Positions 1 to 64,000 of a DNA stretch of 64,000 bases are shown one piece after another. Position 1 is the first letter of the stretch; each line of letters begins with the position of its first letter. The notes under the pieces are model-generated. The model was not told the DNA's origin. It did not search any database and worked only from the letters and a program-made list of their open reading frames with translations. A program made the position numbers and the translations under genes. The DNA comes from Halorhabdus utahensis DSM 12940 (GTDB taxonomy: Archaea > Halobacteriota > Halobacteria > Halobacteriales > Haloarculaceae), in the NCBI RefSeq assembly GCF_000023945.1, contig NC_013158.1:2914001-2978000 (forward strand), read 5' to 3'.

Positions 1-216
1 CCGGGGATGCTCGTCGTCCCTGTCGGTTAGCTTTCGCCATACGCCAACGACAGCGATGATTGCCAACGACCCGAAGAAGATGACTAACGGCAAGTCGGCC
101 ACCCCTTCGACCTGCGGTATCATGATGAGCGTGATCGCGACGAGCGGACCCGCCATGACGACGAAAATGAGAGACCAGATGAGCGAGTTACGCGATATTC
201 CAAACCCACGATTCAT
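1..216 (-). CDS. Small membrane protein, partial (C-terminus lies outside the window)
   Basis: The reading frame opens with ATG at 214-216 on the minus strand and stays open to the left edge, giving the first 72 residues. Two hydrophobic stretches, about residues 12-32 and 43-60, look like membrane helices. The following segment is charged (KLTDRDDEHPR), so the chain returns to the cytoplasm. No family is recognised. The alternating hydrophobic pattern, the acidic loop and the absence of a good competing frame support a real gene. Its full length and function cannot be judged from this window. Confidence 0.6.
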   Translation of the reverse strand, partial: MNRGFGISRNSLIWSLIFVVMAGPLVAITLIMIPQVEGVADLPLVIFFGSLAIIAVVGVWRKLTDRDDEHPR

Positions 217-467
217 TCCTACGCTGGTGCTTCTATATCGAGTCGTATGTTTCCACTGATTTGTGATTTCCATATGATGATAACTCACTTGCTTCGCGCC
301 GATATCGATCAGTCGATGTCAGTAAGGGGGTTGATCAACTGGTCCCCTTCGAGCGATACCGCAAATCGTGCGGCATGAGGCGCTTCAGCGTTCGCTTTGG
401 GGAACCGTCCTCGACAGTCAGCCCCCGGCGAAACCATCAAGTCATGTCTCCGAGATCATCCTGGAGT
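217..467. promoter_or_regulatory. Divergent intergenic region with a 10-bp palindrome
   Basis: This stretch separates the minus-strand membrane protein from the glycosidase and holds no convincing gene. A perfect palindrome, GTTGATCAAC, lies at 330-339, framed by a G run on the left and a C run on the right. It could be an operator for the sugar-degrading enzyme, but there is no second copy in the window to support that. A clear TATA element for the glycosidase was not found. Confidence 0.3.
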
Positions 468-2174
468 ATGTATCTCCACACCGAGAGCCGCGAAACGACC
501 ACACTCGACGGGACCTGGCAGGCGATCCCGGACCCCTACCGATCGTTCCAGGACGGGTGGTTCGACGACCGGGACGTTCCCCTCCTCGAAGACCCGCACG
601 CACCCGCCGATTACGACGTCGATGACGGGTTCCCGGTCGAGGTGCCGGGCTGCGTCGGCGAGCAGCTCCCGGAGTTCGAGTACTACGAGGGGATGGTCTG
701 GCACACCAGACGCTTCGACCGGGAGGACAACGGCAACCGGCTCTTCCTGCGCTTTGGCGCGGTCAACTACGAGGCCGACGTCTGGTTGAACGGCGAGCAC
801 CTCCTGACCCACGAGGGAGGATACACCCCCTTTTCGGTGGAAATCACCGACGCGGTATCTCGCGAAGACAACCTTCTGGTCGTCGGTGTCGATAACGAAC
901 GACGCGAGGACGGAATCCCAGGCATGCAGACCGACTGGTTCAACTTCGGCGGTATCTCTCGGTCCGTGGATCTTCTCGCCACCCCGGAGACGTTCGTTCG
1001 GAACGTGAACGTCGAGACCAGCGTCGACGAGACTGTGACGGCGTCGATCACCGCCTGGATCGACGGGCCGGAACCGGGCGATGTCCACGCGACGATACCG
1101 GGCCTGGGTGCAGAGGCCCCGCTCGAACCAGACGATTCCGATGGAGCGGTTACCCGACTCACCGGCGAGATCACGCTCGACCGGGACGACGTCGAGCTGT
1201 GGCACCCCGACGGCCCGCGGCTTTACGATGTCTGCGTCGAATCGGAGAGTGACGCCGTCGAAGTACGGACCGGCTTTCGTGCGGTCGACGTCGAGGGCAG
1301 CGACATTTTGGTCAACGGTGAGTCGATCGAGATCCGTGGGATCTCGATGCACGAAGAGGCCGCCGGACGCGGGCGGGCGCTGACTCCCGGCGATATCGAT
1401 CAGCGATTCGAGTGGGTGGCTGAACTCGGCTGTAACTTCGTTCGGCTCGCCCATTATCCACACACGGCGGCGATGGCTCGCCGGGCCGACGAGGAGGGGA
1501 TCCTGCTGTGGGAGGAGGTCCCGGCCTACTGGGACATCGATTTCGGCGACAAAGACGTCCAGGCGCTGTATCGCCAGCAACTCCGCGAGTTGATCCAGCG
1601 TGACTGGAACCGGCCGTCGGTCGCCCTGTGGTCGATCGCAAACGAGACCGATCCCGAGGGCGAAGTGCGAAATCGCGTCCTCCCCGAAATGGCCTCGTTC
1701 GCCCGGGAACTCGACGATACGCGGCTCGTGACTGCCGCCTGCTGGTTCGACGAGACTGACGACGGGCTGGCGTTGCTCGATCCGCTGGTCGAGCATCTCG
1801 ATGTCGTTGGAATCAACGAGTACTACGGCTGGTACGTCGGCGACGCGGGCGACGTTCGTTCGTTCGTCGACGATCCGACGGGCCCGCCGGTCATCGTCTC
1901 GGAAACGGGCGCGGGAGCGAAGTGGGGCAATCACGGCGACGAGGACGACCGCTGGACGGAGGAGTTCCAGGCTGCCTACTATCGCGAATCGCTCGAAGCG
2001 ATCGAGAGCGTCGAGCAGATCGTCGGGACAACTCCGTGGATCCTCTTTGACTTCAAGAGCCCCCGCCGGATGAATCCACACCAGCGGGGCTACAATCGCA
2101 AAGGGCTCCTCGACGAACACGGTCGAAAGAAGCGTGCGTTCTCGGTGCTGCGCGATCACTACTGCGACCCGTAG
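468..2174 (+). CDS. Glycoside hydrolase family 2 protein (beta-glucuronidase/beta-galactosidase type)
   Basis: A retaining glycosidase of family GH2, 568 residues from the ATG at 468. In-frame upstream ATGs at 375 and 444 give arginine-rich, less haloarchaeal N-termini, so 468 is preferred. The order is typical: a jelly-roll sugar-binding domain (about 1-170, with DGTW near the start), an immunoglobulin-like domain (about 170-265) and a TIM barrel. The acid/base Glu is E393 in SIANE and the nucleophile is E479 in SETG. The C-terminal WILFDFKSPRR...RGYNRKGL segment resembles the end of beta-glucuronidases. No signal peptide is visible, so it probably acts in the cytoplasm on imported oligosaccharides or glycosides. 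Whether it prefers glucuronides or galactosides cannot be read from sequence alone. Confidence 0.85.
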   Translation: MYLHTESRETTTLDGTWQAIPDPYRSFQDGWFDDRDVPLLEDPHAPADYDVDDGFPVEVPGCVGEQLPEFEYYEGMVWHTRRFDREDNGNRLFLRFGAVNYEADVWLNGEHLLTHEGGYTPFSVEITDAVSREDNLLVVGVDNERREDGIPGMQTDWFNFGGISRSVDLLATPETFVRNVNVETSVDETVTASITAWIDGPEPGDVHATIPGLGAEAPLEPDDSDGAVTRLTGEITLDRDDVELWHPDGPRLYDVCVESESDAVEVRTGFRAVDVEGSDILVNGESIEIRGISMHEEAAGRGRALTPGDIDQRFEWVAELGCNFVRLAHYPHTAAMARRADEEGILLWEEVPAYWDIDFGDKDVQALYRQQLRELIQRDWNRPSVALWSIANETDPEGEVRNRVLPEMASFARELDDTRLVTAACWFDETDDGLALLDPLVEHLDVVGINEYYGWYVGDAGDVRSFVDDPTGPPVIVSETGAGAKWGNHGDEDDRWTEEFQAAYYRESLEAIESVEQIVGTTPWILFDFKSPRRMNPHQRGYNRKGLLDEHGRKKRAFSVLRDHYCDP

Positions 2175-2186
2175 GCGGTGAGTGTG

Positions 2187-2987
2187 TCACTCGCTGCCCG
2201 TCTCGCGTTGGGTCGATTCGACGAGCGGGTGGCGCGCATAGTCGACGATCGTGATGTCGTCGATCGACTGCAGATCTTCCTCGGTCGCGGTCTTGGCCAT
2301 CTCCAAGTCGACGGGTTCCTCGACGACGATGACGTAGGCGTCCATCTCTTCGATGCCGAGTTCGGCGGCCGCCGTGGTCCGGTGGTGGCCGTCCGCCAGC
2401 AGGAGGTCCCCGGCGTTGTCGATCACGACCAGGGGTTCGGCCAGGCCGCGTTCGAGTTCGTACATCCGGCCCTCGAGTTCGTCGCCGTAGACCTTCGTCT
2501 GGGTCGGCGTGAGGTCGCCGAGATCGACGACGCGGCGCTCCTGGCGCGCTTCGACGTCGTGGACGTCCTCGATGGTGTCCAGGAGCTGTTCGACCTTGTC
2601 GGGCGTCGCCCGTTCGATCTGACTCCGGATGACGTCGGCGTTCGAGATGATCCCGATAAGTTGGCCGTCGTCGTCGAGGACGGGGAGCCGCTGGATCCCC
2701 GACCGGAGGATGACCCGTGCCACGTCGTCGAGATCCATGTCGGGATGGGCCACCATCAGATCCGTCGACATCACCTCGGTGACCGGCAGGTCATCGTCGA
2801 CGAGCAGGAGGTCGCTCGCGCTCACGAACCCCTGTACGTCTCGGTCGTGGCAGACCGGAAACCCGGTGTGGCCACCGCTGTCCGCGATCCGACTCGCGAC
2901 GTCCGCGACCGTGTCGTCCGGCGCGACCGTCGAGACCTCGTGGGTCATGTAGTCCTCGACAGTCAAAGACTCCTCGGAACTGGCCAT
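2187..2987 (-). CDS. Tandem CBS domain protein with C-terminal ParB/sulfiredoxin-like domain
   Basis: A 266-residue acidic protein starting at ATG 2987; the longer frame upstream overlaps the preceding gene. Residues 10-62 and 68-122 form a CBS pair (YMTHEVSTV and VMSTDLMVA openings), a module that usually senses adenine nucleotides. Residues 150-225 carry a ParB-like domain with the DGHHR box at 199-203. In bacteria that box occurs in ParB CTPases; in archaea a ParB-fold protein acts as free serine kinase, so a small-molecule kinase role is possible. There is no helix-turn-helix or partner ParA here, which argues against chromosome partition. It lies 49 bases after the DHH phosphoesterase on the same strand and is probably co-transcribed with it. 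Confidence 0.75.
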   Translation of the reverse strand: MASSEESLTVEDYMTHEVSTVAPDDTVADVASRIADSGGHTGFPVCHDRDVQGFVSASDLLLVDDDLPVTEVMSTDLMVAHPDMDLDDVARVILRSGIQRLPVLDDDGQLIGIISNADVIRSQIERATPDKVEQLLDTIEDVHDVEARQERRVVDLGDLTPTQTKVYGDELEGRMYELERGLAEPLVVIDNAGDLLLADGHHRTTAAAELGIEEMDAYVIVVEEPVDLEMAKTATEEDLQSIDDITIVDYARHPLVESTQRETGSE

Positions 2988-3036
2988 CACTATCGGTGAG
3001 AGGTCCGCAGGTAAAAATCCCTCGTTGGCAACCGCG

Positions 3037-4680
3037 TCACGTCCCGTCGTTGTCGTCGCCGACGGTGTCCGAACCATCAGTGGAGCGGGTTTCTGTTTCC
3101 CCGTCGGTGTCGTCCACCCGATACCGATCGACCGTGTCCTCGGGCCGGTTCTCAGCCACGCCGTTCCGACGGCCGCTGCCGAGTTGGGGAGACACTGGTG
3201 CGGCGTCATCTGGCAGTTCTGTGCCCTCTCCGTATGATTCAGACGGTAGCTGGGACGGATAGACCTCCATCGCGTCCAGGAATCGGTCCGTGACAATCTC
3301 CTCGACGATCGCTTCGAGATCATCGTCGTCGCTGATCGTCTCCATGACTCCGAGATCGAGCTGTGCGCCGGCCATGTCGGCGTGGCCGCCAGCACTGCCG
3401 ATCTGCCCGAACGCGGCTCGCAGCGTTTCGCCGAGGTCGAGATCCGTCCCACGCGACCGGGCCGAAATATAGATCGTGCCGGCGTTGATGCCGTACACCA
3501 GCGTGGTCGTCACGCCGTCCATGGCGAGCAATCGATCTGCGGCCTGTGCGAGTGTGTCCCGGTCCCGTAACTCGCCAACGCCGCTCAAAAGCACGGTTCC
3601 GTGGCGGTCCCGGTTGTGGATCGCGTCGGCGATCGTCTCGAAGGTGTCCGAACTCATGCTCGGGTCCTCGATCCGTTCAAGCATCCCCAGGTCCGCCTCT
3701 CGGAGCAGGAACGCACCGGCCTCGAAATCCGCGACCGAAACCTCGCGGCTGAACTCGTTCGTGTCAACGCGGATTCCGAACAGCAGTGCCGTCGCGACCG
3801 TCTCCTCGATGTCGACGTCGAACCGTCTGAGATAGTCCACCAGCAGCGTACTCGTCGCGCCGACGTCACTCCGGAGGTCGGTGAACGCGGCGGTGACTGG
3901 CCCCCGTGGGGGATGGTGATCGATCACGATGTCGACGGCTGTGTCTCCGGGAAGCCCGTCGTTCACCCCGGGCCGGGCGTGATCGACAAGCGCGAACCCG
4001 CCGTACACATCGAGGTCGGCGTCGGGCTCTAGGGACGTCAGATCGAGATCGAGCAGGTTGACGAACGCACGGTTTTGCTGGTGGTTGATCGACCCATAAT
4101 AACAGGCTTCGGCCGAACACCCCAGCCGCTCGGCAATCTGCACCAGCGCGATGGCGCTCGCGATGGCGTCCGGATCGGGATTGTCGTGCATGACGACCGC
4201 AAGCGTTCCATCGACGTCTTCGAGGACCCGTCTGAATTCGTGGATCGAAATCCCGCCCGTCTCGATTCGATCCTCGAGATAGGAGTCCAAGACCGTGCCG
4301 GGGTCGACGACCCGGTCGGCGACAGACCGAAGCTCGGCGAGTCTCTCCGCACGCTGTCCGATCCGGTCATCCTGCACGGTAGCGCCCGCGTATACCAACA
4401 GAAAGGCCGACGGAAACGCCCGGCGGGCCGCCCGTGCCACAACCAGATTTTCGGCGGGATTGTCGCTCGCAACGACGACTGTCTCGACGTCCGCCTCGAC
4501 CTCAGCGAGTTGTGAGTGAACCGTCGGATCGACCGCAAGCACCTCGACAGCGCCGTTCTCACGGAGCGAATCCTCTCGCTCGTCGGATCCAGTGGCCAAC
4601 AGACGGCCGGGTCGTTCACACAGCGAGCCGATGACAGCGCGTGCGATCGACCCCGATCCCACCACCAACCGGGTGCGCAT
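3037..4680 (-). CDS. DHH/DHHA1 phosphoesterase with N-terminal RCK/TrkA-N-like nucleotide-binding domain
   Basis: A 547-residue fusion. Residues 1-120 are Rossmann-like with GSGSIA at 8-13, as in the RCK/TrkA-N domains that bind NAD or ATP in potassium channels. Residues 135-330 are a DHH phosphoesterase: metal ligands appear in HDNPDPDA (165-172), DHARPG (233-238) and DHH (254-256). The DHHA1 substrate domain has GGHADMAG from 431. The last 80 residues are acidic and low in complexity. Relatives cleave oligoribonucleotides, pAp or cyclic di-AMP. The RCK-like head and the CBS neighbour make cyclic di-AMP turnover an attractive guess, not a demonstrated one. It is the first gene of a two-gene unit. 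Confidence 0.8.
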   Translation of the reverse strand: MRTRLVVGSGSIARAVIGSLCERPGRLLATGSDEREDSLRENGAVEVLAVDPTVHSQLAEVEADVETVVVASDNPAENLVVARAARRAFPSAFLLVYAGATVQDDRIGQRAERLAELRSVADRVVDPGTVLDSYLEDRIETGGISIHEFRRVLEDVDGTLAVVMHDNPDPDAIASAIALVQIAERLGCSAEACYYGSINHQQNRAFVNLLDLDLTSLEPDADLDVYGGFALVDHARPGVNDGLPGDTAVDIVIDHHPPRGPVTAAFTDLRSDVGATSTLLVDYLRRFDVDIEETVATALLFGIRVDTNEFSREVSVADFEAGAFLLREADLGMLERIEDPSMSSDTFETIADAIHNRDRHGTVLLSGVGELRDRDTLAQAADRLLAMDGVTTTLVYGINAGTIYISARSRGTDLDLGETLRAAFGQIGSAGGHADMAGAQLDLGVMETISDDDDLEAIVEEIVTDRFLDAMEVYPSQLPSESYGEGTELPDDAAPVSPQLGSGRRNGVAENRPEDTVDRYRVDDTDGETETRSTDGSDTVGDDNDGT

Positions 4681-4812
4681 GTCCCGACCATCGGGCCAGG
4701 GGACCTAAAACCCCTGTCTCATCGGTTCAGCTGGTCTCCGGGTTCGTGGCTTTTCGGCGTGCTGGGGATGATGGCCCGCTGTGGCCATTCCGGCGATGGA
4801 GTCCCGCTGTGG

Positions 4813-6828
<2,016 letters not shown>

Positions 6829-6951
6829 GTTGTACGCACGACCGGGACGTGTACGCTGTCCAACGTGAACGTGCGTGAAGAGGCGACATTACCCTCTATT
6901 GGGCGGATATCGAGACAGAGCGGCTGGCTTGTGTATTCTCACTCGAACACT

Positions 6952-7380
6952 CTACTTCAGTCGCTCCTGCAGAAACGACGGGTGGACGGCAGCAACGCCA
7001 TCGAGCGAGCCGATCTCCTCGTTGATGACGTCTCCGAGCGCGTCCCCGTCCGGGGCGCGCATCTCGGCCATCAGCGTGTGATCGCCACTGGAAGTGTACA
7101 ACGCTTCGATGGCTGCAACGTCTTTCAGTGCCCGCGAGACATCGACGTACGCTTCGCTTTCGACGTCGACGCCGACGATGGCGATGGTTTCGCCGGGGAG
7201 TTTCTTTGGGTCGACGTCGGCCGAGTAACCCACGATGACGCCTTCCGCTTCGAGTTGCTCGATATACTTTCGGACAGTCGGCTTCGATACACCCACCTGG
7301 TCAGCAATCTCGGCGTAGGAGGCCTGCGCGTCCTCCTCGAGAACGTCGAGAATGCGCTCTTCCGTCGCTTCGGCGCTCAT
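6952..7380 (-). CDS. Lrp/AsnC family transcription regulator
   Basis: A 142-residue regulator. Residues 1-60 form the helix-turn-helix (RILDVLEEDAQASYAEIAD, then VSKPTVRKYIEQLEAEG), and the remainder is the RAM/AsnC effector domain ending in a conserved arrangement of strands (ALYTSSGDHTLMAEM). Proteins of this type bind amino acids or other small molecules as oligomers. It lies between the genes for acetyl-CoA synthetase and the PorAB oxidoreductase, all on the same strand, so local control of acetate and pyruvate metabolism is a reasonable inference. Confidence 0.88.
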   Translation of the reverse strand: MSAEATEERILDVLEEDAQASYAEIADQVGVSKPTVRKYIEQLEAEGVIVGYSADVDPKKLPGETIAIVGVDVESEAYVDVSRALKDVAAIEALYTSSGDHTLMAEMRAPDGDALGDVINEEIGSLDGVAAVHPSFLQERLK

Positions 7381-7479
7381 GCATGTTCCTTTCCGTTACG
7401 TCGAAAAATATCTTCCGAACGTGAAAGAAGTATCCGGCTTCGGACGAGGGGGCCGGTCGGTCGACGGCAGTGAGTGGTG

Positions 7480-8415
7480 TTACGTGTGGCGTTCGAGGAG
7501 ATCGTAGCTCCGATCCCACTCGGCGTCCGCGTCGAAGTACTTCTCGGCCAGTGGCTCCTCCGGCATTTCGCCGATCGCCTGCTTTTCCTCGGTGTAGGAC
7601 GGGCGGTCCTCATCGACGTAGAACCGACCGGTGAGGATCTCGCCCTCGTAGAGTTTGTCCTCGACCTCGTGCATCATCTCGCCGGCTTCCCGGCGGTCGG
7701 TGATGTCGAAGTCGTAGTCATCGGAGTCCTGAACGTCAGTGTAGGGGACGTACTGCTTTGCGTCCTTGTTCCAGGTCGGACACTGCGTGAGGAAGTCGAC
7801 GTGGGCGAACCCGTCGTGTTCGATCGCTTCCACGAGGATCTCCTTCGCCTGGTTGGGATTGACCGCGGCCGTCCGGGCGATGTACGAGGCCCCGGAGGTC
7901 AGCGCCAGGCTCAGCGGTCGGATCGGGGACTTGGCACTGCCCGACGGTTGGGTCTTTGACTTGTGACCCTTCGGACTGGTCGGGGAGGTCTGACCCTTCG
8001 TCAGCCCGAAGATCTCGTTGTTGAACACGATGTACGTCATATCGTGGTTCTCCCGGGCGGTGTGCATGAAGTGGTTGCCGCCGATGCCGTAGCCGTCGCC
8101 GTCGCCGCCCGCCGCGATCACTTCGAGGTCGGGGTTGGCGAGTTTGGCGGCCCGGGCGATCGGGAGCGACCGGCCGTGAATCGAGTGGAATCCGTAGGAG
8201 TCGAAGTACGAATTGAGCTTGCTCGAACAGCCGATCCCGGTTACCGTCAGGACTTCCTCGGGCGTGCGGCCGACTTCGGGCATCGCCTGCTTGAGCGCCT
8301 TGAGGACGCTGAAGTCCCCACACCCGGGACACCAGGTGGCCTGCGGCTCGATGCCGGGGGTATACTCCTCGCTGTCTATCTCGCGATCCTCGCCGATTGC
8401 GCTGAATGCACTCAT
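7480..8415 (-). CDS. porB: 2-oxoacid:ferredoxin oxidoreductase beta subunit (pyruvate type)
   Basis: The thiamine-diphosphate-binding beta subunit, 311 residues. It has the cysteines of WCPGCGD near residue 30 and the ThDP/Mg motif GGDGDGYGIGG near residue 105, followed by NNEIFGLTKGQ. With PorA it would convert pyruvate plus CoA to acetyl-CoA and CO2, passing electrons to ferredoxin. The length and the N-terminal extension before CPGCGD fit the pyruvate enzyme of Halobacterium better than the shorter 2-oxoglutarate (KorB) subunit; this choice is from memory of the families. The gene follows porA with a 2-base gap. Confidence 0.82.
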   Translation of the reverse strand: MSAFSAIGEDREIDSEEYTPGIEPQATWCPGCGDFSVLKALKQAMPEVGRTPEEVLTVTGIGCSSKLNSYFDSYGFHSIHGRSLPIARAAKLANPDLEVIAAGGDGDGYGIGGNHFMHTARENHDMTYIVFNNEIFGLTKGQTSPTSPKGHKSKTQPSGSAKSPIRPLSLALTSGASYIARTAAVNPNQAKEILVEAIEHDGFAHVDFLTQCPTWNKDAKQYVPYTDVQDSDDYDFDITDRREAGEMMHEVEDKLYEGEILTGRFYVDEDRPSYTEEKQAIGEMPEEPLAEKYFDADAEWDRSYDLLERHT

Positions 8416-8417
8416 GA

Positions 8418-10313
8418 TTAGTCACCTGCCGCTGGGACGAACGTGGTCGAATTGCCGGGGAGGTCGGTCTCCTCGTCGATGCTGGCTTCGAAGCCCTCGA
8501 CGATCTCGGCCGGCTCGAACGGATTGCCGTTGTATTTCAGGAGACTCGAGAGTTTGTCGCCGAAGCGACCGAGTTCCTTCTGGGTCAGCCCCTTGAACTG
8601 CCCGCTGGCGTTCATCTCGACGACGATCGCCTCCTCGACGCTCTCTAAGAATTCGGTCATCTCGGCCTCGGGGTAGGGCATGAGGTCGCTGACGCCGATG
8701 GCCTTCACCGAGTGGCCTTCGTCGTTGAGGCGGTCGACCGCCTCGAAGACCGTGCCCTGCTGGCTGCCCCACGTGACGATCCCGTAGCGGGCGTCCTCGG
8801 GGCCGCGATACGCCTGGTTGGTTTCGCCCTCGTCGAGATCGCCGCGAATGGTATCGAGTTTCTCGAGGCGACGGGACATGTGGGCGACCCGGTTGTCCGG
8901 GTCCTCGTCGATGTGCCCGTAGTCGTTGGTCTCGTTACCCGACGTGAGGTGGCGACCGCCCTTCTGGCCAGGGACCGTCCGCGGGCTGACGCCGTCCTCG
9001 GCGTTCGGGTCGAAGCGCTGGAACGCGCCCGACTCGTGGTGGGCCGCTTCCTTGATCTCCTCTTCGGAGAGGACCTTCCCGAGGTCGGGGTTGGGCTCCC
9101 GATCGAAGAGATCGACCGGAACCGACCGGAGTTCACCCTCGATCTTCTGGTCGTAGACGACGATCGCCGGGATCTGGTAGTCGTAGGCGATCTCGAAGGC
9201 TGTCCGGGTCTGTTCGTATGCCTCCTTGACGCCCGCCGGCGCGAAGACGACGCGGGCGGAGTCGCCCTGGCTCGTATACAGGACGTGTTCGAGGTCGCCC
9301 TGTTCGGGTTTGGTGGGCATCCCGGTCGACGGACCGGCCCGCATCGCTTCGAGCAGGACGATCGGCGTCTCGGTCATCTCGGCGAGGCCGAGGGGCTCGG
9401 ACATCAGCGCGAACCCGCCACCGGACGACCCGGACATCGCCTTGACGCCGGCGTGGCTCGCACCGAGCGCCATCGCGGCGGCGGCGATCTCGTCTTCGAC
9501 CTGTTCGGAGACGCCCCCGAACTTACCCATGTGCTGGGACATGATCGTGAACACTTCGGTCCAGGGCGTCATGGGGTAGCCGGCGATGAACCGACAGCCC
9601 TCGTCGATCGCGCCGTAGGCGATCGACTGGGAGCCGTTCATCAGCGCCAGTTCCTGGTCGTTCTCGCCCGTCGGGACTTCCAGATCGTGGGTGAACTCGA
9701 ACGCCTGGGCCTGCTCGTAGGCGTCGGCCAGCACGTTCAGGTTGTCCTCCTGGATGTCGCCGGACATGTTCTGGGTGATGAGCTCCTCGAAGTAGGAGAC
9801 GTCCATCCCCAGCAGGGCGGCGGTGATGCCGACCCCGGCCGTGTTCCGCATGACGTCACGGCCGTGTTCCCGGGCGATCTCACGGAGATTGACCGGATAC
9901 ACGTGCCAATTGTTCTCTTCGGCCCGTTCCTCGAGGTTCAACTCGGCGACCTCGTCCTCGTCGAAGAGTCCGGTGTCGTAGACGATGACCCCGCCCTCCC
10001 GGAGTTCGTCGAGGTTCTCTCCGAGCGGTTTGCGTTCCTCGTTGCCGTAGTAGGCGTCCTCCGCGGGGTTCCGGGCGAAACTGTCGCCAAGCGACAGCAG
10101 GAAGTTATACCCGTCACCGCGCGAGGTGACTTCCTCGTCTTTGGCCCGTACTTCGACGTACGTGTGACCACCGCGAATCCGCGATGGATAGTGGCGGTGT
10201 GTGAAAATGTTGAGCCCCGCTCGCATCAGGGCTTTGGCGAAGTTCTGACTCGTCGAGGCGATCCCGTCTCCGGACCCGCCCGCAATTCGCCAGATGAGTT
10301 CGGTGTCTGTCAT
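8418..10313 (-). CDS. porA: 2-oxoacid:ferredoxin oxidoreductase alpha subunit (gamma-alpha fusion, pyruvate type)
   Basis: A 631-residue subunit with the gamma domain first (AGGSGDGIASTSQNFAKAL, about 1-200) and the alpha pyrimidine-binding domain after it (GSQSIAYGAIDEGCRFIAGY, about 225-450), then a C-terminal domain with a conserved YGIVTWGSQQG. This fused layout is standard in archaeal and haloarchaeal enzymes. The size and start (ELIWRIAGGSGDGI) fit the pyruvate enzyme; 2-oxoglutarate enzymes usually begin with a different glycine-rich motif. It is the first gene of the porAB unit, and a near-perfect palindrome lies about 95 bases before its start. Confidence 0.82.
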   Translation of the reverse strand: MTDTELIWRIAGGSGDGIASTSQNFAKALMRAGLNIFTHRHYPSRIRGGHTYVEVRAKDEEVTSRGDGYNFLLSLGDSFARNPAEDAYYGNEERKPLGENLDELREGGVIVYDTGLFDEDEVAELNLEERAEENNWHVYPVNLREIAREHGRDVMRNTAGVGITAALLGMDVSYFEELITQNMSGDIQEDNLNVLADAYEQAQAFEFTHDLEVPTGENDQELALMNGSQSIAYGAIDEGCRFIAGYPMTPWTEVFTIMSQHMGKFGGVSEQVEDEIAAAAMALGASHAGVKAMSGSSGGGFALMSEPLGLAEMTETPIVLLEAMRAGPSTGMPTKPEQGDLEHVLYTSQGDSARVVFAPAGVKEAYEQTRTAFEIAYDYQIPAIVVYDQKIEGELRSVPVDLFDREPNPDLGKVLSEEEIKEAAHHESGAFQRFDPNAEDGVSPRTVPGQKGGRHLTSGNETNDYGHIDEDPDNRVAHMSRRLEKLDTIRGDLDEGETNQAYRGPEDARYGIVTWGSQQGTVFEAVDRLNDEGHSVKAIGVSDLMPYPEAEMTEFLESVEEAIVVEMNASGQFKGLTQKELGRFGDKLSSLLKYNGNPFEPAEIVEGFEASIDEETDLPGNSTTFVPAAGD

Positions 10314-10406
10314 TGGTAAATCATCGGCCCCAGGTGGTGCCGTATTCGTTTCTGGGGTGGACTCACCAAAAGGGTTTCTGTTGTGTCAATTCTGGAATAA
10401 TTGTGA

Positions 10407-10426
10407 TAATTCCCACGTGAGAATTA
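10407..10426. promoter_or_regulatory. 20-bp near-perfect palindrome upstream of porA
   Basis: The sequence from 10407 to 10426 reads the same on both strands except for one mismatched pair; its centre is CACGTG with AATTC/GAATT arms. A weaker partial repeat, GAATAATTGTGATAATTC, lies immediately left and overlaps it. The site sits 94-113 bases upstream of the porA start inside a 258-base gap without a gene. Two overlapping dyads of this kind suit a dimeric regulator such as an Lrp protein. Confidence 0.45.
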
Positions 10427-10571
10427 CGAGATGGTCCCGAAGCCACTAGCGGTGACCGTAAAACGGGCCTCGTGACGGCAAGAACTCGGCTCCGAACACG
10501 ACTGCGCCCTCGGAACATACCCAAATCTGACAGGTTCGCGCCGGTCAGGCGCTCTCGGGCTGGCGGGCCCC

Positions 10572-11642
10572 TCAGCCGTCGGGTGTGGTGGCTTCCGGAA
10601 CCTGGCCCGACCGAACGGCGTCGACGGAAACCGTCGCCTCGCGTCGTGCGGCGGCTTCGGCGGCGAGAATCACGTCGACCGCCCGTCTGGCTTCCCTGCC
10701 CGGGACGGCCGGCTCGCGATTCTCACGAACGGCTTCAACGAAGTCGGCCACCCCGCGAACGTGTCCGGCCCCCCATTCGAGTGACTCGACGTCTTCGTCG
10801 ATGGCTGTCGTCTCTGCCCCGTAGTGGGTCTGTTCGCCCGTGCCGACCTCGAAAGCGACGATGTCTCCACCGGCGAGCGCGATCGAGCCCTCGGTCCCGT
10901 TGATCTCGATCCGATCGTCGCCACCTTTCGTCGCCGTCGTCGCCGAGATGGTCCCCAGCGCGCCGTTCTCGAACCGGACGGCCAGCGCGGCCGTCGTTTC
11001 ACACCCCGCCGCGAGATCGCGGTCGTGCGAGTCGGTCACGGCCCGCACCGATTCGATCCCGCCCACGAGCCACTGCAACCGGTCGATCGTGTGGATCGCC
11101 TGACTCATGAGGACACCGCCGTCCAGGTCGCGCGTCCCCTTCCACGTCGCGTCGTCGTAGTACGCCTGCGGGCGGAACCACTTGACCTGGGCGTCGCCCA
11201 GCACCGGTTGGCCGAGTTCGCCGGCGTCGATCGCCGCTTTGGCCCGTCGCGTGGCGGGCTGAAACCGCTCCTGGAAGACGCCGGCCAGTGTGACGTCGGC
11301 CGCCTCACATGCGTCGATCATCCGATCCATTCGGTCGGCGTAGACGTCCAGTGGCTTCTCACAGAGGACGTCCGCGCCGGCCTGGGCGGCCTCGATCGTG
11401 ACGTCCGCGTGGGTCCCACTCGGTGTGCAAACACTGACGGCGTCGAGGTCGCTGTCCTCGATCATCGCCGTCACACTGGTGTACCAGGCGTCGAGGCCGT
11501 GGTCGTCGGCGAACACGCGCGCACCCGCTTTCGACCGGTTCGCACAGGCCACGAGCGTTGCACCGTCGGCTGACCTGACGGCCTCGGCGTGTGTCGCCCC
11601 GATCCCGCCACAGCCGACGATCCCGTATCGAATCTGCGCCAT
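10572..11642 (-). CDS. Gfo/Idh/MocA family NAD(P)-dependent oxidoreductase
   Basis: A 356-residue two-domain dehydrogenase. The N-terminal Rossmann fold begins with YGIVGCGGIGATHAEA, and the EKP motif of the family is present as CEKPLDVYA near residue 96. The C-terminal domain forms the substrate sheet; QAIHTIDRLQWLVGG near residue 180 supplies the usual catalytic His/Asp region. Members oxidise sugars, inositols or sugar acids, so carbohydrate metabolism is likely, but the substrate cannot be named. The last gene-sized gap before porA lies at its 3' end, so it is probably transcribed alone. A sensor kinase gene diverges from it. Confidence 0.87.
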   Translation of the reverse strand: MAQIRYGIVGCGGIGATHAEAVRSADGATLVACANRSKAGARVFADDHGLDAWYTSVTAMIEDSDLDAVSVCTPSGTHADVTIEAAQAGADVLCEKPLDVYADRMDRMIDACEAADVTLAGVFQERFQPATRRAKAAIDAGELGQPVLGDAQVKWFRPQAYYDDATWKGTRDLDGGVLMSQAIHTIDRLQWLVGGIESVRAVTDSHDRDLAAGCETTAALAVRFENGALGTISATTATKGGDDRIEINGTEGSIALAGGDIVAFEVGTGEQTHYGAETTAIDEDVESLEWGAGHVRGVADFVEAVRENREPAVPGREARRAVDVILAAEAAARREATVSVDAVRSGQVPEATTPDG

Positions 11643-11757
11643 GGGCTGGATCAGTGTGACACAGCCATGAGTGTTCTGACGGCGAGTGCGCGCGTGGGCT
11701 CACCACGTGCGTGACCTCGGCGTCACAGTTATCCAGATGTCCGTTCAATCAATCGCT

Positions 11758-12789
11758 ATGGATTTCATCCGTCTCGGCAGCGGGGCGTCGGTGAGCGCGA
11801 CCGGCGTGTTGGTCTTCGCCATCGCGCTGTCGGTCGTCTGGAACGGCGCGGTCTCGCTGTACGACGTCGCACTGGTCGGCATCGCCCTCGTCGTCGGACT
11901 CACACTGGTCGCGGCCGGCGCGGCACTTGTCGTCCTCGACGCACTCCGGACCGATCACGTCCTCCGTGTCGCGGGCTGGAACGCGCTCGGCGTTGTCGTT
12001 CTCGGTATCGTCCTCGCCCTGGTCAGCGCCAGCCCGTCGGTGTCGTTGCCACCCGTCGTCGTTGCAGACGTCCTCGGTGTCAGCGCCGTCGCACACGTGC
12101 TGATCGGCGTCAACGATGTCCGACGGATCAGAGTCGGTGAGCTGGCCCGGGAGCGACAGAAGCTGGCTGTCCTCAACCGCATCGTCCGGCACAACCTCCG
12201 CAACGACGCTCAGGTCCTGCTTGGCAACGCCGAGGCACTGCTCGGGGAACTCGACGACGACCGCCACCGTGGCATGGCCGACTCCATTGCCGGGAAAGCG
12301 ACCTCGCTTGCCTCGATGAACGAGAAGTTGGGGAAATTCCAGGCCGCGATCGAACACGATTCGTCCGACGAGCGTGCTGTTGATCTCGACGATTTGATCG
12401 AGTCCGTCGTCGAAGAGCTGCGTGAGTCCTTTCCCGAGGCGACCATCGAGACTGACGTCCCTGCCGGACTGGCTGTCGAGGCTGACGACAAACTCGGGGA
12501 TGCCCTCTCGGAAGCGATCGAGAACGCTATTCTCCACGGTGGTGGGGAGGTGCGGGTAGGTGCGACGCGACACGGTGGAGACGTGGATATCACTGTCACC
12601 GACGAGGGGCCCGGCATTCCGGAGCACGAACTCTCGTCGATCGCCGCGGACGCAGAGATCACGCAACTCGACCACGGAACCGGTGTCGGCCTCTGGGTTG
12701 TCCGGACGGTCGTCGACGCCTACGACGGGACGCTCACCTTCGACACCGAGGGTGGCACCACGATGACGATTCGACTCACTGCTGGCTGA
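11758..12789 (+). CDS. Membrane sensor histidine kinase, haloarchaeal type
   Basis: A 343-residue kinase from ATG 11758; an in-frame ATG at 11737 would add seven residues. Four hydrophobic helices fill about residues 10-120. A short linker leads to the phospho-acceptor helix with RIVRHNLRND, the HNLRN box of haloarchaeal kinases, near residue 142. The ATPase domain shows an N-box (EAIENAILHGG), a G1 box (DEGPGIP) and a G2 box (GTGVGLWVV). No PAS or extracellular sensing domain is present, so the signal is probably felt in the membrane. No response regulator is adjacent, and the partner is unknown. Confidence 0.85.
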   Translation: MDFIRLGSGASVSATGVLVFAIALSVVWNGAVSLYDVALVGIALVVGLTLVAAGAALVVLDALRTDHVLRVAGWNALGVVVLGIVLALVSASPSVSLPPVVVADVLGVSAVAHVLIGVNDVRRIRVGELARERQKLAVLNRIVRHNLRNDAQVLLGNAEALLGELDDDRHRGMADSIAGKATSLASMNEKLGKFQAAIEHDSSDERAVDLDDLIESVVEELRESFPEATIETDVPAGLAVEADDKLGDALSEAIENAILHGGGEVRVGATRHGGDVDITVTDEGPGIPEHELSSIAADAEITQLDHGTGVGLWVVRTVVDAYDGTLTFDTEGGTTMTIRLTAG

Positions 12790-12870
12790 CCGGGCAGTGC
12801 CCGAATCTATAATTATTAATCGTAAGGTATATGCCCTCCGGGGTTGTAGAGTGCATACAGTGAGCGGAGT

Positions 12871-13284
12871 ATGGGAACAGAAATACTCATTCCGACGGAC
12901 TGCACGGATCGGTCAGGCCAGCGGCTACGGCGAGCGCTCGACGTCGCACGCCGGAAGGACGCGACGGTCCACGCGCTGTACGTGGTCGACACCCAGCGGT
13001 ACGGGGAGCCGGCCCTGAGCAGCACCGAAGTGTTGATCGAATGCTTCGAGGACGAGGGACGAGACCATCTCCGCTCGCTCGTAGAGGAAGGCAAGCGCCA
13101 GGGCGTCGCCGTCGATGGGCACTGTCGGCGTGGCGATCCGGCCACGGAAGTCGCCCGGGCGGCCGAGGAGTTCTCGGTCGACCTCGTGATCCCGTGTCTG
13201 TCGGGTGTCACCGCGTCTCAGCTCCGACACAAAGGCCTCGATGCCGACCGAATCGCCGATCCCCGAGCCCCGGTCACGGCCTGA
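12871..13284 (+). CDS. UspA-like universal stress protein lacking the usual ATP-binding glycine motif
   Basis: A 137-residue UspA-fold protein, opening with EILIPTDCTDRSGQRLRRAL and the expected alternating strands. Typical members end with a G-x2-G-x9-G-(S/T) nucleotide motif; here the matching segment reads LSGVTASQLRHKGLDA, so ATP binding is doubtful. An AT-rich stretch (TAATTATTAAT, 12810-12820) and GGAG shortly before the ATG suggest its own promoter and a leadered mRNA. It follows the sensor kinase on the same strand after 81 bases. Confidence 0.75.
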   Translation: MGTEILIPTDCTDRSGQRLRRALDVARRKDATVHALYVVDTQRYGEPALSSTEVLIECFEDEGRDHLRSLVEEGKRQGVAVDGHCRRGDPATEVARAAEEFSVDLVIPCLSGVTASQLRHKGLDADRIADPRAPVTA

Positions 13285-13383
13285 CAATGACACGGCGGAC
13301 CAGTGCGTAGCTTTCCAGGTCACAGTAGCCTTCGAGGTCACATTTTCGACGCCCGCTCCGGAAGTCAGTGACCGTCCTGGCGC

Positions 13384-13986
13384 TCAGACTTCGATCTCCT
13401 GCATCAGCTCGACGAGTTCGTCGAGTTCGGGGAAGGTATAGACTTTCACGTCGATGTCGGAGTCCAGCGCCTGGACGCGGGAGTCGAACATCAGCGCCAT
13501 CTCGGAGTCACGCTCGCCGACGAGTTCGTCGACCATCCCGCTTCCCGGGCCGTACGTGAACGTCGGCGTCGAGATGTCGATGGTGGTCTCCAGGACGTTG
13601 GCCCACCCGTCGATGAAGCCCGAGGTCATGATGTTGCCGATCTCCTGGATGGCCGATCGTTCCATCTCGGTGAACCCATCCTGTTCCGGATCGCTGCCGC
13701 CCATGTCGCCGATCATGCCGCGAGCGAGATCCTTGGCGCTGTCGGCGTTCAGGAGAAAGAGGATGTGGCCGTGGGGCGGCTCTTCCAGCTCGATGCTGAT
13801 GCCGATCTGTTTGTTGTCGCCGACGTGAGTCTTGATGTCGGGGACGTCGATGAAGTTGATCTTGGTGATCTCCATCTCCGTTTCCATCCCCGTCATCGTA
13901 CTCAGATGCTCGGCAACAGTGTTGCCACCCTCCTTGGCCATCTTGTTGAACAACGCGAGCTTCCGAATGTCGATCATCAAACTCAT
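13384..13986 (-). CDS. cheC: CheC-family chemotaxis protein (CheY-P phosphatase-like)
   Basis: A 200-residue cytoplasmic CheC-fold protein; ATG 13986 is preferred over an upstream start that adds a poor N-terminus. The second half has a complete phosphatase signature: S111, E115, N118 in SAIQEIGN, then P141 exactly 22 residues after N118. The first half keeps E19 and N22 at matching positions but has K15 and F45 where the signature needs D/S and Pro, so only one active site is likely. CheC proteins adjust taxis by dephosphorylating CheY or by binding CheD. No other chemotaxis gene is nearby. Confidence 0.83.
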   Translation of the reverse strand: MSLMIDIRKLALFNKMAKEGGNTVAEHLSTMTGMETEMEITKINFIDVPDIKTHVGDNKQIGISIELEEPPHGHILFLLNADSAKDLARGMIGDMGGSDPEQDGFTEMERSAIQEIGNIMTSGFIDGWANVLETTIDISTPTFTYGPGSGMVDELVGERDSEMALMFDSRVQALDSDIDVKVYTFPELDELVELMQEIEV

Positions 13987-14082
13987 GGATAGAGTGAACG
14001 TTACCCTCCCCTTCCCCGCCCTGCCTAATAAGTGGTGCACCCGTCGTTCTCAGCGACGAGAACGACACCGTGATCGGACGGG

Positions 14083-14745
14083 TCAGTCGACCCGAGTGGC
14101 GACGACGACTCCTTCGCCGACTGGCAACAGCGACCCAGCGAACCGAGGGTCACCGTGTATTGCCCGAACGAACGAGGCGATCCCCTCGGTCGTCTCGTTG
14201 GCCGCCTCGCGCTCGCCAGTCAACAGTTCGCGGACCGCGTCTGCGTCGATCCCGCCGCCGGCGATCGCGTTGTCGGCGACGACGATCCCACCGGGGGCGA
14301 CTTTCTCGCGAACGGCCTCGAATGCCTCCCGGTATCGGGTCTTCTCGTTGTCGATCAGGACGATGTCGAAGGGGCCGTCGTACGCCTCGACGATGTCGAT
14401 GGCGTCGCCGTGCTCGTAGTGGATTGTCGTGTCGAAGTCCCCGCGCGCGAGATAGTCTCTCGCAAGTTTCAGCTCGTCTTCGTCGACCTCCGTGAGGACG
14501 ATTTCCCCGTCGGCAGCGAGACCGCGGGCGAACCAGTACGCCGAATAGCCATACCCCGACCCGAACTCGAAGACCGACTCGGCGTCGACCATGCGGGCGA
14601 ACTGTTCGAGCCAGCCGCCGACCGCCGGCCCGACGGTCGGGAATCCTTCTGCCGCGGCGTACTCGTCCATCTCTTCGATGACGTCGTCGGGCTCCGGGCC
14701 GACGACCATCGCGTAGTCTTCGATCCACGCTGGGACGGTTGGCAT
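14083..14745 (-). CDS. Class I SAM-dependent O-methyltransferase (caffeoyl-CoA/catechol OMT-like)
   Basis: A 220-residue methyltransferase. The SAM-binding motif I reads VFEFGSGYGYSAYWFA near residue 58, motif II includes VLTEVDEDELKLAR, and the metal/catalytic region is FDIVLIDNEKTRYREAFE near residue 126, followed by GGIVVADNAI. This order and spacing fit the small O-methyltransferases that act on catechol-like or acyl-CoA substrates. The substrate in a haloarchaeon is unknown. It is flanked by CheC and MscS genes without evident functional linkage. Confidence 0.83.
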   Translation of the reverse strand: MPTVPAWIEDYAMVVGPEPDDVIEEMDEYAAAEGFPTVGPAVGGWLEQFARMVDAESVFEFGSGYGYSAYWFARGLAADGEIVLTEVDEDELKLARDYLARGDFDTTIHYEHGDAIDIVEAYDGPFDIVLIDNEKTRYREAFEAVREKVAPGGIVVADNAIAGGGIDADAVRELLTGEREAANETTEGIASFVRAIHGDPRFAGSLLPVGEGVVVATRVD

Positions 14746-14808
14746 ATGCTACACCTGGGCTATGTGCGCTAAAACAGCGTCGGTCACTTTGAGACGGTCG
14801 GCGGACCG

Positions 14809-15753
14809 TTACCGGCTCCGGCTGACCGGAAACGCCACGCGGTCGGGATTCTCGTTGAATCGATCGAGGATCGTCTCGTACATGGCGTTGCGAGCGCGGG
14901 TTCCTCGACGCGGGTGGACGAGATATCGCAGGCGCAATTCCACCCAGGACTCCGCCTGGCTGATGTTGACTGTCGGCTCCTCGACCACGTCGAGTTCGAC
15001 GGGCGTTTCGGCGAGGCGATCGCGATACTTCCCGATCTCTTGGGCCATCTCCTCGCCGAGGTGTTCGGTCGCGACGTCGATCATCACCTCGGTCGCGAAG
15101 TCCAGCTCTGTCTCGTAGGCGACTTGCACCGATAGCTCGTTCCAGACGTACGGGACGCCCTCGCCGTAGAAGTTGACGACGTGACTCGAGAGGACGACGC
15201 TGTTCGGGACGGTGATGATCCGGCCCGACGGCTGGTTCGTGGAGACCAGGTCGCCGTCGATCTCCCAGACCTCAGTGACGAAAAAGCCGATCGAGACGAC
15301 ATCGCCACGCGTGTCCTCGATGGCGATCCGGTCGCCGACCTGGTAGGGACGGTTGACCAGGATGTAGAACCACCCGATCAGCGAGAACAGGGGCTGCTGG
15401 AGGGCGAAGGTGACGGCGAACCCGACGACGCCCAGCGAGACGAGCATGCCGACCCACTGGTCGGTCAGCGCGCCCAGCGTCGCGACGGTCGCGACGATCC
15501 CGAAGGTGAGCCGAAGCACGTTCCGGGCGTCGTGTCGGCGGCGCTTGTCCACAGCGTGGCCCGAGAGATACGCCAGGACGAGCCAGTACCCGCCGAAGGC
15601 AGCCGAGAGGATCGTGACGATCGTCAGCGCCTCGACGAACAAGGCTTCCCCGGCCGGGTCGAACCACGGCACGCCGATCCGACCGACGGCGAGAGCGGAA
15701 CTCGCGCTGGCGACCGCAAGGAAGACGAGCGCGTACGGAAGTCGTCGCGTCAC
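14809..15753 (-). CDS. MscS-family mechanosensitive channel
   Basis: A small-conductance channel of about 314 residues from GTG 15753; a GTG at 15825 would add 24 mostly charged residues, and neither start has an ATG. Three to four membrane helices precede the pore-lining segment GVVGFAVTFALQQPLFSLIG, which is followed by the conserved RPYQVGDRIAIEDTRGDVV beta domain and the C-terminal alpha/beta vestibule. Such channels open under membrane tension and release solutes after an osmotic drop, a relevant task for a salt-loving cell. The gene is 19 bases from the downstream end of the thioredoxin-like gene on the same strand. Confidence 0.85.
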   Translation of the reverse strand: MTRRLPYALVFLAVASASSALAVGRIGVPWFDPAGEALFVEALTIVTILSAAFGGYWLVLAYLSGHAVDKRRRHDARNVLRLTFGIVATVATLGALTDQWVGMLVSLGVVGFAVTFALQQPLFSLIGWFYILVNRPYQVGDRIAIEDTRGDVVSIGFFVTEVWEIDGDLVSTNQPSGRIITVPNSVVLSSHVVNFYGEGVPYVWNELSVQVAYETELDFATEVMIDVATEHLGEEMAQEIGKYRDRLAETPVELDVVEEPTVNISQAESWVELRLRYLVHPRRGTRARNAMYETILDRFNENPDRVAFPVSRSR

Positions 15754-15844
15754 ACACCGCAACTCACAGGGCAGCGGGAAAACCGTTGCCCCGCGGGGCG
15801 GCGACCGTCGTCTGGAGTCGGGCACCTTCCGCGGTCGGAGGCGC

Positions 15845-16426
15845 TCACTCGGGCCGGACGCTGCCGTCCGTCCACTTGATGTTGCACCCGCGCGAAGGCC
15901 GGAACTCGTCGGTGAGCTCCCGGCCCGCGAGGAGGTCCTCGACGACGTTTCGCATCTCGAAGGTCTCGGGTTCTTCGTCGGGACTCATCGCGTCGTCGAT
16001 CCGGCCGTGGTAGGCCAGCCGGAACGCGCCGCCGTCGTTTTCCAGCAGGAATGGGTCGGGCGTACAGACAGCGCCATACGCGCGGGCGATATCTTGGGAT
16101 TCGTCACGGAGGTACGCGTCGTAGGCGATCGTGCCGTCCTCGACGAGTTCGACCATCTTCTCGAAGGAGTCATCGGGATACTCGTCGCTATCGTTGGCGT
16201 TGATGCCGACGACGGCGAGGTCGTCGTATTCGGCCGCTAGTTCGTTCAGCGGGTCAAATTTCGCCACGGCGTACGGGCAGTGATTGCAGGTGAACACCAC
16301 CAGCACGGCCTCGTGGTCGGTGAAGTCCGCGAGGGCGTGGGTCTCGCCGTCGGTTCCGGGGAGTTCGAAGTCCGGGGCAACCTCGCCGCGTTCGATGGCC
16401 TCGCGTTCGGAGTCGAGTGCAGTCAT
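15845..16426 (-). CDS. Thioredoxin-like/AhpC-TSA family redox protein
   Basis: A 193-residue protein with a redoxin fold: APDFELPGTDGETHALADF, then FTCNHCPYAVAKFDPL containing a CxxC pair (CNHC), and the cis-proline region TPDPFLLEND. The CxxC spacing is that of a thiol-disulfide oxidoreductase more than a one-cysteine peroxiredoxin. Its long C-terminal helix (DEEPETFEMRNVVEDLLAG) is common in haloarchaeal members. A final CNIKW motif supplies another cysteine. It is cytoplasmic, with no signal peptide. It probably reduces protein disulfides or peroxides; the substrate is not evident. Confidence 0.8.
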   Translation of the reverse strand: MTALDSEREAIERGEVAPDFELPGTDGETHALADFTDHEAVLVVFTCNHCPYAVAKFDPLNELAAEYDDLAVVGINANDSDEYPDDSFEKMVELVEDGTIAYDAYLRDESQDIARAYGAVCTPDPFLLENDGGAFRLAYHGRIDDAMSPDEEPETFEMRNVVEDLLAGRELTDEFRPSRGCNIKWTDGSVRPE

Positions 16427-16484
16427 GAGTCGATGACAGTTACTGGCCCGGCATACAAAAACGTGGAGTCACCGGCGAGCAACG

Positions 16485-16799
16485 TCAGTCCCCGACGAGC
16501 CGTTCGGTCGCCATCTCCTCGAAGCGGGCCGCGGCTTCGAGGACCTCGCTCCCCTCGTTGACCGTATAGACGGGCTCGGACTCGGAGTCGACGGCTTCGA
16601 GGACGCCGAGGTCGACGAGCTCGGAGACCGTGTCTTCGAGGTATAGTCGCTTCATCGGGACGTCGGCCGCCGTCGCGAGCTCCGAGCGGGTGACGTGTTC
16701 GTCCGGATCGAGCTCGACTGTGGCACGAATAAGCGACGCGGCGGCCTCCCTGGTCGCGACGAACTCCCAGCCGGAGGGCGAGTGATTAGCCTGCTGCAT
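16485..16799 (-). CDS. Small winged-helix DNA-binding protein
   Basis: A 104-residue protein from ATG 16799. Residues 18-80 look like a winged helix: TREAAASLIRATVELDPDEH, TRSELATAADVPMKRLYLED, then SELVDLGVLEAVDSESEPVYTV as the wing. Such small haloarchaeal proteins are usually transcription regulators of unknown target. It is divergent from an Lrp gene with about 110 bases between the starts, so it might share a promoter region with it. The frame upstream of 16799 crosses into low-quality sequence and is not used. Confidence 0.68.
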   Translation of the reverse strand: MQQANHSPSGWEFVATREAAASLIRATVELDPDEHVTRSELATAADVPMKRLYLEDTVSELVDLGVLEAVDSESEPVYTVNEGSEVLEAAARFEEMATERLVGD

Positions 16800-16910
16800 G
16801 CTCGACGGGTAGGGCAGTCGGCACCTTAAACCGACGGTCTCCGGTCGCCACGCTTGCGGGCCCCGTATGAGACAGCAAACCTTATTGGCCATCCTCGCCG
16901 GATCCCGTGT

Positions 16911-17399
16911 ATGGACAGTCGCGACGAACTCCTGGAGTTACTCCGAGAGAACGCCCGCTACTCGACGACCGAGCTGGCGCGGATGGCGGACATGGACGAA
17001 GACGCCGTCGAGGAGACGATCGCGGACCTCGAAGCAGCCGGCGCACTCCGGGGCTACCAGGCCGTCGTCGACTGGAACGGTCTCGACCGCGAGCGCGTCC
17101 GTGCGACGGTCGAACTCAACGTCACCTTGGACCGGGAGACCAGCTACGGCGACATCGCCGATCGGATCGCCAAGTTCCCGGAAGTCACGACACTGCGGCT
17201 GATGAGCGGTGACTACGACTTCCTGATGGAGGTCGAGGGCGACTCGATGAGCGAGGTGTCGTGGTTCATCAGCGAGAAGGTCGCGCCGATCCCCGAGATC
17301 ACCCAGACCGTCACCCACTACGTGATGGACTCCTACAAGGAGAGCGGCATCGAGTTCGGGGACGGCGACGAGGACGACCGTCTCTCGATCTCACCATGA
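16911..17399 (+). CDS. Lrp/AsnC family regulator of the adjacent aminotransferase
   Basis: A 162-residue regulator from ATG 16911. The helix-turn-helix reads LLELLRENARYSTTELARMA, and the RAM domain follows with the typical VTTLRLMSGDYDFLMEVEG segment. Its stop overlaps the start of the aminotransferase gene in an ATGA arrangement, so the two are translated from one mRNA. That coupling implies that it senses an amino or keto acid handled by the enzyme and controls its own operon. The exact ligand is not readable. Confidence 0.88.
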   Translation: MDSRDELLELLRENARYSTTELARMADMDEDAVEETIADLEAAGALRGYQAVVDWNGLDRERVRATVELNVTLDRETSYGDIADRIAKFPEVTTLRLMSGDYDFLMEVEGDSMSEVSWFISEKVAPIPEITQTVTHYVMDSYKESGIEFGDGDEDDRLSISP

Positions 17400-18541
17400 C
17401 CATCGAGCTATCCGAGCGGGCCCGGACCATCCCACCGTCGGGTATCCGGCGGTTCTTCGAACTCGCCGAGCAGCAGGACGACATCATCTCCCTGGGCGTG
17501 GGCGAACCGGACTTCTCCGCGCCCTGGAGTGCACGGGAAGCGGCCATCGCCTCCCTGGAACAGGGCAAGACCTCCTACACGGCCAATCGGGGCAAACTCG
17601 AACTCCGGGAGGCGATCGCGGGCCACGTCGCTGATGCGTTCGACCTCACGTACGATCCCGACGACGAGATCCTGGTGACGACGGGCGTTAGCGAGGCCGT
17701 CGATCTGGCCCTGCGGGCGATCGTCGATCCCGGCGACACCGTCGCCGTGGCCAAGCCCGCCTATATCTCCTACGTCCCGGGCGCGATCTTCGCCGGCGGC
17801 GACCCCCTCGACGTGGTGACCCGGCGGGACGACGAGTTCAAACTCACTCGGGAGGTGCTCGAAGCCAGCGGGGCGGCCGAGGCCGACGTGCTCGTGATGA
17901 ACTACCCGAACAACCCCACGGGCGCGACGATGAACCGGGCGGAACTCCAGCCGGTCGCCGAATTCGCGCGCGAGCACGATCTCACGGTCCTGAGCGACGA
18001 GGTGTACGCCCAACTGAGCTACGAACACGACCACACCTCGATCGCAACGCTGCCGGGCATGCGCGAGCGGACCATCGTCTTCAACGGCTTCTCGAAGGCC
18101 TACGCGATGACGGGCCTTCGGCTGGGGTACGCGATGGGGCCGCCGGACGTGATCGCCGCGATGAACCGGATCCACCAGTACACGATGTTGTCGGCCCCGA
18201 CCACGCCCCAGTATGCGGCCATCGAGGCGCTTGAACGCTGTGAGGACGACGTCGCCGAGATGCGCAACCAGTACAACCGGCGACGCCGGTTCGTCCTCTC
18301 CCGGTTCGAGGAGATGGGCGTCGACTGCTTCCCCGCGAGCGGTGCCTTCTATGCCTTCCCGGAATCGCCCTGGGATGACAGTGACGCCTTCGCCGAAGCA
18401 CTCCTCGAAGAAGCAGGCGTCGCGGTCGTCCCGGGTAACGTCTTCGGCGATGCCGGCGAGGGCCACCTTCGCGTCTCGTACGCGACAGGGCTTGGCGACC
18501 TCAAGGAAGCACTGGCTCGCTTCGAGGAATTTATTTCGTAA
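17396..18541 (+). CDS. Class I/II pyridoxal-phosphate aminotransferase
   Basis: A 381-residue fold-type I aminotransferase. The N-terminal substrate loop is SLGVGEPDFSAPW; NYPNNPTGA carries the conserved Asn/Pro, LSDEVYAQLSYE the PLP-contacting Asp and Tyr, NGFSKAYAMTGLRLGY the Schiff-base lysine, and HLRVSYA the carboxylate-binding Arg. Transfer of an amino group between an amino acid and 2-oxoglutarate is the expected reaction; an aspartate or aromatic preference cannot be told apart. The start overlaps the stop of the Lrp gene. Confidence 0.9.
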   Translation: MTIELSERARTIPPSGIRRFFELAEQQDDIISLGVGEPDFSAPWSAREAAIASLEQGKTSYTANRGKLELREAIAGHVADAFDLTYDPDDEILVTTGVSEAVDLALRAIVDPGDTVAVAKPAYISYVPGAIFAGGDPLDVVTRRDDEFKLTREVLEASGAAEADVLVMNYPNNPTGATMNRAELQPVAEFAREHDLTVLSDEVYAQLSYEHDHTSIATLPGMRERTIVFNGFSKAYAMTGLRLGYAMGPPDVIAAMNRIHQYTMLSAPTTPQYAAIEALERCEDDVAEMRNQYNRRRRFVLSRFEEMGVDCFPASGAFYAFPESPWDDSDAFAEALLEEAGVAVVPGNVFGDAGEGHLRVSYATGLGDLKEALARFEEFIS

Positions 18542-18607
18542 CGCGGTTGGCAGTTCATGACAGCCGGTGGGATGGTAGTCGTCGTCTGACGGGAACGTGA
18601 CACGCGT

Positions 18608-18626
18608 CTTACGTAAGCTTTTTTCG
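18608..18626 (+). promoter_or_regulatory. Promoter of pilB with an adjoining 10-bp palindrome
   Basis: A perfect palindrome, CTTACGTAAG (18608-18617), touches a T-rich TATA-like element (18618-18626), which lies about 24 bases before the ATG at 18650. The palindrome occupies the position of the factor-B recognition element, so a bound repressor could block transcription factor assembly. The short distance fits a leaderless pilBC transcript. Confidence 0.45.
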
Positions 18627-18649
18627 TACGAGTGAGAGAATATTGGACA

Positions 18650-21193
18650 ATGGCAATTGATGACAAAGATGGTGGGGACGGATCACTTCGTTCACGGGCC
18701 ACCTCGCTGTTTGGGGACAGCGACGACGAGCAACCTGCCGAAGCGGAGGAGGAAGATGCCTACAACTGGGTGGACTTTCGGCGGGAGTTCCACGACGGGG
18801 GTGCCTTCGATCGGAGCGAATACCTCGGCTTCGACCCACATCGGACTGCGGCGGTACTCAGAGAGCGCGCGAGTGATGCGGAGACGTTAAACACACACTG
18901 GCAGGCCTTCGCCGACCCCGAGACCACACCGGTTCGCAAGGGGGAGTATTACTGGGAACACTTCAAACGGGAGTACTATTACGAGTCCGACGGGTCCGTC
19001 CCGCACGACGACGCGGGCGAGAAGATCCCGTTCGAGGAAAGCGACCATCTCGGGTTCGAGCCGGACGAGCTAGCGGGGCGGATGAGCCACGGCCAGAACC
19101 TGGCCGAGGAACTCGTCGACCTCGTCGACGAACGGACGGTCGACGTCAACGAGGAGTTAGACGAGGACGCCTTCTTCTCGACGGTCGAGGGCAACACGAC
19201 GGTCGTCAATCGCTACGACCTCGAACGGGCCGTCCCGATGGAGAAAAAGCGCCACTTCGAGGAAGTCGAGCGCTACTGGGTCAACAAACCCTACGCCTGT
19301 GTCGTGCTCTTTCACTCGAAAAAGGAGAACGAGCGCAAGTACTACGTCATCGAGCCCGCGCTCAACGACATCGAGCGCGAACTCAAGGGGTTCCTGGGCA
19401 ACAAACTCAAGACGGCGATCAAGTACGCCGAGGAGGGTGTCGGCGTCGAAGACGGGGAAGCCGACCGGGCCGCAGTCATCGAACGCGAGGCTCAGGATCT
19501 CCTCAAGCGATACGATATCTACGAGGACGCCATCGAGTCGGGGGCGGGAACGGGGTCGACCGACTGGCTCAAGGAGCTGGTGGGCATGGACACCGAGACG
19601 GATGCGATCGAGCCGGCAGAGGAGTCCTCGGCGCTTGCGGGCATCGCGGCGCGGCCGGAACCCGCGATCATCGAGGAGGACCCCGACACGCTCACCGAAT
19701 ATCAGGTCGAGAAACTCCTGTACCTGCTCAAACGGGACTACATCGGCTACGGCAAGATCGACCCGATCAAACACGACATCAACGTCGAGGACGTTTCGTG
19801 TGACGGGTACAACTCCCGGGTGTTCGTCTATCACACCGACTACGAGCAGATCATCTCCAACGTCGAGCACGGCGAGTCCGACCTCGACGACTTCGTGGTG
19901 AAACTCGCCCAACGATCCGGAAAGGGCATCTCCAAGCGCCAGCCGCAAGTCGACGCCACCCTGCCGGACGGGTCGCGTGCCCAACTCACCCTCGGTCGGG
20001 AGGTCTCCGATCACGGGACCAACTACACCATCCGGCAGTTCAAGGACGTCCCGTTCACGCCGGTGGACCTGATCAACTGGAACACGTTCTCGTTGGACGA
20101 GATGGCGTTCCTCTGGCTCGCGATCGAGAACAACAAGTCGATGATCTTCGCCGGCGGGACGGCATCCGGGAAGACGACCTCGCTGAACGCGATCTCGCTT
20201 TTCATCCCCAGCAACGCCAAGATCGTCTCCATCGAGGACACGCGCGAGGTCGAACTCCCCCAGCGCAACTGGGTTGCGTCGGTGACTCGCCCCTCTTTCG
20301 GGGAGGACCAGACGGGAGACATCGACGAGTTCGACCTGCTGGAAGCGGCACTCCGCCAGCGGCCGGACTACATCGTCATGGGCGAGGTCCGTGGCGAGGA
20401 AGGGCGTGACCTCTTCCAGGTCATGTCGACCGGTCACACCGGGTACTCGACGTTCCACGCCGACACGGTCGGTGAGGTCATCAAACGGTTCACGACCGAC
20501 CCGATCAACGTCTCGAAGACGCTCTTTACGGCGCTGGATCTCGTCTCGATCCAGACCCAGACCCGGGTGCAGGGCCGGAAAGTCCGCCGGAACAAGACCC
20601 TGACCGAGATCAACGAGTACTCCCCGGAGAACGACGAGATCAACGTCAGGGACGTCTACCAGTGGCAGGCCGAGTCCGACGAGTTCCTCCAGATGGGGTC
20701 TTCGAGCACCTTAGAGGAGATCAAATTCGACCGCGGGTGGGATCAGGACACCCTCGACGAGGAACTGTTCATGCGAAAGGTCGTCCTTGCGTACCTCATC
20801 GAGCAGGGCCTGAACACCTACACCGAAGTGGCGGCGACGCTACAGGCGTTCATCAACGATCCGAAGACGATCATGACGCTGATCGCTAACGATCAACTCG
20901 ATCACAGCCTGGAGGACCTCCGGGAAATGGAATCCGTCCAGATCACGGTCGACCCGGCAAAGGAGGAGATGGTCCCACGACCGGATCCGCCGGACGAGCT
21001 CTTGAGTGAGGCGACGGACGTCCTCGAGAACGCGACGCCGTTGTTTGACCGATACAAAGAACAGGCACGGACGGACATCGTGAGCGCGCTGGCCGACGTC
21101 GAAAGTGACGACGCGCTCGCTGAGGACGATGACGACGTTGACTTCGGTCGGTTCGTACCGAAAGCAGGGACTGACGGGGTCGAGGGAGAATGA
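18650..21193 (+). CDS. pilB: Type IV pilus/secretion ATPase, PilB/GspE-TadA family
   Basis: An 847-residue hexameric ATPase that powers assembly of pilus-like fibres at the inner face of the membrane. After an acidic N-terminal region and a large haloarchaea-specific domain (about 30-330), the secretion ATPase core shows Walker A GGTASGKTT with K508, an Asp box, and Walker B GEVRGEE with E579, followed by the His box STGHTGYSTFHAD. The length matches haloarchaeal PilB3-type proteins. Start ATG 18650 follows a TATA-like element by 24 bases. It overlaps pilC by four bases (ATGA), so the motor and platform are co-translated. It is the only ATPase in the appendage island. Confidence 0.9.
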   Translation: MAIDDKDGGDGSLRSRATSLFGDSDDEQPAEAEEEDAYNWVDFRREFHDGGAFDRSEYLGFDPHRTAAVLRERASDAETLNTHWQAFADPETTPVRKGEYYWEHFKREYYYESDGSVPHDDAGEKIPFEESDHLGFEPDELAGRMSHGQNLAEELVDLVDERTVDVNEELDEDAFFSTVEGNTTVVNRYDLERAVPMEKKRHFEEVERYWVNKPYACVVLFHSKKENERKYYVIEPALNDIERELKGFLGNKLKTAIKYAEEGVGVEDGEADRAAVIEREAQDLLKRYDIYEDAIESGAGTGSTDWLKELVGMDTETDAIEPAEESSALAGIAARPEPAIIEEDPDTLTEYQVEKLLYLLKRDYIGYGKIDPIKHDINVEDVSCDGYNSRVFVYHTDYEQIISNVEHGESDLDDFVVKLAQRSGKGISKRQPQVDATLPDGSRAQLTLGREVSDHGTNYTIRQFKDVPFTPVDLINWNTFSLDEMAFLWLAIENNKSMIFAGGTASGKTTSLNAISLFIPSNAKIVSIEDTREVELPQRNWVASVTRPSFGEDQTGDIDEFDLLEAALRQRPDYIVMGEVRGEEGRDLFQVMSTGHTGYSTFHADTVGEVIKRFTTDPINVSKTLFTALDLVSIQTQTRVQGRKVRRNKTLTEINEYSPENDEINVRDVYQWQAESDEFLQMGSSSTLEEIKFDRGWDQDTLDEELFMRKVVLAYLIEQGLNTYTEVAATLQAFINDPKTIMTLIANDQLDHSLEDLREMESVQITVDPAKEEMVPRPDPPDELLSEATDVLENATPLFDRYKEQARTDIVSALADVESDDALAEDDDDVDFGRFVPKAGTDGVEGE

Positions 21194-23226
21194 GCCTGGA
21201 GCGCCGGCGCGCGGGGTCACCCATCGGTGAAGCGGGGGGACTCGGCGATACGTTCTACCCACTGTTCGGCCGTCTATTCAACGAAGACGGCGATTTCGTC
21301 GCAAACGTCGAAACGAAACTGGCCGAAGCCCGGATGGCGGACAACGTCGAGATGTTCCTCTCGCGGGCCCTGGCTGTCGGGTCCATCGCCGGCACGTCGT
21401 TGTGGCTCGTCGGCATGTTGCTCGGCTATCTGCTGGTCGCGACGGTCCTCGCCGGTCAGGTACCGTCCTTTCTGGGGCTGGGCTTCCCGAAGAGCGTGCT
21501 CCCGGTTATTCAGGCGCTGAAGCTGCCCTTCCTGATGATCGTTTCGGGCCTGTTGTTCGGCACGATCGGCTTTGCCGTCGGGTTCGGATCGCTGGTTTCG
21601 ATCCCGTACTTCCGGGCCAGTGCCCGTGAACGCCAGATCAACGTGATGCTTTCGGACGCCGTCTCGTTCATGTACGCGCTGTCGGTCGGTGGCCTCAACC
21701 AGCTCGACATTCTCGAGGCGATCGCGGCCGCCGACGACACCTACGGCGAGGTCGCAAAGGAATTCCAGAGTATCGTCCTGGAGACGACGTACTTCGATAC
21801 GGACTACCGCACAGCGATCCGGAACCAGGCCATCCAGACGCCCAGCGACGAGTTGAGTCAGTTCCTGACGGACATGCTCTCGATCGTCGACTCCGGCGGG
21901 GACATGACGTCGTTCCTCGAAGATCAGAAGAACAAGTACATGCGCACGAGCAAGCAGACCCAGGAGCGCATGCTCGAAACCCTCGAGCTGTTCGGGGAGA
22001 TGTACATGACGCTGTCTTTGTTCCCGCTTCTGTTGATCATCATCCTCGTCGTGATGAGCATGATGGGCAACGCGAGCACCCAGCTCATGTACATCACCGT
22101 CTACGGGCTGATCCCGATGATCAACGTCGCCTTCCTGGTGCTCGTCTCGACTGTCACTTCCGATGAGAGCAGCGATGGGTTCTTGCTCCCTGACGATCCA
22201 AAGATGCGCGCCCAGATCGAAGGGGAAACGAACCTGTTCAGCCTCGGTCTGATCGAGCAGTACACGGGGAGCTACGACATCTTCGATCGGATCAACGACC
22301 GCGAAGGGACCCACCAGGTCATTGATATACTGAAAGCACCGCACATTTTCCTGCGCGACAATCCGCCGTACGTGCTTGCCGTGACGATCCCCATCACGCT
22401 GGTTGCTCTGGTGCTCGCCGTGTTGATGGGGTGGGCACCCACCTCTCTGGATGGGATGATCGCCGACCCCCTTCAGGGAACGTTCTTCTGGCTGTACGTG
22501 CCGGCGTACATCAATTTCATCCCCCTTGCGATCTTCCACGAGTGGAACGTCCAGTACCGACACTCGATCATCGGGAAGCTCTCGGAGAACCTCCGAAAGC
22601 TCTCGAGTGCCAACGAGACGGGGATGACGTTGCTCGAGTCGCTGAATATCGTCGCTCGGACGTCCTCCGGTCGGCTGGCCGACGAGTTCTCGATCATGCA
22701 CCGGAAAGTCCAGTACGGGACGAACCTCAAGCAGGCACTCCGGGAGTTCAACAACAAGTATCACGTCCCGCGGCTGAGTCGAACGGTCAAACTCATCAGC
22801 GAGGCCCAGGAGGCCTCCAACCAGATCCAGGACGTGCTCTCGACGGCCGCCCAGGCCAGTGAAAACCAGGACGACATCGATCGTGACCGCAAGTCCCGGA
22901 CGCGGATGCAGGTCGTCATCATCATCATGACGTTCCTGACGCTTTTGGGCGTCATCGCCATGCTGAAGGTCCAGTTCTTCGAGACGATGGCCGGTCTCTC
23001 ACAAACAGCCGACACCGGGGAGTCGATCGGCGGCCAGCAATTCGGTTCGAGCATGCCCAGCAACGACCTGCTCTCGATGCTGTTCTTCCACGCAGTCTCG
23101 TTGCAAGCCATCTTCTCGGCGATCATCGCCGGTTACATCAGAAACGTCCGGATCATCTCGGGACTGAAGTACGCCATTGCGCTGATGACGATCTCGCTCG
23201 TGGTGTGGATGGCCATCGGCGGGTGA
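21190..23226 (+). CDS. pilC: Type IV pilus platform membrane protein, PilC/TadC (GspF) family
   Basis: A 678-residue polytopic protein, with about nine hydrophobic segments. Two GspF-like halves can be seen: the first with VMLSDAVSFMYALSVGGLNQ and the helix pair near residues 270-320, and the second with SGRLADEFSIMHRKVQYG and helices near the C-terminus. This double-length form is normal for haloarchaeal PilC3/FlaJ-like proteins. It would hold the ATPase and pass pilin-like subunits into the fibre. Its stop lies 12 bases from the stop of the convergent cassette 1. Confidence 0.88.
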   Translation: MSLERRRAGSPIGEAGGLGDTFYPLFGRLFNEDGDFVANVETKLAEARMADNVEMFLSRALAVGSIAGTSLWLVGMLLGYLLVATVLAGQVPSFLGLGFPKSVLPVIQALKLPFLMIVSGLLFGTIGFAVGFGSLVSIPYFRASARERQINVMLSDAVSFMYALSVGGLNQLDILEAIAAADDTYGEVAKEFQSIVLETTYFDTDYRTAIRNQAIQTPSDELSQFLTDMLSIVDSGGDMTSFLEDQKNKYMRTSKQTQERMLETLELFGEMYMTLSLFPLLLIIILVVMSMMGNASTQLMYITVYGLIPMINVAFLVLVSTVTSDESSDGFLLPDDPKMRAQIEGETNLFSLGLIEQYTGSYDIFDRINDREGTHQVIDILKAPHIFLRDNPPYVLAVTIPITLVALVLAVLMGWAPTSLDGMIADPLQGTFFWLYVPAYINFIPLAIFHEWNVQYRHSIIGKLSENLRKLSSANETGMTLLESLNIVARTSSGRLADEFSIMHRKVQYGTNLKQALREFNNKYHVPRLSRTVKLISEAQEASNQIQDVLSTAAQASENQDDIDRDRKSRTRMQVVIIIMTFLTLLGVIAMLKVQFFETMAGLSQTADTGESIGGQQFGSSMPSNDLLSMLFFHAVSLQAIFSAIIAGYIRNVRIISGLKYAIALMTISLVVWMAIGG

Positions 23227-23238
23227 TCAGCCGCCGAC

Positions 23239-24099
23239 CTAGTCCAGGGGCTTGCTGAGTTTGATCGTGACGACCCGGATCAACACGTCATCGTTGTTGA
23301 GGCATTCTCCTTGCGTGGCTCCGCCGTTCCAACCCCATCCGTTGGCATTCTCGAAGAACCGTTCCCACTGCTCGGGATGGGCCGTCTCCGAGACATCGAG
23401 TTTGAGGTCAAGGGTTGTGCTGGCGTCTCGAATCTGTTGGTGGTCGACGCGCTCGGCCTCGAAGGTCGCGTACTCGTTGTTTCCGCTGAAGGGCACCGAG
23501 TCTGGGACGTTCGATGGCTTGATCACGATGTCGTTGTTGAACGCTCCTGCCTCGTATATCGAATTGTCTGTCGTCAGATTGACCAGCGAGACGATCGTGG
23601 TGCCATCGGGTGAACACGTGATCGAAGGCCCGTACCTCGGCGTGGCGTAGTCCGTTCGAAAGACCCCGCCGCCCTCGTAGGCGACGTAGATCGTCCGATC
23701 CGAGCGCTCGAAGCGTGTCTCCAGCGCACCGATCGGGATCTCGGCAGTGTCCGGGTTCCCGTCGAGCGCCGATAGATCGATCTGGGAACTCTTGATAGTG
23801 ACTTTCGTCTGATTGAAAAACAGGTTCCCGTCACCCGGTGAGATGTCGAACTGTCGGTAGGCGTCGCCGCTTCGGTGGATGTTGTCAAGTGTCGAGGCGA
23901 CGGCCTGGGTGCCACGGTCGTTGTTCTGGACGTGCTGTGAGCCGGCGAGATCGACGAGTGAGCCGACCGCGAACATCGAGACCAGGGCAACGCTGACGAT
24001 GATGATCGAGAAGGTGAGTGTGAACGCGACGACGTCGGAAAGCGCTCGCTCGTCGTCCGGACCCCCGTCAGTGTCGCGAGTCAAACGTCGTGGCTCCAT
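23239..24099 (-). CDS. Cassette 1 gene 5: pilin-like head-domain protein
   Basis: 286 residues from ATG 24099, which overlaps the previous stop as TGATG; a GTG three codons upstream is the alternative. The N-terminus has a class III-like signal, ERA/LSDVVAFTLTFS, with a single helix right after it (residues 22-45). The remainder is a secreted beta-rich head with NxS/T sites. The YEGGGVFR motif and the late WERFFE segment match the giant protein, the 650-residue protein and gene 5 of cassette 2. It probably corresponds to one of the haloarchaeal pilin-associated unknown-function families (DUF7289-like, from memory). It ends the five-gene cassette convergently with pilC. It may be a minor pilin or a fibre-tip protein. 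Confidence 0.72.
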   Translation of the reverse strand: MEPRRLTRDTDGGPDDERALSDVVAFTLTFSIIIVSVALVSMFAVGSLVDLAGSQHVQNNDRGTQAVASTLDNIHRSGDAYRQFDISPGDGNLFFNQTKVTIKSSQIDLSALDGNPDTAEIPIGALETRFERSDRTIYVAYEGGGVFRTDYATPRYGPSITCSPDGTTIVSLVNLTTDNSIYEAGAFNNDIVIKPSNVPDSVPFSGNNEYATFEAERVDHQQIRDASTTLDLKLDVSETAHPEQWERFFENANGWGWNGGATQGECLNNDDVLIRVVTIKLSKPLD

Positions 24100-24599
24100 C
24101 AGGGACACCCCCCGAGCGTGATCGACTCATCACACAGCGAGACGGTGACGTTCGACCCTGTCACCCGTCCCGGGACGATGTCCGCGTCGGTGTCGATCTT
24201 CCGGGTGACAGATTGGTCGAGCCGACTCACACTCACTTCGAGCACCCCCTGGCCACTGCCATCCGTTCGTAGCTCAATCCGATAGTTATGGGAGTCGATG
24301 ATCCGATCGGGATAGTCGAGGGTCAGCGTCATGCTGACGTTTTGGCCGGTCGCTGCGAGACGGTCGACTGTATTGATGTGTGACATCACGTCCCCATTGA
24401 TCTCCGAGAGCTGGTCGTGACTGATTCGCTCTTCCTGCGTCTCCAACAGGGTTCCCGACGCACTGAGTAAACCGATCAGGAGGACGCCCGTGATCGCAAT
24501 GGTGAGTCCGTGTGTGATCGCGACCGACACGCCCCGGGTGTCCCGGGCGAAGGACCTGCTTCGCCCGGTGAGCGCGACTAGCACCCTCCAGTCTCTCAT
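24099..24599 (-). CDS. Cassette 1 gene 4: pilin-like protein
   Basis: 166 residues. A basic leader of about 20 residues ends in DTRG/VSVAITHGLTIAITGVL, a class III-like cleavage context with one membrane helix. After it comes a heptad-like polar region (EERISHDQLSEINGDVMSH), as in the alpha-helical stalk of pilins, and a small beta domain ending in two cysteines (SLCDESITLGGCP). Its cassette 2 counterpart shows the same plan without the cysteine pair. Start ATG overlaps the stop of gene 3 (ATGA), so translation is coupled. No known function; an assembly or minor pilin role is inferred from context. Confidence 0.7.
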   Translation of the reverse strand: MRDWRVLVALTGRSRSFARDTRGVSVAITHGLTIAITGVLLIGLLSASGTLLETQEERISHDQLSEINGDVMSHINTVDRLAATGQNVSMTLTLDYPDRIIDSHNYRIELRTDGSGQGVLEVSVSRLDQSVTRKIDTDADIVPGRVTGSNVTVSLCDESITLGGCP

Positions 24600-25498
24600 G
24601 AGTCAGTCACCTCGAATACCGTGATGTTCCCTTCGTAGGTTACGCTTGGATCCGCTGTCTTGAGGATGAACGTCGGCATGAGGTCGATGCCGGACTTATC
24701 GACGCAGTCCACTCCGCTTGCCCCACAGTCGGCCTCCACGGCTGAGATTTCGATTGTCGAGCCATTGATGTCCGCACTGTTATGGAGCGTCACGTTGTTG
24801 AAATCACCATAGTCGACGCTGAGGTTCCCACAGAAGTCATCGTCCGTGCTGATCTCGCCGGTCCCGTTGTAAAGATCGACCTGGACTACACTACTGCCGG
24901 TGAAGTCACAGAGATCACTGCCCTCAAATTCAACGTCACTGTTAGTCACATTCAGGAACCTGGTGCCAGCGTCGGTGTCGTTGAATTCGAGCGCGACTTC
25001 CTCTGTGGGTCCCAGCGTCGCGTTCACCGAGACCAGCGGTGCCTCACCAGCCGCATTTTCGAGGAGTCGTTGCGTCCCGCTCAATGATGTGCTCCCGGTG
25101 TGAGACACGATCGCCCCCTCAACCGCTGCGCTGTCGTTGTACGTGGCGTTGACGACCATTGCCCGATCACTGGTGAGGAGTTCGTTGTACTCGGTCCCGA
25201 ACGTTTCGACAACCGTCTTGAAATACTGCTGGTCGACGAACGCGACCCGGTTGTCGTTCGTTGCGATGTCGCTGGCATTGGTGGCAAGAAACGCGGTTCG
25301 GAGCTCGTCACGGAGTTCCATCGTGCTTCGTTCTGTCTCGGCGAGACTCGACGCGTCGGAACTGACGGCGACCTCGGGCGAGGAGTGGACTGAGTTGAGC
25401 AGGACAACGCTGCCGAGCACCGTCAGCGCGATCATGAGGGCAGCGATTACGACTAGTTGGCCCCGGTCGTCGCCACGGCCGTTCCCGGGCGTCACCAT
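24596..25498 (-). CDS. Cassette 1 gene 3: pilin-like protein
   Basis: 300 residues, starting inside the end of gene 2. The leader ends in DDRG/QLVVIAALMIALTVLGSVVLL, again a Arg-Gly/Gln class III-like site followed at once by a single helix. The extracellular part has a long helical region (AETERSTMELRDELRTAFL) and then a beta-rich, Asn- and Thr-rich domain with several NxT/S sites and cysteine pairs (DLCDFTG, DFCGN, DCGASGVDC). It is likely folded by disulfides outside the cell. The counterpart in cassette 2 starts RRG/QMILIGGVLL. The exact family is not recognised beyond the haloarchaeal pilin-associated group. Confidence 0.7.
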   Translation of the reverse strand: MVTPGNGRGDDRGQLVVIAALMIALTVLGSVVLLNSVHSSPEVAVSSDASSLAETERSTMELRDELRTAFLATNASDIATNDNRVAFVDQQYFKTVVETFGTEYNELLTSDRAMVVNATYNDSAAVEGAIVSHTGSTSLSGTQRLLENAAGEAPLVSVNATLGPTEEVALEFNDTDAGTRFLNVTNSDVEFEGSDLCDFTGSSVVQVDLYNGTGEISTDDDFCGNLSVDYGDFNNVTLHNSADINGSTIEISAVEADCGASGVDCVDKSGIDLMPTFILKTADPSVTYEGNITVFEVTDS

Positions 25499-26064
25499 AC
25501 GATCACCTTGAGTTTGACCATGCCGTAGATCTCACTGTCCGTGTCGTGATCGTCCAGATAGAACTCGTCGCTACTGGCATTCTCGAGTGTCTTCCCCGTT
25601 GGGGTGCACGTCCCTCCGGTCCGGACTGGGTCACTATCGTACAGCATCACCTGATCGATGACGGTCCCTGACGCACGCTGTGGGACCGACCGGCTCGACA
25701 ACGACTCGGTCTGGATGGTCCCGCTGGAGTTGATATACTCGAGGGTGATCGTATACGTTCCTCGGTTCTCCAGGGTCTCTTCCAGCAGCGTTTCGAACGC
25801 TGTGTCGGGCGGATCACCGGGATCGAGCATCGCCGGTTCGCCGTCGGTGTCGACACAGGTTGCCGTCGAGCGAAGGAGATTGTCCTCTCTGGCGAGGCTC
25901 ATCACGTCGGCTGCCTGTGTCTCGATCTCCCTGAGATGGTCGCCGTCGTTGTCCGCCGGCGCGACGTCAACGATCTGCATTCCCAGGATGAGCGCGATCC
26001 CGATGATGAGCACGCCGATGACGCCTTCGAGTGCGTAGGCTTGCCCTCTGGTGGTTCCCGTCAT
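25492..26064 (-). CDS. Cassette 1 gene 2: pilin-like protein
   Basis: 190 residues from ATG 26064, one base after the stop of gene 1; an upstream start overlapping gene 1 is less likely. The leader is very short, TTRG/QAYALEGVIGVLIIGIAL, giving a Gln at the expected +1 and a Glu in the start of the helix, like pilins. The exported part carries a cysteine pair (ATCVDTD, GTCTPTG) and ends in KVIVW. The cassette 2 counterpart has the same DRG/QLYTLEGVI start and an EVIVW ending, which is good evidence of common descent. Confidence 0.72.
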   Translation of the reverse strand: MTGTTRGQAYALEGVIGVLIIGIALILGMQIVDVAPADNDGDHLREIETQAADVMSLAREDNLLRSTATCVDTDGEPAMLDPGDPPDTAFETLLEETLENRGTYTITLEYINSSGTIQTESLSSRSVPQRASGTVIDQVMLYDSDPVRTGGTCTPTGKTLENASSDEFYLDDHDTDSEIYGMVKLKVIVW

Positions 26065-26065
26065 G

Positions 26066-26512
26066 TTACCACACCCTGACGACCAGGTCACAGGCGGTCG
26101 TACAGTTGCTGATATCGCTGTTTTGGGTTATCCGGACGGTTCGAACGCTTGTTGCGAGTGGCGCGTCGGACGGCTCGCCTGGACCGGCACTCGCTTCGAT
26201 CCGTCCGTCTTTGCGGAGCGAAATATTGATCTTGCGCAGGTCCGGGACACCACTCCGGTCACGCAGTTCGCTGACGTAATCGGCATCGAACGTGCCTGTA
26301 CTCACGTTGAGGGTGCGTTCTCCGGTTATGGTGGCGTTCGTCTCGATGGCTTCGGCCGCGACCTGATCGGCCATGTCATCGCGATCCCCCGACACCGGAT
26401 CGAAGAACGGATCGAACACCTGGGGAAACAACCAGAAGACTGCCGTTACCGCGATCAGTACCAGCGAGATGCCGAGCAGATAGTCGTATGTCGTCTGGCC
26501 GCGGCTACTCAT
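26066..26512 (-). CDS. Cassette 1 gene 1: short pilin-like protein
   Basis: 148 residues, the first gene of the cassette. The leader is four residues, MSSRG/QTTYDYLLGISLVLIAV, one of the shortest possible class III-like signals, and an acidic residue sits at +5 as in classical pilins. One helix precedes a small exported domain with a CTTAC pair and the ending VRVW. GGAGG lies a few bases before the ATG, so the mRNA is leadered. Its counterpart in cassette 2 shares RGQT...D...LG, the following WLF-P-FDPF-type segment and the VRVW end. Confidence 0.72.
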   Translation of the reverse strand: MSSRGQTTYDYLLGISLVLIAVTAVFWLFPQVFDPFFDPVSGDRDDMADQVAAEAIETNATITGERTLNVSTGTFDADYVSELRDRSGVPDLRKINISLRKDGRIEASAGPGEPSDAPLATSVRTVRITQNSDISNCTTACDLVVRVW

Positions 26513-27022
26513 GGTACCTCCGCAGCCGAGGGCGTAGCTGCCGCCAGCCCACCCGGTCGTTTCGTCTTTCTGTTTCCCCCGGATCTAGCTCTTCCGTCAA
26601 GTCCCGTACGTTCACGTGTATTACCCCAATCGTTGCGTGACGACGCCCAGAATGCGTTGAACCCGGATGTACTGTCCAATGTGGCTATTCGACACGAAAT
26701 CCGGATTCCCCCGCTGCATCCGTGTCACGTATATGCGTGTCAATATGTCGACTCCATACTTTAATCCTCCTATCGGGTATTTGTCCAGTCGGTTCGTATT
26801 ATCTCGTCGTCAGCGTCATCCGACCGATGTTGCGGTACGTGGCCCCTGATTCAGGCAGGCAACATGCTCATTTCTGTCGGTACCGCTTTGACCGAAAGAA
26901 GGGGGCGGATCCGGCATTTTCTGAGACTACGATAAAATCACATTTTAAAAGGGCGTAAAAAATACACGTATAGTAAAATAAATAACGTTTATATTTCTAC
27001 ACTGTGTACTGTATTAACTAAT
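26513..27022. promoter_or_regulatory. 510-base divergent control region between cassette 1 and the giant gene
   Basis: No gene is supported here. The right half becomes markedly AT-rich, with runs such as TAAAAAATAC. A TATA-like element, TTTATATTT, at 26988-26996 lies 26 bases before the ATG of the giant protein gene, fitting a leaderless start. Cassette 1 probably starts from the left half and has a Shine-Dalgarno site instead. The region is the likely switch point of the whole island. Confidence 0.5.
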
Positions 27023-30000
27023 ATGGGGAATCGAGCAGCCGGGGGACTTTATCGTAAGATCCGTGCAGACGAGCGTAGTGTTTCGGAGATACTCGGGACG
27101 GTCCTGATATTTTCGTTCGTAATCTTCCTGTCGGTCGGTCTGATCGTCATCGGGCTCAGCGCCTTCCAGGGCGCGACCGCACAGACCGAGGACCGACTCG
27201 CACAGGACTCCATGCAGGAGATGGGCGACCGGTTGCATTCGCTGACTGGCAGTCAGATCGACACCGCAACCGAGTTCGAATTCCCGACCGGAACCGGGGA
27301 CGATATCAACGCACTTGACGAAGGGGTCGTCAACATCACGATCGAAACACATTCGGATTATGTCGGACTCGTCGAGGCAAGTGATGCCTCGAATTCCACA
27401 GAAATAGACCTCGGCACCATCGAGCACGAAGCGGAGGATGGCACGATCACTGCCTATCAAGGCGGGGCACTGTTCGAGAGGCAGGGCGATCTCATCGAGA
27501 TCCTCCAGGAGCCGACGTTCGATTATCGGGGTGACGCGATCGATCTCTCCTTCCACTCGGTGGACATCGATCAGATTTCGGATGCGGAGTCTATCACGGC
27601 AAAACGGCTGCGCAAACAGTCCGAGGACCAGTCCGAAAAGCTTCGGGAGATGATGCGGCCACACTGGAATCTGACGGGCTATAGCGACATCATGGCACCG
27701 GTCACGATCACGGTCACGATCGAAAGTGAGTACGCCGACGCCTGGCAGATGTACGCCCAAAACCGGATGACGGAGACGCCCACTGTCAATCGGAATGGAA
27801 ACGAAGTCGAAGTCGTTTTTGACAAGTTCGACGGGGGGCTTACGTTCAATACGAATCAGACCTTCGACGACGATGTCTTCTATTCGGGAGAGGCAGCATT
27901 GACCGGCCTGGTCAACGTCTCGAACGCGACGATCGGTGGTTCGGGCGGGGAAGTCGAGGTCGCCGAAATCGACGGTCATGGTGCAGCATCCCCGAGCCCA
28001 CATTACATACTGGGCGTATACAACGAAACGGCCAGTGAGTGGATGATATATAATACGACTGATGGTACTGTTCGAACTCTTACGGGAGATGTCGTGACGA
28101 ACCCGGACTTTCTTGATAGTCCACCTACCCTAAGCAACAACGACACGTACCAGATCGACCCGAAAGACACGTGGACCTGCGTCGTTGATGGGGATCCGAG
28201 TAAAACGGATCACGAGGAGTTTGTCGACTACGTCGACACATCCGGTGAGGGCTGTCTCTCGGAGCCGCTGGTCGGGGACGCGCCCGATGATTCGGTGGCC
28301 AGTCCACATTTCAACGTGTCGTTCGACGACGTCAGGTTGGCCGGGTCGAAGAACATCAACACTGACGACGTCGTCGCCGGACAGGACAAGATCGAGCTCG
28401 ATTGGACTGTCGAAAACGACTACGTCAGCAACGGAACGACGCCGGTCGTCCTGCTGTTCAGTGAAAAGGGTTCGAGTGACTGGATCCCGCTTGAGAAGGC
28501 GGACGTCACTCTCAACGGGACCGGGGATACCGCATCGGACACGTTCACAGTCAACGCGACGGGGAGCGCCAACGTGACTTTCCAGGTCGCCACGTTGGAT
28601 ACGAACGACAAGTCCCAAGAAATCGAGATCGTCAAACGACCGGAGCGAGGGAAGTTCCAGATCGACAGTCTCTCCGTGAACAAGAATACACTCACCGCCG
28701 GCGAGGATCTCCAAGTCGATGTCGAGATCAACAACACCGCATCGATCAGCGACACCCAACTGGTCGAGTTGCAGTTCGACGACAACAGTGGTCCGGCGGC
28801 AGTCGCCTGGAAGAAAGTGAGCGTGAACGCCGGAACGACGAAGACGGTGTCGATCAACTGGACGACTACGAACGCTTTCAACACGTCCAACGGCGAGGTG
28901 ATCGCCGAGACGTATTACGACAACGAATCGGAAACAAACATTACAATCGAAGAGGACACGGGGGCCAACGCCTCTTTCGACGTCACAATTGGAAACGTCA
29001 GTCCCGATCCAGCCACGGACGGAGATACCGTCACGGTGGCGACAAACGTCACGAACGTCGGCAACGAGACGTCTGAACAGGACATTGCACTTCTGGCAAA
29101 CGGAAACATTGCCGACGTTAAACTCAATCAAAATCTTACCAGCAACCAGTCGAAAACCGTCTCTCTGAAATGGGACAGTATTGGATACGGTGGCGAGAAT
29201 ATCATTTTGACTGTGGCCAGTGCCGACGATACGAACCAGACCACAATCTCAGTTCAGGAACTCGAACCGGCGGAATTCCTGATCGACAGCCTTACTGTTC
29301 CTAAGACGAACCTCACGGCCAGCGAAGACTTGCAGGCCACCGCCGAAATCAACAACACTGCGAGCCGAAACGAGACGCAGATCGTCGAGATGCAGTTCGA
29401 CGGGACGCCGGTCGCCTGGAACGAAGTGTCCCTCTCAGCTAACGCAGTTCAGTCGGTGTCTCTCAACTGGACGACGACAAACGCCTTCGAGACCTCCTAC
29501 GGCACGGTGACCGTCGAGACGTACGATGACAGCGCCGCGGAATCGCCGATCGAGATTCAGAAGGGAATGGAGACGAACGCGACCTTCGCGGTCGATATCG
29601 AGAACGTCACGCAACCGATTCACGACGGCGATATCGTCACCGTGGAAGCCAACGTCACGAACGTCGGCAATGAGACGACCGCCCAGGACATCGCGCTCCT
29701 CGCGGACGGGAACATCGCTAACGCCACGCTCAACCAATCGCTCTCCCCTGGCCAGTCGACGACGCTCTCTCTGAAGTGGGACAGTAGCAATCGCGGCGGT
29801 GAGAATGTCACACTGACTGTGGCGAGTGCTGACGATACGGACAGCGAAACGGTGTCGGTCACGGCGGTCGATCCACCGGATTACAATATTGCCATCGACG
29901 ACGTGACCGTCGACGGCGATCCGAACGGCGCGGTCGATCCGGGTAATTCCACCGTCACTGTCGAGGCGACCGTCTCCAACAGCGGCGACAGCGAATCCCC

Positions 30001-33000
30001 GATCGTCTGGCTCGAAGACTTCGAGGATCGCGTCGTGGCGGTCGATGACTCGGTAGGGATAATCGGGATGCGTGCGAGCGATCCTGACAGTACGTCGGTG
30101 ACGCTCCAGTGGAACGTTCCGTCAGACGTCAATACGACCGACCCGGAGATCACGGTCGCCGTCGATGGTGACGAGGACTCAGAGGAACTCGACATCGAAT
30201 CCAGGTTTGTGGTTGAGGATATTCAGACGACAAAGGTGAAGAGCTCGGCGTTCAGTGAACTTCAGATCGAAGACGACTCAACTTCTGGAGGGTTTTGGAC
30301 CTCGGATGAGAGTGAGTTTACCGTCGATTACGAAGTAAATCCGACCTCTGATTTCGACAATGTCACAATTGTGTTCGATGGTGACGGAGGCGTATATGAC
30401 GAACAAGTATCAACGACTACAGACGGTACTGTGACTCATTCCCGGAATGGGGAATACGGCTCGACGTACGACATTACCGCTCAGATCATGGACGACGGGT
30501 CGGTCGTCGAAACAGTCACGAGAGGTGGCGAGGTTGCCGACGGTGACGATCCAGACATGTCTGAGCGGTCCGGTAATCTCGTCGACTCCGTCACTTTCGA
30601 GGCTACCATTGAGAATATCGGCGACACGACCGTTTCCGACACTGTCCAGCTATTTGATCCAGCTGGAAACGAGATCGGTGATACGTCAGTTTCCCTTGAT
30701 GGAGGTGACGATACAACAGTGGTCTTCAATTGGGTTGGTCCTGACCGCACGGGATCAGTGGAGGTCACGACCAAAGACGACTCGGCATCAGAACGCGTGA
30801 TAATCGAACGCGACGGCCCTGTCTGTGAAGCAGTCTCTTACACCGAAGATTCGGAGGGGCGCTACGAGATCAGCAACGTCGATCAACTGCAGTGTATTAA
30901 CGAGCACGGCCTCGATGAAGAGTACGTCCTCGTCGACGATATCGACGCTTCAGGAACCGAACACTGGAACGACGGGAAAGGGTTTGACCCGATCGGCCCC
31001 GAGGGGCACGATTCTATAAGCATTCCAGAGGATGACCCGTGGGAAACCTTCAGTGGTGAATTCGACGGGAACGGACATACTATTGAAGGACTCTACATCG
31101 ATCGACCGAGCGAGAACTACGTTGGGCTCTTTGGCGCAACAGATCGCCCGTATGACGATGTACCAGTTGGATACGGTTCGACAGTTGAGAACGTAATACT
31201 CGAAGACGTTCACGTCGTCGGAAATATGTACGTGGGCGGACTTGCGGGACAAGCTGGTGGTGAGATTATCAACGCACGTGCTGAGGGTTACGTCGAAGCT
31301 GACAAACAGCTGGTCGGTGGACTCATTGGTCTCGGAGCACACGCTGATATAGACAACCGGATCGTTGCTGATGTGGAAGTTGTCGGCGGAAATGTACCGA
31401 GCCACCTCAGTGGTGTGCAGGAAGGGAACGCAAAGGGGATCGGTGGGTTGATCGGTCGCGCTGCGTGGGGAACAGAAATCGCCACGGGCTACAGCACAGG
31501 AGACGTCACGGGCCCAGTTAATGTTGGTGGGATTATGGGTAGTTCTTCACTGGTCGATTCCGAGTTCGAAGAGATGTACTCGGCTTCCACAGTAACGGCA
31601 ACTGCTCCTGGTGCTGAGGGCGGTTCAATTGTTGGCATTGTACAGTCTGACGGTGATCGATTTAACGAGGACATGTATTACGATGAGGCTCTCGAGTCTT
31701 CTGCCTGGGGAGAAGCAGAAAGATGGACTGGATATTCCATTGTCGACATGGATATTGATGAGGTTGAGCAGACTGACTGGATCGGTCGAACGACCACCGA
31801 AATGCAGGGTCTTGACGTGAACGAGCCAGGTCGGTTAGGCAACCTTGACTTCGAAGAAGACGGTGGCCCCTGGGTAGCAGTCCTCGGTGACTATCCCCGC
31901 TTCCAGTGGGAGCTTGAGGCCGAAGGCCAGGTCGGAGTCGACATCGACGAAGACAACCTCGATCCCGTCGTGGCAGGTCAGTCACTGACAGTCCCGGTGA
32001 CACTCACCAACAGCAACTACGAGAACGTTACCCAGACGATCCGGCTCCTCAGTGACGGGACGCCAGTCGATAGCACGAGTGTGACAATCACAGAGCGTAC
32101 GCCCGGTGGCAATTCCACGACCAAAAACGTCTCTCTCACCTGGAACACGAACGAGGACGACGTCGGACCGACCTCCCTCGAAGTGCGAAGCGAGGACGAT
32201 ACCGATCAGGAAACGATCGAGATTGACGCGCCCGCTGTCGGCGATTACCTTGTCGACTCCGTCAGCGCCAACGATCCGACGACTGCCGGTGACGTTCTCA
32301 CGGTCACCGCCGACATCAGGTACAACGGCTCAACGAGTCCCAGTCCTGAACTCGTGACCCTCCAGAACTTCGCCGGTGGCGTCGTCGATAGTACGAATGT
32401 CACCGGGAACACGACGGTAGCTCTCACGTGGGACACGAGTGAGGGATTGATCTCGGGCGGAAACATCACGGATTCGATCACTGTCGGGACGAGTGACGAC
32501 ACCAATACCACCCAGGTGACGATCGAAGCGGCCGGCGATGGCGAGTTCAACGTGACTGCCGTCTCGACGAACGCTCCCATCACGGAAGGCGAGTCCCTGA
32601 ACGTCACCGCCGAAATCGAAAACACCGGTACCGAAACCGGCACCCAGGAAGTATTGCTCTGGGACTTCGACGGCAACGCGGTCGATATCGGTGTGGTCAG
32701 CCTGAACGCGGGTGACTCGACGACGGTCGATCTCACCTGGCAGACGGCCGTCGGCGACAACGGAACAGGCACAATCGAAGTCATCACCGGCGACGACACG
32801 AGGACAGCGACGGTCGACATTACTCCGGCCGGCACCAAGCAATACACCTTCGAACACACCTCAGTCGACGATCCGACCACCGCCGGTGAAACGCTAAATG
32901 TTACGGCTGAAGTCTCCTACAACGGCACAGTCTCACCTCCTCCCTCTGAGCCCGTGACGCTTCAGGACTTCGACGGCAATGTTGTCGATCATGAAACAGT

Positions 33001-33826
33001 CAGCGGAAACAATACCGTGACCCTCCAGTGGGATACCAGCGAGAACCTGGTCACGAGCGGGAGTATCAGCGACGACATCACTGTCGGGACGAGTGACGAT
33101 ATCGAAACGGAGGAGGTTACGATCAACGCCGCAGGCGACGGTGACTTCCAGATTCAGAACCTCGCCACGAACGACCCGGTCACGGAGGGCGATACGCTGG
33201 ACGTCACCGCTACCGTGGAAAACGTCGGTTCGGAAAACGGCACCCAGAACGTCCTCCTCCGGGACCACGGGGACAACGCAGTCGATATCACATCCGTCTC
33301 GCTGGATGCGGGCAATTCGACGACCGTCACGCTCAACTGGAATACGACCGTCGGCGACAACGGTCAGGACGATATCACGGTAACCACCATGGACGACACG
33401 GCGACGCAACAGGTCACCATCGAGGAGCAGCCCGAGGAGCAACTCGACGTTGCAATCACGGAAGTGCGGTACAATGGCTCGCAGATCACCAGCGGGACGA
33501 CGGTAGAGGCAGGAGCCACCCTCGAAGCCGACGTGACAGTCAGCAACGCGACCCAGCAAGTCACGAAGCCGGTGTGGCTCGAGTTCGACGGTGACACGGT
33601 TGCGTTCAACTCCGGCGTTACTGTCAATGCAGGTTCGAACACAGACGTAACTCTGACGTGGAGCGTTCACGAGGCGATGAATGGTTCGGATCTCGTTGCG
33701 AAGACAGGCCACGATAGTGATCTCTTCGACCTGACGATCGAGCGTGTCCAGACGTCGACGAAGCCGCTGACGTCACCCAGCGGGGAGCCGATCGACGTCG
33801 ATCTGGAGAAAATCGCGGTCGGGTAA
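27023..33826 (+). CDS. Giant surface protein: pilin-like N-terminus, CARDB-like domains, GLUG-rich block
   Basis: 2267 residues. DERS/VSEILGTVLIFSF with a helix at about 24-46 resembles a class III signal, but position -1 is Ser instead of Gly/Ala. Residues about 50-330 look like the same head domain as cassette gene 5 (YQGGALFE and a later YADAWQMY). From 543 onward there are about eleven or twelve CARDB-like beta-sandwich domains of about 100 residues, marked by WTTTNAF, LKWDS or LTWDT. Residues about 1269-1638 form a GLUG-rich block (VGGLAGQAGG, VGGLIGLGA, IGGLIGRAA, VGGIMGSSS), typical of adhesins. There is no C-terminal membrane anchor or PGF-type sorting motif. Adhesion or matrix contact is the likely role; fibre incorporation through the pilin-like end is inferred. 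Confidence 0.82.
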   Translation: MGNRAAGGLYRKIRADERSVSEILGTVLIFSFVIFLSVGLIVIGLSAFQGATAQTEDRLAQDSMQEMGDRLHSLTGSQIDTATEFEFPTGTGDDINALDEGVVNITIETHSDYVGLVEASDASNSTEIDLGTIEHEAEDGTITAYQGGALFERQGDLIEILQEPTFDYRGDAIDLSFHSVDIDQISDAESITAKRLRKQSEDQSEKLREMMRPHWNLTGYSDIMAPVTITVTIESEYADAWQMYAQNRMTETPTVNRNGNEVEVVFDKFDGGLTFNTNQTFDDDVFYSGEAALTGLVNVSNATIGGSGGEVEVAEIDGHGAASPSPHYILGVYNETASEWMIYNTTDGTVRTLTGDVVTNPDFLDSPPTLSNNDTYQIDPKDTWTCVVDGDPSKTDHEEFVDYVDTSGEGCLSEPLVGDAPDDSVASPHFNVSFDDVRLAGSKNINTDDVVAGQDKIELDWTVENDYVSNGTTPVVLLFSEKGSSDWIPLEKADVTLNGTGDTASDTFTVNATGSANVTFQVATLDTNDKSQEIEIVKRPERGKFQIDSLSVNKNTLTAGEDLQVDVEINNTASISDTQLVELQFDDNSGPAAVAWKKVSVNAGTTKTVSINWTTTNAFNTSNGEVIAETYYDNESETNITIEEDTGANASFDVTIGNVSPDPATDGDTVTVATNVTNVGNETSEQDIALLANGNIADVKLNQNLTSNQSKTVSLKWDSIGYGGENIILTVASADDTNQTTISVQELEPAEFLIDSLTVPKTNLTASEDLQATAEINNTASRNETQIVEMQFDGTPVAWNEVSLSANAVQSVSLNWTTTNAFETSYGTVTVETYDDSAAESPIEIQKGMETNATFAVDIENVTQPIHDGDIVTVEANVTNVGNETTAQDIALLADGNIANATLNQSLSPGQSTTLSLKWDSSNRGGENVTLTVASADDTDSETVSVTAVDPPDYNIAIDDVTVDGDPNGAVDPGNSTVTVEATVSNSGDSESPIVWLEDFEDRVVAVDDSVGIIGMRASDPDSTSVTLQWNVPSDVNTTDPEITVAVDGDEDSEELDIESRFVVEDIQTTKVKSSAFSELQIEDDSTSGGFWTSDESEFTVDYEVNPTSDFDNVTIVFDGDGGVYDEQVSTTTDGTVTHSRNGEYGSTYDITAQIMDDGSVVETVTRGGEVADGDDPDMSERSGNLVDSVTFEATIENIGDTTVSDTVQLFDPAGNEIGDTSVSLDGGDDTTVVFNWVGPDRTGSVEVTTKDDSASERVIIERDGPVCEAVSYTEDSEGRYEISNVDQLQCINEHGLDEEYVLVDDIDASGTEHWNDGKGFDPIGPEGHDSISIPEDDPWETFSGEFDGNGHTIEGLYIDRPSENYVGLFGATDRPYDDVPVGYGSTVENVILEDVHVVGNMYVGGLAGQAGGEIINARAEGYVEADKQLVGGLIGLGAHADIDNRIVADVEVVGGNVPSHLSGVQEGNAKGIGGLIGRAAWGTEIATGYSTGDVTGPVNVGGIMGSSSLVDSEFEEMYSASTVTATAPGAEGGSIVGIVQSDGDRFNEDMYYDEALESSAWGEAERWTGYSIVDMDIDEVEQTDWIGRTTTEMQGLDVNEPGRLGNLDFEEDGGPWVAVLGDYPRFQWELEAEGQVGVDIDEDNLDPVVAGQSLTVPVTLTNSNYENVTQTIRLLSDGTPVDSTSVTITERTPGGNSTTKNVSLTWNTNEDDVGPTSLEVRSEDDTDQETIEIDAPAVGDYLVDSVSANDPTTAGDVLTVTADIRYNGSTSPSPELVTLQNFAGGVVDSTNVTGNTTVALTWDTSEGLISGGNITDSITVGTSDDTNTTQVTIEAAGDGEFNVTAVSTNAPITEGESLNVTAEIENTGTETGTQEVLLWDFDGNAVDIGVVSLNAGDSTTVDLTWQTAVGDNGTGTIEVITGDDTRTATVDITPAGTKQYTFEHTSVDDPTTAGETLNVTAEVSYNGTVSPPPSEPVTLQDFDGNVVDHETVSGNNTVTLQWDTSENLVTSGSISDDITVGTSDDIETEEVTINAAGDGDFQIQNLATNDPVTEGDTLDVTATVENVGSENGTQNVLLRDHGDNAVDITSVSLDAGNSTTVTLNWNTTVGDNGQDDITVTTMDDTATQQVTIEEQPEEQLDVAITEVRYNGSQITSGTTVEAGATLEADVTVSNATQQVTKPVWLEFDGDTVAFNSGVTVNAGSNTDVTLTWSVHEAMNGSDLVAKTGHDSDLFDLTIERVQTSTKPLTSPSGEPIDVDLEKIAVG
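28649..29875 (+). repeat. Tandem duplication of a two-domain CARDB-like unit (first block, A-B-A-B)
   Basis: Four domains of about 101 residues follow in order A-B-A-B (protein residues about 543, 648, 750 and 851 as starts). Domains 1 and 3 share INNTAS and NWTTTNAF; domains 2 and 4 share VTNVGNET and SLKWDS. A 20-base identical stretch recurs at 29045 and 29651, exactly 606 bases (202 codons) apart. This shows duplication of a pair of domains, not of single domains. Confidence 0.8.
32240..33441 (+). repeat. Tandem duplication of a two-domain CARDB-like unit (second block, A-B-A-B)
   Basis: Domains starting near residues 1740, 1839, 1939 and 2039 again alternate. The first and third share DDPTTAG-like openings, YNGT-S-P and VGTSDD; the second and fourth share TEGESLNVTA/TEGDTLDVTA and VGDNG. 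A stretch of 23 identical bases occurs at 32477 and 33077, 600 bases apart. It is a second, independent pair duplication downstream of the GLUG block. Confidence 0.8.
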
Positions 33827-34290
33827 TCCTCACCGAATCGAGTTGCCGTTGTGAGGTATTTAGGTGTGAATTCATCTCCGATTCGTCTGATGTACTCTCA
33901 GTTGCAAGTTCGAACGGTGTCGCACCCGTCCGATTAGTTGATTCCCGGTGGAGGACATCATCAGCAGAGACAGTCAATCTAAGCTGTCAAAATATCTCAG
34001 AAATGTGAATTTTGATAGATCTATGGGGACGATGTTGGGAGTCACTGTTCCGGGTTTTGATTCTGTTCTGTCTGTTTCGTAGTAATCCGATGCTTTTTGC
34101 CGCTCCCTCCGGTAGCAGTTGGTAAGCATGGGTCCACGTGAGAATATCACACTGTATAATGCGCCATTTATTGAATTTCATGAAATCATATGAGAGAGTA
34201 TGACTTTCGAAGGGCTTCGAAAGACGCTCTCTACGGACGACCTTCCTGTCCGTTCCGTTTTATGGAACTCAGTGACTGAGGCTCATACAG
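33827..34290. promoter_or_regulatory. 464-base AT-rich gap with the promoter of cassette 2
   Basis: No gene or RNA is supported here. A perfect inverted repeat with 9-base arms, CTTTCGAAG-GG-CTTCGAAAG, lies at 34204-34223, about 35 bases before a TATA-like TTTTAT at 34258-34263. The TATA element is 28 bases before ATG 34291. A further perfect 12-base palindrome, ATTTCATGAAAT, lies at 34176-34187. The first of these is a strong operator candidate for cassette 2. The remaining sequence is low in GC and shows nothing recognisable. Confidence 0.5.
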
Positions 34291-34986
34291 ATGCAATTCG
34301 CAGAGACTATCGTCCCAACGCCGAACTATTCGGGTTGCAAGGCCGGGCGTAGCAGTGCCATCAAGTCAATTCTCGCATTGAGGATCGCTATTACGCGGTT
34401 GATTGGGGCCCTCGGAACCCGGATACCGGGAGGCGGACGTGTTCAGCTGCCCTGGGTTGCGGAGCGATCGGCTGTCGAGGACCGTCGTGGTCAGACGAAT
34501 CTCGACTTTATTCTCGGGGTGACTATTCTAGTCGTCGCCGTTGTATTCGTCTGGTTGTTTTTGCCGAATCTATTCGGCCCGTTCGTCGACGGTGATACCC
34601 ACAGCGATTCCCTCGCGGCTGAACGGGCAGCAAACAACCTGGCCGAAGACGCGCTCAAGACCCAGCCCGGGGCCGACGAACTTGACGAGGACTGTGTGGT
34701 GGCGTTCTTCATGGGAAGCTCATCCGCCCCTGGGTGTGGCTTTTCGGGGAGTACGCTCACGGAACAGATCGGGCTGGGTGAACTCCACTTCGCCAACGTT
34801 TCTGCCGAATTCACTAACGGCACGGTCCTTGCGTGGCACGGTCCCGGAGCTGGCGGGTTCAGTGATTCGGGGACGCCGAAACTCAGCAGAGGCGGCACTC
34901 ACGGGAGTACCAGCGATGTGAGCGTGGCCAGACGCGTTGTTTCGATCGACGGCCAGCGAGCAGTACTCGTTGTAAGGGTGTGGTAA
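34291..34986 (+). CDS. Cassette 2 gene 1: pilin-like protein with long leader
   Basis: 231 residues. From residue 66 the sequence DRRG/QTNLDFILGVTILVVAV matches gene 1 of cassette 1 (RG/QTTYDYLLG), with a single helix, an acidic +5 residue and the VRVW ending. The first 65 residues have no equivalent in the paralogue, and no ATG lies closer to the match, but a TATA-like element 28 bases before 34291 supports this start. Alternative TTG starts would give a shorter leader. The exported part has three cysteines (EDCVVAF, APGCGF). It begins the five-gene cassette on the plus strand. Confidence 0.65.
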   Translation: MQFAETIVPTPNYSGCKAGRSSAIKSILALRIAITRLIGALGTRIPGGGRVQLPWVAERSAVEDRRGQTNLDFILGVTILVVAVVFVWLFLPNLFGPFVDGDTHSDSLAAERAANNLAEDALKTQPGADELDEDCVVAFFMGSSSAPGCGFSGSTLTEQIGLGELHFANVSAEFTNGTVLAWHGPGAGGFSDSGTPKLSRGGTHGSTSDVSVARRVVSIDGQRAVLVVRVW

Positions 34987-34987
34987 C

Positions 34988-35605
34988 ATGGATCGAGGCC
35001 AACTGTACACACTCGAAGGTGTGATCGCCGGGATGCTTCTGTTACTGTCATTGCTGTTCGTGGTCCAGGCGCTGGCTGTCACCCCGCAGTCCGTCAACGG
35101 TGGGAGCCAGGAGGCCATCAACCAACAGCGAGCAGTCGCGGATACCACACTCCAGTCGATAAACGAGACCACGCTTCGGCGGGCCGTCACGTACTGGGAC
35201 AGTAGTGATGGCTTCCACTGTACCCCCAGCGATGTCAAATTCTATCCGGGCTACGCCGACACGTCGTCGTGTAACCCGCCGAATCCCGATGCGCTCCCGC
35301 CGAATCGATTTGGTGCGATACTGAACGCATCACTCGGGAGCGGCTACAGTTACAATATCGTTGTGTCGTCACAAGACACCTCGAACAATGTCCTGCGTCA
35401 GCGAATGGTCTACCAGGGCCAGCCGGGGAGTGGCGCAGTCAGGGCGTCCCGATCGATCCTCGTTTTCGACGACGACCCACTGATTGCAGCAGACGGCTCG
35501 GAGAGCGGAACCCAGGCACAGGGTAACCTCTATGGCACCGATAGTCACCCCTCGAACAGCATGTATAACCTTCTGCGTGTGGAGGTGATTGTATGGCGCG
35601 GGTGA
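34988..35605 (+). CDS. Cassette 2 gene 2: pilin-like protein
   Basis: 205 residues, starting one base after the stop of gene 1, just as in cassette 1. MDRG/QLYTLEGVIAGMLLLLSLLF gives a three-residue leader before the Arg-Gly/Gln site and one helix. A helical region (QEAINQQRAVADTTLQSINET) and a beta domain with a cysteine pair (FHCTPSD, SSCNPP) follow, and the chain ends EVIVWRG. The N-terminus and C-terminus match gene 2 of cassette 1 closely. Minor pilin-like assembly protein by context. Confidence 0.72.
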   Translation: MDRGQLYTLEGVIAGMLLLLSLLFVVQALAVTPQSVNGGSQEAINQQRAVADTTLQSINETTLRRAVTYWDSSDGFHCTPSDVKFYPGYADTSSCNPPNPDALPPNRFGAILNASLGSGYSYNIVVSSQDTSNNVLRQRMVYQGQPGSGAVRASRSILVFDDDPLIAADGSESGTQAQGNLYGTDSHPSNSMYNLLRVEVIVWRG

Positions 35606-36450
35606 CCGATCGTCGCGGCCAGATGATCCTGATCGGCGGCGTCTTGCTCGCCGTCACGATCATCGCCCTGGCGGTCGTTTTCAACAGTGCGATCTATACC
35701 ACGGTTCTGGCCGGCGAGAGCCAGGATGATGTTTCGAGCCGTGAACCGCTCGGATTCCAACAGGAAGTCCGCCAACTGGTCGGTGCCACCGTCGAACGCG
35801 CGGTACAGCAAAGAAGTTCACTCAATAAGCAAAAGGATTATGTCACGAACAACCTTTCGGCCGTGAGAGAAAATCTCCGTCGGTATCAGGCAGATGCAAA
35901 CCGTCTTGTTGACGTCTCGGTGGCTTCCAATATTTCCGGTGCATTTATTTATAACTCAACTGGTTCCTTTGTGAACGAAACTGGCCACGATGATTGGGAG
36001 GTTGGAACTGGCCTCCGCGTTCGAAACATGTCGTTTGACGTATCTTCGACCTCGGGATTCATTGTCGAGATAACCGGCGATGGTGGAGACGCATACGAGC
36101 TCGACATCGGTTCAGACGTCGCTGTGACTGGACCGACTACGTCGAAGACGTGCTCCTGGTCCGGGTCTGGGCACGTCAATATCACTGAAAGCACAATAAA
36201 CGGTGATCGGTGCAACGCTTTGGACTTCTTCGAGCGTCTCGAAGCACCGTACGACATCCAGTTTCGACAGGGGAGCAATGCTCAGGGCCGATACAGTTTG
36301 CTCGTTACGCCATCGGGATCGATTTCAAGTGACGTGGCGAGTCAGGACCGGACTGACCGACTGTTCGGTGTCGATGTTGCGACAGAGTATGTCACCACCG
36401 AGATCGACTGGGAAACAACTCTCAGGGTCGCCCCGGGTGAGCCGCCATGA
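35593..36450 (+). CDS. Cassette 2 gene 3: pilin-like protein
   Basis: 285 residues; ATG 35593 sits inside the end of gene 2, in the codons for its terminal WRG, a junction shared with cassette 1. VTDRRG/QMILIGGVLLAVTIIALAVVF gives the class III-like site and one helix. The exported region has a long helix (EVRQLVGATVERAVQQ, NLSAVRENLRRYQAD) and then a beta domain with NxS/T sites. It corresponds to gene 3 of cassette 1. The middle is less GC-rich than typical genes in this window. Confidence 0.72.
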   Translation: MARVTDRRGQMILIGGVLLAVTIIALAVVFNSAIYTTVLAGESQDDVSSREPLGFQQEVRQLVGATVERAVQQRSSLNKQKDYVTNNLSAVRENLRRYQADANRLVDVSVASNISGAFIYNSTGSFVNETGHDDWEVGTGLRVRNMSFDVSSTSGFIVEITGDGGDAYELDIGSDVAVTGPTTSKTCSWSGSGHVNITESTINGDRCNALDFFERLEAPYDIQFRQGSNAQGRYSLLVTPSGSISSDVASQDRTDRLFGVDVATEYVTTEIDWETTLRVAPGEPP

Positions 36451-36929
36451 CCCCACGACCAGAGAGACGAAAGAAGTGTCGAACGCTCTCCACGGACGAC
36501 CGCGGCGTCTCCCGGATGATCAGCTACATGCTGACTGTCGGGATCGCGATGGTCCTCATCACCGGATTGTTCACGGCCGGGAGTGCGATTGTCGAGGACC
36601 AGCAGGACCAAACGGCCCGGACGCAACTGTCGATCGTCGGCCAGCAGGTCGCCGGGTCGGTCGAAGTCGCTGACCAACTGGTTCGCTCGACTGCTGCCAG
36701 GCCGTCTCAGCTTGTCGTGACGCGGTCGCTGCCGGAACGGATCGCTGGATCGGGGTATCGCATCGAAGTTTCCGGCGGTGATACTGTCATTTTGCGCCTG
36801 ATGGGCGATGATTTGGCTGTCAGTACCCATATCGACGCTGAAACGACAGTGACGGGCAGTGCCCAGGGGGGCACGATCGAAATTGTGCATCAAACTTCAA
36901 GCGGAAATCTGGTGATTCAAAATGGGTGA
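36447..36929 (+). CDS. Cassette 2 gene 4: pilin-like protein
   Basis: 160 residues, overlapping gene 3 by four bases. A basic leader (PRPERRKKCRTL) ends in STDDRG/VSRMISYMLTVGIAMVLITG with one helix. The helix runs into a polar stalk (EDQQDQTARTQLSIVGQQVAG), then a small domain with VTRSLPERIAGSGYRIEVSG, similar to the MTLTLDYPDRI...NYRIEL region of cassette 1 gene 4. That shared region supports homology over the full length. Role inferred as a minor pilin. Confidence 0.72.
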   Translation: MTPRPERRKKCRTLSTDDRGVSRMISYMLTVGIAMVLITGLFTAGSAIVEDQQDQTARTQLSIVGQQVAGSVEVADQLVRSTAARPSQLVVTRSLPERIAGSGYRIEVSGGDTVILRLMGDDLAVSTHIDAETTVTGSAQGGTIEIVHQTSSGNLVIQNG

Positions 36930-37686
36930 ATTTCGCGATCGGGAGCGTGCCGTCAGCGAAGTCTTCGGGTTCATCCTGCTGTTTTCGATCGTCATCTTGT
37001 CGATCGGAGCCGTCTCGATTTTCGGTGTGAATAGTCTGAATGAAGGACGAGACGCGGCGCTGATGGATAATATGGAGCGCGGTTTCGAAGGGATGGCGTC
37101 CACAATCGATGATCTTGAACCCGGAATGTCACGATCGACGAGTTTGCGTTTGGAGAGTGGGCAGTTACGGATCGGTGAGGAGACTTGGATCAATGTATCA
37201 GTTGGAGGGACAAAAGAGATCAAAAACAGCGTCTCCCCGTTGCTCTATACCTTTGACGATGAACGAATAATCTACGTCTCTTCCACAGTATTTCGAGTAT
37301 CTGAGGAAAGTGGAGTCATCGTCCGGCCACCGGCTTTTGAACTGAGCCAAAGCGGAACTATCATCTCTGTCCAAAATACGATCCCATCACGAGCAATTTC
37401 CATTGGTGGTGGAACTGCACAGATGAGATTTACCGCTCAGGCCCCGAAAAACCCTACCGTTGATACAGGTAACTCAGTAGAGATTGATATCGATGCGCCC
37501 TCTGAAGCACAAGCAAGTCTGTGGGAATCGGCCTTGGTAGAGCGACTGGTTCGGGGTGGGATGTCAGAATCCACGGCGGAATCTAAATGTAGTCGAGCCG
37601 GTAGCAAGGTAGAATGTGTTTACAATGTCAATTCTGGAGAAGATACACTGGTTAGATCAGTCGTGGTATCGGTTGAACTCAGATGA
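36922..37686 (+). CDS. Cassette 2 gene 5: pilin-like head-domain protein
   Basis: 254 residues, overlapping gene 4 by eight bases. DRERA/VSEVFGFILLFSIVILSIGAVSIF is close to the start of haloarchaeal PilA-type pilins and of the giant protein (VSEILGTVLIFSF). Then NMERGFEGMASTIDDLE forms a helical stalk and the head shows IIYVSSTVFR...PPAFEL, matching the gene 5/giant/650-residue family. The gene is AT-richer than the window average. It ends 38 bases before the convergent 650-residue protein gene. Confidence 0.75.
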   Translation: MGEFRDRERAVSEVFGFILLFSIVILSIGAVSIFGVNSLNEGRDAALMDNMERGFEGMASTIDDLEPGMSRSTSLRLESGQLRIGEETWINVSVGGTKEIKNSVSPLLYTFDDERIIYVSSTVFRVSEESGVIVRPPAFELSQSGTIISVQNTIPSRAISIGGGTAQMRFTAQAPKNPTVDTGNSVEIDIDAPSEAQASLWESALVERLVRGGMSESTAESKCSRAGSKVECVYNVNSGEDTLVRSVVVSVELR

Positions 37687-37724
37687 GCAGTTCTCCACAC
37701 CATCTTCTCCGATGCTATCGTGAC

Positions 37725-39677
37725 TTACTCCTCTTGCACTTCGACTGTCGGATTAGTCACTCGAAGGTAATCAATCTCGTTTGCTCCCGATCCAGAAGAG
37801 CCACTACCACCACTACCGCCGCCAGATCGTAATGCGTTGTCAAAGTGGAATTGTGCGTCTTTCGTGATACTGTCAAAGTTTCCGATCATTCCCCCGTAGA
37901 TGACGGGATCAGCGCTTCCGCTTTTCATCTTCAAGTCGGCATTCGGCGCATCAACCAATCCCGTGAATGTGGAAGCTTTTATACGGAAAGTTTCAGACGG
38001 GGGTAAATACCAGGTGAGTGAAGAAGCGGACTGCCTTGGGTTCCTCGTTACGACTTCACTATCCTTATGAATATCCACTTCTCCGTTGGAGTAGATCTCT
38101 GCACCGTTCGATCCATTGATTGTGAGGTTCGCTTCTTTCACATCAGTTGGGCCATTTACAAACAGTTGAATAGGGCCATCAGATGTATCAAGTATGATTT
38201 TTTCATTTTTTGTCAGATCGATTTCGTCAACGTAGTAATCCCCGGCTTCAAGTTCACATGGACTACAGCCACCATTTTCGATAGCAGAAATATCACCTGA
38301 TTCGGCAGTGTTGTCGTTTGTGGGGTTCGAAAGTTCGTTGTTTTTCTGGCTGATCAGGTTAGCGTTGTGCTGAATCGAGCTGATGCCCGGGTCTAGTGGG
38401 GAATCCGGGGACGAGCTATCTTTTGAAATCGAACCGGAGCTACCACCGACATGAACCTGTCCAGCTACGTTGAGATTACTGGGCTGGCCAGTGATGGATC
38501 CGGCCACATGAAGATCTCCCTGAACTCCGACAGTTCCTGGCCCAATATCCAGGTTGTCGCCGGATTCGTCACCGACATAGAAGTCGCCTTGGAACACTTT
38601 TCGCTTGTTCGAGGATAGCTCGAGACTACCTTCCGTACTGAAATCGCCATTGACAGTCACTGCTGCCCTCATTTTCGAGTCATCGTCGGACGACGAGATG
38701 AGGTCGCCTGCGAAAGTCAGATCACCGCTTCCCGTGATATCCACTTTTCCGGTCGTGAGTACGTGTGAATTGAACGTGTCTCCAGAGCCATCGGCACGAG
38801 GATCGAAACTTCCACGAGCGATCGCAGTTGGTAGACCACCATCCCCCTGAGAAGCCGAATACGGACCAACCGTCGAATCGTAGTAATCCATACCCGATTC
38901 TGGATCCATCCCAACAGACCCAGTTGACGAGATGGGACCGCTCACTACTGACGGGGTTTTGGGCGACGTCAGCGTCAATTTGACTGTTTTTGAACCAGTT
39001 TTGGTTACGTCACCGTCCGCTCTTTTGTTTAAGTACCTCGCCCATCCGTCTGCATACTTGCTATGAACCGTAATCTGAACCTCATTTCCTGGATCTATCG
39101 GACCTCTGGGTAGCGTATCTGCCGAAATATTGTTGGATCGGTTGGCAGCGATGCTGTATGATCTCCCCGTCGCGTTCACCCCTTCCAGGGACGTAATCGG
39201 AAACGAAAGCGTGGGATTCGGGCCACCCGCATACTCGAAGTCAGGTGGCGACACCATTACGAAGTTCTCGCCGTCGCCCCGCCAGACACCGCCGCCCTGG
39301 TACGCAACTTCCTGGCCGTCACGTTCGTACGCATATTTTCCAAGCGTGATCTTCCCCGTCTGATTTTGGACGGTACCCGACGAATCCGTGATTTCGATCT
39401 GTATCCAGCCGGAGTTGACGTATTCCCCATCGTCCGGAAGTTTGATAGATGCCTGACTCCCGGAGTGGCCCCGAATAGACGATATCGTCGCGTCGACGTC
39501 ATTCATCGCTGTCACGGCACTCTCCATCGAAACCACAGACTGGGACTCACTGAGAGAGACTGCCCCGACGCTGACGATGACCATCGACCCCGCAATGACC
39601 ATGCCAAAAACGAGGGCAAACCCCATCACGCTCGACAGCCCCCGGGACTCTCCCGAACCGTCCGAGGAAAGCCCCAT
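37725..39677 (-). CDS. Pilin-like head-domain protein with a PilX-like C-terminal region
   Basis: 650 residues from ATG 39677; a longer frame to 39827 has a non-haloarchaeal, basic extension and is not preferred. ESRG/LSSVMGFALVFGMVIAGSMVIVS is a class III-like signal plus helix. The head (YQGGGVWRGDG, PPDFEYAGG, YADGWARYL) is that of the giant protein. Residues about 330-460 are repetitive beta strands (GDFYVGDES, GVQGDLHVAGS, LNVAGQVHVGG), then about 540-630 resemble the PilX/DUF7305-type end (LFVNGPTDV, WYLPPSETF, VIYGGMIGNF). A Gly/Ser linker precedes the tail. Probably a secreted tip or adhesion protein made by the same assembly machine. Confidence 0.75.
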   Translation of the reverse strand: MGLSSDGSGESRGLSSVMGFALVFGMVIAGSMVIVSVGAVSLSESQSVVSMESAVTAMNDVDATISSIRGHSGSQASIKLPDDGEYVNSGWIQIEITDSSGTVQNQTGKITLGKYAYERDGQEVAYQGGGVWRGDGENFVMVSPPDFEYAGGPNPTLSFPITSLEGVNATGRSYSIAANRSNNISADTLPRGPIDPGNEVQITVHSKYADGWARYLNKRADGDVTKTGSKTVKLTLTSPKTPSVVSGPISSTGSVGMDPESGMDYYDSTVGPYSASQGDGGLPTAIARGSFDPRADGSGDTFNSHVLTTGKVDITGSGDLTFAGDLISSSDDDSKMRAAVTVNGDFSTEGSLELSSNKRKVFQGDFYVGDESGDNLDIGPGTVGVQGDLHVAGSITGQPSNLNVAGQVHVGGSSGSISKDSSSPDSPLDPGISSIQHNANLISQKNNELSNPTNDNTAESGDISAIENGGCSPCELEAGDYYVDEIDLTKNEKIILDTSDGPIQLFVNGPTDVKEANLTINGSNGAEIYSNGEVDIHKDSEVVTRNPRQSASSLTWYLPPSETFRIKASTFTGLVDAPNADLKMKSGSADPVIYGGMIGNFDSITKDAQFHFDNALRSGGGSGGSGSSGSGANEIDYLRVTNPTVEVQEE

Positions 39678-39930
39678 TTTGGAACTCACTATATCAATTA
39701 CGATAGTCGCCAAGAAATATATTTCGGTGATTGTAGCGGTCTCAAATTCGATTTCGACAAAAATACACTGCTGATAATTTAGGCGTGATGGCTTCCCGGG
39801 ACTGGTCTCGACTTTCACAGCGGCCATTCGAGATCAGTGTCTCTGACGTGATCGTCCCTCAGTTTCTTCGTGAGCGATATCATTCCGTGCTGCAGTCTGT
39901 CCGATGCGACTCCCGGATGCTCGTTTGGCG

Positions 39931-40680
39931 TCAGTCTGCGACTCGTGTGGTCCGACTCGCGTAAGTGCGGACGAGATCAACCAGTTCCGCGCGGAACTCA
40001 CTCTCCGTTGGATCGCGGGACAGGGATCGAAAACGCTCCCGGAACTCGTCGAAGCCGATGTGCGGGGCGTCCGTCTCGGCCGCGTATGCCAGGTCGTACA
40101 GCCGGTGATCGTCGCCCACGAGTCCGTGGCGTTCGACCAGTGCCAGTGCGAACGCGGCGTTGACCGCGGTGATGTCCGGATCACTCGTAGCCGAAACGCG
40201 CTCCCAGGTCACCGAATCGGGCTGGCGATCCGCGACTGCAGCGGCGACACCCGCTTCGAGAAAGTCCACCAGCTTTGCCGCGGGCGCGACGTCGATCCAG
40301 ACGTCGTCGGCGTAGATGTCCCGTGCGTGATTGGCGATCTGATAACATTGGGTCACCGTGCGTCGTTCGACGCTTCGGCCGGACAGCGCAAGGAACAGTA
40401 CCTCCTCGGTCGACAGCGAGTGAGAGGGATGGCCCCGCTCTGCGTGATGCATATGTGCAAACTCGTGGAGGATGATCTCTCTCGCCAACGCGCTCGTTGC
40501 GGCGTGTCGGGAAATCGTGAGTTGATGCCCATCGGCGTCGTGACTGACGCGCGTTCGCTCGTCAGGCTCACTGGTGATCCGAACTGTCACGGGCCGGTCG
40601 AGATCGTGCTCCGTTCGAAAGAGGTCCCGTGCTCCCAGAAACGGGGCTGTCGGCCCTGTGCCGTCGAACTGCAGGTCCAT
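39931..40680 (-). CDS. HExxH zinc metallopeptidase-like protein
   Basis: 249 residues from ATG 40680; a TTG start at 40695 would add five residues. The central ILHEFAHMHHAERGHPSHSLSTEE gives the HEFAH zinc-binding helix and a likely downstream Glu ligand, so zinc and possibly peptidase function are expected. No signal peptide or membrane helix is present, so it works in the cytoplasm. It may be the haloarchaeal DUF5781 family (from memory). It diverges from the EF-2 gene, with 212 bases between starts, and shares no evident function with it. Confidence 0.7.
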   Translation of the reverse strand: MDLQFDGTGPTAPFLGARDLFRTEHDLDRPVTVRITSEPDERTRVSHDADGHQLTISRHAATSALAREIILHEFAHMHHAERGHPSHSLSTEEVLFLALSGRSVERRTVTQCYQIANHARDIYADDVWIDVAPAAKLVDFLEAGVAAAVADRQPDSVTWERVSATSDPDITAVNAAFALALVERHGLVGDDHRLYDLAYAAETDAPHIGFDEFRERFRSLSRDPTESEFRAELVDLVRTYASRTTRVAD

Positions 40681-40823
40681 GTGGATAATTACCAAGGGTT
40701 TGCTGCGTATGACTCTTCGGGTAGCAGTCGGTCCGCCGGGTTGGGGTCTGCCGACTATCGAAACAGTCGGTGTGTCCGCCGATCTCTCGCTCGGGGGACG
40801 CTGTCACCTGGATTTGACCGTTC

Positions 40824-40867
40824 GCGTGTCTTTGACACGCTTCACGCGGAAACACTACCCTTTTACC
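40824..40867 (+). promoter_or_regulatory. EF-2 promoter: TATA element with upstream hairpin
   Basis: TTTTACC at 40861-40867 lies 25 bases before the EF-2 ATG, the spacing of a leaderless haloarchaeal promoter. A perfect inverted repeat with seven-base arms, GCGTGTC-TTT-GACACGC (40824-40840), precedes it by 20 bases. It could bind a regulator or be a chance hairpin. Confidence 0.45.
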
Positions 40868-40892
40868 GTGCCTGCCGATAGAATCGGGTATC

Positions 40893-43082
40893 ATGGGCCG
40901 ACGTAAGAAAATCGTACAGGAATGTGAGACACTGATGGACAAGCCGGAGAACATCCGGAACATCGCCATCGCGGCTCACGTCGACCACGGAAAGACGACA
41001 CTGACTGACAATCTCCTCGCTGGCGCGGGCATGATCTCCGACGAGACCGCCGGAGAACAGCTCGCGATGGACACCGAGGAGGACGAACAGGAACGCGGCA
41101 TCACCATCGACGCGGCGAACGTTTCGATGACCCACGAGTACGAGGACACTAACCACCTCATCAACCTCATCGACACACCCGGCCACGTCGACTTCGGCGG
41201 GGACGTCACCCGCGCGATGCGGGCTGTCGACGGCGCGCTGGTGGTTGTCGACGCCGTCGAAGGGGCAATGCCCCAGACTGAGACGGTTCTCCGGCAGGCA
41301 CTCCGTGAGGGTGTCAAACCGACCCTGTTCATCAACAAGGTCGATCGCCTCATCTCGGAGCTTCAGGAAGGGCCCGAGGAGATGCAGGAGCGACTCGTCT
41401 CTGTCATCCGCGACGTCAACGAACTCATTCGCGGGATGACCGAGGAAATGGACGACATCAACGATGACTGGACGGTCTCCGTCGAAGAGGGCACCGTCGG
41501 GTTCGGTTCGGCGCTGTACAAGTGGGGCGTCTCGATGCCCTCGATGCAGCGTACCGGGATGGACTTCGGCGAGATCATGGAGCTCGAACGCGCCGACAAG
41601 CGCCAGGAACTCCACGAGCGGACGCCACTCAGCGACGTCGTGCTCGACATGGTGTGCGAGCACTTCCCGAATCCCGTCGACGCACAGCCCCGACGTATTC
41701 CGCGTATCTGGCGTGGCGACGCTGACAGTGAGGTTGCCGAGCAGATGCAGCTGGTCGATGAGGATGGCGATGTCGTGCTGATGGTTACTGACATCGGTGT
41801 CGACCCCCACGCCGGCGAAGTCGCCGCCGGGCGTGTCTTCTCCGGGACGATCGAGGAGGGCCAGGAGCTGTACGTCTCCGGGACTGCGGGCAAGAACCGC
41901 GTCCAGAGTGTCGGGGTCTACATGGGCGGCGAGCGCGAGGAAGTTGAGGAGGTCCCGGCCGGCAACATCGCCGCCGTCACCGGCCTGAAGGACGCCATCG
42001 CCGGTTCGACCGTCTCCAGCCTTGAGATGACGCCGTTCGAGTCGATCGAGCACATCTCCGAGCCGGTCATCACCAAGAGCGTCGAGGCCCAGCGGATGGA
42101 CGACCTGCCGAAGCTCATCGAGACGCTCCAGCAGGTCAGTAAGGAGGACCCGACCATCGAGATCGAGATCAACGAGGACACCGGCGAGCACCTCATCTCC
42201 GGGCAGGGCGAACTTCACCTCGAAGTCGTCACCCAGCGCATCGAGCGCAACCAGGGCATCCCGATCACGACCGGCGAACCGATCGTCGTCTTCCGGGAAG
42301 CCCCCCAGGAGTCCAGCCGCGAGGTTGAGGGCATCTCGCCGAACCGCCACAACCGCTTCTACATCACCGTCGAGCCACTCGAGGAGGACATCGTCGACGC
42401 GATCCAGCTCGGCGAGGCCTCGATGGACATGCCCGAACTGGAGCGCCGTGAAGCACTCCAGGAGGCCGGCATGGACAAGGACACGTCCCAGAACGTCGAG
42501 CACATCCACGGGACGAACGTCATCATCGACGACACGAAGGGGATCCAGCACTTGAACGAGACGATGGAACTGGTCCTCGAAGGCTTCGAGGAGGCCCTCA
42601 ACGACGGGCCGCTGGCTGCCGAGCCGGTCCAGGGCTCGCTCATCCGGCTGCACGACGCCCGCCTCCACGAGGACGCCATCCACCGCGGTCCGGCCCAGGT
42701 CATCCCGGCCGTCCGCCAGTCGCTGCACAACGCCCTGATCGACGCCGAGATCCGCCTGCTTGAACCGATCCAGGACGTCCGCATCGACGTGCCCAACGAA
42801 CACATGGGCGCGGCGAGCGGCGAGGTCCAGGGTCGTCGTGGCCGCGTCGACGACATGTACCAGGAAGGCGATCTGATGGTCGTCGAGGGCATCGCGCCCG
42901 TCGAGGAGATGATCGGCTTCTCCTCAGACATCCGGAGTGCGACCGAGGGCCGTGCCTCCTGGAACACGGAGAACGCCGGCTTCCGCGTCATGGCCGACAA
43001 CCTCCAGCCCGAGACGATCACGCAGATCCGCGAGCGCAAGGGCATGAAGACGGAGCTACCCGAAACGATCGATTACTTCTAG
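40893..43082 (+). CDS. fusA: Translation elongation factor 2 (aEF-2)
   Basis: A 729-residue GTPase that moves the ribosome along mRNA. G1 is [16 protein letters not shown], switch I ends in RGITI, G3 is DTPGHVDF and G4 is NKVD. The diphthamide histidine is H597 in AIHRGPAQ, the residue modified in archaeal and eukaryal EF-2. Length and the C-terminal [11 protein letters not shown] are normal. A leaderless start at 40893 is supported by the TATA element. Codon use is strongly GC-biased, as expected for a highly expressed housekeeping gene. It is followed by a T run and the hairpin array. Confidence 0.97.
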
Positions 43083-43389
43083 AGACGACCTTTTTACTTC
43101 GTCGGGGTCGCGCAAAGCGCGACCCACTCCTCGCAAAAAGCTCGGCCAAAAACATCTGCGAGCGAGTCGGCGACTCGCTCGCAGGGTTCTCGTGAGCGAC
43201 AGCGAACGAGAGCTCGTCAGAGCTCTGCTCTGACGGTGAAACGACGGCGCAAGCGCCGTCGTATGCAGGCCGACGATTCCGTTCCATTGATTGCAGAGTC
43301 CTTCCGATTGTGTCCCGTTGTCTCTTCTCGGAACCTCACCTTGTTCACGCCAGTAGATATATTTCATCGGACATCGTGTGTGGTATGGC
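43083..43389. repeat. Four consecutive perfect hairpins in the 307-base gap after EF-2
   Basis: No gene is supported here. Perfect inverted repeats follow one another: 43105-43125 (nine-base arms, AAA loop), 43156-43184 (thirteen-base arms, GGC loop), 43215-43235 (nine-base arms, TCT loop) and 43241-43262 (ten-base arms around AA). A TTTTT run precedes them at 43091-43095 and may end the EF-2 transcript. Similar intergenic repeats are found in many haloarchaea, from memory. They could be terminators, an mRNA-stabilising array or mobile palindromes. Confidence 0.6.
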
Positions 43390-44361
43390 ATGGAGTACAC
43401 GACACTCGGTTCGACCGGGATGGAAGTCTCAAAGATCGCGCTGGGCTGTATGAGCTTCGGGAGTCAGGACGACTGGATGCTGGATGCGGAGGAAGGGCGG
43501 GAACTCGTCGAGCGGGCGATCGACCTGGGCGTGAACTTTTTCGATACGGCAAACACCTACTCTTCGGGCGAGAGCGAGGAGATTCTCGGGGACGTGCTGG
43601 CTGAGTACGACCGGGACGAGCAGGTAGTGGCGACGAAGGTCCGCTTCTCGGGCGCGACGGAACACCGCAATGCGGAGGGGCTCTCACGGAAGACCATCGA
43701 GCAGGAACTCGAGCACAGTCTCGACCGACTGGGGATGGACACCGTGGATCTCTACCAGATCCATCGCTGGGACTACGACACGCCGATCGAGACGACGTTA
43801 CGGGCACTCGACGATGCGGTTCGTCGTGGGAAGGTCCGCCACATCGGCGCCTCCTCGATGTGGGCCCACCAGTTCCAGGAGGCCCTCCACGTCAGCGATC
43901 GGGAGGGTCTGGCCCGTTTTGAGACGATGCAGAACCTCTATCACCTGACCTATCGCGAGGAGGAACGCGAGATGTATCCCGTCTGCGAGAAGGAGGACAT
44001 CGGCGTGCTCCCGTGGTCGCCGCTGGCGGCGGGCTATCTCACGCGCCCGCACGACGAGTTCACGGCGACGACGCGTGGCGAACACGAACTCGACTACGGA
44101 ACGCCGTATCACGAGGGGCCCGGCAGCGAGGAGATCAACCACCGGGTCGCCGAACTCGCCGCCGACTACGGCGTGACGATGGCCCAGATCGCGCTCGCGT
44201 GGCACTTCCAGAACGATCACGTCGACGCGCCGATCGTCGGCACGTCGAGCATCGACCACCTCGAAGATGCGGTCGCGGCCCTGGACATCTCCCTCAGCGC
44301 TTCGGACGTCGAGTATCTGGAAGAACCCTACGAGCCGGTGGCAGTGTTCGGATTCGAGTGA
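43390..44361 (+). CDS. Aldo/keto reductase
   Basis: A 323-residue NADPH-dependent oxidoreductase with a TIM barrel, from ATG 43390. The catalytic tetrad is visible: Asp in FFDTANTY, Tyr in the same motif, Lys in VVATKVRF and His in YQIHRWD. The C-terminal cofactor region reads PIVGTSSIDHLEDAVAAL. The KVRHIGAS motif near residue 155 is typical of the YhdN/potassium-channel-beta-like group. It probably reduces aldehydes or ketones; the substrate is unknown. The hairpin array separates it from EF-2, so it is transcribed alone. Confidence 0.9.
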   Translation: MEYTTLGSTGMEVSKIALGCMSFGSQDDWMLDAEEGRELVERAIDLGVNFFDTANTYSSGESEEILGDVLAEYDRDEQVVATKVRFSGATEHRNAEGLSRKTIEQELEHSLDRLGMDTVDLYQIHRWDYDTPIETTLRALDDAVRRGKVRHIGASSMWAHQFQEALHVSDREGLARFETMQNLYHLTYREEEREMYPVCEKEDIGVLPWSPLAAGYLTRPHDEFTATTRGEHELDYGTPYHEGPGSEEINHRVAELAADYGVTMAQIALAWHFQNDHVDAPIVGTSSIDHLEDAVAALDISLSASDVEYLEEPYEPVAVFGFE

Positions 44362-44541
44362 CAGGGCTGGATCGGCGATCACTCCATCGAACGAAATCTC
44401 ATCGTGATCGGACCTGTCAACGACCGTGGATTGGTGCGACCGGGGTCGTGAACGGCGAAATCGATCGTTTCTGGCGAGAATTTTTCCTGATACGTAGCCC
44501 GTCAGGCTTAACTCCCCCTCCGTCGAAGCCCGGATATTCCG

Positions 44542-44757
44542 ATGCCAGAAGTAGAGATCACGATTCCGGATCATCTCGAGATGCAGATCGCGCAGCTCGT
44601 CGAAGAAGGTGAGTTTCTCAACCGTGAGGAGGCGATCGAAGACCTCCTCTCGACGGGACTGAAGGCGTACAAAACCAGCGGCCCGATCGACGACGAGGAG
44701 GACCCGGGCCTGGAAGAAGACGGAATGATGGGCCACGACGATGAATACGTGTTCTGA
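44542..44757 (+). CDS. Small ribbon-helix-helix-like protein
   Basis: 71 residues. PEVEITIPDHLEMQI is a likely ribbon strand and EFLNREEAIEDLLSTGL the two helices, the layout of CopG/ribbon-helix-helix DNA-binding proteins. The last 25 residues are strongly acidic (DDEEDPGLEED). Possibly the haloarchaeal DUF7120 group, from memory. It stands alone without an adjacent toxin gene, so it is more likely a regulator than an antitoxin. Confidence 0.7.
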   Translation: MPEVEITIPDHLEMQIAQLVEEGEFLNREEAIEDLLSTGLKAYKTSGPIDDEEDPGLEEDGMMGHDDEYVF

Positions 44758-44839
44758 GAGTGGTTCCCGCGGTTCGGCACGTCTGGTAGTTGTTCCCGAG
44801 TAATCCTTATGCCGCGCTCCCCCCTACGTGGCCCTAAGA

Positions 44840-45118
44840 ATGCACAAAGACGAACTTCTGGAGCTTCACGAGGAGATGGTGACGATCATGGAGTATTTCG
44901 ACCGACAGGAAAGTGTCGACAGTGAACTCTTCGAACCCTACAAGGAAATCGACGTCACCCCGGCCGACGTCCACATGTCTAAAAGCGAACACAAGCATGC
45001 CGTGTTCGTCCTCGGGAACGCGCTGGCGAACGCGATGAGCGAAGACGAGTTCTCGGACGCCGGTCGTGTCGGCAAGCGCATGAAAGAACTCGCCGAGGAC
45101 GCCGAGAGCAAGCTATAG
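44840..45118 (+). CDS. UPF0058 family protein
   Basis: 92 residues from ATG 44840. It starts with MHKDELLELHEEMVTIMEYF and is almost entirely alpha-helical, with a conserved SKSEHKHAVFVLGNALA region. This matches the uncharacterised UPF0058 family of archaea, whose function is unknown. The protein is acidic and soluble. It follows the ribbon-helix-helix gene by 82 bases; whether they are co-transcribed is unclear. Confidence 0.85.
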   Translation: MHKDELLELHEEMVTIMEYFDRQESVDSELFEPYKEIDVTPADVHMSKSEHKHAVFVLGNALANAMSEDEFSDAGRVGKRMKELAEDAESKL

Positions 45119-45224
45119 CTGTCTGTCGGTTTTGTCCACGGACGTCCCAAGCCGAGTGGTTGCCGGTCGATGGCCGACCGTCTGTGGCGGCCGTTTTCCA
45201 GACAACGGATCGACCGACTCCTCC

Positions 45225-46007
45225 TCAGTCCTGTTTGAATGCCGGTTCACGCTGATCGAGAAAGGCCGACACGCCTTCGACGTGTTCTCTCGTCCCGAAT
45301 CGCCGCCGCCGGGCAGCGCGTTCGGCTGCCATCGCAGCACGGAGTGACTGTTCAGTGTTTTTGGCGAGCAATCGTCCGGTTTCACTCGTTGCGTTGGTTG
45401 GGCCAGCGGCGATCGTTTCGAGGAGTGCGTCGAGCCCACGCTCGAATTCGGCTGGCGGTACCACCCGATTGAACAGCCCCAACGCATCCGCGCGTTCGGC
45501 GTCGAGCAACTCGCCAGTATAGAGGAGTTCCGCGGCCGTCGACTCGCCGACGACCCGTGGGAGAAGCGCCGAAACGCCGGCCCCGACGGGGAGTCCGAGG
45601 CGGTGAAACCCAAACCCGATCGACCCGTCGTCGCTCGCGACGACTATGTCACAGGCAAGTGCGAGTGCCCCACCGGCACCGAACGCTGGGCCATCGACAG
45701 CGGCGATCGTCGGTGCCGAAAACCCGTGGAGGCGCTCGATGAGGGCGTCGATCCGCTCGAGACGATCCATGAACGCGTCTTCGGAAAGCTCGCCCCGTGC
45801 GCCGGCGATGACGCCTGCCAGATCACCACCTGCACAGAACGCGTCTCCTTCACCCCGGACGAGCAGACAGTCGACGTCGTTGGCGTCGTCGAGAGCGCTG
45901 TGTGCCGCCGTGACGACGTCCGGGGAGAGAGTGTTGCGTGCGTCGGCGTTCGTGACCGTTAGCGTCGCGATGCCGCCCTCGCGCGTCCACTCGACCCCTT
46001 CGCTCAT
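45225..46007 (-). CDS. Enoyl-CoA hydratase/isomerase (crotonase) family protein
   Basis: 260 residues. The oxyanion-hole motifs are GEGDAFCAGGDLAGV and DGPAFGAGGALALACDIVVA, the second with the conserved GG. The position of the catalytic Glu is taken by a hydrophobic/glycine region (GFGFHRLGLPVGAG), so the precise reaction (hydration, isomerisation or hydrolysis) is not certain. The C-terminal trimer helix is present (RAAMAAERAARRRRFGTREH...). It acts on acyl-CoA esters, for example in fatty-acid or amino-acid breakdown. It is transcribed convergently with UPF0058 and divergently from the photolyase. Confidence 0.85.
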   Translation of the reverse strand: MSEGVEWTREGGIATLTVTNADARNTLSPDVVTAAHSALDDANDVDCLLVRGEGDAFCAGGDLAGVIAGARGELSEDAFMDRLERIDALIERLHGFSAPTIAAVDGPAFGAGGALALACDIVVASDDGSIGFGFHRLGLPVGAGVSALLPRVVGESTAAELLYTGELLDAERADALGLFNRVVPPAEFERGLDALLETIAAGPTNATSETGRLLAKNTEQSLRAAMAAERAARRRRFGTREHVEGVSAFLDQREPAFKQD

Positions 46008-46111
46008 GGGTCAGCCTAGCGCGGACGGGTCAAAAGCGTCACTGCTGGACCGGAACTCGCGCCCGCGAAACTCGCCCGTGGATTGACGTGAGTCCCGACC
46101 CAGGTCCACGT

Positions 46112-47524
46112 ATGCGCATCCACTGGCATCGGCGGGACCTCCGGCTCGCCGACAACCGGGCGCTCGCCGGCGACGGGATCGAGACGAACGACGAGCAAGT
46201 GCTGGGTGTGTTCGTTTTCGACCCCGCCGTGCTCGAACACGCTGGTCCGGCCCGCGTCGTCGCGCTCCTCGACGCCGTAGCGGCCCTTCGGGAGGCTTAC
46301 CGCGAACGGGGGAGCGATCTCGTCCTCGCGAGTGGCGATCCGGTCGCGGAACTGCCGACACTCGCGACAACGTACGGGGCCGAGCTGGTCACCTGGAACC
46401 GCGAGTACAGCCCGCTCGCCCGCGATCGTGATGCGGCTGTCCGGGCGTCACTGGACGACGCAGGTATCGGACGGGACGCCGTTCACGACGCCGTCCTCCA
46501 CGAGCCGGGGACGATCCGGACCAACGACGGCGACCCCTATCAGGTGTTCACGTACTTCTGGCGGAAGTGGCGCGATCGGAGGAAATCAGCACCGATTGCC
46601 CCACCCGATGCGGATTCGCTGGGGGACGTAACCGACGACACGCCGGTTCCGACCTGGGCGGACCTCGACGTGGAGGAGCCGACTGCGTCGATACCGGGCG
46701 TCACGCCGGCGGCCGCCCGCGAGCGTCTCGATTCGTTCTGTGCGGGGGACATCTATCGCTACGAGGATCGTCGGGACTACCCGGCCGAGGACTGCACGTC
46801 CCGTCTGTCACACCATCTCAAGTACGGCACGATCGGCATTCGCGCGGTGTATGCGGCCACCGAGCGCGCCTGCGAGCGTGGGGAGACAGCGGACGACCGC
46901 GCGTCCGTCAGGGAGTTCCAGTCCCAGCTCGCCTGGCGGGAGTTCTACACACAGGTCCTGTGGTTCAATCCGTCGGTGGTCACCGAGAACTTCAAGTCCT
47001 ACGAGAATCCGATCGAGTGGCGGACGGATCCGGAGGGCTTGCAGGCCTGGAAGGACGGGGAGACCGGGTATCCGATCGTCGACGCCGGGATGCGCCAGCT
47101 CGAGACGGCGGCGTACATGCACAACCGCGTCCGGATGATCGTCGCATCGTTCCTGACGAAGGACCTGCTGATCGACTGGCGAGAGGGGTACGACTGGTTC
47201 CGGGCGAAACTGGTCGATCACGATACGGCCAACGATAACGGCGGGTGGCAGTGGGCCGCCTCGACCGGCACCGACGCCCAACCGTACTTCCGGATCTTCA
47301 ATCCAATGACGCAGGGCGAGCGGTACGATCCCGACGCTGCATACATTCGGGAGTACGTTCCGGAACTCGATGGTGTGCCGGCTGACGTCATTCACTCGTG
47401 GCACGAACTCGATCCCGGGGCTCGCGAGATGCACGCGCCCGACTATCCTGCCCCGATCGTCGATCACGCCGACCGCCGGGAGCAGGCCCTGGCGATGTTC
47501 GAGCGTGCCCGTGGTGATGAGTAG
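46112..47524 (+). CDS. phr: Deoxyribodipyrimidine photolyase (cryptochrome/photolyase family)
   Basis: A 470-residue flavoenzyme that uses light to split cyclobutane pyrimidine dimers; from ATG 46112. The N-terminal antenna domain starts IHWHRRDLRLADNRAL. The FAD-binding helical domain holds SRLSHHLKYGTIG, QLAWREFYTQVLW, GYPIVDAGMRQLE and HDTANDNGGWQWAASTGTDAQPYFRIFNP, all characteristic of class I CPD photolyases. Its length equals that of Halobacterium Phr2. It suits a sunlit, salty habitat. It is transcribed alone. Confidence 0.95.
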   Translation: MRIHWHRRDLRLADNRALAGDGIETNDEQVLGVFVFDPAVLEHAGPARVVALLDAVAALREAYRERGSDLVLASGDPVAELPTLATTYGAELVTWNREYSPLARDRDAAVRASLDDAGIGRDAVHDAVLHEPGTIRTNDGDPYQVFTYFWRKWRDRRKSAPIAPPDADSLGDVTDDTPVPTWADLDVEEPTASIPGVTPAAARERLDSFCAGDIYRYEDRRDYPAEDCTSRLSHHLKYGTIGIRAVYAATERACERGETADDRASVREFQSQLAWREFYTQVLWFNPSVVTENFKSYENPIEWRTDPEGLQAWKDGETGYPIVDAGMRQLETAAYMHNRVRMIVASFLTKDLLIDWREGYDWFRAKLVDHDTANDNGGWQWAASTGTDAQPYFRIFNPMTQGERYDPDAAYIREYVPELDGVPADVIHSWHELDPGAREMHAPDYPAPIVDHADRREQALAMFERARGDE

Positions 47525-47724
47525 CGATGGGGAGTATTAGCACTGCCCACCGTTTGTACTTGCTTCTGTCGCCAACGTAGACGGTGTCGTCATATCGTCT
47601 GTCCTCTATCTATCCGACCACATCCCGGTTGGGAGTCAGTCGAGCACGTCCCCACCCTTCCCGTGTTAGTCGACGCTGTGGACGCTCCCCAACTATGTGG
47701 TATGTTACCGAACGTTTCCTCAAG

Positions 47725-47768
47725 CTTTAACAGATATCCCGCCGTCATGAAACATGGAGGAATTTGAC
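47725..47768 (+). promoter_or_regulatory. Promoter and Shine-Dalgarno site of the superoxide dismutase gene
   Basis: CTTTAAC at 47725-47731 is a TATA-like element. GGAGG at 47756-47760 lies eight bases before ATG 47769, so this is a leadered mRNA, unlike most genes here. It also selects the ATG at 47769 over an in-frame ATG at 47754, which would put the ribosome site inside the coding region. Confidence 0.55.
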
Positions 47769-48380
47769 ATGTCCGAACACTCAAACCCCGAACTGCCGTC
47801 CTTGCCGTACGACTACGACGCCCTCGAGCCGCACATCTCCGAGCAGGTCCTGGAGTGGCATCACGACACCCATCACCAGGGCTACGTGAACGGGCTTGGT
47901 GCAGCCGAGGAGACGCTCGCGGAGAACCGCGCGTCGGGCGACCACGGAACGACCGGTGGTGCCCTAGGCAATGTCACCCACAACGGGTCCGGCCACTATC
48001 TGCACACGCTGTTCTGGGAGAACATGTCCCCGAACGGCGGTGGCAAGCCTGAGGGCGCTCTCCTGGAACGCATCGAGGAAGACTTCGGCTCCTACGACGC
48101 CTGGAAGGCCGAGTTCGAGGCCGCCGCGGGTGCCGCCGGTGGCTGGGCGCTGCTGGTCTATGACCCTGTCGCCAAGCAACTCCGGAACGTCGCGGTCGAC
48201 AAACACGACAACGGCGCGCTGTGGGGTAGCCACCCGATTCTGGCCCTGGACGTCTGGGAACACTCCTACTACTACGACTACGGGCCGGATCGCGGCAGCT
48301 TCATCGACGCCTTCTTCGAGGTCGTCAACTGGGAGACGGTCGCCGACGAGTATCAGAAGTGCCTCGACCACTTCGAGTAA
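47769..48380 (+). CDS. sod: Superoxide dismutase [Mn/Fe]
   Basis: 203 residues, a cytoplasmic enzyme that converts superoxide to peroxide and oxygen. Metal ligands are visible: His in SEQVLEWHHDTHHQGYVNG, His in GHYLHTLFWENM, and Asp and His in LALDVWEHSYYYDYG. The family signature DVWEHSYY is intact. Haloarchaeal enzymes of this kind mostly use manganese. The length is typical. It is preceded by a clear ribosome binding site and lies next to the photolyase gene, a stress-protection neighbourhood. Confidence 0.95.
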   Translation: MSEHSNPELPSLPYDYDALEPHISEQVLEWHHDTHHQGYVNGLGAAEETLAENRASGDHGTTGGALGNVTHNGSGHYLHTLFWENMSPNGGGKPEGALLERIEEDFGSYDAWKAEFEAAAGAAGGWALLVYDPVAKQLRNVAVDKHDNGALWGSHPILALDVWEHSYYYDYGPDRGSFIDAFFEVVNWETVADEYQKCLDHFE

Positions 48381-48489
48381 CGACGAGTCAGTCTACCGCC
48401 GACGTATTTTTCGACTGTGGGTCAGTGCCCCCGCCTCGATGACGGTTCGTTAGGTCCCCCCTGGGCGTACCGTGGTGGTTCGATCGGAG

Positions 48490-50202
48490 CTACGCCGGTT
48501 CCCCGTCGGTTACAACTTCGATCCGCGCGCCGCCCCCCTCCGCGTTGGTGGCCGAAACCGACCAGCCGTGCTGGGTGGCGATCTCCGCGACGATGGAGAG
48601 GCCGAACCCGGTCCCGTCTCGGGTCGTCGTGTAGCCGTCCGCAAACACCTTCTCGGTGTCCGCGTCACCGAATCCCGGGCCATCATCCGTGACTGCGAAC
48701 CCCCGGCGGTCGGGGAGGCACTCGACGGTGACGGTCACACCTTCGCCCCCATGTTCGACGGCGTCCTGACGAGCCTGCGAGTCAGGGCTCGTGGAACCAT
48801 GTTCCACGGCGTTCCGAAAGAGGTTCTCGAACAACTGGCTCAATCGATCCGGGTCGGCCACAACCGTGAAGTCATCCACAGCGAGTTCGAGCGTCCCGTC
48901 AGCAATCTCGACGTAGGACCACGCTGACTCCGCGACTGTCCCCAGTTCGATCCGCTCGCGGTCGAGATCTTCGTCCTGGCGGGCGAGCGCGAGCAGATCC
49001 TCGATGAGTCGTTCCATCCTGTCGTGAGCGCGCTCGACCGCCTCGAAGTGTTCCTCGTCGCCGTCTCGGCGCGCGTGTTCGAGCCGGCCAGCCGCTACCT
49101 GTAATGGGTTCCGCAGATCGTGGGAGACGACGCCGACGAACCGATCGAGCTGTTCGTTTCGCCGGGTTAGTTCGGCCTCGCGAGCGCGCTCCTCGGTCAG
49201 ATCGACCATGATGAGTGCGTGACCGACGACATCCCCACGGCGGTCGACCAGCGGCGAGCCCTCGATCCTGATAGAGCGCTCGCCGATGGAGAGGTCACGC
49301 GTCCCGGTGTCGTGACCGTCAGTGACCGATTCGTAGACTGGGACGGCGTCTGGAACGGATGTGAGCTGCGTCTGGATCCGCGTGCCGACGGCGTCGTCGT
49401 CGATGCCGAGTAACGTTCGAGCGCTCTCGTTGATGTCGACGATGCGGTCCGACGCGTCCACGACGACGACGGCCGTGTCGATGCGGTCGAAGACCACCTC
49501 GGTTGCGATGGGCGTGATATCGAGGAACTCCTCGCGGACGACTGCCCAGGTGAACGCGACCCCGGTGACAGTGAAGGCGATGGGTGTGAGGTCGTATTCC
49601 AGCCCGAGCGCCAGCGACACGGCGTTGGCTCCCCAGGGAACCAGCGTCGCGACCACGATAGCCATGACCTGTCGCTGGTAGAAATACCGGGACCGGAGCG
49701 CGAAAACGACGATCAACAACACGGCGACCGAAAGCAAAAGATACGAATAGGCGGTGTGGACGCCGAACAGTGGCCCGTTGACGGTTTCGAGACCGCGCGG
49801 TCCCGTCCCGTCGGCACGCAGCGTTTCCCACACCAGCCTGTGGGCTCCGTTCGTCCAGACCAGCGCCGTGAAGACGATCGGTTCGACCGACAACGCGGCG
49901 AGAAGCCGGCGGGTGACCAGCGACTCGCGGCCGGTGTACTCCAGAGCAAACACCAGGAGCGCGGGCACGAGGACGACAACGCCAGCCAGGAGTGCCTTGT
50001 TGGCAGCGAGTGCGATGTCCGTCCCCGGAACGACCGTCGTGACCAGGATCGCCACGGCCCAGCCGATCTCAGCCACGAGGACGGCCGTGAGTGGTGTCCC
50101 GCCACGCTCGTCGCGATGGCGCCACGCGAGCCCGGCCGCCACGATCGACACCGCGATCGCGACGACGAGTCCCACCTGATACACCAGCAACCAGGCATCC
50201 AT
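48490..50202 (-). CDS. Membrane histidine kinase with 7TM sensor, PAS, HisKA and HATPase domains
   Basis: 570 residues. Seven hydrophobic helices fill about 5-225, the 7TM histidine-kinase N-terminal module. A PAS domain follows (EVVFDRIDTAVVVVDASDRI, about 232-345), then a HisKA helix with VVSHDLRNPLQVA, where the phospho-acceptor is the His of SHDLRNP. The ATPase domain has ENLFRNAVEHG, DDGPGFGD and GTGFGLSIV. Unlike the kinase at 11758 this one has the more common SHDLRNP box. No response regulator lies adjacent on the same strand; the partner is not known. Confidence 0.88.
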   Translation of the reverse strand: MDAWLLVYQVGLVVAIAVSIVAAGLAWRHRDERGGTPLTAVLVAEIGWAVAILVTTVVPGTDIALAANKALLAGVVVLVPALLVFALEYTGRESLVTRRLLAALSVEPIVFTALVWTNGAHRLVWETLRADGTGPRGLETVNGPLFGVHTAYSYLLLSVAVLLIVVFALRSRYFYQRQVMAIVVATLVPWGANAVSLALGLEYDLTPIAFTVTGVAFTWAVVREEFLDITPIATEVVFDRIDTAVVVVDASDRIVDINESARTLLGIDDDAVGTRIQTQLTSVPDAVPVYESVTDGHDTGTRDLSIGERSIRIEGSPLVDRRGDVVGHALIMVDLTEERAREAELTRRNEQLDRFVGVVSHDLRNPLQVAAGRLEHARRDGDEEHFEAVERAHDRMERLIEDLLALARQDEDLDRERIELGTVAESAWSYVEIADGTLELAVDDFTVVADPDRLSQLFENLFRNAVEHGSTSPDSQARQDAVEHGGEGVTVTVECLPDRRGFAVTDDGPGFGDADTEKVFADGYTTTRDGTGFGLSIVAEIATQHGWSVSATNAEGGGARIEVVTDGEPA

Positions 50203-50317
50203 GCTGACATGTTACACACTCATGGTAATAAAAGTGGAACCGTGACGGCCGAGTGCGCCCGCCAGGGTCGAGCAGTGTTTCGAGGGATTTAGGCGCCGAC
50301 GAGCGTTAGGACCTGCT

Positions 50318-50590
50318 ATGCCACGACCGAGATCTGACTTCGACGACTTGCGACCCCTGGAGTTTCGTGACCCCGAGGAGGTCCTTGCGGCCGATAGGAT
50401 GTACACGATCTACGAGATCGCACGGCTGCTACAGGGCGTCGATCCCGACGCAGAACTTGACGTCGAGACCGAGAACGTCCTGCTGGACTGGGCGATCCCC
50501 TGGGTGTTGAACCACGCCGATGCGTTCGTCTTCGCCGAGCCGTCGGGCGATACCGAACCGGGCTATTACGGTCTCGCCGCCGATTCATGA
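50318..50590 (+). CDS. Small conserved haloarchaeal protein (DUF5827-like)
   Basis: 90 residues, acidic, with no membrane segment. The order RPLEFRDPEEVLAADRMYTIYEIARLL then NVLLDWAIPWVLNHADAFVF is distinctive. The name DUF5827 is recalled, not checked. Its stop overlaps the ATG of the P-loop gene (ATGA), so the two proteins are translated together and probably act together. The domain is unlikely to be catalytic by itself, as no motif of the kind is present. Confidence 0.65.
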   Translation: MPRPRSDFDDLRPLEFRDPEEVLAADRMYTIYEIARLLQGVDPDAELDVETENVLLDWAIPWVLNHADAFVFAEPSGDTEPGYYGLAADS

Positions 50591-51390
50591 ACCTACTCGT
50601 CGCGGGGGCCGACCGCGTCGACGCCGGCAAGACCACGTTTTCGACTGGCTTGATCGAACACACGGGTGCGCCAGGGTTCAAACCACGGGCGGGCAACGAC
50701 TACTGGTTCGACCACGACGACTACCGGCAGGCAACCGAATCCGGTCGACTTTACGGGAAGGACGCCAGACGCCTCGCCGATGCCAGTCCCGGCGATCACC
50801 GTCCGGAGTCACTGAACCCGATGCACCGACTCTGGCGACCGAAGCCCGGCAGTGGCTCGGGAATGCTGGGCCGATCCGATCGGGAGTTCCTGCTGGATCG
50901 CGTCGGGGACCGGTACGTCCGCAATGGGACGGTGGAGTTGCCGGCGTCGGCACGCGAGAACCTTCCCCTCTCCGACGCTATCTCGGTCGCATCCCTCAAG
51001 GAGTTCAACGCCGTCATGCAGCGGACGCATCTCCCGGCGCTGGACTCGATCCGCGAGACGATCGCGTCGCGTGACCGCGCCGTCGTCGAATCGTATAGCG
51101 ACATCGCCCGACCGCTCTCTGACTTCCAGCCCGACGCGGTCGCCGTCGTCGAGCCGCGCCGTGCCCGCATCTACCCGGGACGCCGGTACGAGAAGGCCTG
51201 TCGGGTCGCCTCGGGCTCGGCTACCGACGGGCAACTCGAGGAGCGTGTCCCCGCGGTGACTGATCTCATCGAGCCCGTCGCCAGCGTTGGGCTGCCCGCA
51301 CTCGGCACTGCCAGACGGGATGATCCCGCGAGCGTGGCCGAGGCGTACGACCACGCCTACGACGCCCTCCTGGCTGCGGCCTTCGAGTGA
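50587..51390 (+). CDS. P-loop NTPase-like protein with altered Walker A
   Basis: 267 residues. It opens with NLLVAGADRVDAGKTTFSTGLIEH, in which AGKTT is the end of a P-loop but the expected glycine four residues before GK is Asp. Dethiobiotin synthase and GTPase-like ATPases open similarly. Later AVVESYSDIARPL and VAVVEPRRARIY look like Walker B-type strands, and the residues between are basic compared with neighbours. Probable but unproven ATP/GTP binding; the partner is the small overlapping protein upstream. Possible archaeal predicted P-loop ATPase/GTPase family. Confidence 0.65.
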   Translation: MNLLVAGADRVDAGKTTFSTGLIEHTGAPGFKPRAGNDYWFDHDDYRQATESGRLYGKDARRLADASPGDHRPESLNPMHRLWRPKPGSGSGMLGRSDREFLLDRVGDRYVRNGTVELPASARENLPLSDAISVASLKEFNAVMQRTHLPALDSIRETIASRDRAVVESYSDIARPLSDFQPDAVAVVEPRRARIYPGRRYEKACRVASGSATDGQLEERVPAVTDLIEPVASVGLPALGTARRDDPASVAEAYDHAYDALLAAAFE

Positions 51391-51407
51391 CCGCCTCGGA
51401 GAGCCCC

Positions 51408-51983
51408 TCAGAACCTGGCGGCCTGGGCGGCGAGTTCGATATTTCGATACGGGTCGGTCTGGATGCTCCGGCCGTGGCCGGTGTGCATCACTGCCAGGTC
51501 TGCATCGACAGTGTCGAGGACCCGCCGGATACTTTCGACGAGGAGCGATCGATCGCCTTCTTCGAGGTCAGTCCGGCCGAACCCGCCGTTCTCGAAGACC
51601 AGGTCCCCCGCAAAGAGGATGCCAGACCCGGCGGCGTACAGACAGACGTGGTCGTCCTTGTGCCCCGGCGTGTGCAGGGCCGTGTAGGTGTGATCCCCCA
51701 TGTCTACGGTGTCTCCGTCATCGATTGCCTGCTCGACGCCGGAGGCATCGGGATCGTACCCCACGACGGGTGCGTCGAAGGCCTCGGTGACGGCGTCGAG
51801 ATTCCCGACGTGGTCGGGATGGGTGTGCGTCAGGACAACGGCGTCGAGGTCCTCGACGTGTTCGCGGACGCGAGCCACGACGTCGAAATCGTTGCCGACG
51901 TCGACGAGCACTTGTCGGTCGCCAGTCACGAGAAACACGTTGCTGGTGAACCCGCCGGCATCGGCGGCGACATTGTGGATCAT
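51408..51983 (-). CDS. MBL-fold metallo-hydrolase
   Basis: 191 residues from ATG 51983; a GTG at 52043 gives a longer frame with a poorer N-terminus. The zinc-binding motif is THTHPDHVGN, the later ligands are in LHTPGHKDDHVCLY, FAGDLVFENGG and MHTGHGRSI. This spacing fits glyoxalase II-like and related haloarchaeal hydrolases that cleave thioesters or lactones. It lacks the extra domain of RNase J or lactonase types. It converges with the P-loop gene. Confidence 0.88.
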   Translation of the reverse strand: MIHNVAADAGGFTSNVFLVTGDRQVLVDVGNDFDVVARVREHVEDLDAVVLTHTHPDHVGNLDAVTEAFDAPVVGYDPDASGVEQAIDDGDTVDMGDHTYTALHTPGHKDDHVCLYAAGSGILFAGDLVFENGGFGRTDLEEGDRSLLVESIRRVLDTVDADLAVMHTGHGRSIQTDPYRNIELAAQAARF

Positions 51984-52130
51984 ACAGGTGACCAACGCGT
52001 CGAGACGCTTGAGCCGTTCGGGTCTGTGGTCCAGCACGATCACCGCCCGAAAATATCAAGCCGGCGAGGTCGTCCACCCAGACCCACAGGGCTATGTAGC
52101 AGGAGGTTATTATCACCAGATAGATGGCCG

Positions 52131-52715
52131 ATGTCAGGTTCCGAACCACCAGTCGTCCTCATCGTTGAAGACGAGCCGGACGTCGCTGAGACGTACAATC
52201 TCTGGCTTCAGGACGAATACGAGGTTCGTATGGCCGAAAGCGGGTCCGAGGCACTGGAGATGCTCGATGAGTCTGTAGATGTGGTATTGCTCGATCGGAT
52301 GATGCCGGGGTTGTCGGGCGACGAAGTGCTGGAGCGGATTCGAGGGAGCGAGAGCAGCTGCCGGGTCGCGATGGTGACCGCTGTCGAGCCGGACTTCGAC
52401 ATCCTCGAGATGGGATTCGACTCGTATCTGACCAAACCGATCCGGAGTGACGAACTCCATGACACCGTCTCGAACTTGTTGGAACGATCGACCTACGATG
52501 GTCTGCTCCAGGAGTACTATTCGCTGGTCGAGAAACAGGCGACACTCGAGGCGACGAAGAGTCACGCCGAACTCGCCGAAAGTGACGAATACCAGCAACT
52601 TTCCACGCGGGTCGACGATCTCAACGACGAGCTTTCAGAGACACTCGGCGGCGTCGAAGACGACGAGGACTTTATCGCAACGCTTCGGGAGTTGAGCAAT
52701 GGCGACGAACACTGA
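52131..52715 (+). CDS. Response regulator with HalX domain
   Basis: 194 residues. The receiver domain has VEDEPDVAE acidic pocket, the phospho-acceptor Asp in VVLLDRMMPGLSG and the Lys in YLTKPIR. It is followed by a HalX domain of about 65 residues (YDGLLQEYYSLVEKQATLE...LSTRVDDLNDELSE), a haloarchaeal signalling module rich in helix. There is no DNA-binding domain. Start ATG 52131 fits the first receiver strand. It overlaps the RecA-like gene by 17 bases. Confidence 0.88.
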   Translation: MSGSEPPVVLIVEDEPDVAETYNLWLQDEYEVRMAESGSEALEMLDESVDVVLLDRMMPGLSGDEVLERIRGSESSCRVAMVTAVEPDFDILEMGFDSYLTKPIRSDELHDTVSNLLERSTYDGLLQEYYSLVEKQATLEATKSHAELAESDEYQQLSTRVDDLNDELSETLGGVEDDEDFIATLRELSNGDEH

Positions 52716-53385
52716 TCAACCTGGGACAATGTACGATCTCTCATCAGTACTCGACGTAGAGCCCCTCCAGGCTGTCAGGCCCGGCTCCAGCATCCTGATA
52801 ACCGGTCCTGCGATGACTGGCAAGCAGGGCCTGGCGTACGACATCCTGGCGGACGGCGTCTCCGTGAATCAGGGAGCCATTATCGTTTCGACAGGGGACC
52901 GGGCCGAGACCGTCATCGACGAGTTCGCCGGTCGGGTCGGTAGCGACGAGTTCGATCTCGGTGTCATCGACTGTGCCGGCGATCAACAGACCACCGCACC
53001 GAACACGGACATCAATGCGTTCACCCACCACGTGGGCTCGCCCGGTGATCTGACCGGTATCGGTATCGGGATCACGGAAGCTCTCGAGGCGCTCCACGGT
53101 CGCGGCGCGGATCGGGGACGACTCGCCCTCTCGTCGCTCTCGACGATGTTGACCTACACCGACCGCAAGACGGTCTTCAAGTTCTGTCACGTGCTTTCCT
53201 CGCGTCTGGAGGCAGCGGAGTATCTGGGCCTGTTCACCATCGATGCCAGCGCACACGACGAACAGACCCTTCAGGTTATCAAGCAGGCCTTCGACGGCAT
53301 GATCGAAATCCGCGAGACGGACGGACAGCGAGAAGCGCGCGTCCGCGGATTGACGTCCGAGCCCAGCGAATGGGTCGAACTCTAG
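52699..53385 (+). CDS. RecA/KaiC-superfamily ATPase-like protein (HTR-like)
   Basis: 228 residues. GPAMTGKQGLAYDIL is a Walker A with Gln in place of Ser/Thr. The Walker B-like strand RLALSSLSTMLTYTDRKTVFKF and the C-terminal FTIDASAHDEQTLQVIKQAFDGM fit the RecA-like ATPases related to KaiC and Rad55 that are often found beside haloarchaeal signalling genes (HTR-like). It lacks a helix-turn-helix. The 17-base overlap with the HalX regulator gene implies co-translation and a shared signalling path. Confidence 0.72.
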   Translation: MATNTDQPGTMYDLSSVLDVEPLQAVRPGSSILITGPAMTGKQGLAYDILADGVSVNQGAIIVSTGDRAETVIDEFAGRVGSDEFDLGVIDCAGDQQTTAPNTDINAFTHHVGSPGDLTGIGIGITEALEALHGRGADRGRLALSSLSTMLTYTDRKTVFKFCHVLSSRLEAAEYLGLFTIDASAHDEQTLQVIKQAFDGMIEIRETDGQREARVRGLTSEPSEWVEL

Positions 53386-53415
53386 GTGTGGACACCACGA
53401 CGGGACCGGCCCTGT

Positions 53416-53850
53416 TCAGTCCAGAATATTGTCCAGAAACGAGACCCACCGTCGCGAACTCTCGACTTCGGCCTGTCGGGCGCTGTCCGCGAGGTCCGGC
53501 TCGTGGAGGTTTTGCAGCGCCGAGATGGCTCGATCGATGCCGACGATCGACTGGGCGAGGTCCTCGGCTTCTTTCTCCGGCAGGTCGGCCGACTCCAGTC
53601 GTTGCTTGCGGTCTTTGCGCTCGGCTGTGAGTTTCGCCCGCACCTCACGGACGCGGTCACGCAACTCCGGTGGGACGGTCCCCTGGCGTTTGGTCTCCCA
53701 GACGAACTCTTTTAAATTCATCTCCGTCCCCTGGATCTCGACGGATTCGGGCAACTGCTGACCGACCGTGGCGGATTTTCGCTGGACGCGGTCCAGTAGC
53801 TCCTGCCGCCGTTTATGGCTGAGTGGCTTGTCGTCCCCGGTGTCGTCCAT
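53416..53850 (-). CDS. Small conserved coiled-coil protein (DUF5788-like)
   Basis: 144 residues from ATG 53850; the longer frame at 53964 overlaps the promoter of the antitoxin-like gene. The sequence HKRRQELLDRVQRKSATVG, then NLKEFVWETKRQGTVP and a charged, largely helical remainder (REVRAKLTAERKDRKQRLES), suggest a coiled coil. The name DUF5788 is from memory. No enzymatic motif is present. Convergent with the RecA-like gene, divergent from the toxin-antitoxin-like pair. Confidence 0.65.
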   Translation of the reverse strand: MDDTGDDKPLSHKRRQELLDRVQRKSATVGQQLPESVEIQGTEMNLKEFVWETKRQGTVPPELRDRVREVRAKLTAERKDRKQRLESADLPEKEAEDLAQSIVGIDRAISALQNLHEPDLADSARQAEVESSRRWVSFLDNILD

Positions 53851-53938
53851 ACGGGGACTCGGATCTCCGGTGTCGGATATCTTTTGGTCTGGTTTTCTAT
53901 TCCGAACAGATTTAAGAATCGGTCGACAAGGATATTTT

Positions 53939-54136
53939 ATGAGTGACAAATTTGACGAAATCACGTTTCACGGAGAGCAATTGCTTCGTAAGACACGGAC
54001 GGATTCACTCAGGGGGCAGATGCGTGCATTTATTTCGAACGTAGAAGATTTTGACCTCAAAGATCGTCGGTCCAGTGTCTCGCGTGGGGAGCAACTTTCC
54101 AATATTGTCACGGCGGATCGCGACGAGCGACTCTGA
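53939..54136 (+). CDS. Putative antitoxin of a VapBC-like pair
   Basis: 65 residues, charged and without a membrane segment (ITFHGEQLLRKTRTDSLRG, SVSRGEQLSNIVTADRDERL). The only clue to function is its position: the stop lies two bases before the ATG of the PIN gene, an antitoxin-toxin arrangement. The TATA-like TTTAAGA at 53911-53917 is 22 bases before ATG 53939, which is compatible with its own promoter. No ribbon-helix-helix or AbrB motif is certain. Confidence 0.55.
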   Translation: MSDKFDEITFHGEQLLRKTRTDSLRGQMRAFISNVEDFDLKDRRSSVSRGEQLSNIVTADRDERL

Positions 54137-54138
54137 CA

Positions 54139-54574
54139 ATGCAATTACTATTCTTTGATACCTCTGCTCTGGCCGCTATATTACGAGGAGCCAGGTACCG
54201 AGACTGTCGATGAGTTACTTGAAGATAATCGTACAGTTGTCATATCTTCGCTCGCGGTCATCGAGACGCTTTCGGCGTTTCGTCGGAAGTACAACCGCGG
54301 GGAGATCGGAGAGAATGATATGAACGCGTTGTTGGCATCATTTTTTCGTGAAGCGCTAGACGACTTTGTTATTGTGCCCATGGATGAATCTATCCAGCAA
54401 TTCTCCTTTGACTTGATTCTGGAGGATGATTTGCGAACACTTGACAGTCTACAGCTATCTGCTGCACTCTCGACATCCGGTGAAGACATTGAAGTCGTGT
54501 TCGTATCGGCGGACAGGGAGCTCGTGTCTGTCGCCGACAATTGGGGACTCGGAACAGTCGTGCCGTCAAGCTGA
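54139..54574 (+). pseudogene. PIN-domain ribonuclease (VapC-like), frameshifted near its start
   Basis: ATG 54139 reads MQLLFFDTSALA, the expected N-terminus of a PIN domain with its first catalytic Asp. That frame ends soon after. The rest of the protein is in the +1 frame from about 54174 (LYYEEPGTETVDELL) and contains the later acidic residues (ISSLAVIETLSAF, LRTLDSLQL, FVSADRE) and the rest of the fold. The join falls within about 54160-54176 and is explained by loss of two bases or gain of one. As it stands no intact toxin can be made. A sequencing error is the other explanation. Confidence 0.72.
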
Positions 54575-54667
54575 CCCAAAATATCTCAACCATACTGTTC
54601 ATCTAATTAATATTTAACCGATCGACGACTTGTCTAACGTACGCTCACTGAGCGGACGAAAAGTGGA

Positions 54668-54674
54668 TTTATCT
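54668..54674 (+). promoter_or_regulatory. TATA-like element of thyX
   Basis: TTTATCT at 54668-54674 lies 23 bases before the ATG at 54698, the spacing of a leaderless haloarchaeal transcript. No Shine-Dalgarno site is seen. Confidence 0.45.
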
Positions 54675-54697
54675 ACCTGCCGGCCGGCCGAGTCTAC

Positions 54698-55447
54698 ATG
54701 GACGTTCAGTTGCTCGAAGCCACCGAAGATCCCGAGGAACTCATCTGTACGGCCGCCCGAAACGATTACCTCTCGGAGTTCGTCGGCGACAGTTCCTTCG
54801 AAGAGATCATGGATTCCGTCGGTGGCGACACCCTCGATGAAAAGAAGGAGACGATCATCCACCACTTGCTCGAACACGGTCACTACGGCCCCTTCGAGCA
54901 TCCCCACGCCACCTTCGCTATCGAGGGCGTCAGCCGCTCGTGTATGGCACAGATCACGCGCCATCGTCACGTCACCTTCGACATCCAGTCGATGCGGTAC
55001 GTCTCCTTCGACGAGAAAAACCCGGAGCCGGGCGAGGCGGTCGTCGAAATCCCTGGCCTCTCCGATCCTGGCCTGACTGGCCGAAATGCCGACTTCGCCG
55101 CGGAATACGAGGGCCTCGACGACGAAGCCGTCCTGGAGAAACGGGAGAACGCCTACCGGGACGCGCTGCAACAGTCGTTCGAATCGTATCGCGAACTCCT
55201 GGACCTCGGCGTGCCGGCCCAGGATGCCCGGATGGTGTTGCCGATCGGCACGAAGGTCAACATCGTGATGACGATGAACGCCCGGATGTTGATGCATATC
55301 GGGGACATGCGCGCCGCGGCCGATGCCCAGTGGGAGATCCGGGAGATGACCGAAGACATTCTGGACCTTGCCGCCGAGTGGGCACCGATCACCTTCGCAT
55401 ACTACAACGAACACATGAAAAACCGCAAGAACCGGCTCGCACCCTGA
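54698..55447 (+). CDS. thyX: FAD-dependent thymidylate synthase ThyX
   Basis: 249 residues. It makes dTMP from dUMP with methylene-tetrahydrofolate and reduced FAD. The ThyX signature RHRHVTFDIQSMRY (RHR-x7-S) is intact, followed by AQDARMVLPIGTKVNIVMTMNARMLMH, which carries the substrate-contacting residues near residues 190-210. The gene product is a cytoplasmic flavoenzyme and is somewhat longer at the N-terminus than bacterial forms, as in other haloarchaea. A leaderless promoter is visible. The actin-like gene follows after 81 bases, with its own promoter. Confidence 0.95.
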   Translation: MDVQLLEATEDPEELICTAARNDYLSEFVGDSSFEEIMDSVGGDTLDEKKETIIHHLLEHGHYGPFEHPHATFAIEGVSRSCMAQITRHRHVTFDIQSMRYVSFDEKNPEPGEAVVEIPGLSDPGLTGRNADFAAEYEGLDDEAVLEKRENAYRDALQQSFESYRELLDLGVPAQDARMVLPIGTKVNIVMTMNARMLMHIGDMRAAADAQWEIREMTEDILDLAAEWAPITFAYYNEHMKNRKNRLAP

Positions 55448-55486
55448 TTGTTCGGCACCCGACGCCAGTATCGTTCCTGAGACCAG

Positions 55487-55508
55487 CGACAGTAAGTATA
55501 TACTGTCG
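55487..55508 (+). promoter_or_regulatory. Inverted repeat wrapped around the TATA box of the actin-like gene
   Basis: CGACAGTA (55487-55494), a six-base spacer AGTATA, then TACTGTCG (55501-55508) is a perfect repeat with eight-base arms. The spacer and the right arm start include the TATA-like AGTATATA at 55495-55502, 26 bases before ATG 55529. A bound repressor would cover the TATA box. A leaderless start follows. Confidence 0.55.
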
Positions 55509-55528
55509 GAAAGTGAAGCCGGCAGCGT

Positions 55529-56653
55529 ATGAGTGACGACGACGAAACCGACGACGATCCGCCATCTGACGCCGAGGAAACGACTGACGAATCGGCCGAC
55601 GCCACGGACGAGTCGACTGACGAAGACGCCGAGACGTTGCCTGTCGGCGTCAAACTCGGTAGTACGCGGACTGTCATCTCCTATCCCGGCGACGACGGCG
55701 AGATGGAAACGATCCGGACGTTGACCTGTCTGGCCACGTACGAGGATGCGCTCACTGGCGAGGAACGCGTCCTCTACGGTGAGGAAGCCGCCGAAGAGTA
55801 TCCCGATCGCGTTCAGTTCATGCTCCGGTCGGGGCTGCCCGAGGACGAGGACGGCGCAGCCCTGACCGAGCGCTTCTTCGAGTCGCTTGTCGAAGTACAC
55901 GACATCCCCGAGGACAGCGGCGTCGTCTACGCCATCCCGACCATCGACAACGAGGCAGGACTGGCCAACCTCCGGTCGGTCGTCGAGAACAGCGCCATCG
56001 GCGGGGCTTTCATCGAAAGCTATCCCGAGTCACTGTGCGGCGCGATCCCCGCCTTCGGCGACGATCTCGAGGCCATCAACGAGATCTTCATCGCGATCAA
56101 CATGGGCTCGACGAACCTCGAAGCCTCCGCCTACCGGCGGGGCGAACAACTCGCGCCGTTTACCACCGGCGCGGTGACCGGCAACGAAGTCGACAGACAG
56201 ATCACGAATTACGTCGAGGCAGAGACCCAGGGCCGAGTCAACATCGACACCCAGACGGCCCGTGAATACAAAGAGGAACACGCCGACTTCGAGGGCTTCG
56301 AGCCGTTTACGGACGTCATCCAGCAACCGGGCGGTGGCTCCCACGAGTTCACGATCGAGCGCAGCGTCATGGACGCCGTTGACGAGTATGTCGACGAGGT
56401 GGTCGACGAGTTCGCCAACACGTTCCTGCCCGAACTCGCCAACGACCACATGAAGGTCTATCAACTCGCGCTCGATCGCCCGATCGTCCTGACCGGCGGG
56501 ATGGCCTGCATTCCCGGGATCGTCGATGAATTTGCCGAGCGAGTGAGCGAGGCGCTGAATCGTGACGTCGAAGTGATCGCCTCCGAGAACCCGGATCTGG
56601 CCGCGACTGTCGGTGCCCAGCGGATCGCTACGAGACTCGCTGACTCTCAGTAA
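55529..56653 (+). CDS. Actin-like ATPase-fold protein (MreB/salactin-like)
   Basis: 374 residues. A strongly acidic, low-complexity tail (1-37) precedes an ASKHA fold. Phosphate-1 reads GVKLGSTRTVIS (K42 where MreB has Asp), phosphate-2 reads AINMGSTNLEAS (N191 where MreB has Asp), and the adenosine motif is TGGMACIPG near residue 322. Salactin, a haloarchaeal filament-forming actin homologue, is the closest known candidate, named from memory. The replaced aspartates may alter hydrolysis. Neighbours are thyX and a long gap. Possible role: filament or chromosome-linked function; not proven. Confidence 0.75.
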   Translation: MSDDDETDDDPPSDAEETTDESADATDESTDEDAETLPVGVKLGSTRTVISYPGDDGEMETIRTLTCLATYEDALTGEERVLYGEEAAEEYPDRVQFMLRSGLPEDEDGAALTERFFESLVEVHDIPEDSGVVYAIPTIDNEAGLANLRSVVENSAIGGAFIESYPESLCGAIPAFGDDLEAINEIFIAINMGSTNLEASAYRRGEQLAPFTTGAVTGNEVDRQITNYVEAETQGRVNIDTQTAREYKEEHADFEGFEPFTDVIQQPGGGSHEFTIERSVMDAVDEYVDEVVDEFANTFLPELANDHMKVYQLALDRPIVLTGGMACIPGIVDEFAERVSEALNRDVEVIASENPDLAATVGAQRIATRLADSQ

Positions 56654-57071
56654 CGTTCTCTTCGCTTTCGTCTGATTTCCCCGCACTCCAGCACGCGAGC
56701 CACGATTCGATCGGTGGCGGCTCGTCCCCTGCATCGTCGGATGCTGGCCGATCACGGCCCGCCCATTCGAATACCGACCGCCAACTGCCCGACGACCGGG
56801 AACTGTTGCCCTGAGCCGAACCGAGTTCCGCCGGGAGTGAGAGTGCAAGCCGAGGCATTGACCGTAAGATTTCGACACGGGCTACGTAAATGCCAGTCAG
56901 ACGTTCGTCAGTCGCTCGACGCACGGCGTCCCAGCCGGCCGCTGACTCTGTTCCATCGACCCCGAGCCAAACGATCGCTCAAACAATGGGGGTCCCCGGC
57001 CGGATCCGTCTCTCACCATTACCGTTCCATTCCCCTCATCATTTATTACAGTCCGACGTGAATGCGGATCC
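56654..57071. promoter_or_regulatory. 418-base gap with a leaderless promoter for the PH-domain gene
   Basis: No gene is supported in this GC-rich stretch. The short frames in it have neither acidic composition nor a recognisable domain. TTTATTA at 57042-57048 is a TATA-like element 23 bases before ATG 57072. Nothing else stands out. Confidence 0.4.
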
Positions 57072-59051
57072 ATGGCAACCGACGACGAGGGGATCGTCGG
57101 CGAAGAACTACTGACCAAGACCGGGAGTGGAGGGCTATTCAGCAGTGGGTATCTCGCCGGAGAGCCGATCGAATCGTATCTCGACCCCAGCGAACAGCCA
57201 CGGGTCGTCTTCGCAACCGACGGTCGAGGCATCATCGAGGAGAGTCCTCGCGGCCAGACCACGTACGAACCAGGATCGGACTATCGAACGCTGGGGGCCC
57301 TGACGACCCGTCGCGTCATCCTCGTCGTCGGCGGTGGGGCAGCCGACGACGGTGACCGCTTCGTCGAGATCGATCTGACCGAGATCGACCATGTCGAGAC
57401 GGATTCGGAATCGCGGCGGTCGGTCCTCCGGATGTGGGTCGGCGATCACGTCTGGGAACTCTCGCCCGAGACGACCGACCTCCAGACCATCGAAACGTAT
57501 CTCTCGGCGGCGTCCCAGACTCGAATCCGGTTTGACCGGTTGCTCGGGGACGCCAGAGACGCCATCGTCGACGTCGCCCGATACATACGGTCCGGGCAGT
57601 TGGAGTCCGCCGCGGATGCACTCGACCGGGCTGACCGATCGCTCCACGATGCGAGTGAGGCAGCCGAATCCTTCCCTGCGGATGTCCCGGCGATGTCCGA
57701 TCGGCTCGAAACCCACCGTGATCGGTACCGGACAGAGCAACGGCGCTTGTTACTGGCTCGCGTCGAAGACATGCGTGCGCGTGCCCGGGAGAAGTGGCGG
57801 GCGGCGGCCTACGAGCAGGCCGCCGACCGCTATCAGCGAGCGTCCGAAGCCTGTGAGACCTTGCTTGATCGGGGCGACCTCCCGCCGGCGGTAACCGCGG
57901 AACTTCGTGAGACCCGTTCCGGCATCGAACGCGACCTCGATCGGCTCAGTGTCGCCCCGCTGGAAGTCGCACGGACATATCATCGCGTAGCGATGGATGC
58001 GTCGCTTCCCGAGGACCGTGCCGAGCGCTTCCGGACGGCGTACGAACGTTACCGGACAGTGCTCGAACTGGACTGGGGACGGCCGAATCCACGTTTTGCC
58101 GGTGAGACCGATGTGATCATTGATCGACTGGCGACGATCGCGTCCGCGTTGCTGACCGCGCGCTCGCGAGCGGCCGCCCAACACCGACGGGTCGCAATCC
58201 GACTCACGCGGATCGGAGCCACCGCCAGCGCTGGGGCGGCGTATGCCGACGCTCGGGACCACCTCGAGGCGGCAATCGAGACAGCGCGGGAGCTGGACCC
58301 GGACGCTCTGGAGGCGTTCCGCGAGCGGCTCCAGGTCGTCGAGGATCGGATCGAATCGGTCCCGGAAGACGACGATCGGGGCGGGAGCGCTGACCACGTG
58401 TTGGGGGACGTCGCCACCCCGATCCGTCCACTTGCCGACGGCGAACCCTGCGATATTCGGCCGGTTCGAACGGAGGAGGTGCTCCCGGCCGTCCCCAAAC
58501 GTCCCGCCGATGGTGATACCACACTTGCCGTTGGGACTCCCACGGACGAGCCTCCTCGCACGTTGGCTGTCCGCCAGCCGTATCAGGATTGTAATGGGAC
58601 GCTTGCTGTTCCACACGCCATTTTCACGCCACGAACCGGGTTCGTTCAGCAGGTTCAGACACTTCAGGACGCAGCACTCATCGACAGCGTGCGGACGATC
58701 TGGGAAGCACTCGGCTGGACGGTCGAACGGACCGATTCCGAAGACATGGCACTGCTGGGGACGAGACCGGATGCCGCGACCAGGTTGCGCTTGCGGATTC
58801 GTCGTCGCGGGGACCCAGTCGATCCATCGGTTGTCAGCGACCTCGCGCCGGATCGAGACGGACCCGAAAGCGATCTCTGTCCAGTACTCGTGACGACCGA
58901 TCCCGTCCAGCCAGCGGCCTACGAGACCGCGGCCTCGGCCGGTGTCACGATCGTCGATCGGCACCGTCTGGCCGACCTCTGGTATCTGACGACGGAGAGA
59001 GCTGACAGGACGGGCGACGAGCAGGAGCGCGAAGCGCCCCCGCCCTCTTGA
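57072..59051 (+). CDS. PH-like, helical-repeat and degenerate Mrr-like nuclease domain protein
   Basis: 659 residues. Residues about 25-155 look like a bacterial PH domain (GALTTRRVILVVGGG, FVEIDLTEIDHVE). Residues about 165-440 are helical, with TPR-like segments (YEQAADRYQRASEACETLL, TAYERYRTVLELDW, AAYADARDHLEAAIETAREL). Residues about 530-640 resemble an Mrr-type nuclease end: RTIWEALGWTVERTDSEDMALL, then PVLVTTDPVQPAAYETAASA and GVTIVDRHRLADLW. In active Mrr domains a D-(E/Q)-x-K pair lies between; here RLRLRIRR has no such pair, so the nuclease is probably inactive or a binding domain. It may cooperate with the alkyltransferase-like gene downstream. Confidence 0.6.
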   Translation: MATDDEGIVGEELLTKTGSGGLFSSGYLAGEPIESYLDPSEQPRVVFATDGRGIIEESPRGQTTYEPGSDYRTLGALTTRRVILVVGGGAADDGDRFVEIDLTEIDHVETDSESRRSVLRMWVGDHVWELSPETTDLQTIETYLSAASQTRIRFDRLLGDARDAIVDVARYIRSGQLESAADALDRADRSLHDASEAAESFPADVPAMSDRLETHRDRYRTEQRRLLLARVEDMRARAREKWRAAAYEQAADRYQRASEACETLLDRGDLPPAVTAELRETRSGIERDLDRLSVAPLEVARTYHRVAMDASLPEDRAERFRTAYERYRTVLELDWGRPNPRFAGETDVIIDRLATIASALLTARSRAAAQHRRVAIRLTRIGATASAGAAYADARDHLEAAIETARELDPDALEAFRERLQVVEDRIESVPEDDDRGGSADHVLGDVATPIRPLADGEPCDIRPVRTEEVLPAVPKRPADGDTTLAVGTPTDEPPRTLAVRQPYQDCNGTLAVPHAIFTPRTGFVQQVQTLQDAALIDSVRTIWEALGWTVERTDSEDMALLGTRPDAATRLRLRIRRRGDPVDPSVVSDLAPDRDGPESDLCPVLVTTDPVQPAAYETAASAGVTIVDRHRLADLWYLTTERADRTGDEQEREAPPPS

Positions 59052-59126
59052 CTCTGGTGGGAACCCTCGCCGGTCGCCATCGACGTGACGGACATCTTCA
59101 AGTCGGTGTCGGTCGTTCGGGAGGAT

Positions 59127-59591
59127 ATGGACGAACCAGCCGGCATCTACGCCCGGAGAATCGACTATCTCGACCGAGATGTCCAGCTCGGCGTCGCCGG
59201 CGACCGGGTGATCGCGGTCTCGTTCCCGGAGACGCCGGCTGCCGACGCCGGGGACGACCACCCACTCCTGGACCGGATCGAGGCCTACTTCGAGGGGGAG
59301 ACAGTTGCGTTCGAATCGACGACGGTGGCGCTGACGATGGCGAGCGACCATCGCGAGGTCCTGGAGACGCTGCGGTCGATCCCGTATGGTGAGGGCATCA
59401 CCGTCGAGCAACTCGTACGGATGACGCCGGGACTCGATCCAGATTCTGACGAGGACATCCGTCTCGTGCGCACGGCACTCGCGGAAAATCCAGCCCCACT
59501 CCTGCTCCCCGACCACCGGGTTCGAGACGGTCCAAGCGCCGCGCCGCCAGCGGTCGAGCAGAAACTGCGCTCGATCGAAGGGCTGGCCTGA
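59127..59591 (+). CDS. Alkyltransferase-like (MGMT-fold) protein lacking the acceptor cysteine
   Basis: 154 residues from ATG 59127 with GGGAGG just before it; a GTG at 59085 would add 14 residues. The N-terminal domain is short. The DNA-binding domain has IPYGEGITVEQLVRM, similar to the MGMT helix-turn-helix, followed by LVRTALAENPAPLLLPDHRV. In MGMT that segment is NP-x-P-x-x-x-PCHRV: here the acceptor Cys is D129, so no alkyl transfer is possible. Alkyltransferase-like proteins recognise O6-alkylguanine and recruit repair. A functional link to the preceding gene is inferred from proximity. Confidence 0.68.
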   Translation: MDEPAGIYARRIDYLDRDVQLGVAGDRVIAVSFPETPAADAGDDHPLLDRIEAYFEGETVAFESTTVALTMASDHREVLETLRSIPYGEGITVEQLVRMTPGLDPDSDEDIRLVRTALAENPAPLLLPDHRVRDGPSAAPPAVEQKLRSIEGLA

Positions 59592-59722
59592 GGGAGTGAT
59601 CTGCGAACTGGGCTGCGATCACCGGGGCGACTCCGGGTGACGTCGGTGGTCGTCTGCGATTCGGACCCGTTCGTATCGGCGAGAAAACGAAAAAGCCTCG
59701 ACCCACTTGGACGGCGACGGCG

Positions 59723-60943
59723 CTACGAATCGCCGGTCGGGGTGGCTTCATGCGGCGTCGTCTGCCAGTGAACCGATTCGTCGTCGATGTCGATCGCATA
59801 GACGTTTCCAGCGGCGTCGCCGACGTAACACAGGCCGTCTTCGACTGCCGGTGGGGAACCCATTTCTAATTCGCCTTCGCTCTCGACGGTGAAGGAGATT
59901 TCAGACGCCAGCGTCTCCTCCTCGGTGTCCAACACGTGGAGCCGCCCGGTATTGAACGTATAGTCGTACGTGGCGACGTAGAGGGTTCCATCGTCGAGAA
60001 GAAGGCCTGCAGGATCACCAGTGATGCTTTCTCCCCAGGCTTTCGACCCCATGGCCGGGTCGAACGCCACGACCTCGGACGGGTTAGACGTGCAAGTATA
60101 CACCCGGTCGGCGACGGCGATGTCTTGGGGGGTGCCGTTGCTCTCGCCGGTCCACTCGACGTCCCCGGTATCGAACGAGAGTGCCTTGACGCCGGTTGTG
60201 GCCGCCACGTACAGCCAGTCGCTATCGGTCGCTAGCGGGTCATTTGTATACTCGATCGGATCGCTCGTCCAGTAGGTCTCCTGGGCGGCCAGGTCGAGCG
60301 CGAACACCCCTCGTCGATTGGTGGCGAAGAGGGCGCCGTCCATCACGACCGGTTCCGTGATGAAAAGAGAGCCTTGATCGAACGTGTGCGACCAGTTCTG
60401 AGCGCCGTCCTCGGTCGCGAGCGTGTGGACGCCATCGTCAAGTGCCGCGTAGTGCACAACGTCGTCTCGCACCACCGGCGTGTTGAGCGGCATGCCGCTC
60501 ACGTCGGTCTCCCAGATGGCCTCCCCGCTGTGACGGTCGACTGCGTATGCGGTTCCGTTACTCTCCCGGATCTCGTTGGAGGTCGCCCCCGGACCGTAAT
60601 CGCCGGTGTAGACGACGTCGCCTGTGACGGTCGGGGCTTGCACCGTTCCGTCCATTTCGAACCGCCACTCGACGGATCCGCTCTCGCGGTCGAGCGCGTA
60701 CAGATCGCCGTGCGTTTCGACGACGTACACCAGATCGCCGGCGACCACCGGTCTTCCCTGGATGTTCCGTCTTATCGACGCGATATAAGACTCGCTGTTC
60801 CTCCACGAGGTTTCGGTCCCCGTTTCGGTTGGTGTATCAGTAGTTTCATTCTCCGACCCCCCGAACACACTCGAACAACCGGCGACGCCGATTGTTGCGA
60901 CGGCGACCCCACTTCGTCGGAGGAAGCTTCTTCGTGTTGCCAT
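59723..60943 (-). CDS. Tat-exported lipoprotein with PQQ-like beta-propeller
   Basis: 406 residues from ATG 60943. TRRSFLRRSGVAVATIGVAGC is a twin-arginine signal with a lipobox ending in Cys. A Thr/Glu-rich linker follows, then a PQQ/quinoprotein-like propeller of repeated blades with W motifs: GSVEWRFEMDG, GEAIWETDVSG, GDVEWTGESNG, ESVHWQTTP. The blades are typical of scaffold proteins, not necessarily of a dehydrogenase, as no catalytic Asp/Cys ring is evident. It is anchored outside the membrane and probably binds partners or ligands. Confidence 0.88.
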   Translation of the reverse strand: MATRRSFLRRSGVAVATIGVAGCSSVFGGSENETTDTPTETGTETSWRNSESYIASIRRNIQGRPVVAGDLVYVVETHGDLYALDRESGSVEWRFEMDGTVQAPTVTGDVVYTGDYGPGATSNEIRESNGTAYAVDRHSGEAIWETDVSGMPLNTPVVRDDVVHYAALDDGVHTLATEDGAQNWSHTFDQGSLFITEPVVMDGALFATNRRGVFALDLAAQETYWTSDPIEYTNDPLATDSDWLYVAATTGVKALSFDTGDVEWTGESNGTPQDIAVADRVYTCTSNPSEVVAFDPAMGSKAWGESITGDPAGLLLDDGTLYVATYDYTFNTGRLHVLDTEEETLASEISFTVESEGELEMGSPPAVEDGLCYVGDAAGNVYAIDIDDESVHWQTTPHEATPTGDS

Positions 60944-61165
60944 ACAAGCAACGTAATGTCGATCCGATATAAATCCCTGGGACTGTGTGTTCCAGAAGAA
61001 TACCGTGACCCCGACTCCGGATGGTCGATCACGCCATTCCCGACAGACGGGCGCCAGCATCAATCCCCGCCGAACTCACAACGAAGTCGTTCCGGTTTGG
61101 TTCCCGTACCTCCGTTGTGGATCGCTATCACGAACTCTTAACTACCAGCGGTCGCAGCGACCGGC

Positions 61166-62542
61166 ATGGAAGCGGTGACTCGGCGTCAGGTCCTCGGATC
61201 GATCGGCGCAGTCGGGGTGGGCACGCTGGCTGGCTGTAATCAATCCGGGGAGGGGTCGGACTGTGGGTTGCGGGGGACGGCTGCCGAGGAGCCGACCGTG
61301 CAGGTCGAGGGGGAGTCATTGGTCGGTGACCCGTTTCTCGTTCGACTCGCTGGCTTTCAGTCGAATACTGACGTGACACTCACGTACAGCGCTGTGGACG
61401 GGAAGGACACCGAGTTCGAACTCGAGTCGACGCTGACGACGGACAATTCCGGCACCGTGGAGACGGACGCGTGCTCGCCGGGACGGAGTCGGATGATGCT
61501 CGACGAGCTCTCGCCGAAAGCGGACGACGGTCAGGACATATTCGTCGCTGGCTCCAAGCAGGTATTCCCGATCGATATCACCGCGAGCGTCGATGACAAG
61601 CAGGTCGCGTCCGCGCAAGCCGAGCGACGGTATCGCGATCTCGGGATCGCCGAAACGACGCTGCGGGTCGCCGACGATGGGATCGCCGGTCGCTACTTCA
61701 AGCCGCCCGGCGACGGGCCGTTCCCCGGCGTCGTCACGCTTCACGGATCCGGGGCAAACCGTACTGACAGGGAGAGTCAACTACTCGCGACGCAGGGCTA
61801 CGCCAGCCTCGCGCTCCAGTATTTCGGCACGGCGGGCGTCCCCGCGCAACTGATCGACGTACCACTCTCGTATTTTCAGGACGGAATTGAGTGGTTGCTC
61901 GATCGGCCAGCTGTCCGTTCCGAGGGTGTCGGCTTGGTAGGGGTTTCCCGCGGTGTCGAACCGGCGCTTTTCGCCGCCGCGGACTACGACGGCCCGACGG
62001 CAGTCGTGGGATATGCCGGCAGCGGGATCGCCTACTCGTCGCCGGATGCGCTGAACTGGGCGTCACCGTGGACGCGGAACGGGGAGCCGCTTCTCACCGA
62101 CGAGCGGTATCGTCGGCTCTTCAGGGTCGATTACGACTGTGGTGGCTCGTCGTGTGACTATACCGACCCGTCACAGGCGTGTGAATGGGTGAATTGCATG
62201 TACGAGACGATGGCGGACCGCGCGCCGGACGCGCTCGATATGGCCATGCCGGCCGTCGAGAACATCGACGGTCCGGTCCTGTTACACACCGGGAAAGCTG
62301 ATGAAATCTGGGCAGCGCCACGGTGGTCTGAGCTGCTCATCGCTCGGTTTGACGCTGCCGACTTCGAGAACGACTACGCCCACCACGTGTATTCCGGTGC
62401 CGGACACATCATCACGCTTCCATACTGGCCGTACCAGTCACTGTCGGACGATCGGTTCGGCGGGACACCGACGGCCAACAACCGTGCCGCGATAACCGCG
62501 TGGCCCCGCACCCTCGATCATCTCGATCAGGGGTTGCGATGA
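61166..62542 (+). CDS. Tat-exported lipoprotein of the acyl-CoA thioesterase/BAAT-like alpha/beta-hydrolase family
   Basis: 458 residues. The signal TRRQVLGSIGAVGVGTLAGC has the twin arginine and a lipobox Cys. Residues about 40-155 are an Ig-like domain, as at the N-terminus of BAAT thioesterases (GDPFLVRLAGFQSNTDVTLTY). The hydrolase domain shows nucleophile Ser in GVSRGVE, Asp in HTGKADEIW and His in SGAGHII, a complete triad. Located outside the cell, it may hydrolyse esters and not necessarily CoA thioesters. It is divergent from the propeller lipoprotein gene. Confidence 0.85.
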   Translation: MEAVTRRQVLGSIGAVGVGTLAGCNQSGEGSDCGLRGTAAEEPTVQVEGESLVGDPFLVRLAGFQSNTDVTLTYSAVDGKDTEFELESTLTTDNSGTVETDACSPGRSRMMLDELSPKADDGQDIFVAGSKQVFPIDITASVDDKQVASAQAERRYRDLGIAETTLRVADDGIAGRYFKPPGDGPFPGVVTLHGSGANRTDRESQLLATQGYASLALQYFGTAGVPAQLIDVPLSYFQDGIEWLLDRPAVRSEGVGLVGVSRGVEPALFAAADYDGPTAVVGYAGSGIAYSSPDALNWASPWTRNGEPLLTDERYRRLFRVDYDCGGSSCDYTDPSQACEWVNCMYETMADRAPDALDMAMPAVENIDGPVLLHTGKADEIWAAPRWSELLIARFDAADFENDYAHHVYSGAGHIITLPYWPYQSLSDDRFGGTPTANNRAAITAWPRTLDHLDQGLR

Positions 62543-62577
62543 TACGAAGTACGCCCAGCGGCGGGTGAGTGCCACAG

Positions 62578-63417
62578 TTACCCCGCTATCGGATCGACGC
62601 CCCTCCGCTCGTGAACGAGAAACTCCGTCGCGTTGAGCACGTAGTGGGCGACGATCACCACCAGGAGGCTTCCCGTGGCGATGTACACGCTTGCCAGCGC
62701 CAGCCCGAGAACGCCCGTCACGACCACACCGGCCCGACCCTGTGCGCCGTGAGCCACGCCGAACGCGAGCGAGGAGACGACCGCGAGCGCCCACGGCGAG
62801 GCGTCGAGTCCGGCCGCCGGGACGCCGATGGCGGCCGCCCGGAAGATGAACTCCTCGCTGGCGGCGACGATCGGCAGGACGACGCCCAAAAGGAGGACCC
62901 ACTCACCCCGCGTCGTCGGCGTCAGCATGGCTCGCACCCCCTGGTCGTAATCGATATCCGCCCAATCGGCCACCGCGACAGCGAGTTCACTCCCGATCCA
63001 GAGTCCGATGCCGAGACCGATGCCGAGACCGACCGCCGGAGCGAGCGCGCCGAGCGATGCAGGACCGACGCCGAACGCCGAGAGCGGGATCGAAAACACG
63101 AGCGCACCGACCAGGAGCACGCCGCCGAAAACGCCCTGCGTGAGCACCACGTTGACGAACAGGGCAACGGTGGGGATCGACGCCGGCGAGGCGCGTGGCG
63201 ACGTGGTTCCGCCAGTCGGCGTCGATCGACCGGCCGGCCGAACCCGAACCCATCGCGACCGCGTGACGGCGGGGTCCAGTCCCGTCGGCTGTAACCGGAC
63301 GGTCGAGCGTCGGGCCGAAGGCTCCGCGTCGAGGAGCCGTTGGGTGAGGAAAGCAAGAACGACGACGAGGGAAACGACAACGCCGGTGAGGCCGACGAAG
63401 GCGGCCCAGCGAGTCAC
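62578..63417 (-). CDS. CPBP family intramembrane metalloprotease
   Basis: 279 residues from a GTG start at 63417. Several hydrophobic segments, with a charged, Pro-rich extramembrane loop at about 30-80. The signature is EEFIFR (the EExxxR glutamates and Arg), followed by FGVAHGAQG and HYVLNATEF, which supply the other metal-binding residues of CAAX/bacteriocin-processing proteases. Substrates are unknown; prenyl-protein or small-peptide processing is typical of the family. It lies 2 bases after the lonB stop on the same strand, so it is co-transcribed with the protease gene. Confidence 0.85.
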   Translation of the reverse strand: MTRWAAFVGLTGVVVSLVVVLAFLTQRLLDAEPSARRSTVRLQPTGLDPAVTRSRWVRVRPAGRSTPTGGTTSPRASPASIPTVALFVNVVLTQGVFGGVLLVGALVFSIPLSAFGVGPASLGALAPAVGLGIGLGIGLWIGSELAVAVADWADIDYDQGVRAMLTPTTRGEWVLLLGVVLPIVAASEEFIFRAAAIGVPAAGLDASPWALAVVSSLAFGVAHGAQGRAGVVVTGVLGLALASVYIATGSLLVVIVAHYVLNATEFLVHERRGVDPIAG

Positions 63418-63419
63418 GC

Positions 63420-64000
63420 TTACTGCAGGCTGGGGTTCGTCTGGCCGATCTTCCGTTCGAGTGCCTGGCCGGTGATCGACTTCAGCCGATCGACCAGGCT
63501 GTCCTTTTCGGGTTCGCCAGCCAGCGCGACTTCCAGCACTTCCGAGAGGTGGCTGACGGGGATGATCTCGATCTGGTCCTCGTACTCGTCCTCGATCATC
63601 ACGTCCTGTTCGTTGGCCTTCGGGATGATCACCGTGTCGAGGCCGGTCTTGGCGGCGGCCTCGATCTTGTGGGTGACACCGCCGACGGGCAGGACGTCAC
63701 CGCGAACCGACAGCGAGCCGGTCATCGCGAGGTTCTGCTCGACGGGGATGTTCTCTAAGGCGGAGATGACGGCCGTCGCGACCGTCACCGACGCGGAGTC
63801 GCCCTCGACGCCCTCGTAGGACTGGACGAACTGGATGTGGATGTCCTTCTCTGAGATGTCCTCGTCTGAGAACTTCTTGATGATCGCGCTGACGTTCTGG
63901 ACGGCCTCCATCGCGATCTCCTGGAGCTTTCCGGTCGCGATGACCTCGCCGGGACCCTGGGAGGGCGCGACCTCGGCCATGACGGGCATGACGATCCCGC
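63420..64000 (-). CDS. lonB: ATP-dependent protease LonB, partial (C-terminal protease domain)
   Basis: The visible 193 residues are the end of the protease domain of a Lon-family protein; the ATPase part lies beyond the right edge. The Ser-Lys dyad is in [11 protein letters not shown] (Ser) and [10 protein letters not shown] (Lys), with [12 protein letters not shown] before it. The sequence continues in frame to position 64000. Archaeal LonB is membrane-anchored and degrades unfolded or regulatory proteins. The downstream CPBP protease gene suggests a membrane proteolysis unit. Confidence 0.93.

Follow-up and report, generated by a model that had tools for sequence, protein, structure and literature searches.

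Introduction

Haloarchaea encode dozens of pilin-like proteins whose role is unknown. Among described systems, one of the closest to the locus studied here is the haloarchaeal PilB4-type locus (HVO_1160 in Haloferax volcanii; Makarova et al. 2016, PMC4858521), and the accessible part of that paper already points out that motors exchange their pilin sets in modular fashion. No phenotype for the PilB4 locus was described in the literature we searched. In the same organism the pilins that PilB3-C3 assembles are of the PilA type, with their genes in trans (PMC6491452). Among bacteria, the type IVa pilus of Myxococcus xanthus has three minor-pilin/PilY1 clusters, proposed to yield different pilus tips (PMC7541494), the Myxococcus Kil/Tad pilus has interchangeable minor-pilin Tips (PMC12075869), and PilB and PilC of Streptococcus sanguinis are modular minor pilins for which a position at the tip of the pilus has been proposed, the module of PilC being a lectin (PMC8179133, PMC9934059).

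In this study, we analysed a 64,000-nucleotide stretch of Halorhabdus utahensis DSM 12940 (the window), in which two five-gene sets lie behind one pilBC pair (Table 1): set A comprises the five minus-strand genes and set B the five plus-strand genes, while set C is a third five-gene set at about 719 kb in the same genome. Like the PilB4-type locus in the accessible part of PMC4858521, it combines a long PilB, extended by extra regions at both termini, with a PilC and with pilin-like genes of its own, and gene 5 fits a duplication-prone pilin family of variable length described there. Unlike that locus, the present one carries two sets, unrelated by recent descent and mirrored behind one motor; in that part of the paper there is no description of alleles exchanged as blocks next to pilC, of stacked sets, or of lectin or von Willebrand A (VWA) modules. 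With M. xanthus it shares several putative minor-pilin sets, with a large adhesin, for one machine, but that system is bacterial, uses other families and has PilY1 as a protein in its own right; the large protein of the present locus has a pilin-like head, and the likeness is one of arrangement, not of shown homology. PilC of archaea belongs to the TadC kind, which links it to the Kil/Tad pilus; that pilus is a bacterial predation system, and its tip proteins are likened to ours by proposed role. The grafting of an adhesive module on a pilin head recalls S. sanguinis; the archaeal modules are carried by DUF7266 or DUF7289 heads, and the likeness is one of plan, not of shown descent.

Results

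Five pilin-like families

The ten cassette ORFs lie where the original prediction had placed them, in two mirror-order sets flanking the 2,267-aa gene. In every pair, gene n of A and of B match the same Pfam family above its curated cut-off: DUF7287 for gene 1 (E 3e-27 in A, 3e-37 in B), DUF7288 for gene 2 (7e-35, 2e-47), DUF7261 for gene 3 (6e-8, 3e-6), DUF7266 for gene 4 (1e-10, 7e-24) and DUF7289 for gene 5 (1e-30, 4e-67). Since family membership is shared pair by pair, the partners are closer to each other than to unrelated one-helix proteins. All five families are of unknown function, and a literature search found no paper naming them. Gene 4 measures 150–165 aa in A and B, and A is under purifying selection (dN/dS 0.12–0.23).

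Table 1. Features of the locus, in window positions.
Feature	Position	Strand	Evidence and remarks
pilB, long-form assembly ATPase, 853 aa, PilB4 kind	18632..21193	+	Pfam T2SSE E 1e-30, weak PilB3_N/PilB3_C
pilC, TadC-type platform	21190..23226	+	Pfam T2SSF; stop codon is left edge of exchanged block
A5, DUF7289	23239..24108	-	Pfam
A4, DUF7266	24099..24599	-	Pfam
A3, DUF7261	24596..25498	-	Pfam
A2, DUF7288	25492..26055	-	Pfam; start at 26091 possible
A1, DUF7287	26066..26512	-	Pfam
Giant gene-5-like adhesin of 2,267 aa with class III signal and seven CARDB stretches, divergent partner of A	27023..33826	+	
B1, DUF7287, long N-terminal extension as called	34291..34986	+	Pfam
B2, DUF7288	34988..35605	+	Pfam
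B3, DUF7261	35593..36450	+	Pfam
B4, DUF7266	36447..36929	+	Pfam
B5, DUF7289	36922..37686	+	Pfam; structure model
Long gene-5 paralogue, DUF7289 + DUF7305, convergent partner of B	37725..39827	-	Pfam
DUF5781 gene, first conserved gene at right edge of block	39931..40695	-	Pfam E 7e-117
Elongation factor EF-2, conserved flank	40893..43082	+	named from sequence

In all ten cassette proteins an R-G or R-A step precedes a hydrophobic stretch, and both large partners likewise have a class III signal (an R/K-G/A step ahead of a hydrophobic helix). As had been claimed, this class III step lies near the N-terminus in nine of the ten; in B1, as called, about 65 residues precede the R-G step and no good nearer start is seen, hence nine and not ten. 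A simple class-III-like pattern matched 17 of 350 ORFs in the window, 10 of them within 23.2–39.8 kb, namely nine cassette genes and the long paralogue (37.7–39.8 kb), whose likely start is Met51, at about 39677. The other seven matches look mostly like chance. The model of B5 (pLDDT 92) shows a helix at residues 7–63 followed by a beta-rich head, the long N-terminal helix and globular head of type IV pilins, and the gene 2 model (pLDDT 85) consists of helices and then strands. Neither gene 5 nor gene 2 matched a solved structure in the PDB at E <= 0.001, and a structure search with gene 5 among viral models gave no useful match.

Large partners and adhesive modules

Both large neighbours start with a class III signal and a gene-5-type head, which Pfam recognises as DUF7289 in the long paralogue and which in the giant gene is detected only by a purpose-built gene-5 profile (83 bits). 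In the congener G114 a homologue of the giant gene occupies the same place, with 82% identity across the first 300 residues; there it pairs head to head with A only, and the idea of a centre-piece for both sets has to be given up. In congeners and other relatives gene 4 can encode 350–870 aa, including PKD domains and lectin domains of the ricin-B or Laminin_G_3 type; G121 is one genome whose gene 4 has a lectin module. Long gene-5 proteins carry VWA (12/37), CARDB (12/37) or DUF7305 (13/37). A Pfam search found no lectin or VWA domain in A, B or their large partners, gene 4 being short there.

Motor linkage and conserved order

Loci in genome contigs were gathered by a PilC search. Among named haloarchaeal loci, pilC is followed by genes 1 to 5 in this order in 61 of 80, with pilB preceding pilC; conservation of the order beyond this genome, as predicted, is thereby borne out, and pilB-pilC followed by the five genes is a near-universal haloarchaeal operon. 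An inverted cassette is uncommon, being seen in 3 of 122 loci. DUF7287 and the long form of PilB generally occur together (both present in 89 cases, neither in 12, one only in 16); in one genus with a long PilB, gene 1 was not detected. The genome encodes five PilB-like ATPases, and of these only the pilB product of the locus has the extra C-terminal region. Ten PilA-type pilins and one prepilin peptidase (Peptidase_A24) are encoded elsewhere in the genome, so it was right that neither is visible in the window.

Block exchange behind a constant motor

In seven Halorhabdus genomes pilB, pilC and EF-2 are conserved, EF-2 being 97–98% identical across the genus, and what lies between pilC and EF-2 differs from genome to genome as one whole cassette. 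The PilC proteins of Halorhabdus group together, whereas the proximal cassettes of the same genus do not (p = 1.5e-6). DNA similarity to G121 ends at 23224 and restarts at 39948, while similarity to G114 spans A and the giant gene and skips B and its partner. The DUF5781 gene is kept in G117–G121 and is absent at the corresponding place in G114. In a Halomicrobium-type pair (G059 and G098) identity is 96.6% up to the pilC stop codon, then nothing is alike for 5.9 kb, and then identity is 94%. The measured genes change together in swapped pairs. The distal set of G059 is visibly broken, with gene 1 and part of a long gene left. These comparisons show, at the level of sequence, block exchange of cassettes with motor and flanks constant. 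Because cassettes in relatives change as blocks behind a constant motor, the window most likely contains a pair of alternative cassettes that have been stacked at a single site of exchange.

Descent of the sets

Identity between A and B is 28/23/14/27/25% for genes 1–5 and is higher between B and C (37/41/29/33/28%); the expectation that A–B pairs would be reciprocal best matches within the genome thus fails, B being nearer to C. A and B fall in different old lineages, their union as one clade being rejected by the AU test (p = 7e-51), which contradicts the proposed duplication of the system's own subunit set. A is common to one congener, G114. For B and the long paralogue the closest set comes from a different genus (G059), where the best outside match of the paralogue is the gene at the same position with the same domains.

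Discussion

From the original prediction, the reading of A and B as homologous, pilin-like sets linked to PilB/PilC with a kept order stands, and duplication of the own set does not. As far as sequence comparison carries, the order is conserved, A and B have diverged deeply, and lectin, VWA, PKD and CARDB modules occur on pilin-like heads in relatives. We consider it reasonably probable that one PilB4-type motor is combined with an exchange site for alternative adhesive minor-pilin tip sets. The fixed PilB-PilC motor would be followed by an exchange site reaching from the pilC stop codon to the DUF5781/EF-2 genes, in which recombination would replace, or here stack, whole five-minor-pilin cassettes together with large gene-5-like adhesins. 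In this genome A, with the giant CARDB adhesin as its partner, lies inverted immediately after pilC, and B with its DUF7289-DUF7305 partner has the standard orientation, adjoining DUF5781 and EF-2. The prepilin peptidase encoded elsewhere would cut the class III signals, the five proteins would assemble as a priming or tip complex on PilB-PilC, and the large gene-5 (or gene-4) proteins would present the binding domains, so that the target of the pilus would be set by whichever cassette is in use.

The conserved gene order and the adhesive modules suggest the tip position of the five proteins. We infer that these are minor, not major, subunits and that one motor serves A, B and C, and the same holds for the order of the stacking events. 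As functional reading, one fibre with alternate parts is preferred. Since whole sets are swapped behind an unchanged motor, the cell probably alters pilus binding by swapping tips and not by new machines. Points that count against the tip model are the dedicated major pilin proposed for the PilB4 set (accessible part of PMC4858521), the missing solved-structure match for genes 5 and 2, the short gene 4 of A and B together with the lectin and VWA domains not found in these sets or their partners, and the genus with a long PilB in which gene 1 was not detected.

It is possible, if doubtful, that each cassette instead specifies an entire pilus of a different kind, major pilin included, so that A, B and C fibres differ and share one motor. 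In size (150–165 aa in A and B) and N-terminus gene 4 comes closest to PilA, the locus is without a PilA-type gene, and arCOG03926 has been predicted as the dedicated major pilin of the PilB4 system (accessible part of PMC4858521). However, the gene 4 proteins of relatives, with their greater length and PKD or lectin domains, would be odd as bulk subunits, ten PilA-type pilins are encoded elsewhere, and H. volcanii PilB3-C3 uses PilA in trans (PMC6491452).

That one set is a decaying, functionless leftover of an older allele is improbable. The broken distal set of G059 demonstrates that decay does happen, and the N-terminal extension of B1 is odd, but the five B genes and their partner are intact ORFs with family scores mostly better than those of A, which itself is under purifying selection. 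Very improbable is an invertible, shufflon-like switch, flipping the segment so that one set is read at a time: mirror order and divergent promoters would suit it and G114 also has an inverted A, yet the orientation in G114 is the same, A and B are too different for recombination, none of the genes read within the block was recognised as a recombinase, and no long inverted repeats were found within 23.1–27.1 or 33.7–40.9 kb, each stretch searched separately. Duplication of A and B within this genome or genus, to which their shared families, order and adjacency would point, is hardly credible, being rejected by the trees, the AU test and the third set C, which is nearer to B than A is, and by the nearest match of B and its partner in another genus; it can be taken as refuted, short of long-branch effects having distorted all the trees.

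Returning to exchangeable tip sets on one motor, we tentatively suggest, with the chances rather against it, that Halorhabdus has in its pilC–EF-2 gap, as Haloarculaceae more widely have at the pilC end, a site dedicated to the exchange of tip cassettes, and that the adhesive sets, each of five minor pilins with lectin, VWA or CARDB partners, are mobile alleles circulating among lineages and stacked in some genomes. Pilus-binding viruses, episymbiotic nanohaloarchaea or new polysaccharide substrates may be what drives such exchange. If complete adhesive sets circulate and are stacked, one recombination event could retarget one motor. Block exchange gives the five DUF families a joint, testable role, and suggests that archaea, like bacteria, use modular lectin/VWA minor pilins. 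Natural allele swaps exist between G059 and G098/Halomicrobium katesii and within Halorhabdus, and in these only the putative tip set differs, motor and flanks being constant. DUF7287 is also present in the H. volcanii control genome.

Results

The original prediction of ten pilin-like genes held, since all of them could be found at the predicted positions and each matching pair between the minus-strand cassette (set A) and the plus-strand cassette (set B) falls within a single Pfam family that has no assigned function (DUF7287, DUF7288, DUF7261, DUF7266 and DUF7289 for genes 1 to 5). The genes adjoining these ten are part of the same system, and the gene-5-like head of the giant protein reached 83 bits with our own gene-5 profile. 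GC content drops to 52–59% at 22000–40000, compared to 62–65% over the greater part of the window, which would fit DNA that is foreign or that encodes surface proteins. A 19-nt stretch 5' of B1 (34224–34242) shows 95% identity to 36483–36501 in the start region of B4, either by chance or as a relic of an older set.

Features of the pilin-like locus in the window
Feature	Position	Strand	Length	Description
pilB, pilC	left of cassette block
Set A, genes 1–5	23239–26512	minus
Giant gene	27023–33826		2,267 aa	class III signal, gene-5-like head, seven CARDB stretches
Set B, genes 1–5	34291–37686	plus
Long gene-5 gene	37725–39827		700 aa	DUF7289 + DUF7305
DUF5781 gene, EF-2	right of cassette block			EF-2 named from its sequence

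The proposed duplication of the system's own subunit set was not borne out. In concatenated trees, set A groups with congener G114 among pilBC-proximal sets, while set B, far from A, groups with the proximal set of the Halomicrobium-type genome G059 and an orphan set of G003, and a single clade of A (with G114) and B was rejected in an AU test under LG+G4, a simpler model (p = 7e-51). The genome, a single contig of 3,116,795 bases, additionally carries a third complete set, C, at ~719 kb (709000–728999; 7242–10632 of locus L036), which lacks pilBC, neighbours its own long gene-5 partner (DUF7289-DUF7308) and shares inheritance with Halorhabdus G119/G120. Set B is nearer to C than to A for every gene (28–41% versus 14–28% identity), and the expected reciprocal best matches between A and B within the genome therefore fail.

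The Halorhabdus PilC proteins form one group, with PilB and PilC of congeners 79–92% identical to those of the window. A single group of the Halorhabdus sets behind pilC was rejected (p = 1.5e-6, AU test, LG+G4). Compared to congener G121, the window displays 89% DNA similarity until base 23224, adjoining the pilC stop codon (pilC ends at 23226), and similarity is regained from 39948. The gene order in congeners G117–G121 is pilC, genes 1–5, long gene-5 gene, DUF5781 and EF-2. In G114, pilC is followed by inverted A, the giant gene and EF-2. The window likewise has inverted A and the giant gene after pilC, and these are followed by B, the long gene-5 gene, DUF5781 and EF-2. Set B thus keeps the standard orientation on the DUF5781 side, separated from pilC by A and the giant gene, and stacking of cassettes is the simplest account of this layout.

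A second, cleaner case of block exchange is found in G059 and G098, whose DNA sequences are 96.6% identical through the pilC end, share nothing over 5.9 kb and return to 94% at the distal gene 1; Halomicrobium katesii carries the G098 allele. In G059 (L048, 12490–14593), the distal set is a remnant that retains gene 1 and a portion of the long gene-5 gene, with genes 2–5 deleted relative to G098. Additional apparent cases are the Salinibaculum loci L125/L126, and L109 when set against other loci of the Haloarcula type. The measured genes of swapped pairs change together.

Of 117 genomes from the order, 94 gave a DUF7287 match, mostly as a single copy, with two or three copies in many genomes of the family. 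As had been anticipated, the five-gene order is conserved elsewhere: in 61 of 80 named loci, pilC is followed by genes 1–5 with precisely this order and direction, most of the other loci reaching a contig edge or missing one weak gene, and a convergent long gene-5 paralogue frequently lies behind the set. Two tandem sets separated by a large gene-5-like gene, all behind a single pilBC, occur in several Haloarculaceae genomes (G098, G137, G166, G188, G201, G205), and G178 has three sets. Inversion relative to pilC was observed in only 3 of 122 loci (the window, G114 and G036). The double set around a giant gene is therefore a recurring layout, of which the mirror is the rare part. In L125 (Salinibaculum litoreum), a second, opposed set lies behind the first 3' of pilC, with genes 5, 4 and 3 visible before the locus ends; this mirror is convergent, whereas that of the window is divergent.

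In relatives, the larger proteins can carry PKD, lectin, VWA or CARDB modules. In G121, the DUF7266 head of gene 4 is accompanied by PKD and ricin-B lectin stretches, and gene 4 of G137 pairs PKD with a Laminin_G_3 lectin domain; among 12 enlarged gene-4 proteins, PKD_4 matched 11 and Laminin_G_3 three. Among 37 long gene-5 proteins, VWA was matched by 12, CARDB by 12 and DUF7305 by 13, VWA partners being found in the Halorhabdus alleles L082, L097 and L098. The predicted gene-5 model (pLDDT 92) has the pilin-like plan of a long N-terminal helix with a head rich in beta strands, and gave no match to solved structures. Values of dN/dS against G114 (0.12–0.23) indicate purifying selection on set A; set B has no close relative for such a comparison. 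Long-form PilB and DUF7287 tend to co-occur (89 genomes with both, 12 with neither, 16 with one only). In genus g11 of family f5 (G005, G034, G053, G061, G069, G077, G085, G093, G105), long-form PilB is present and DUF7287 was not found; the pilin set may have been replaced or be too divergent.

Discussion

We infer that the five proteins could constitute a tip or priming complex, with the large partners as putative adhesive heads, because the modules are borne on pilin heads and precedents exist. The gene-4 and gene-5 domain plan resembles the modular minor pilins of S. sanguinis, in which an adhesive module is grafted onto a pilin head (PMC8179133, PMC9934059), and in Myxococcus alternative minor-pilin clusters serve one machine (PMC7541494), with alternative clusters also known for its Tad pilus (PMC12075869). 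The main rival is that each set contains a major pilin of its own, which Makarova et al. put forward for the PilB4 locus (PMC4858521); the modular evolution of pilin sets and motors is already described there. The present analysis adds an abrupt edge of the block at the pilC stop codon, whole-block replacement between near-identical genomes, binding modules borne by alleles and the stacked mirror state.

In L102, L109 and L129, pilC and gene 1 are separated by 4–9 kb of DNA with unrelated genes, one of which has a Tat-like start; this DNA looks like an insertion at that same end of pilC.
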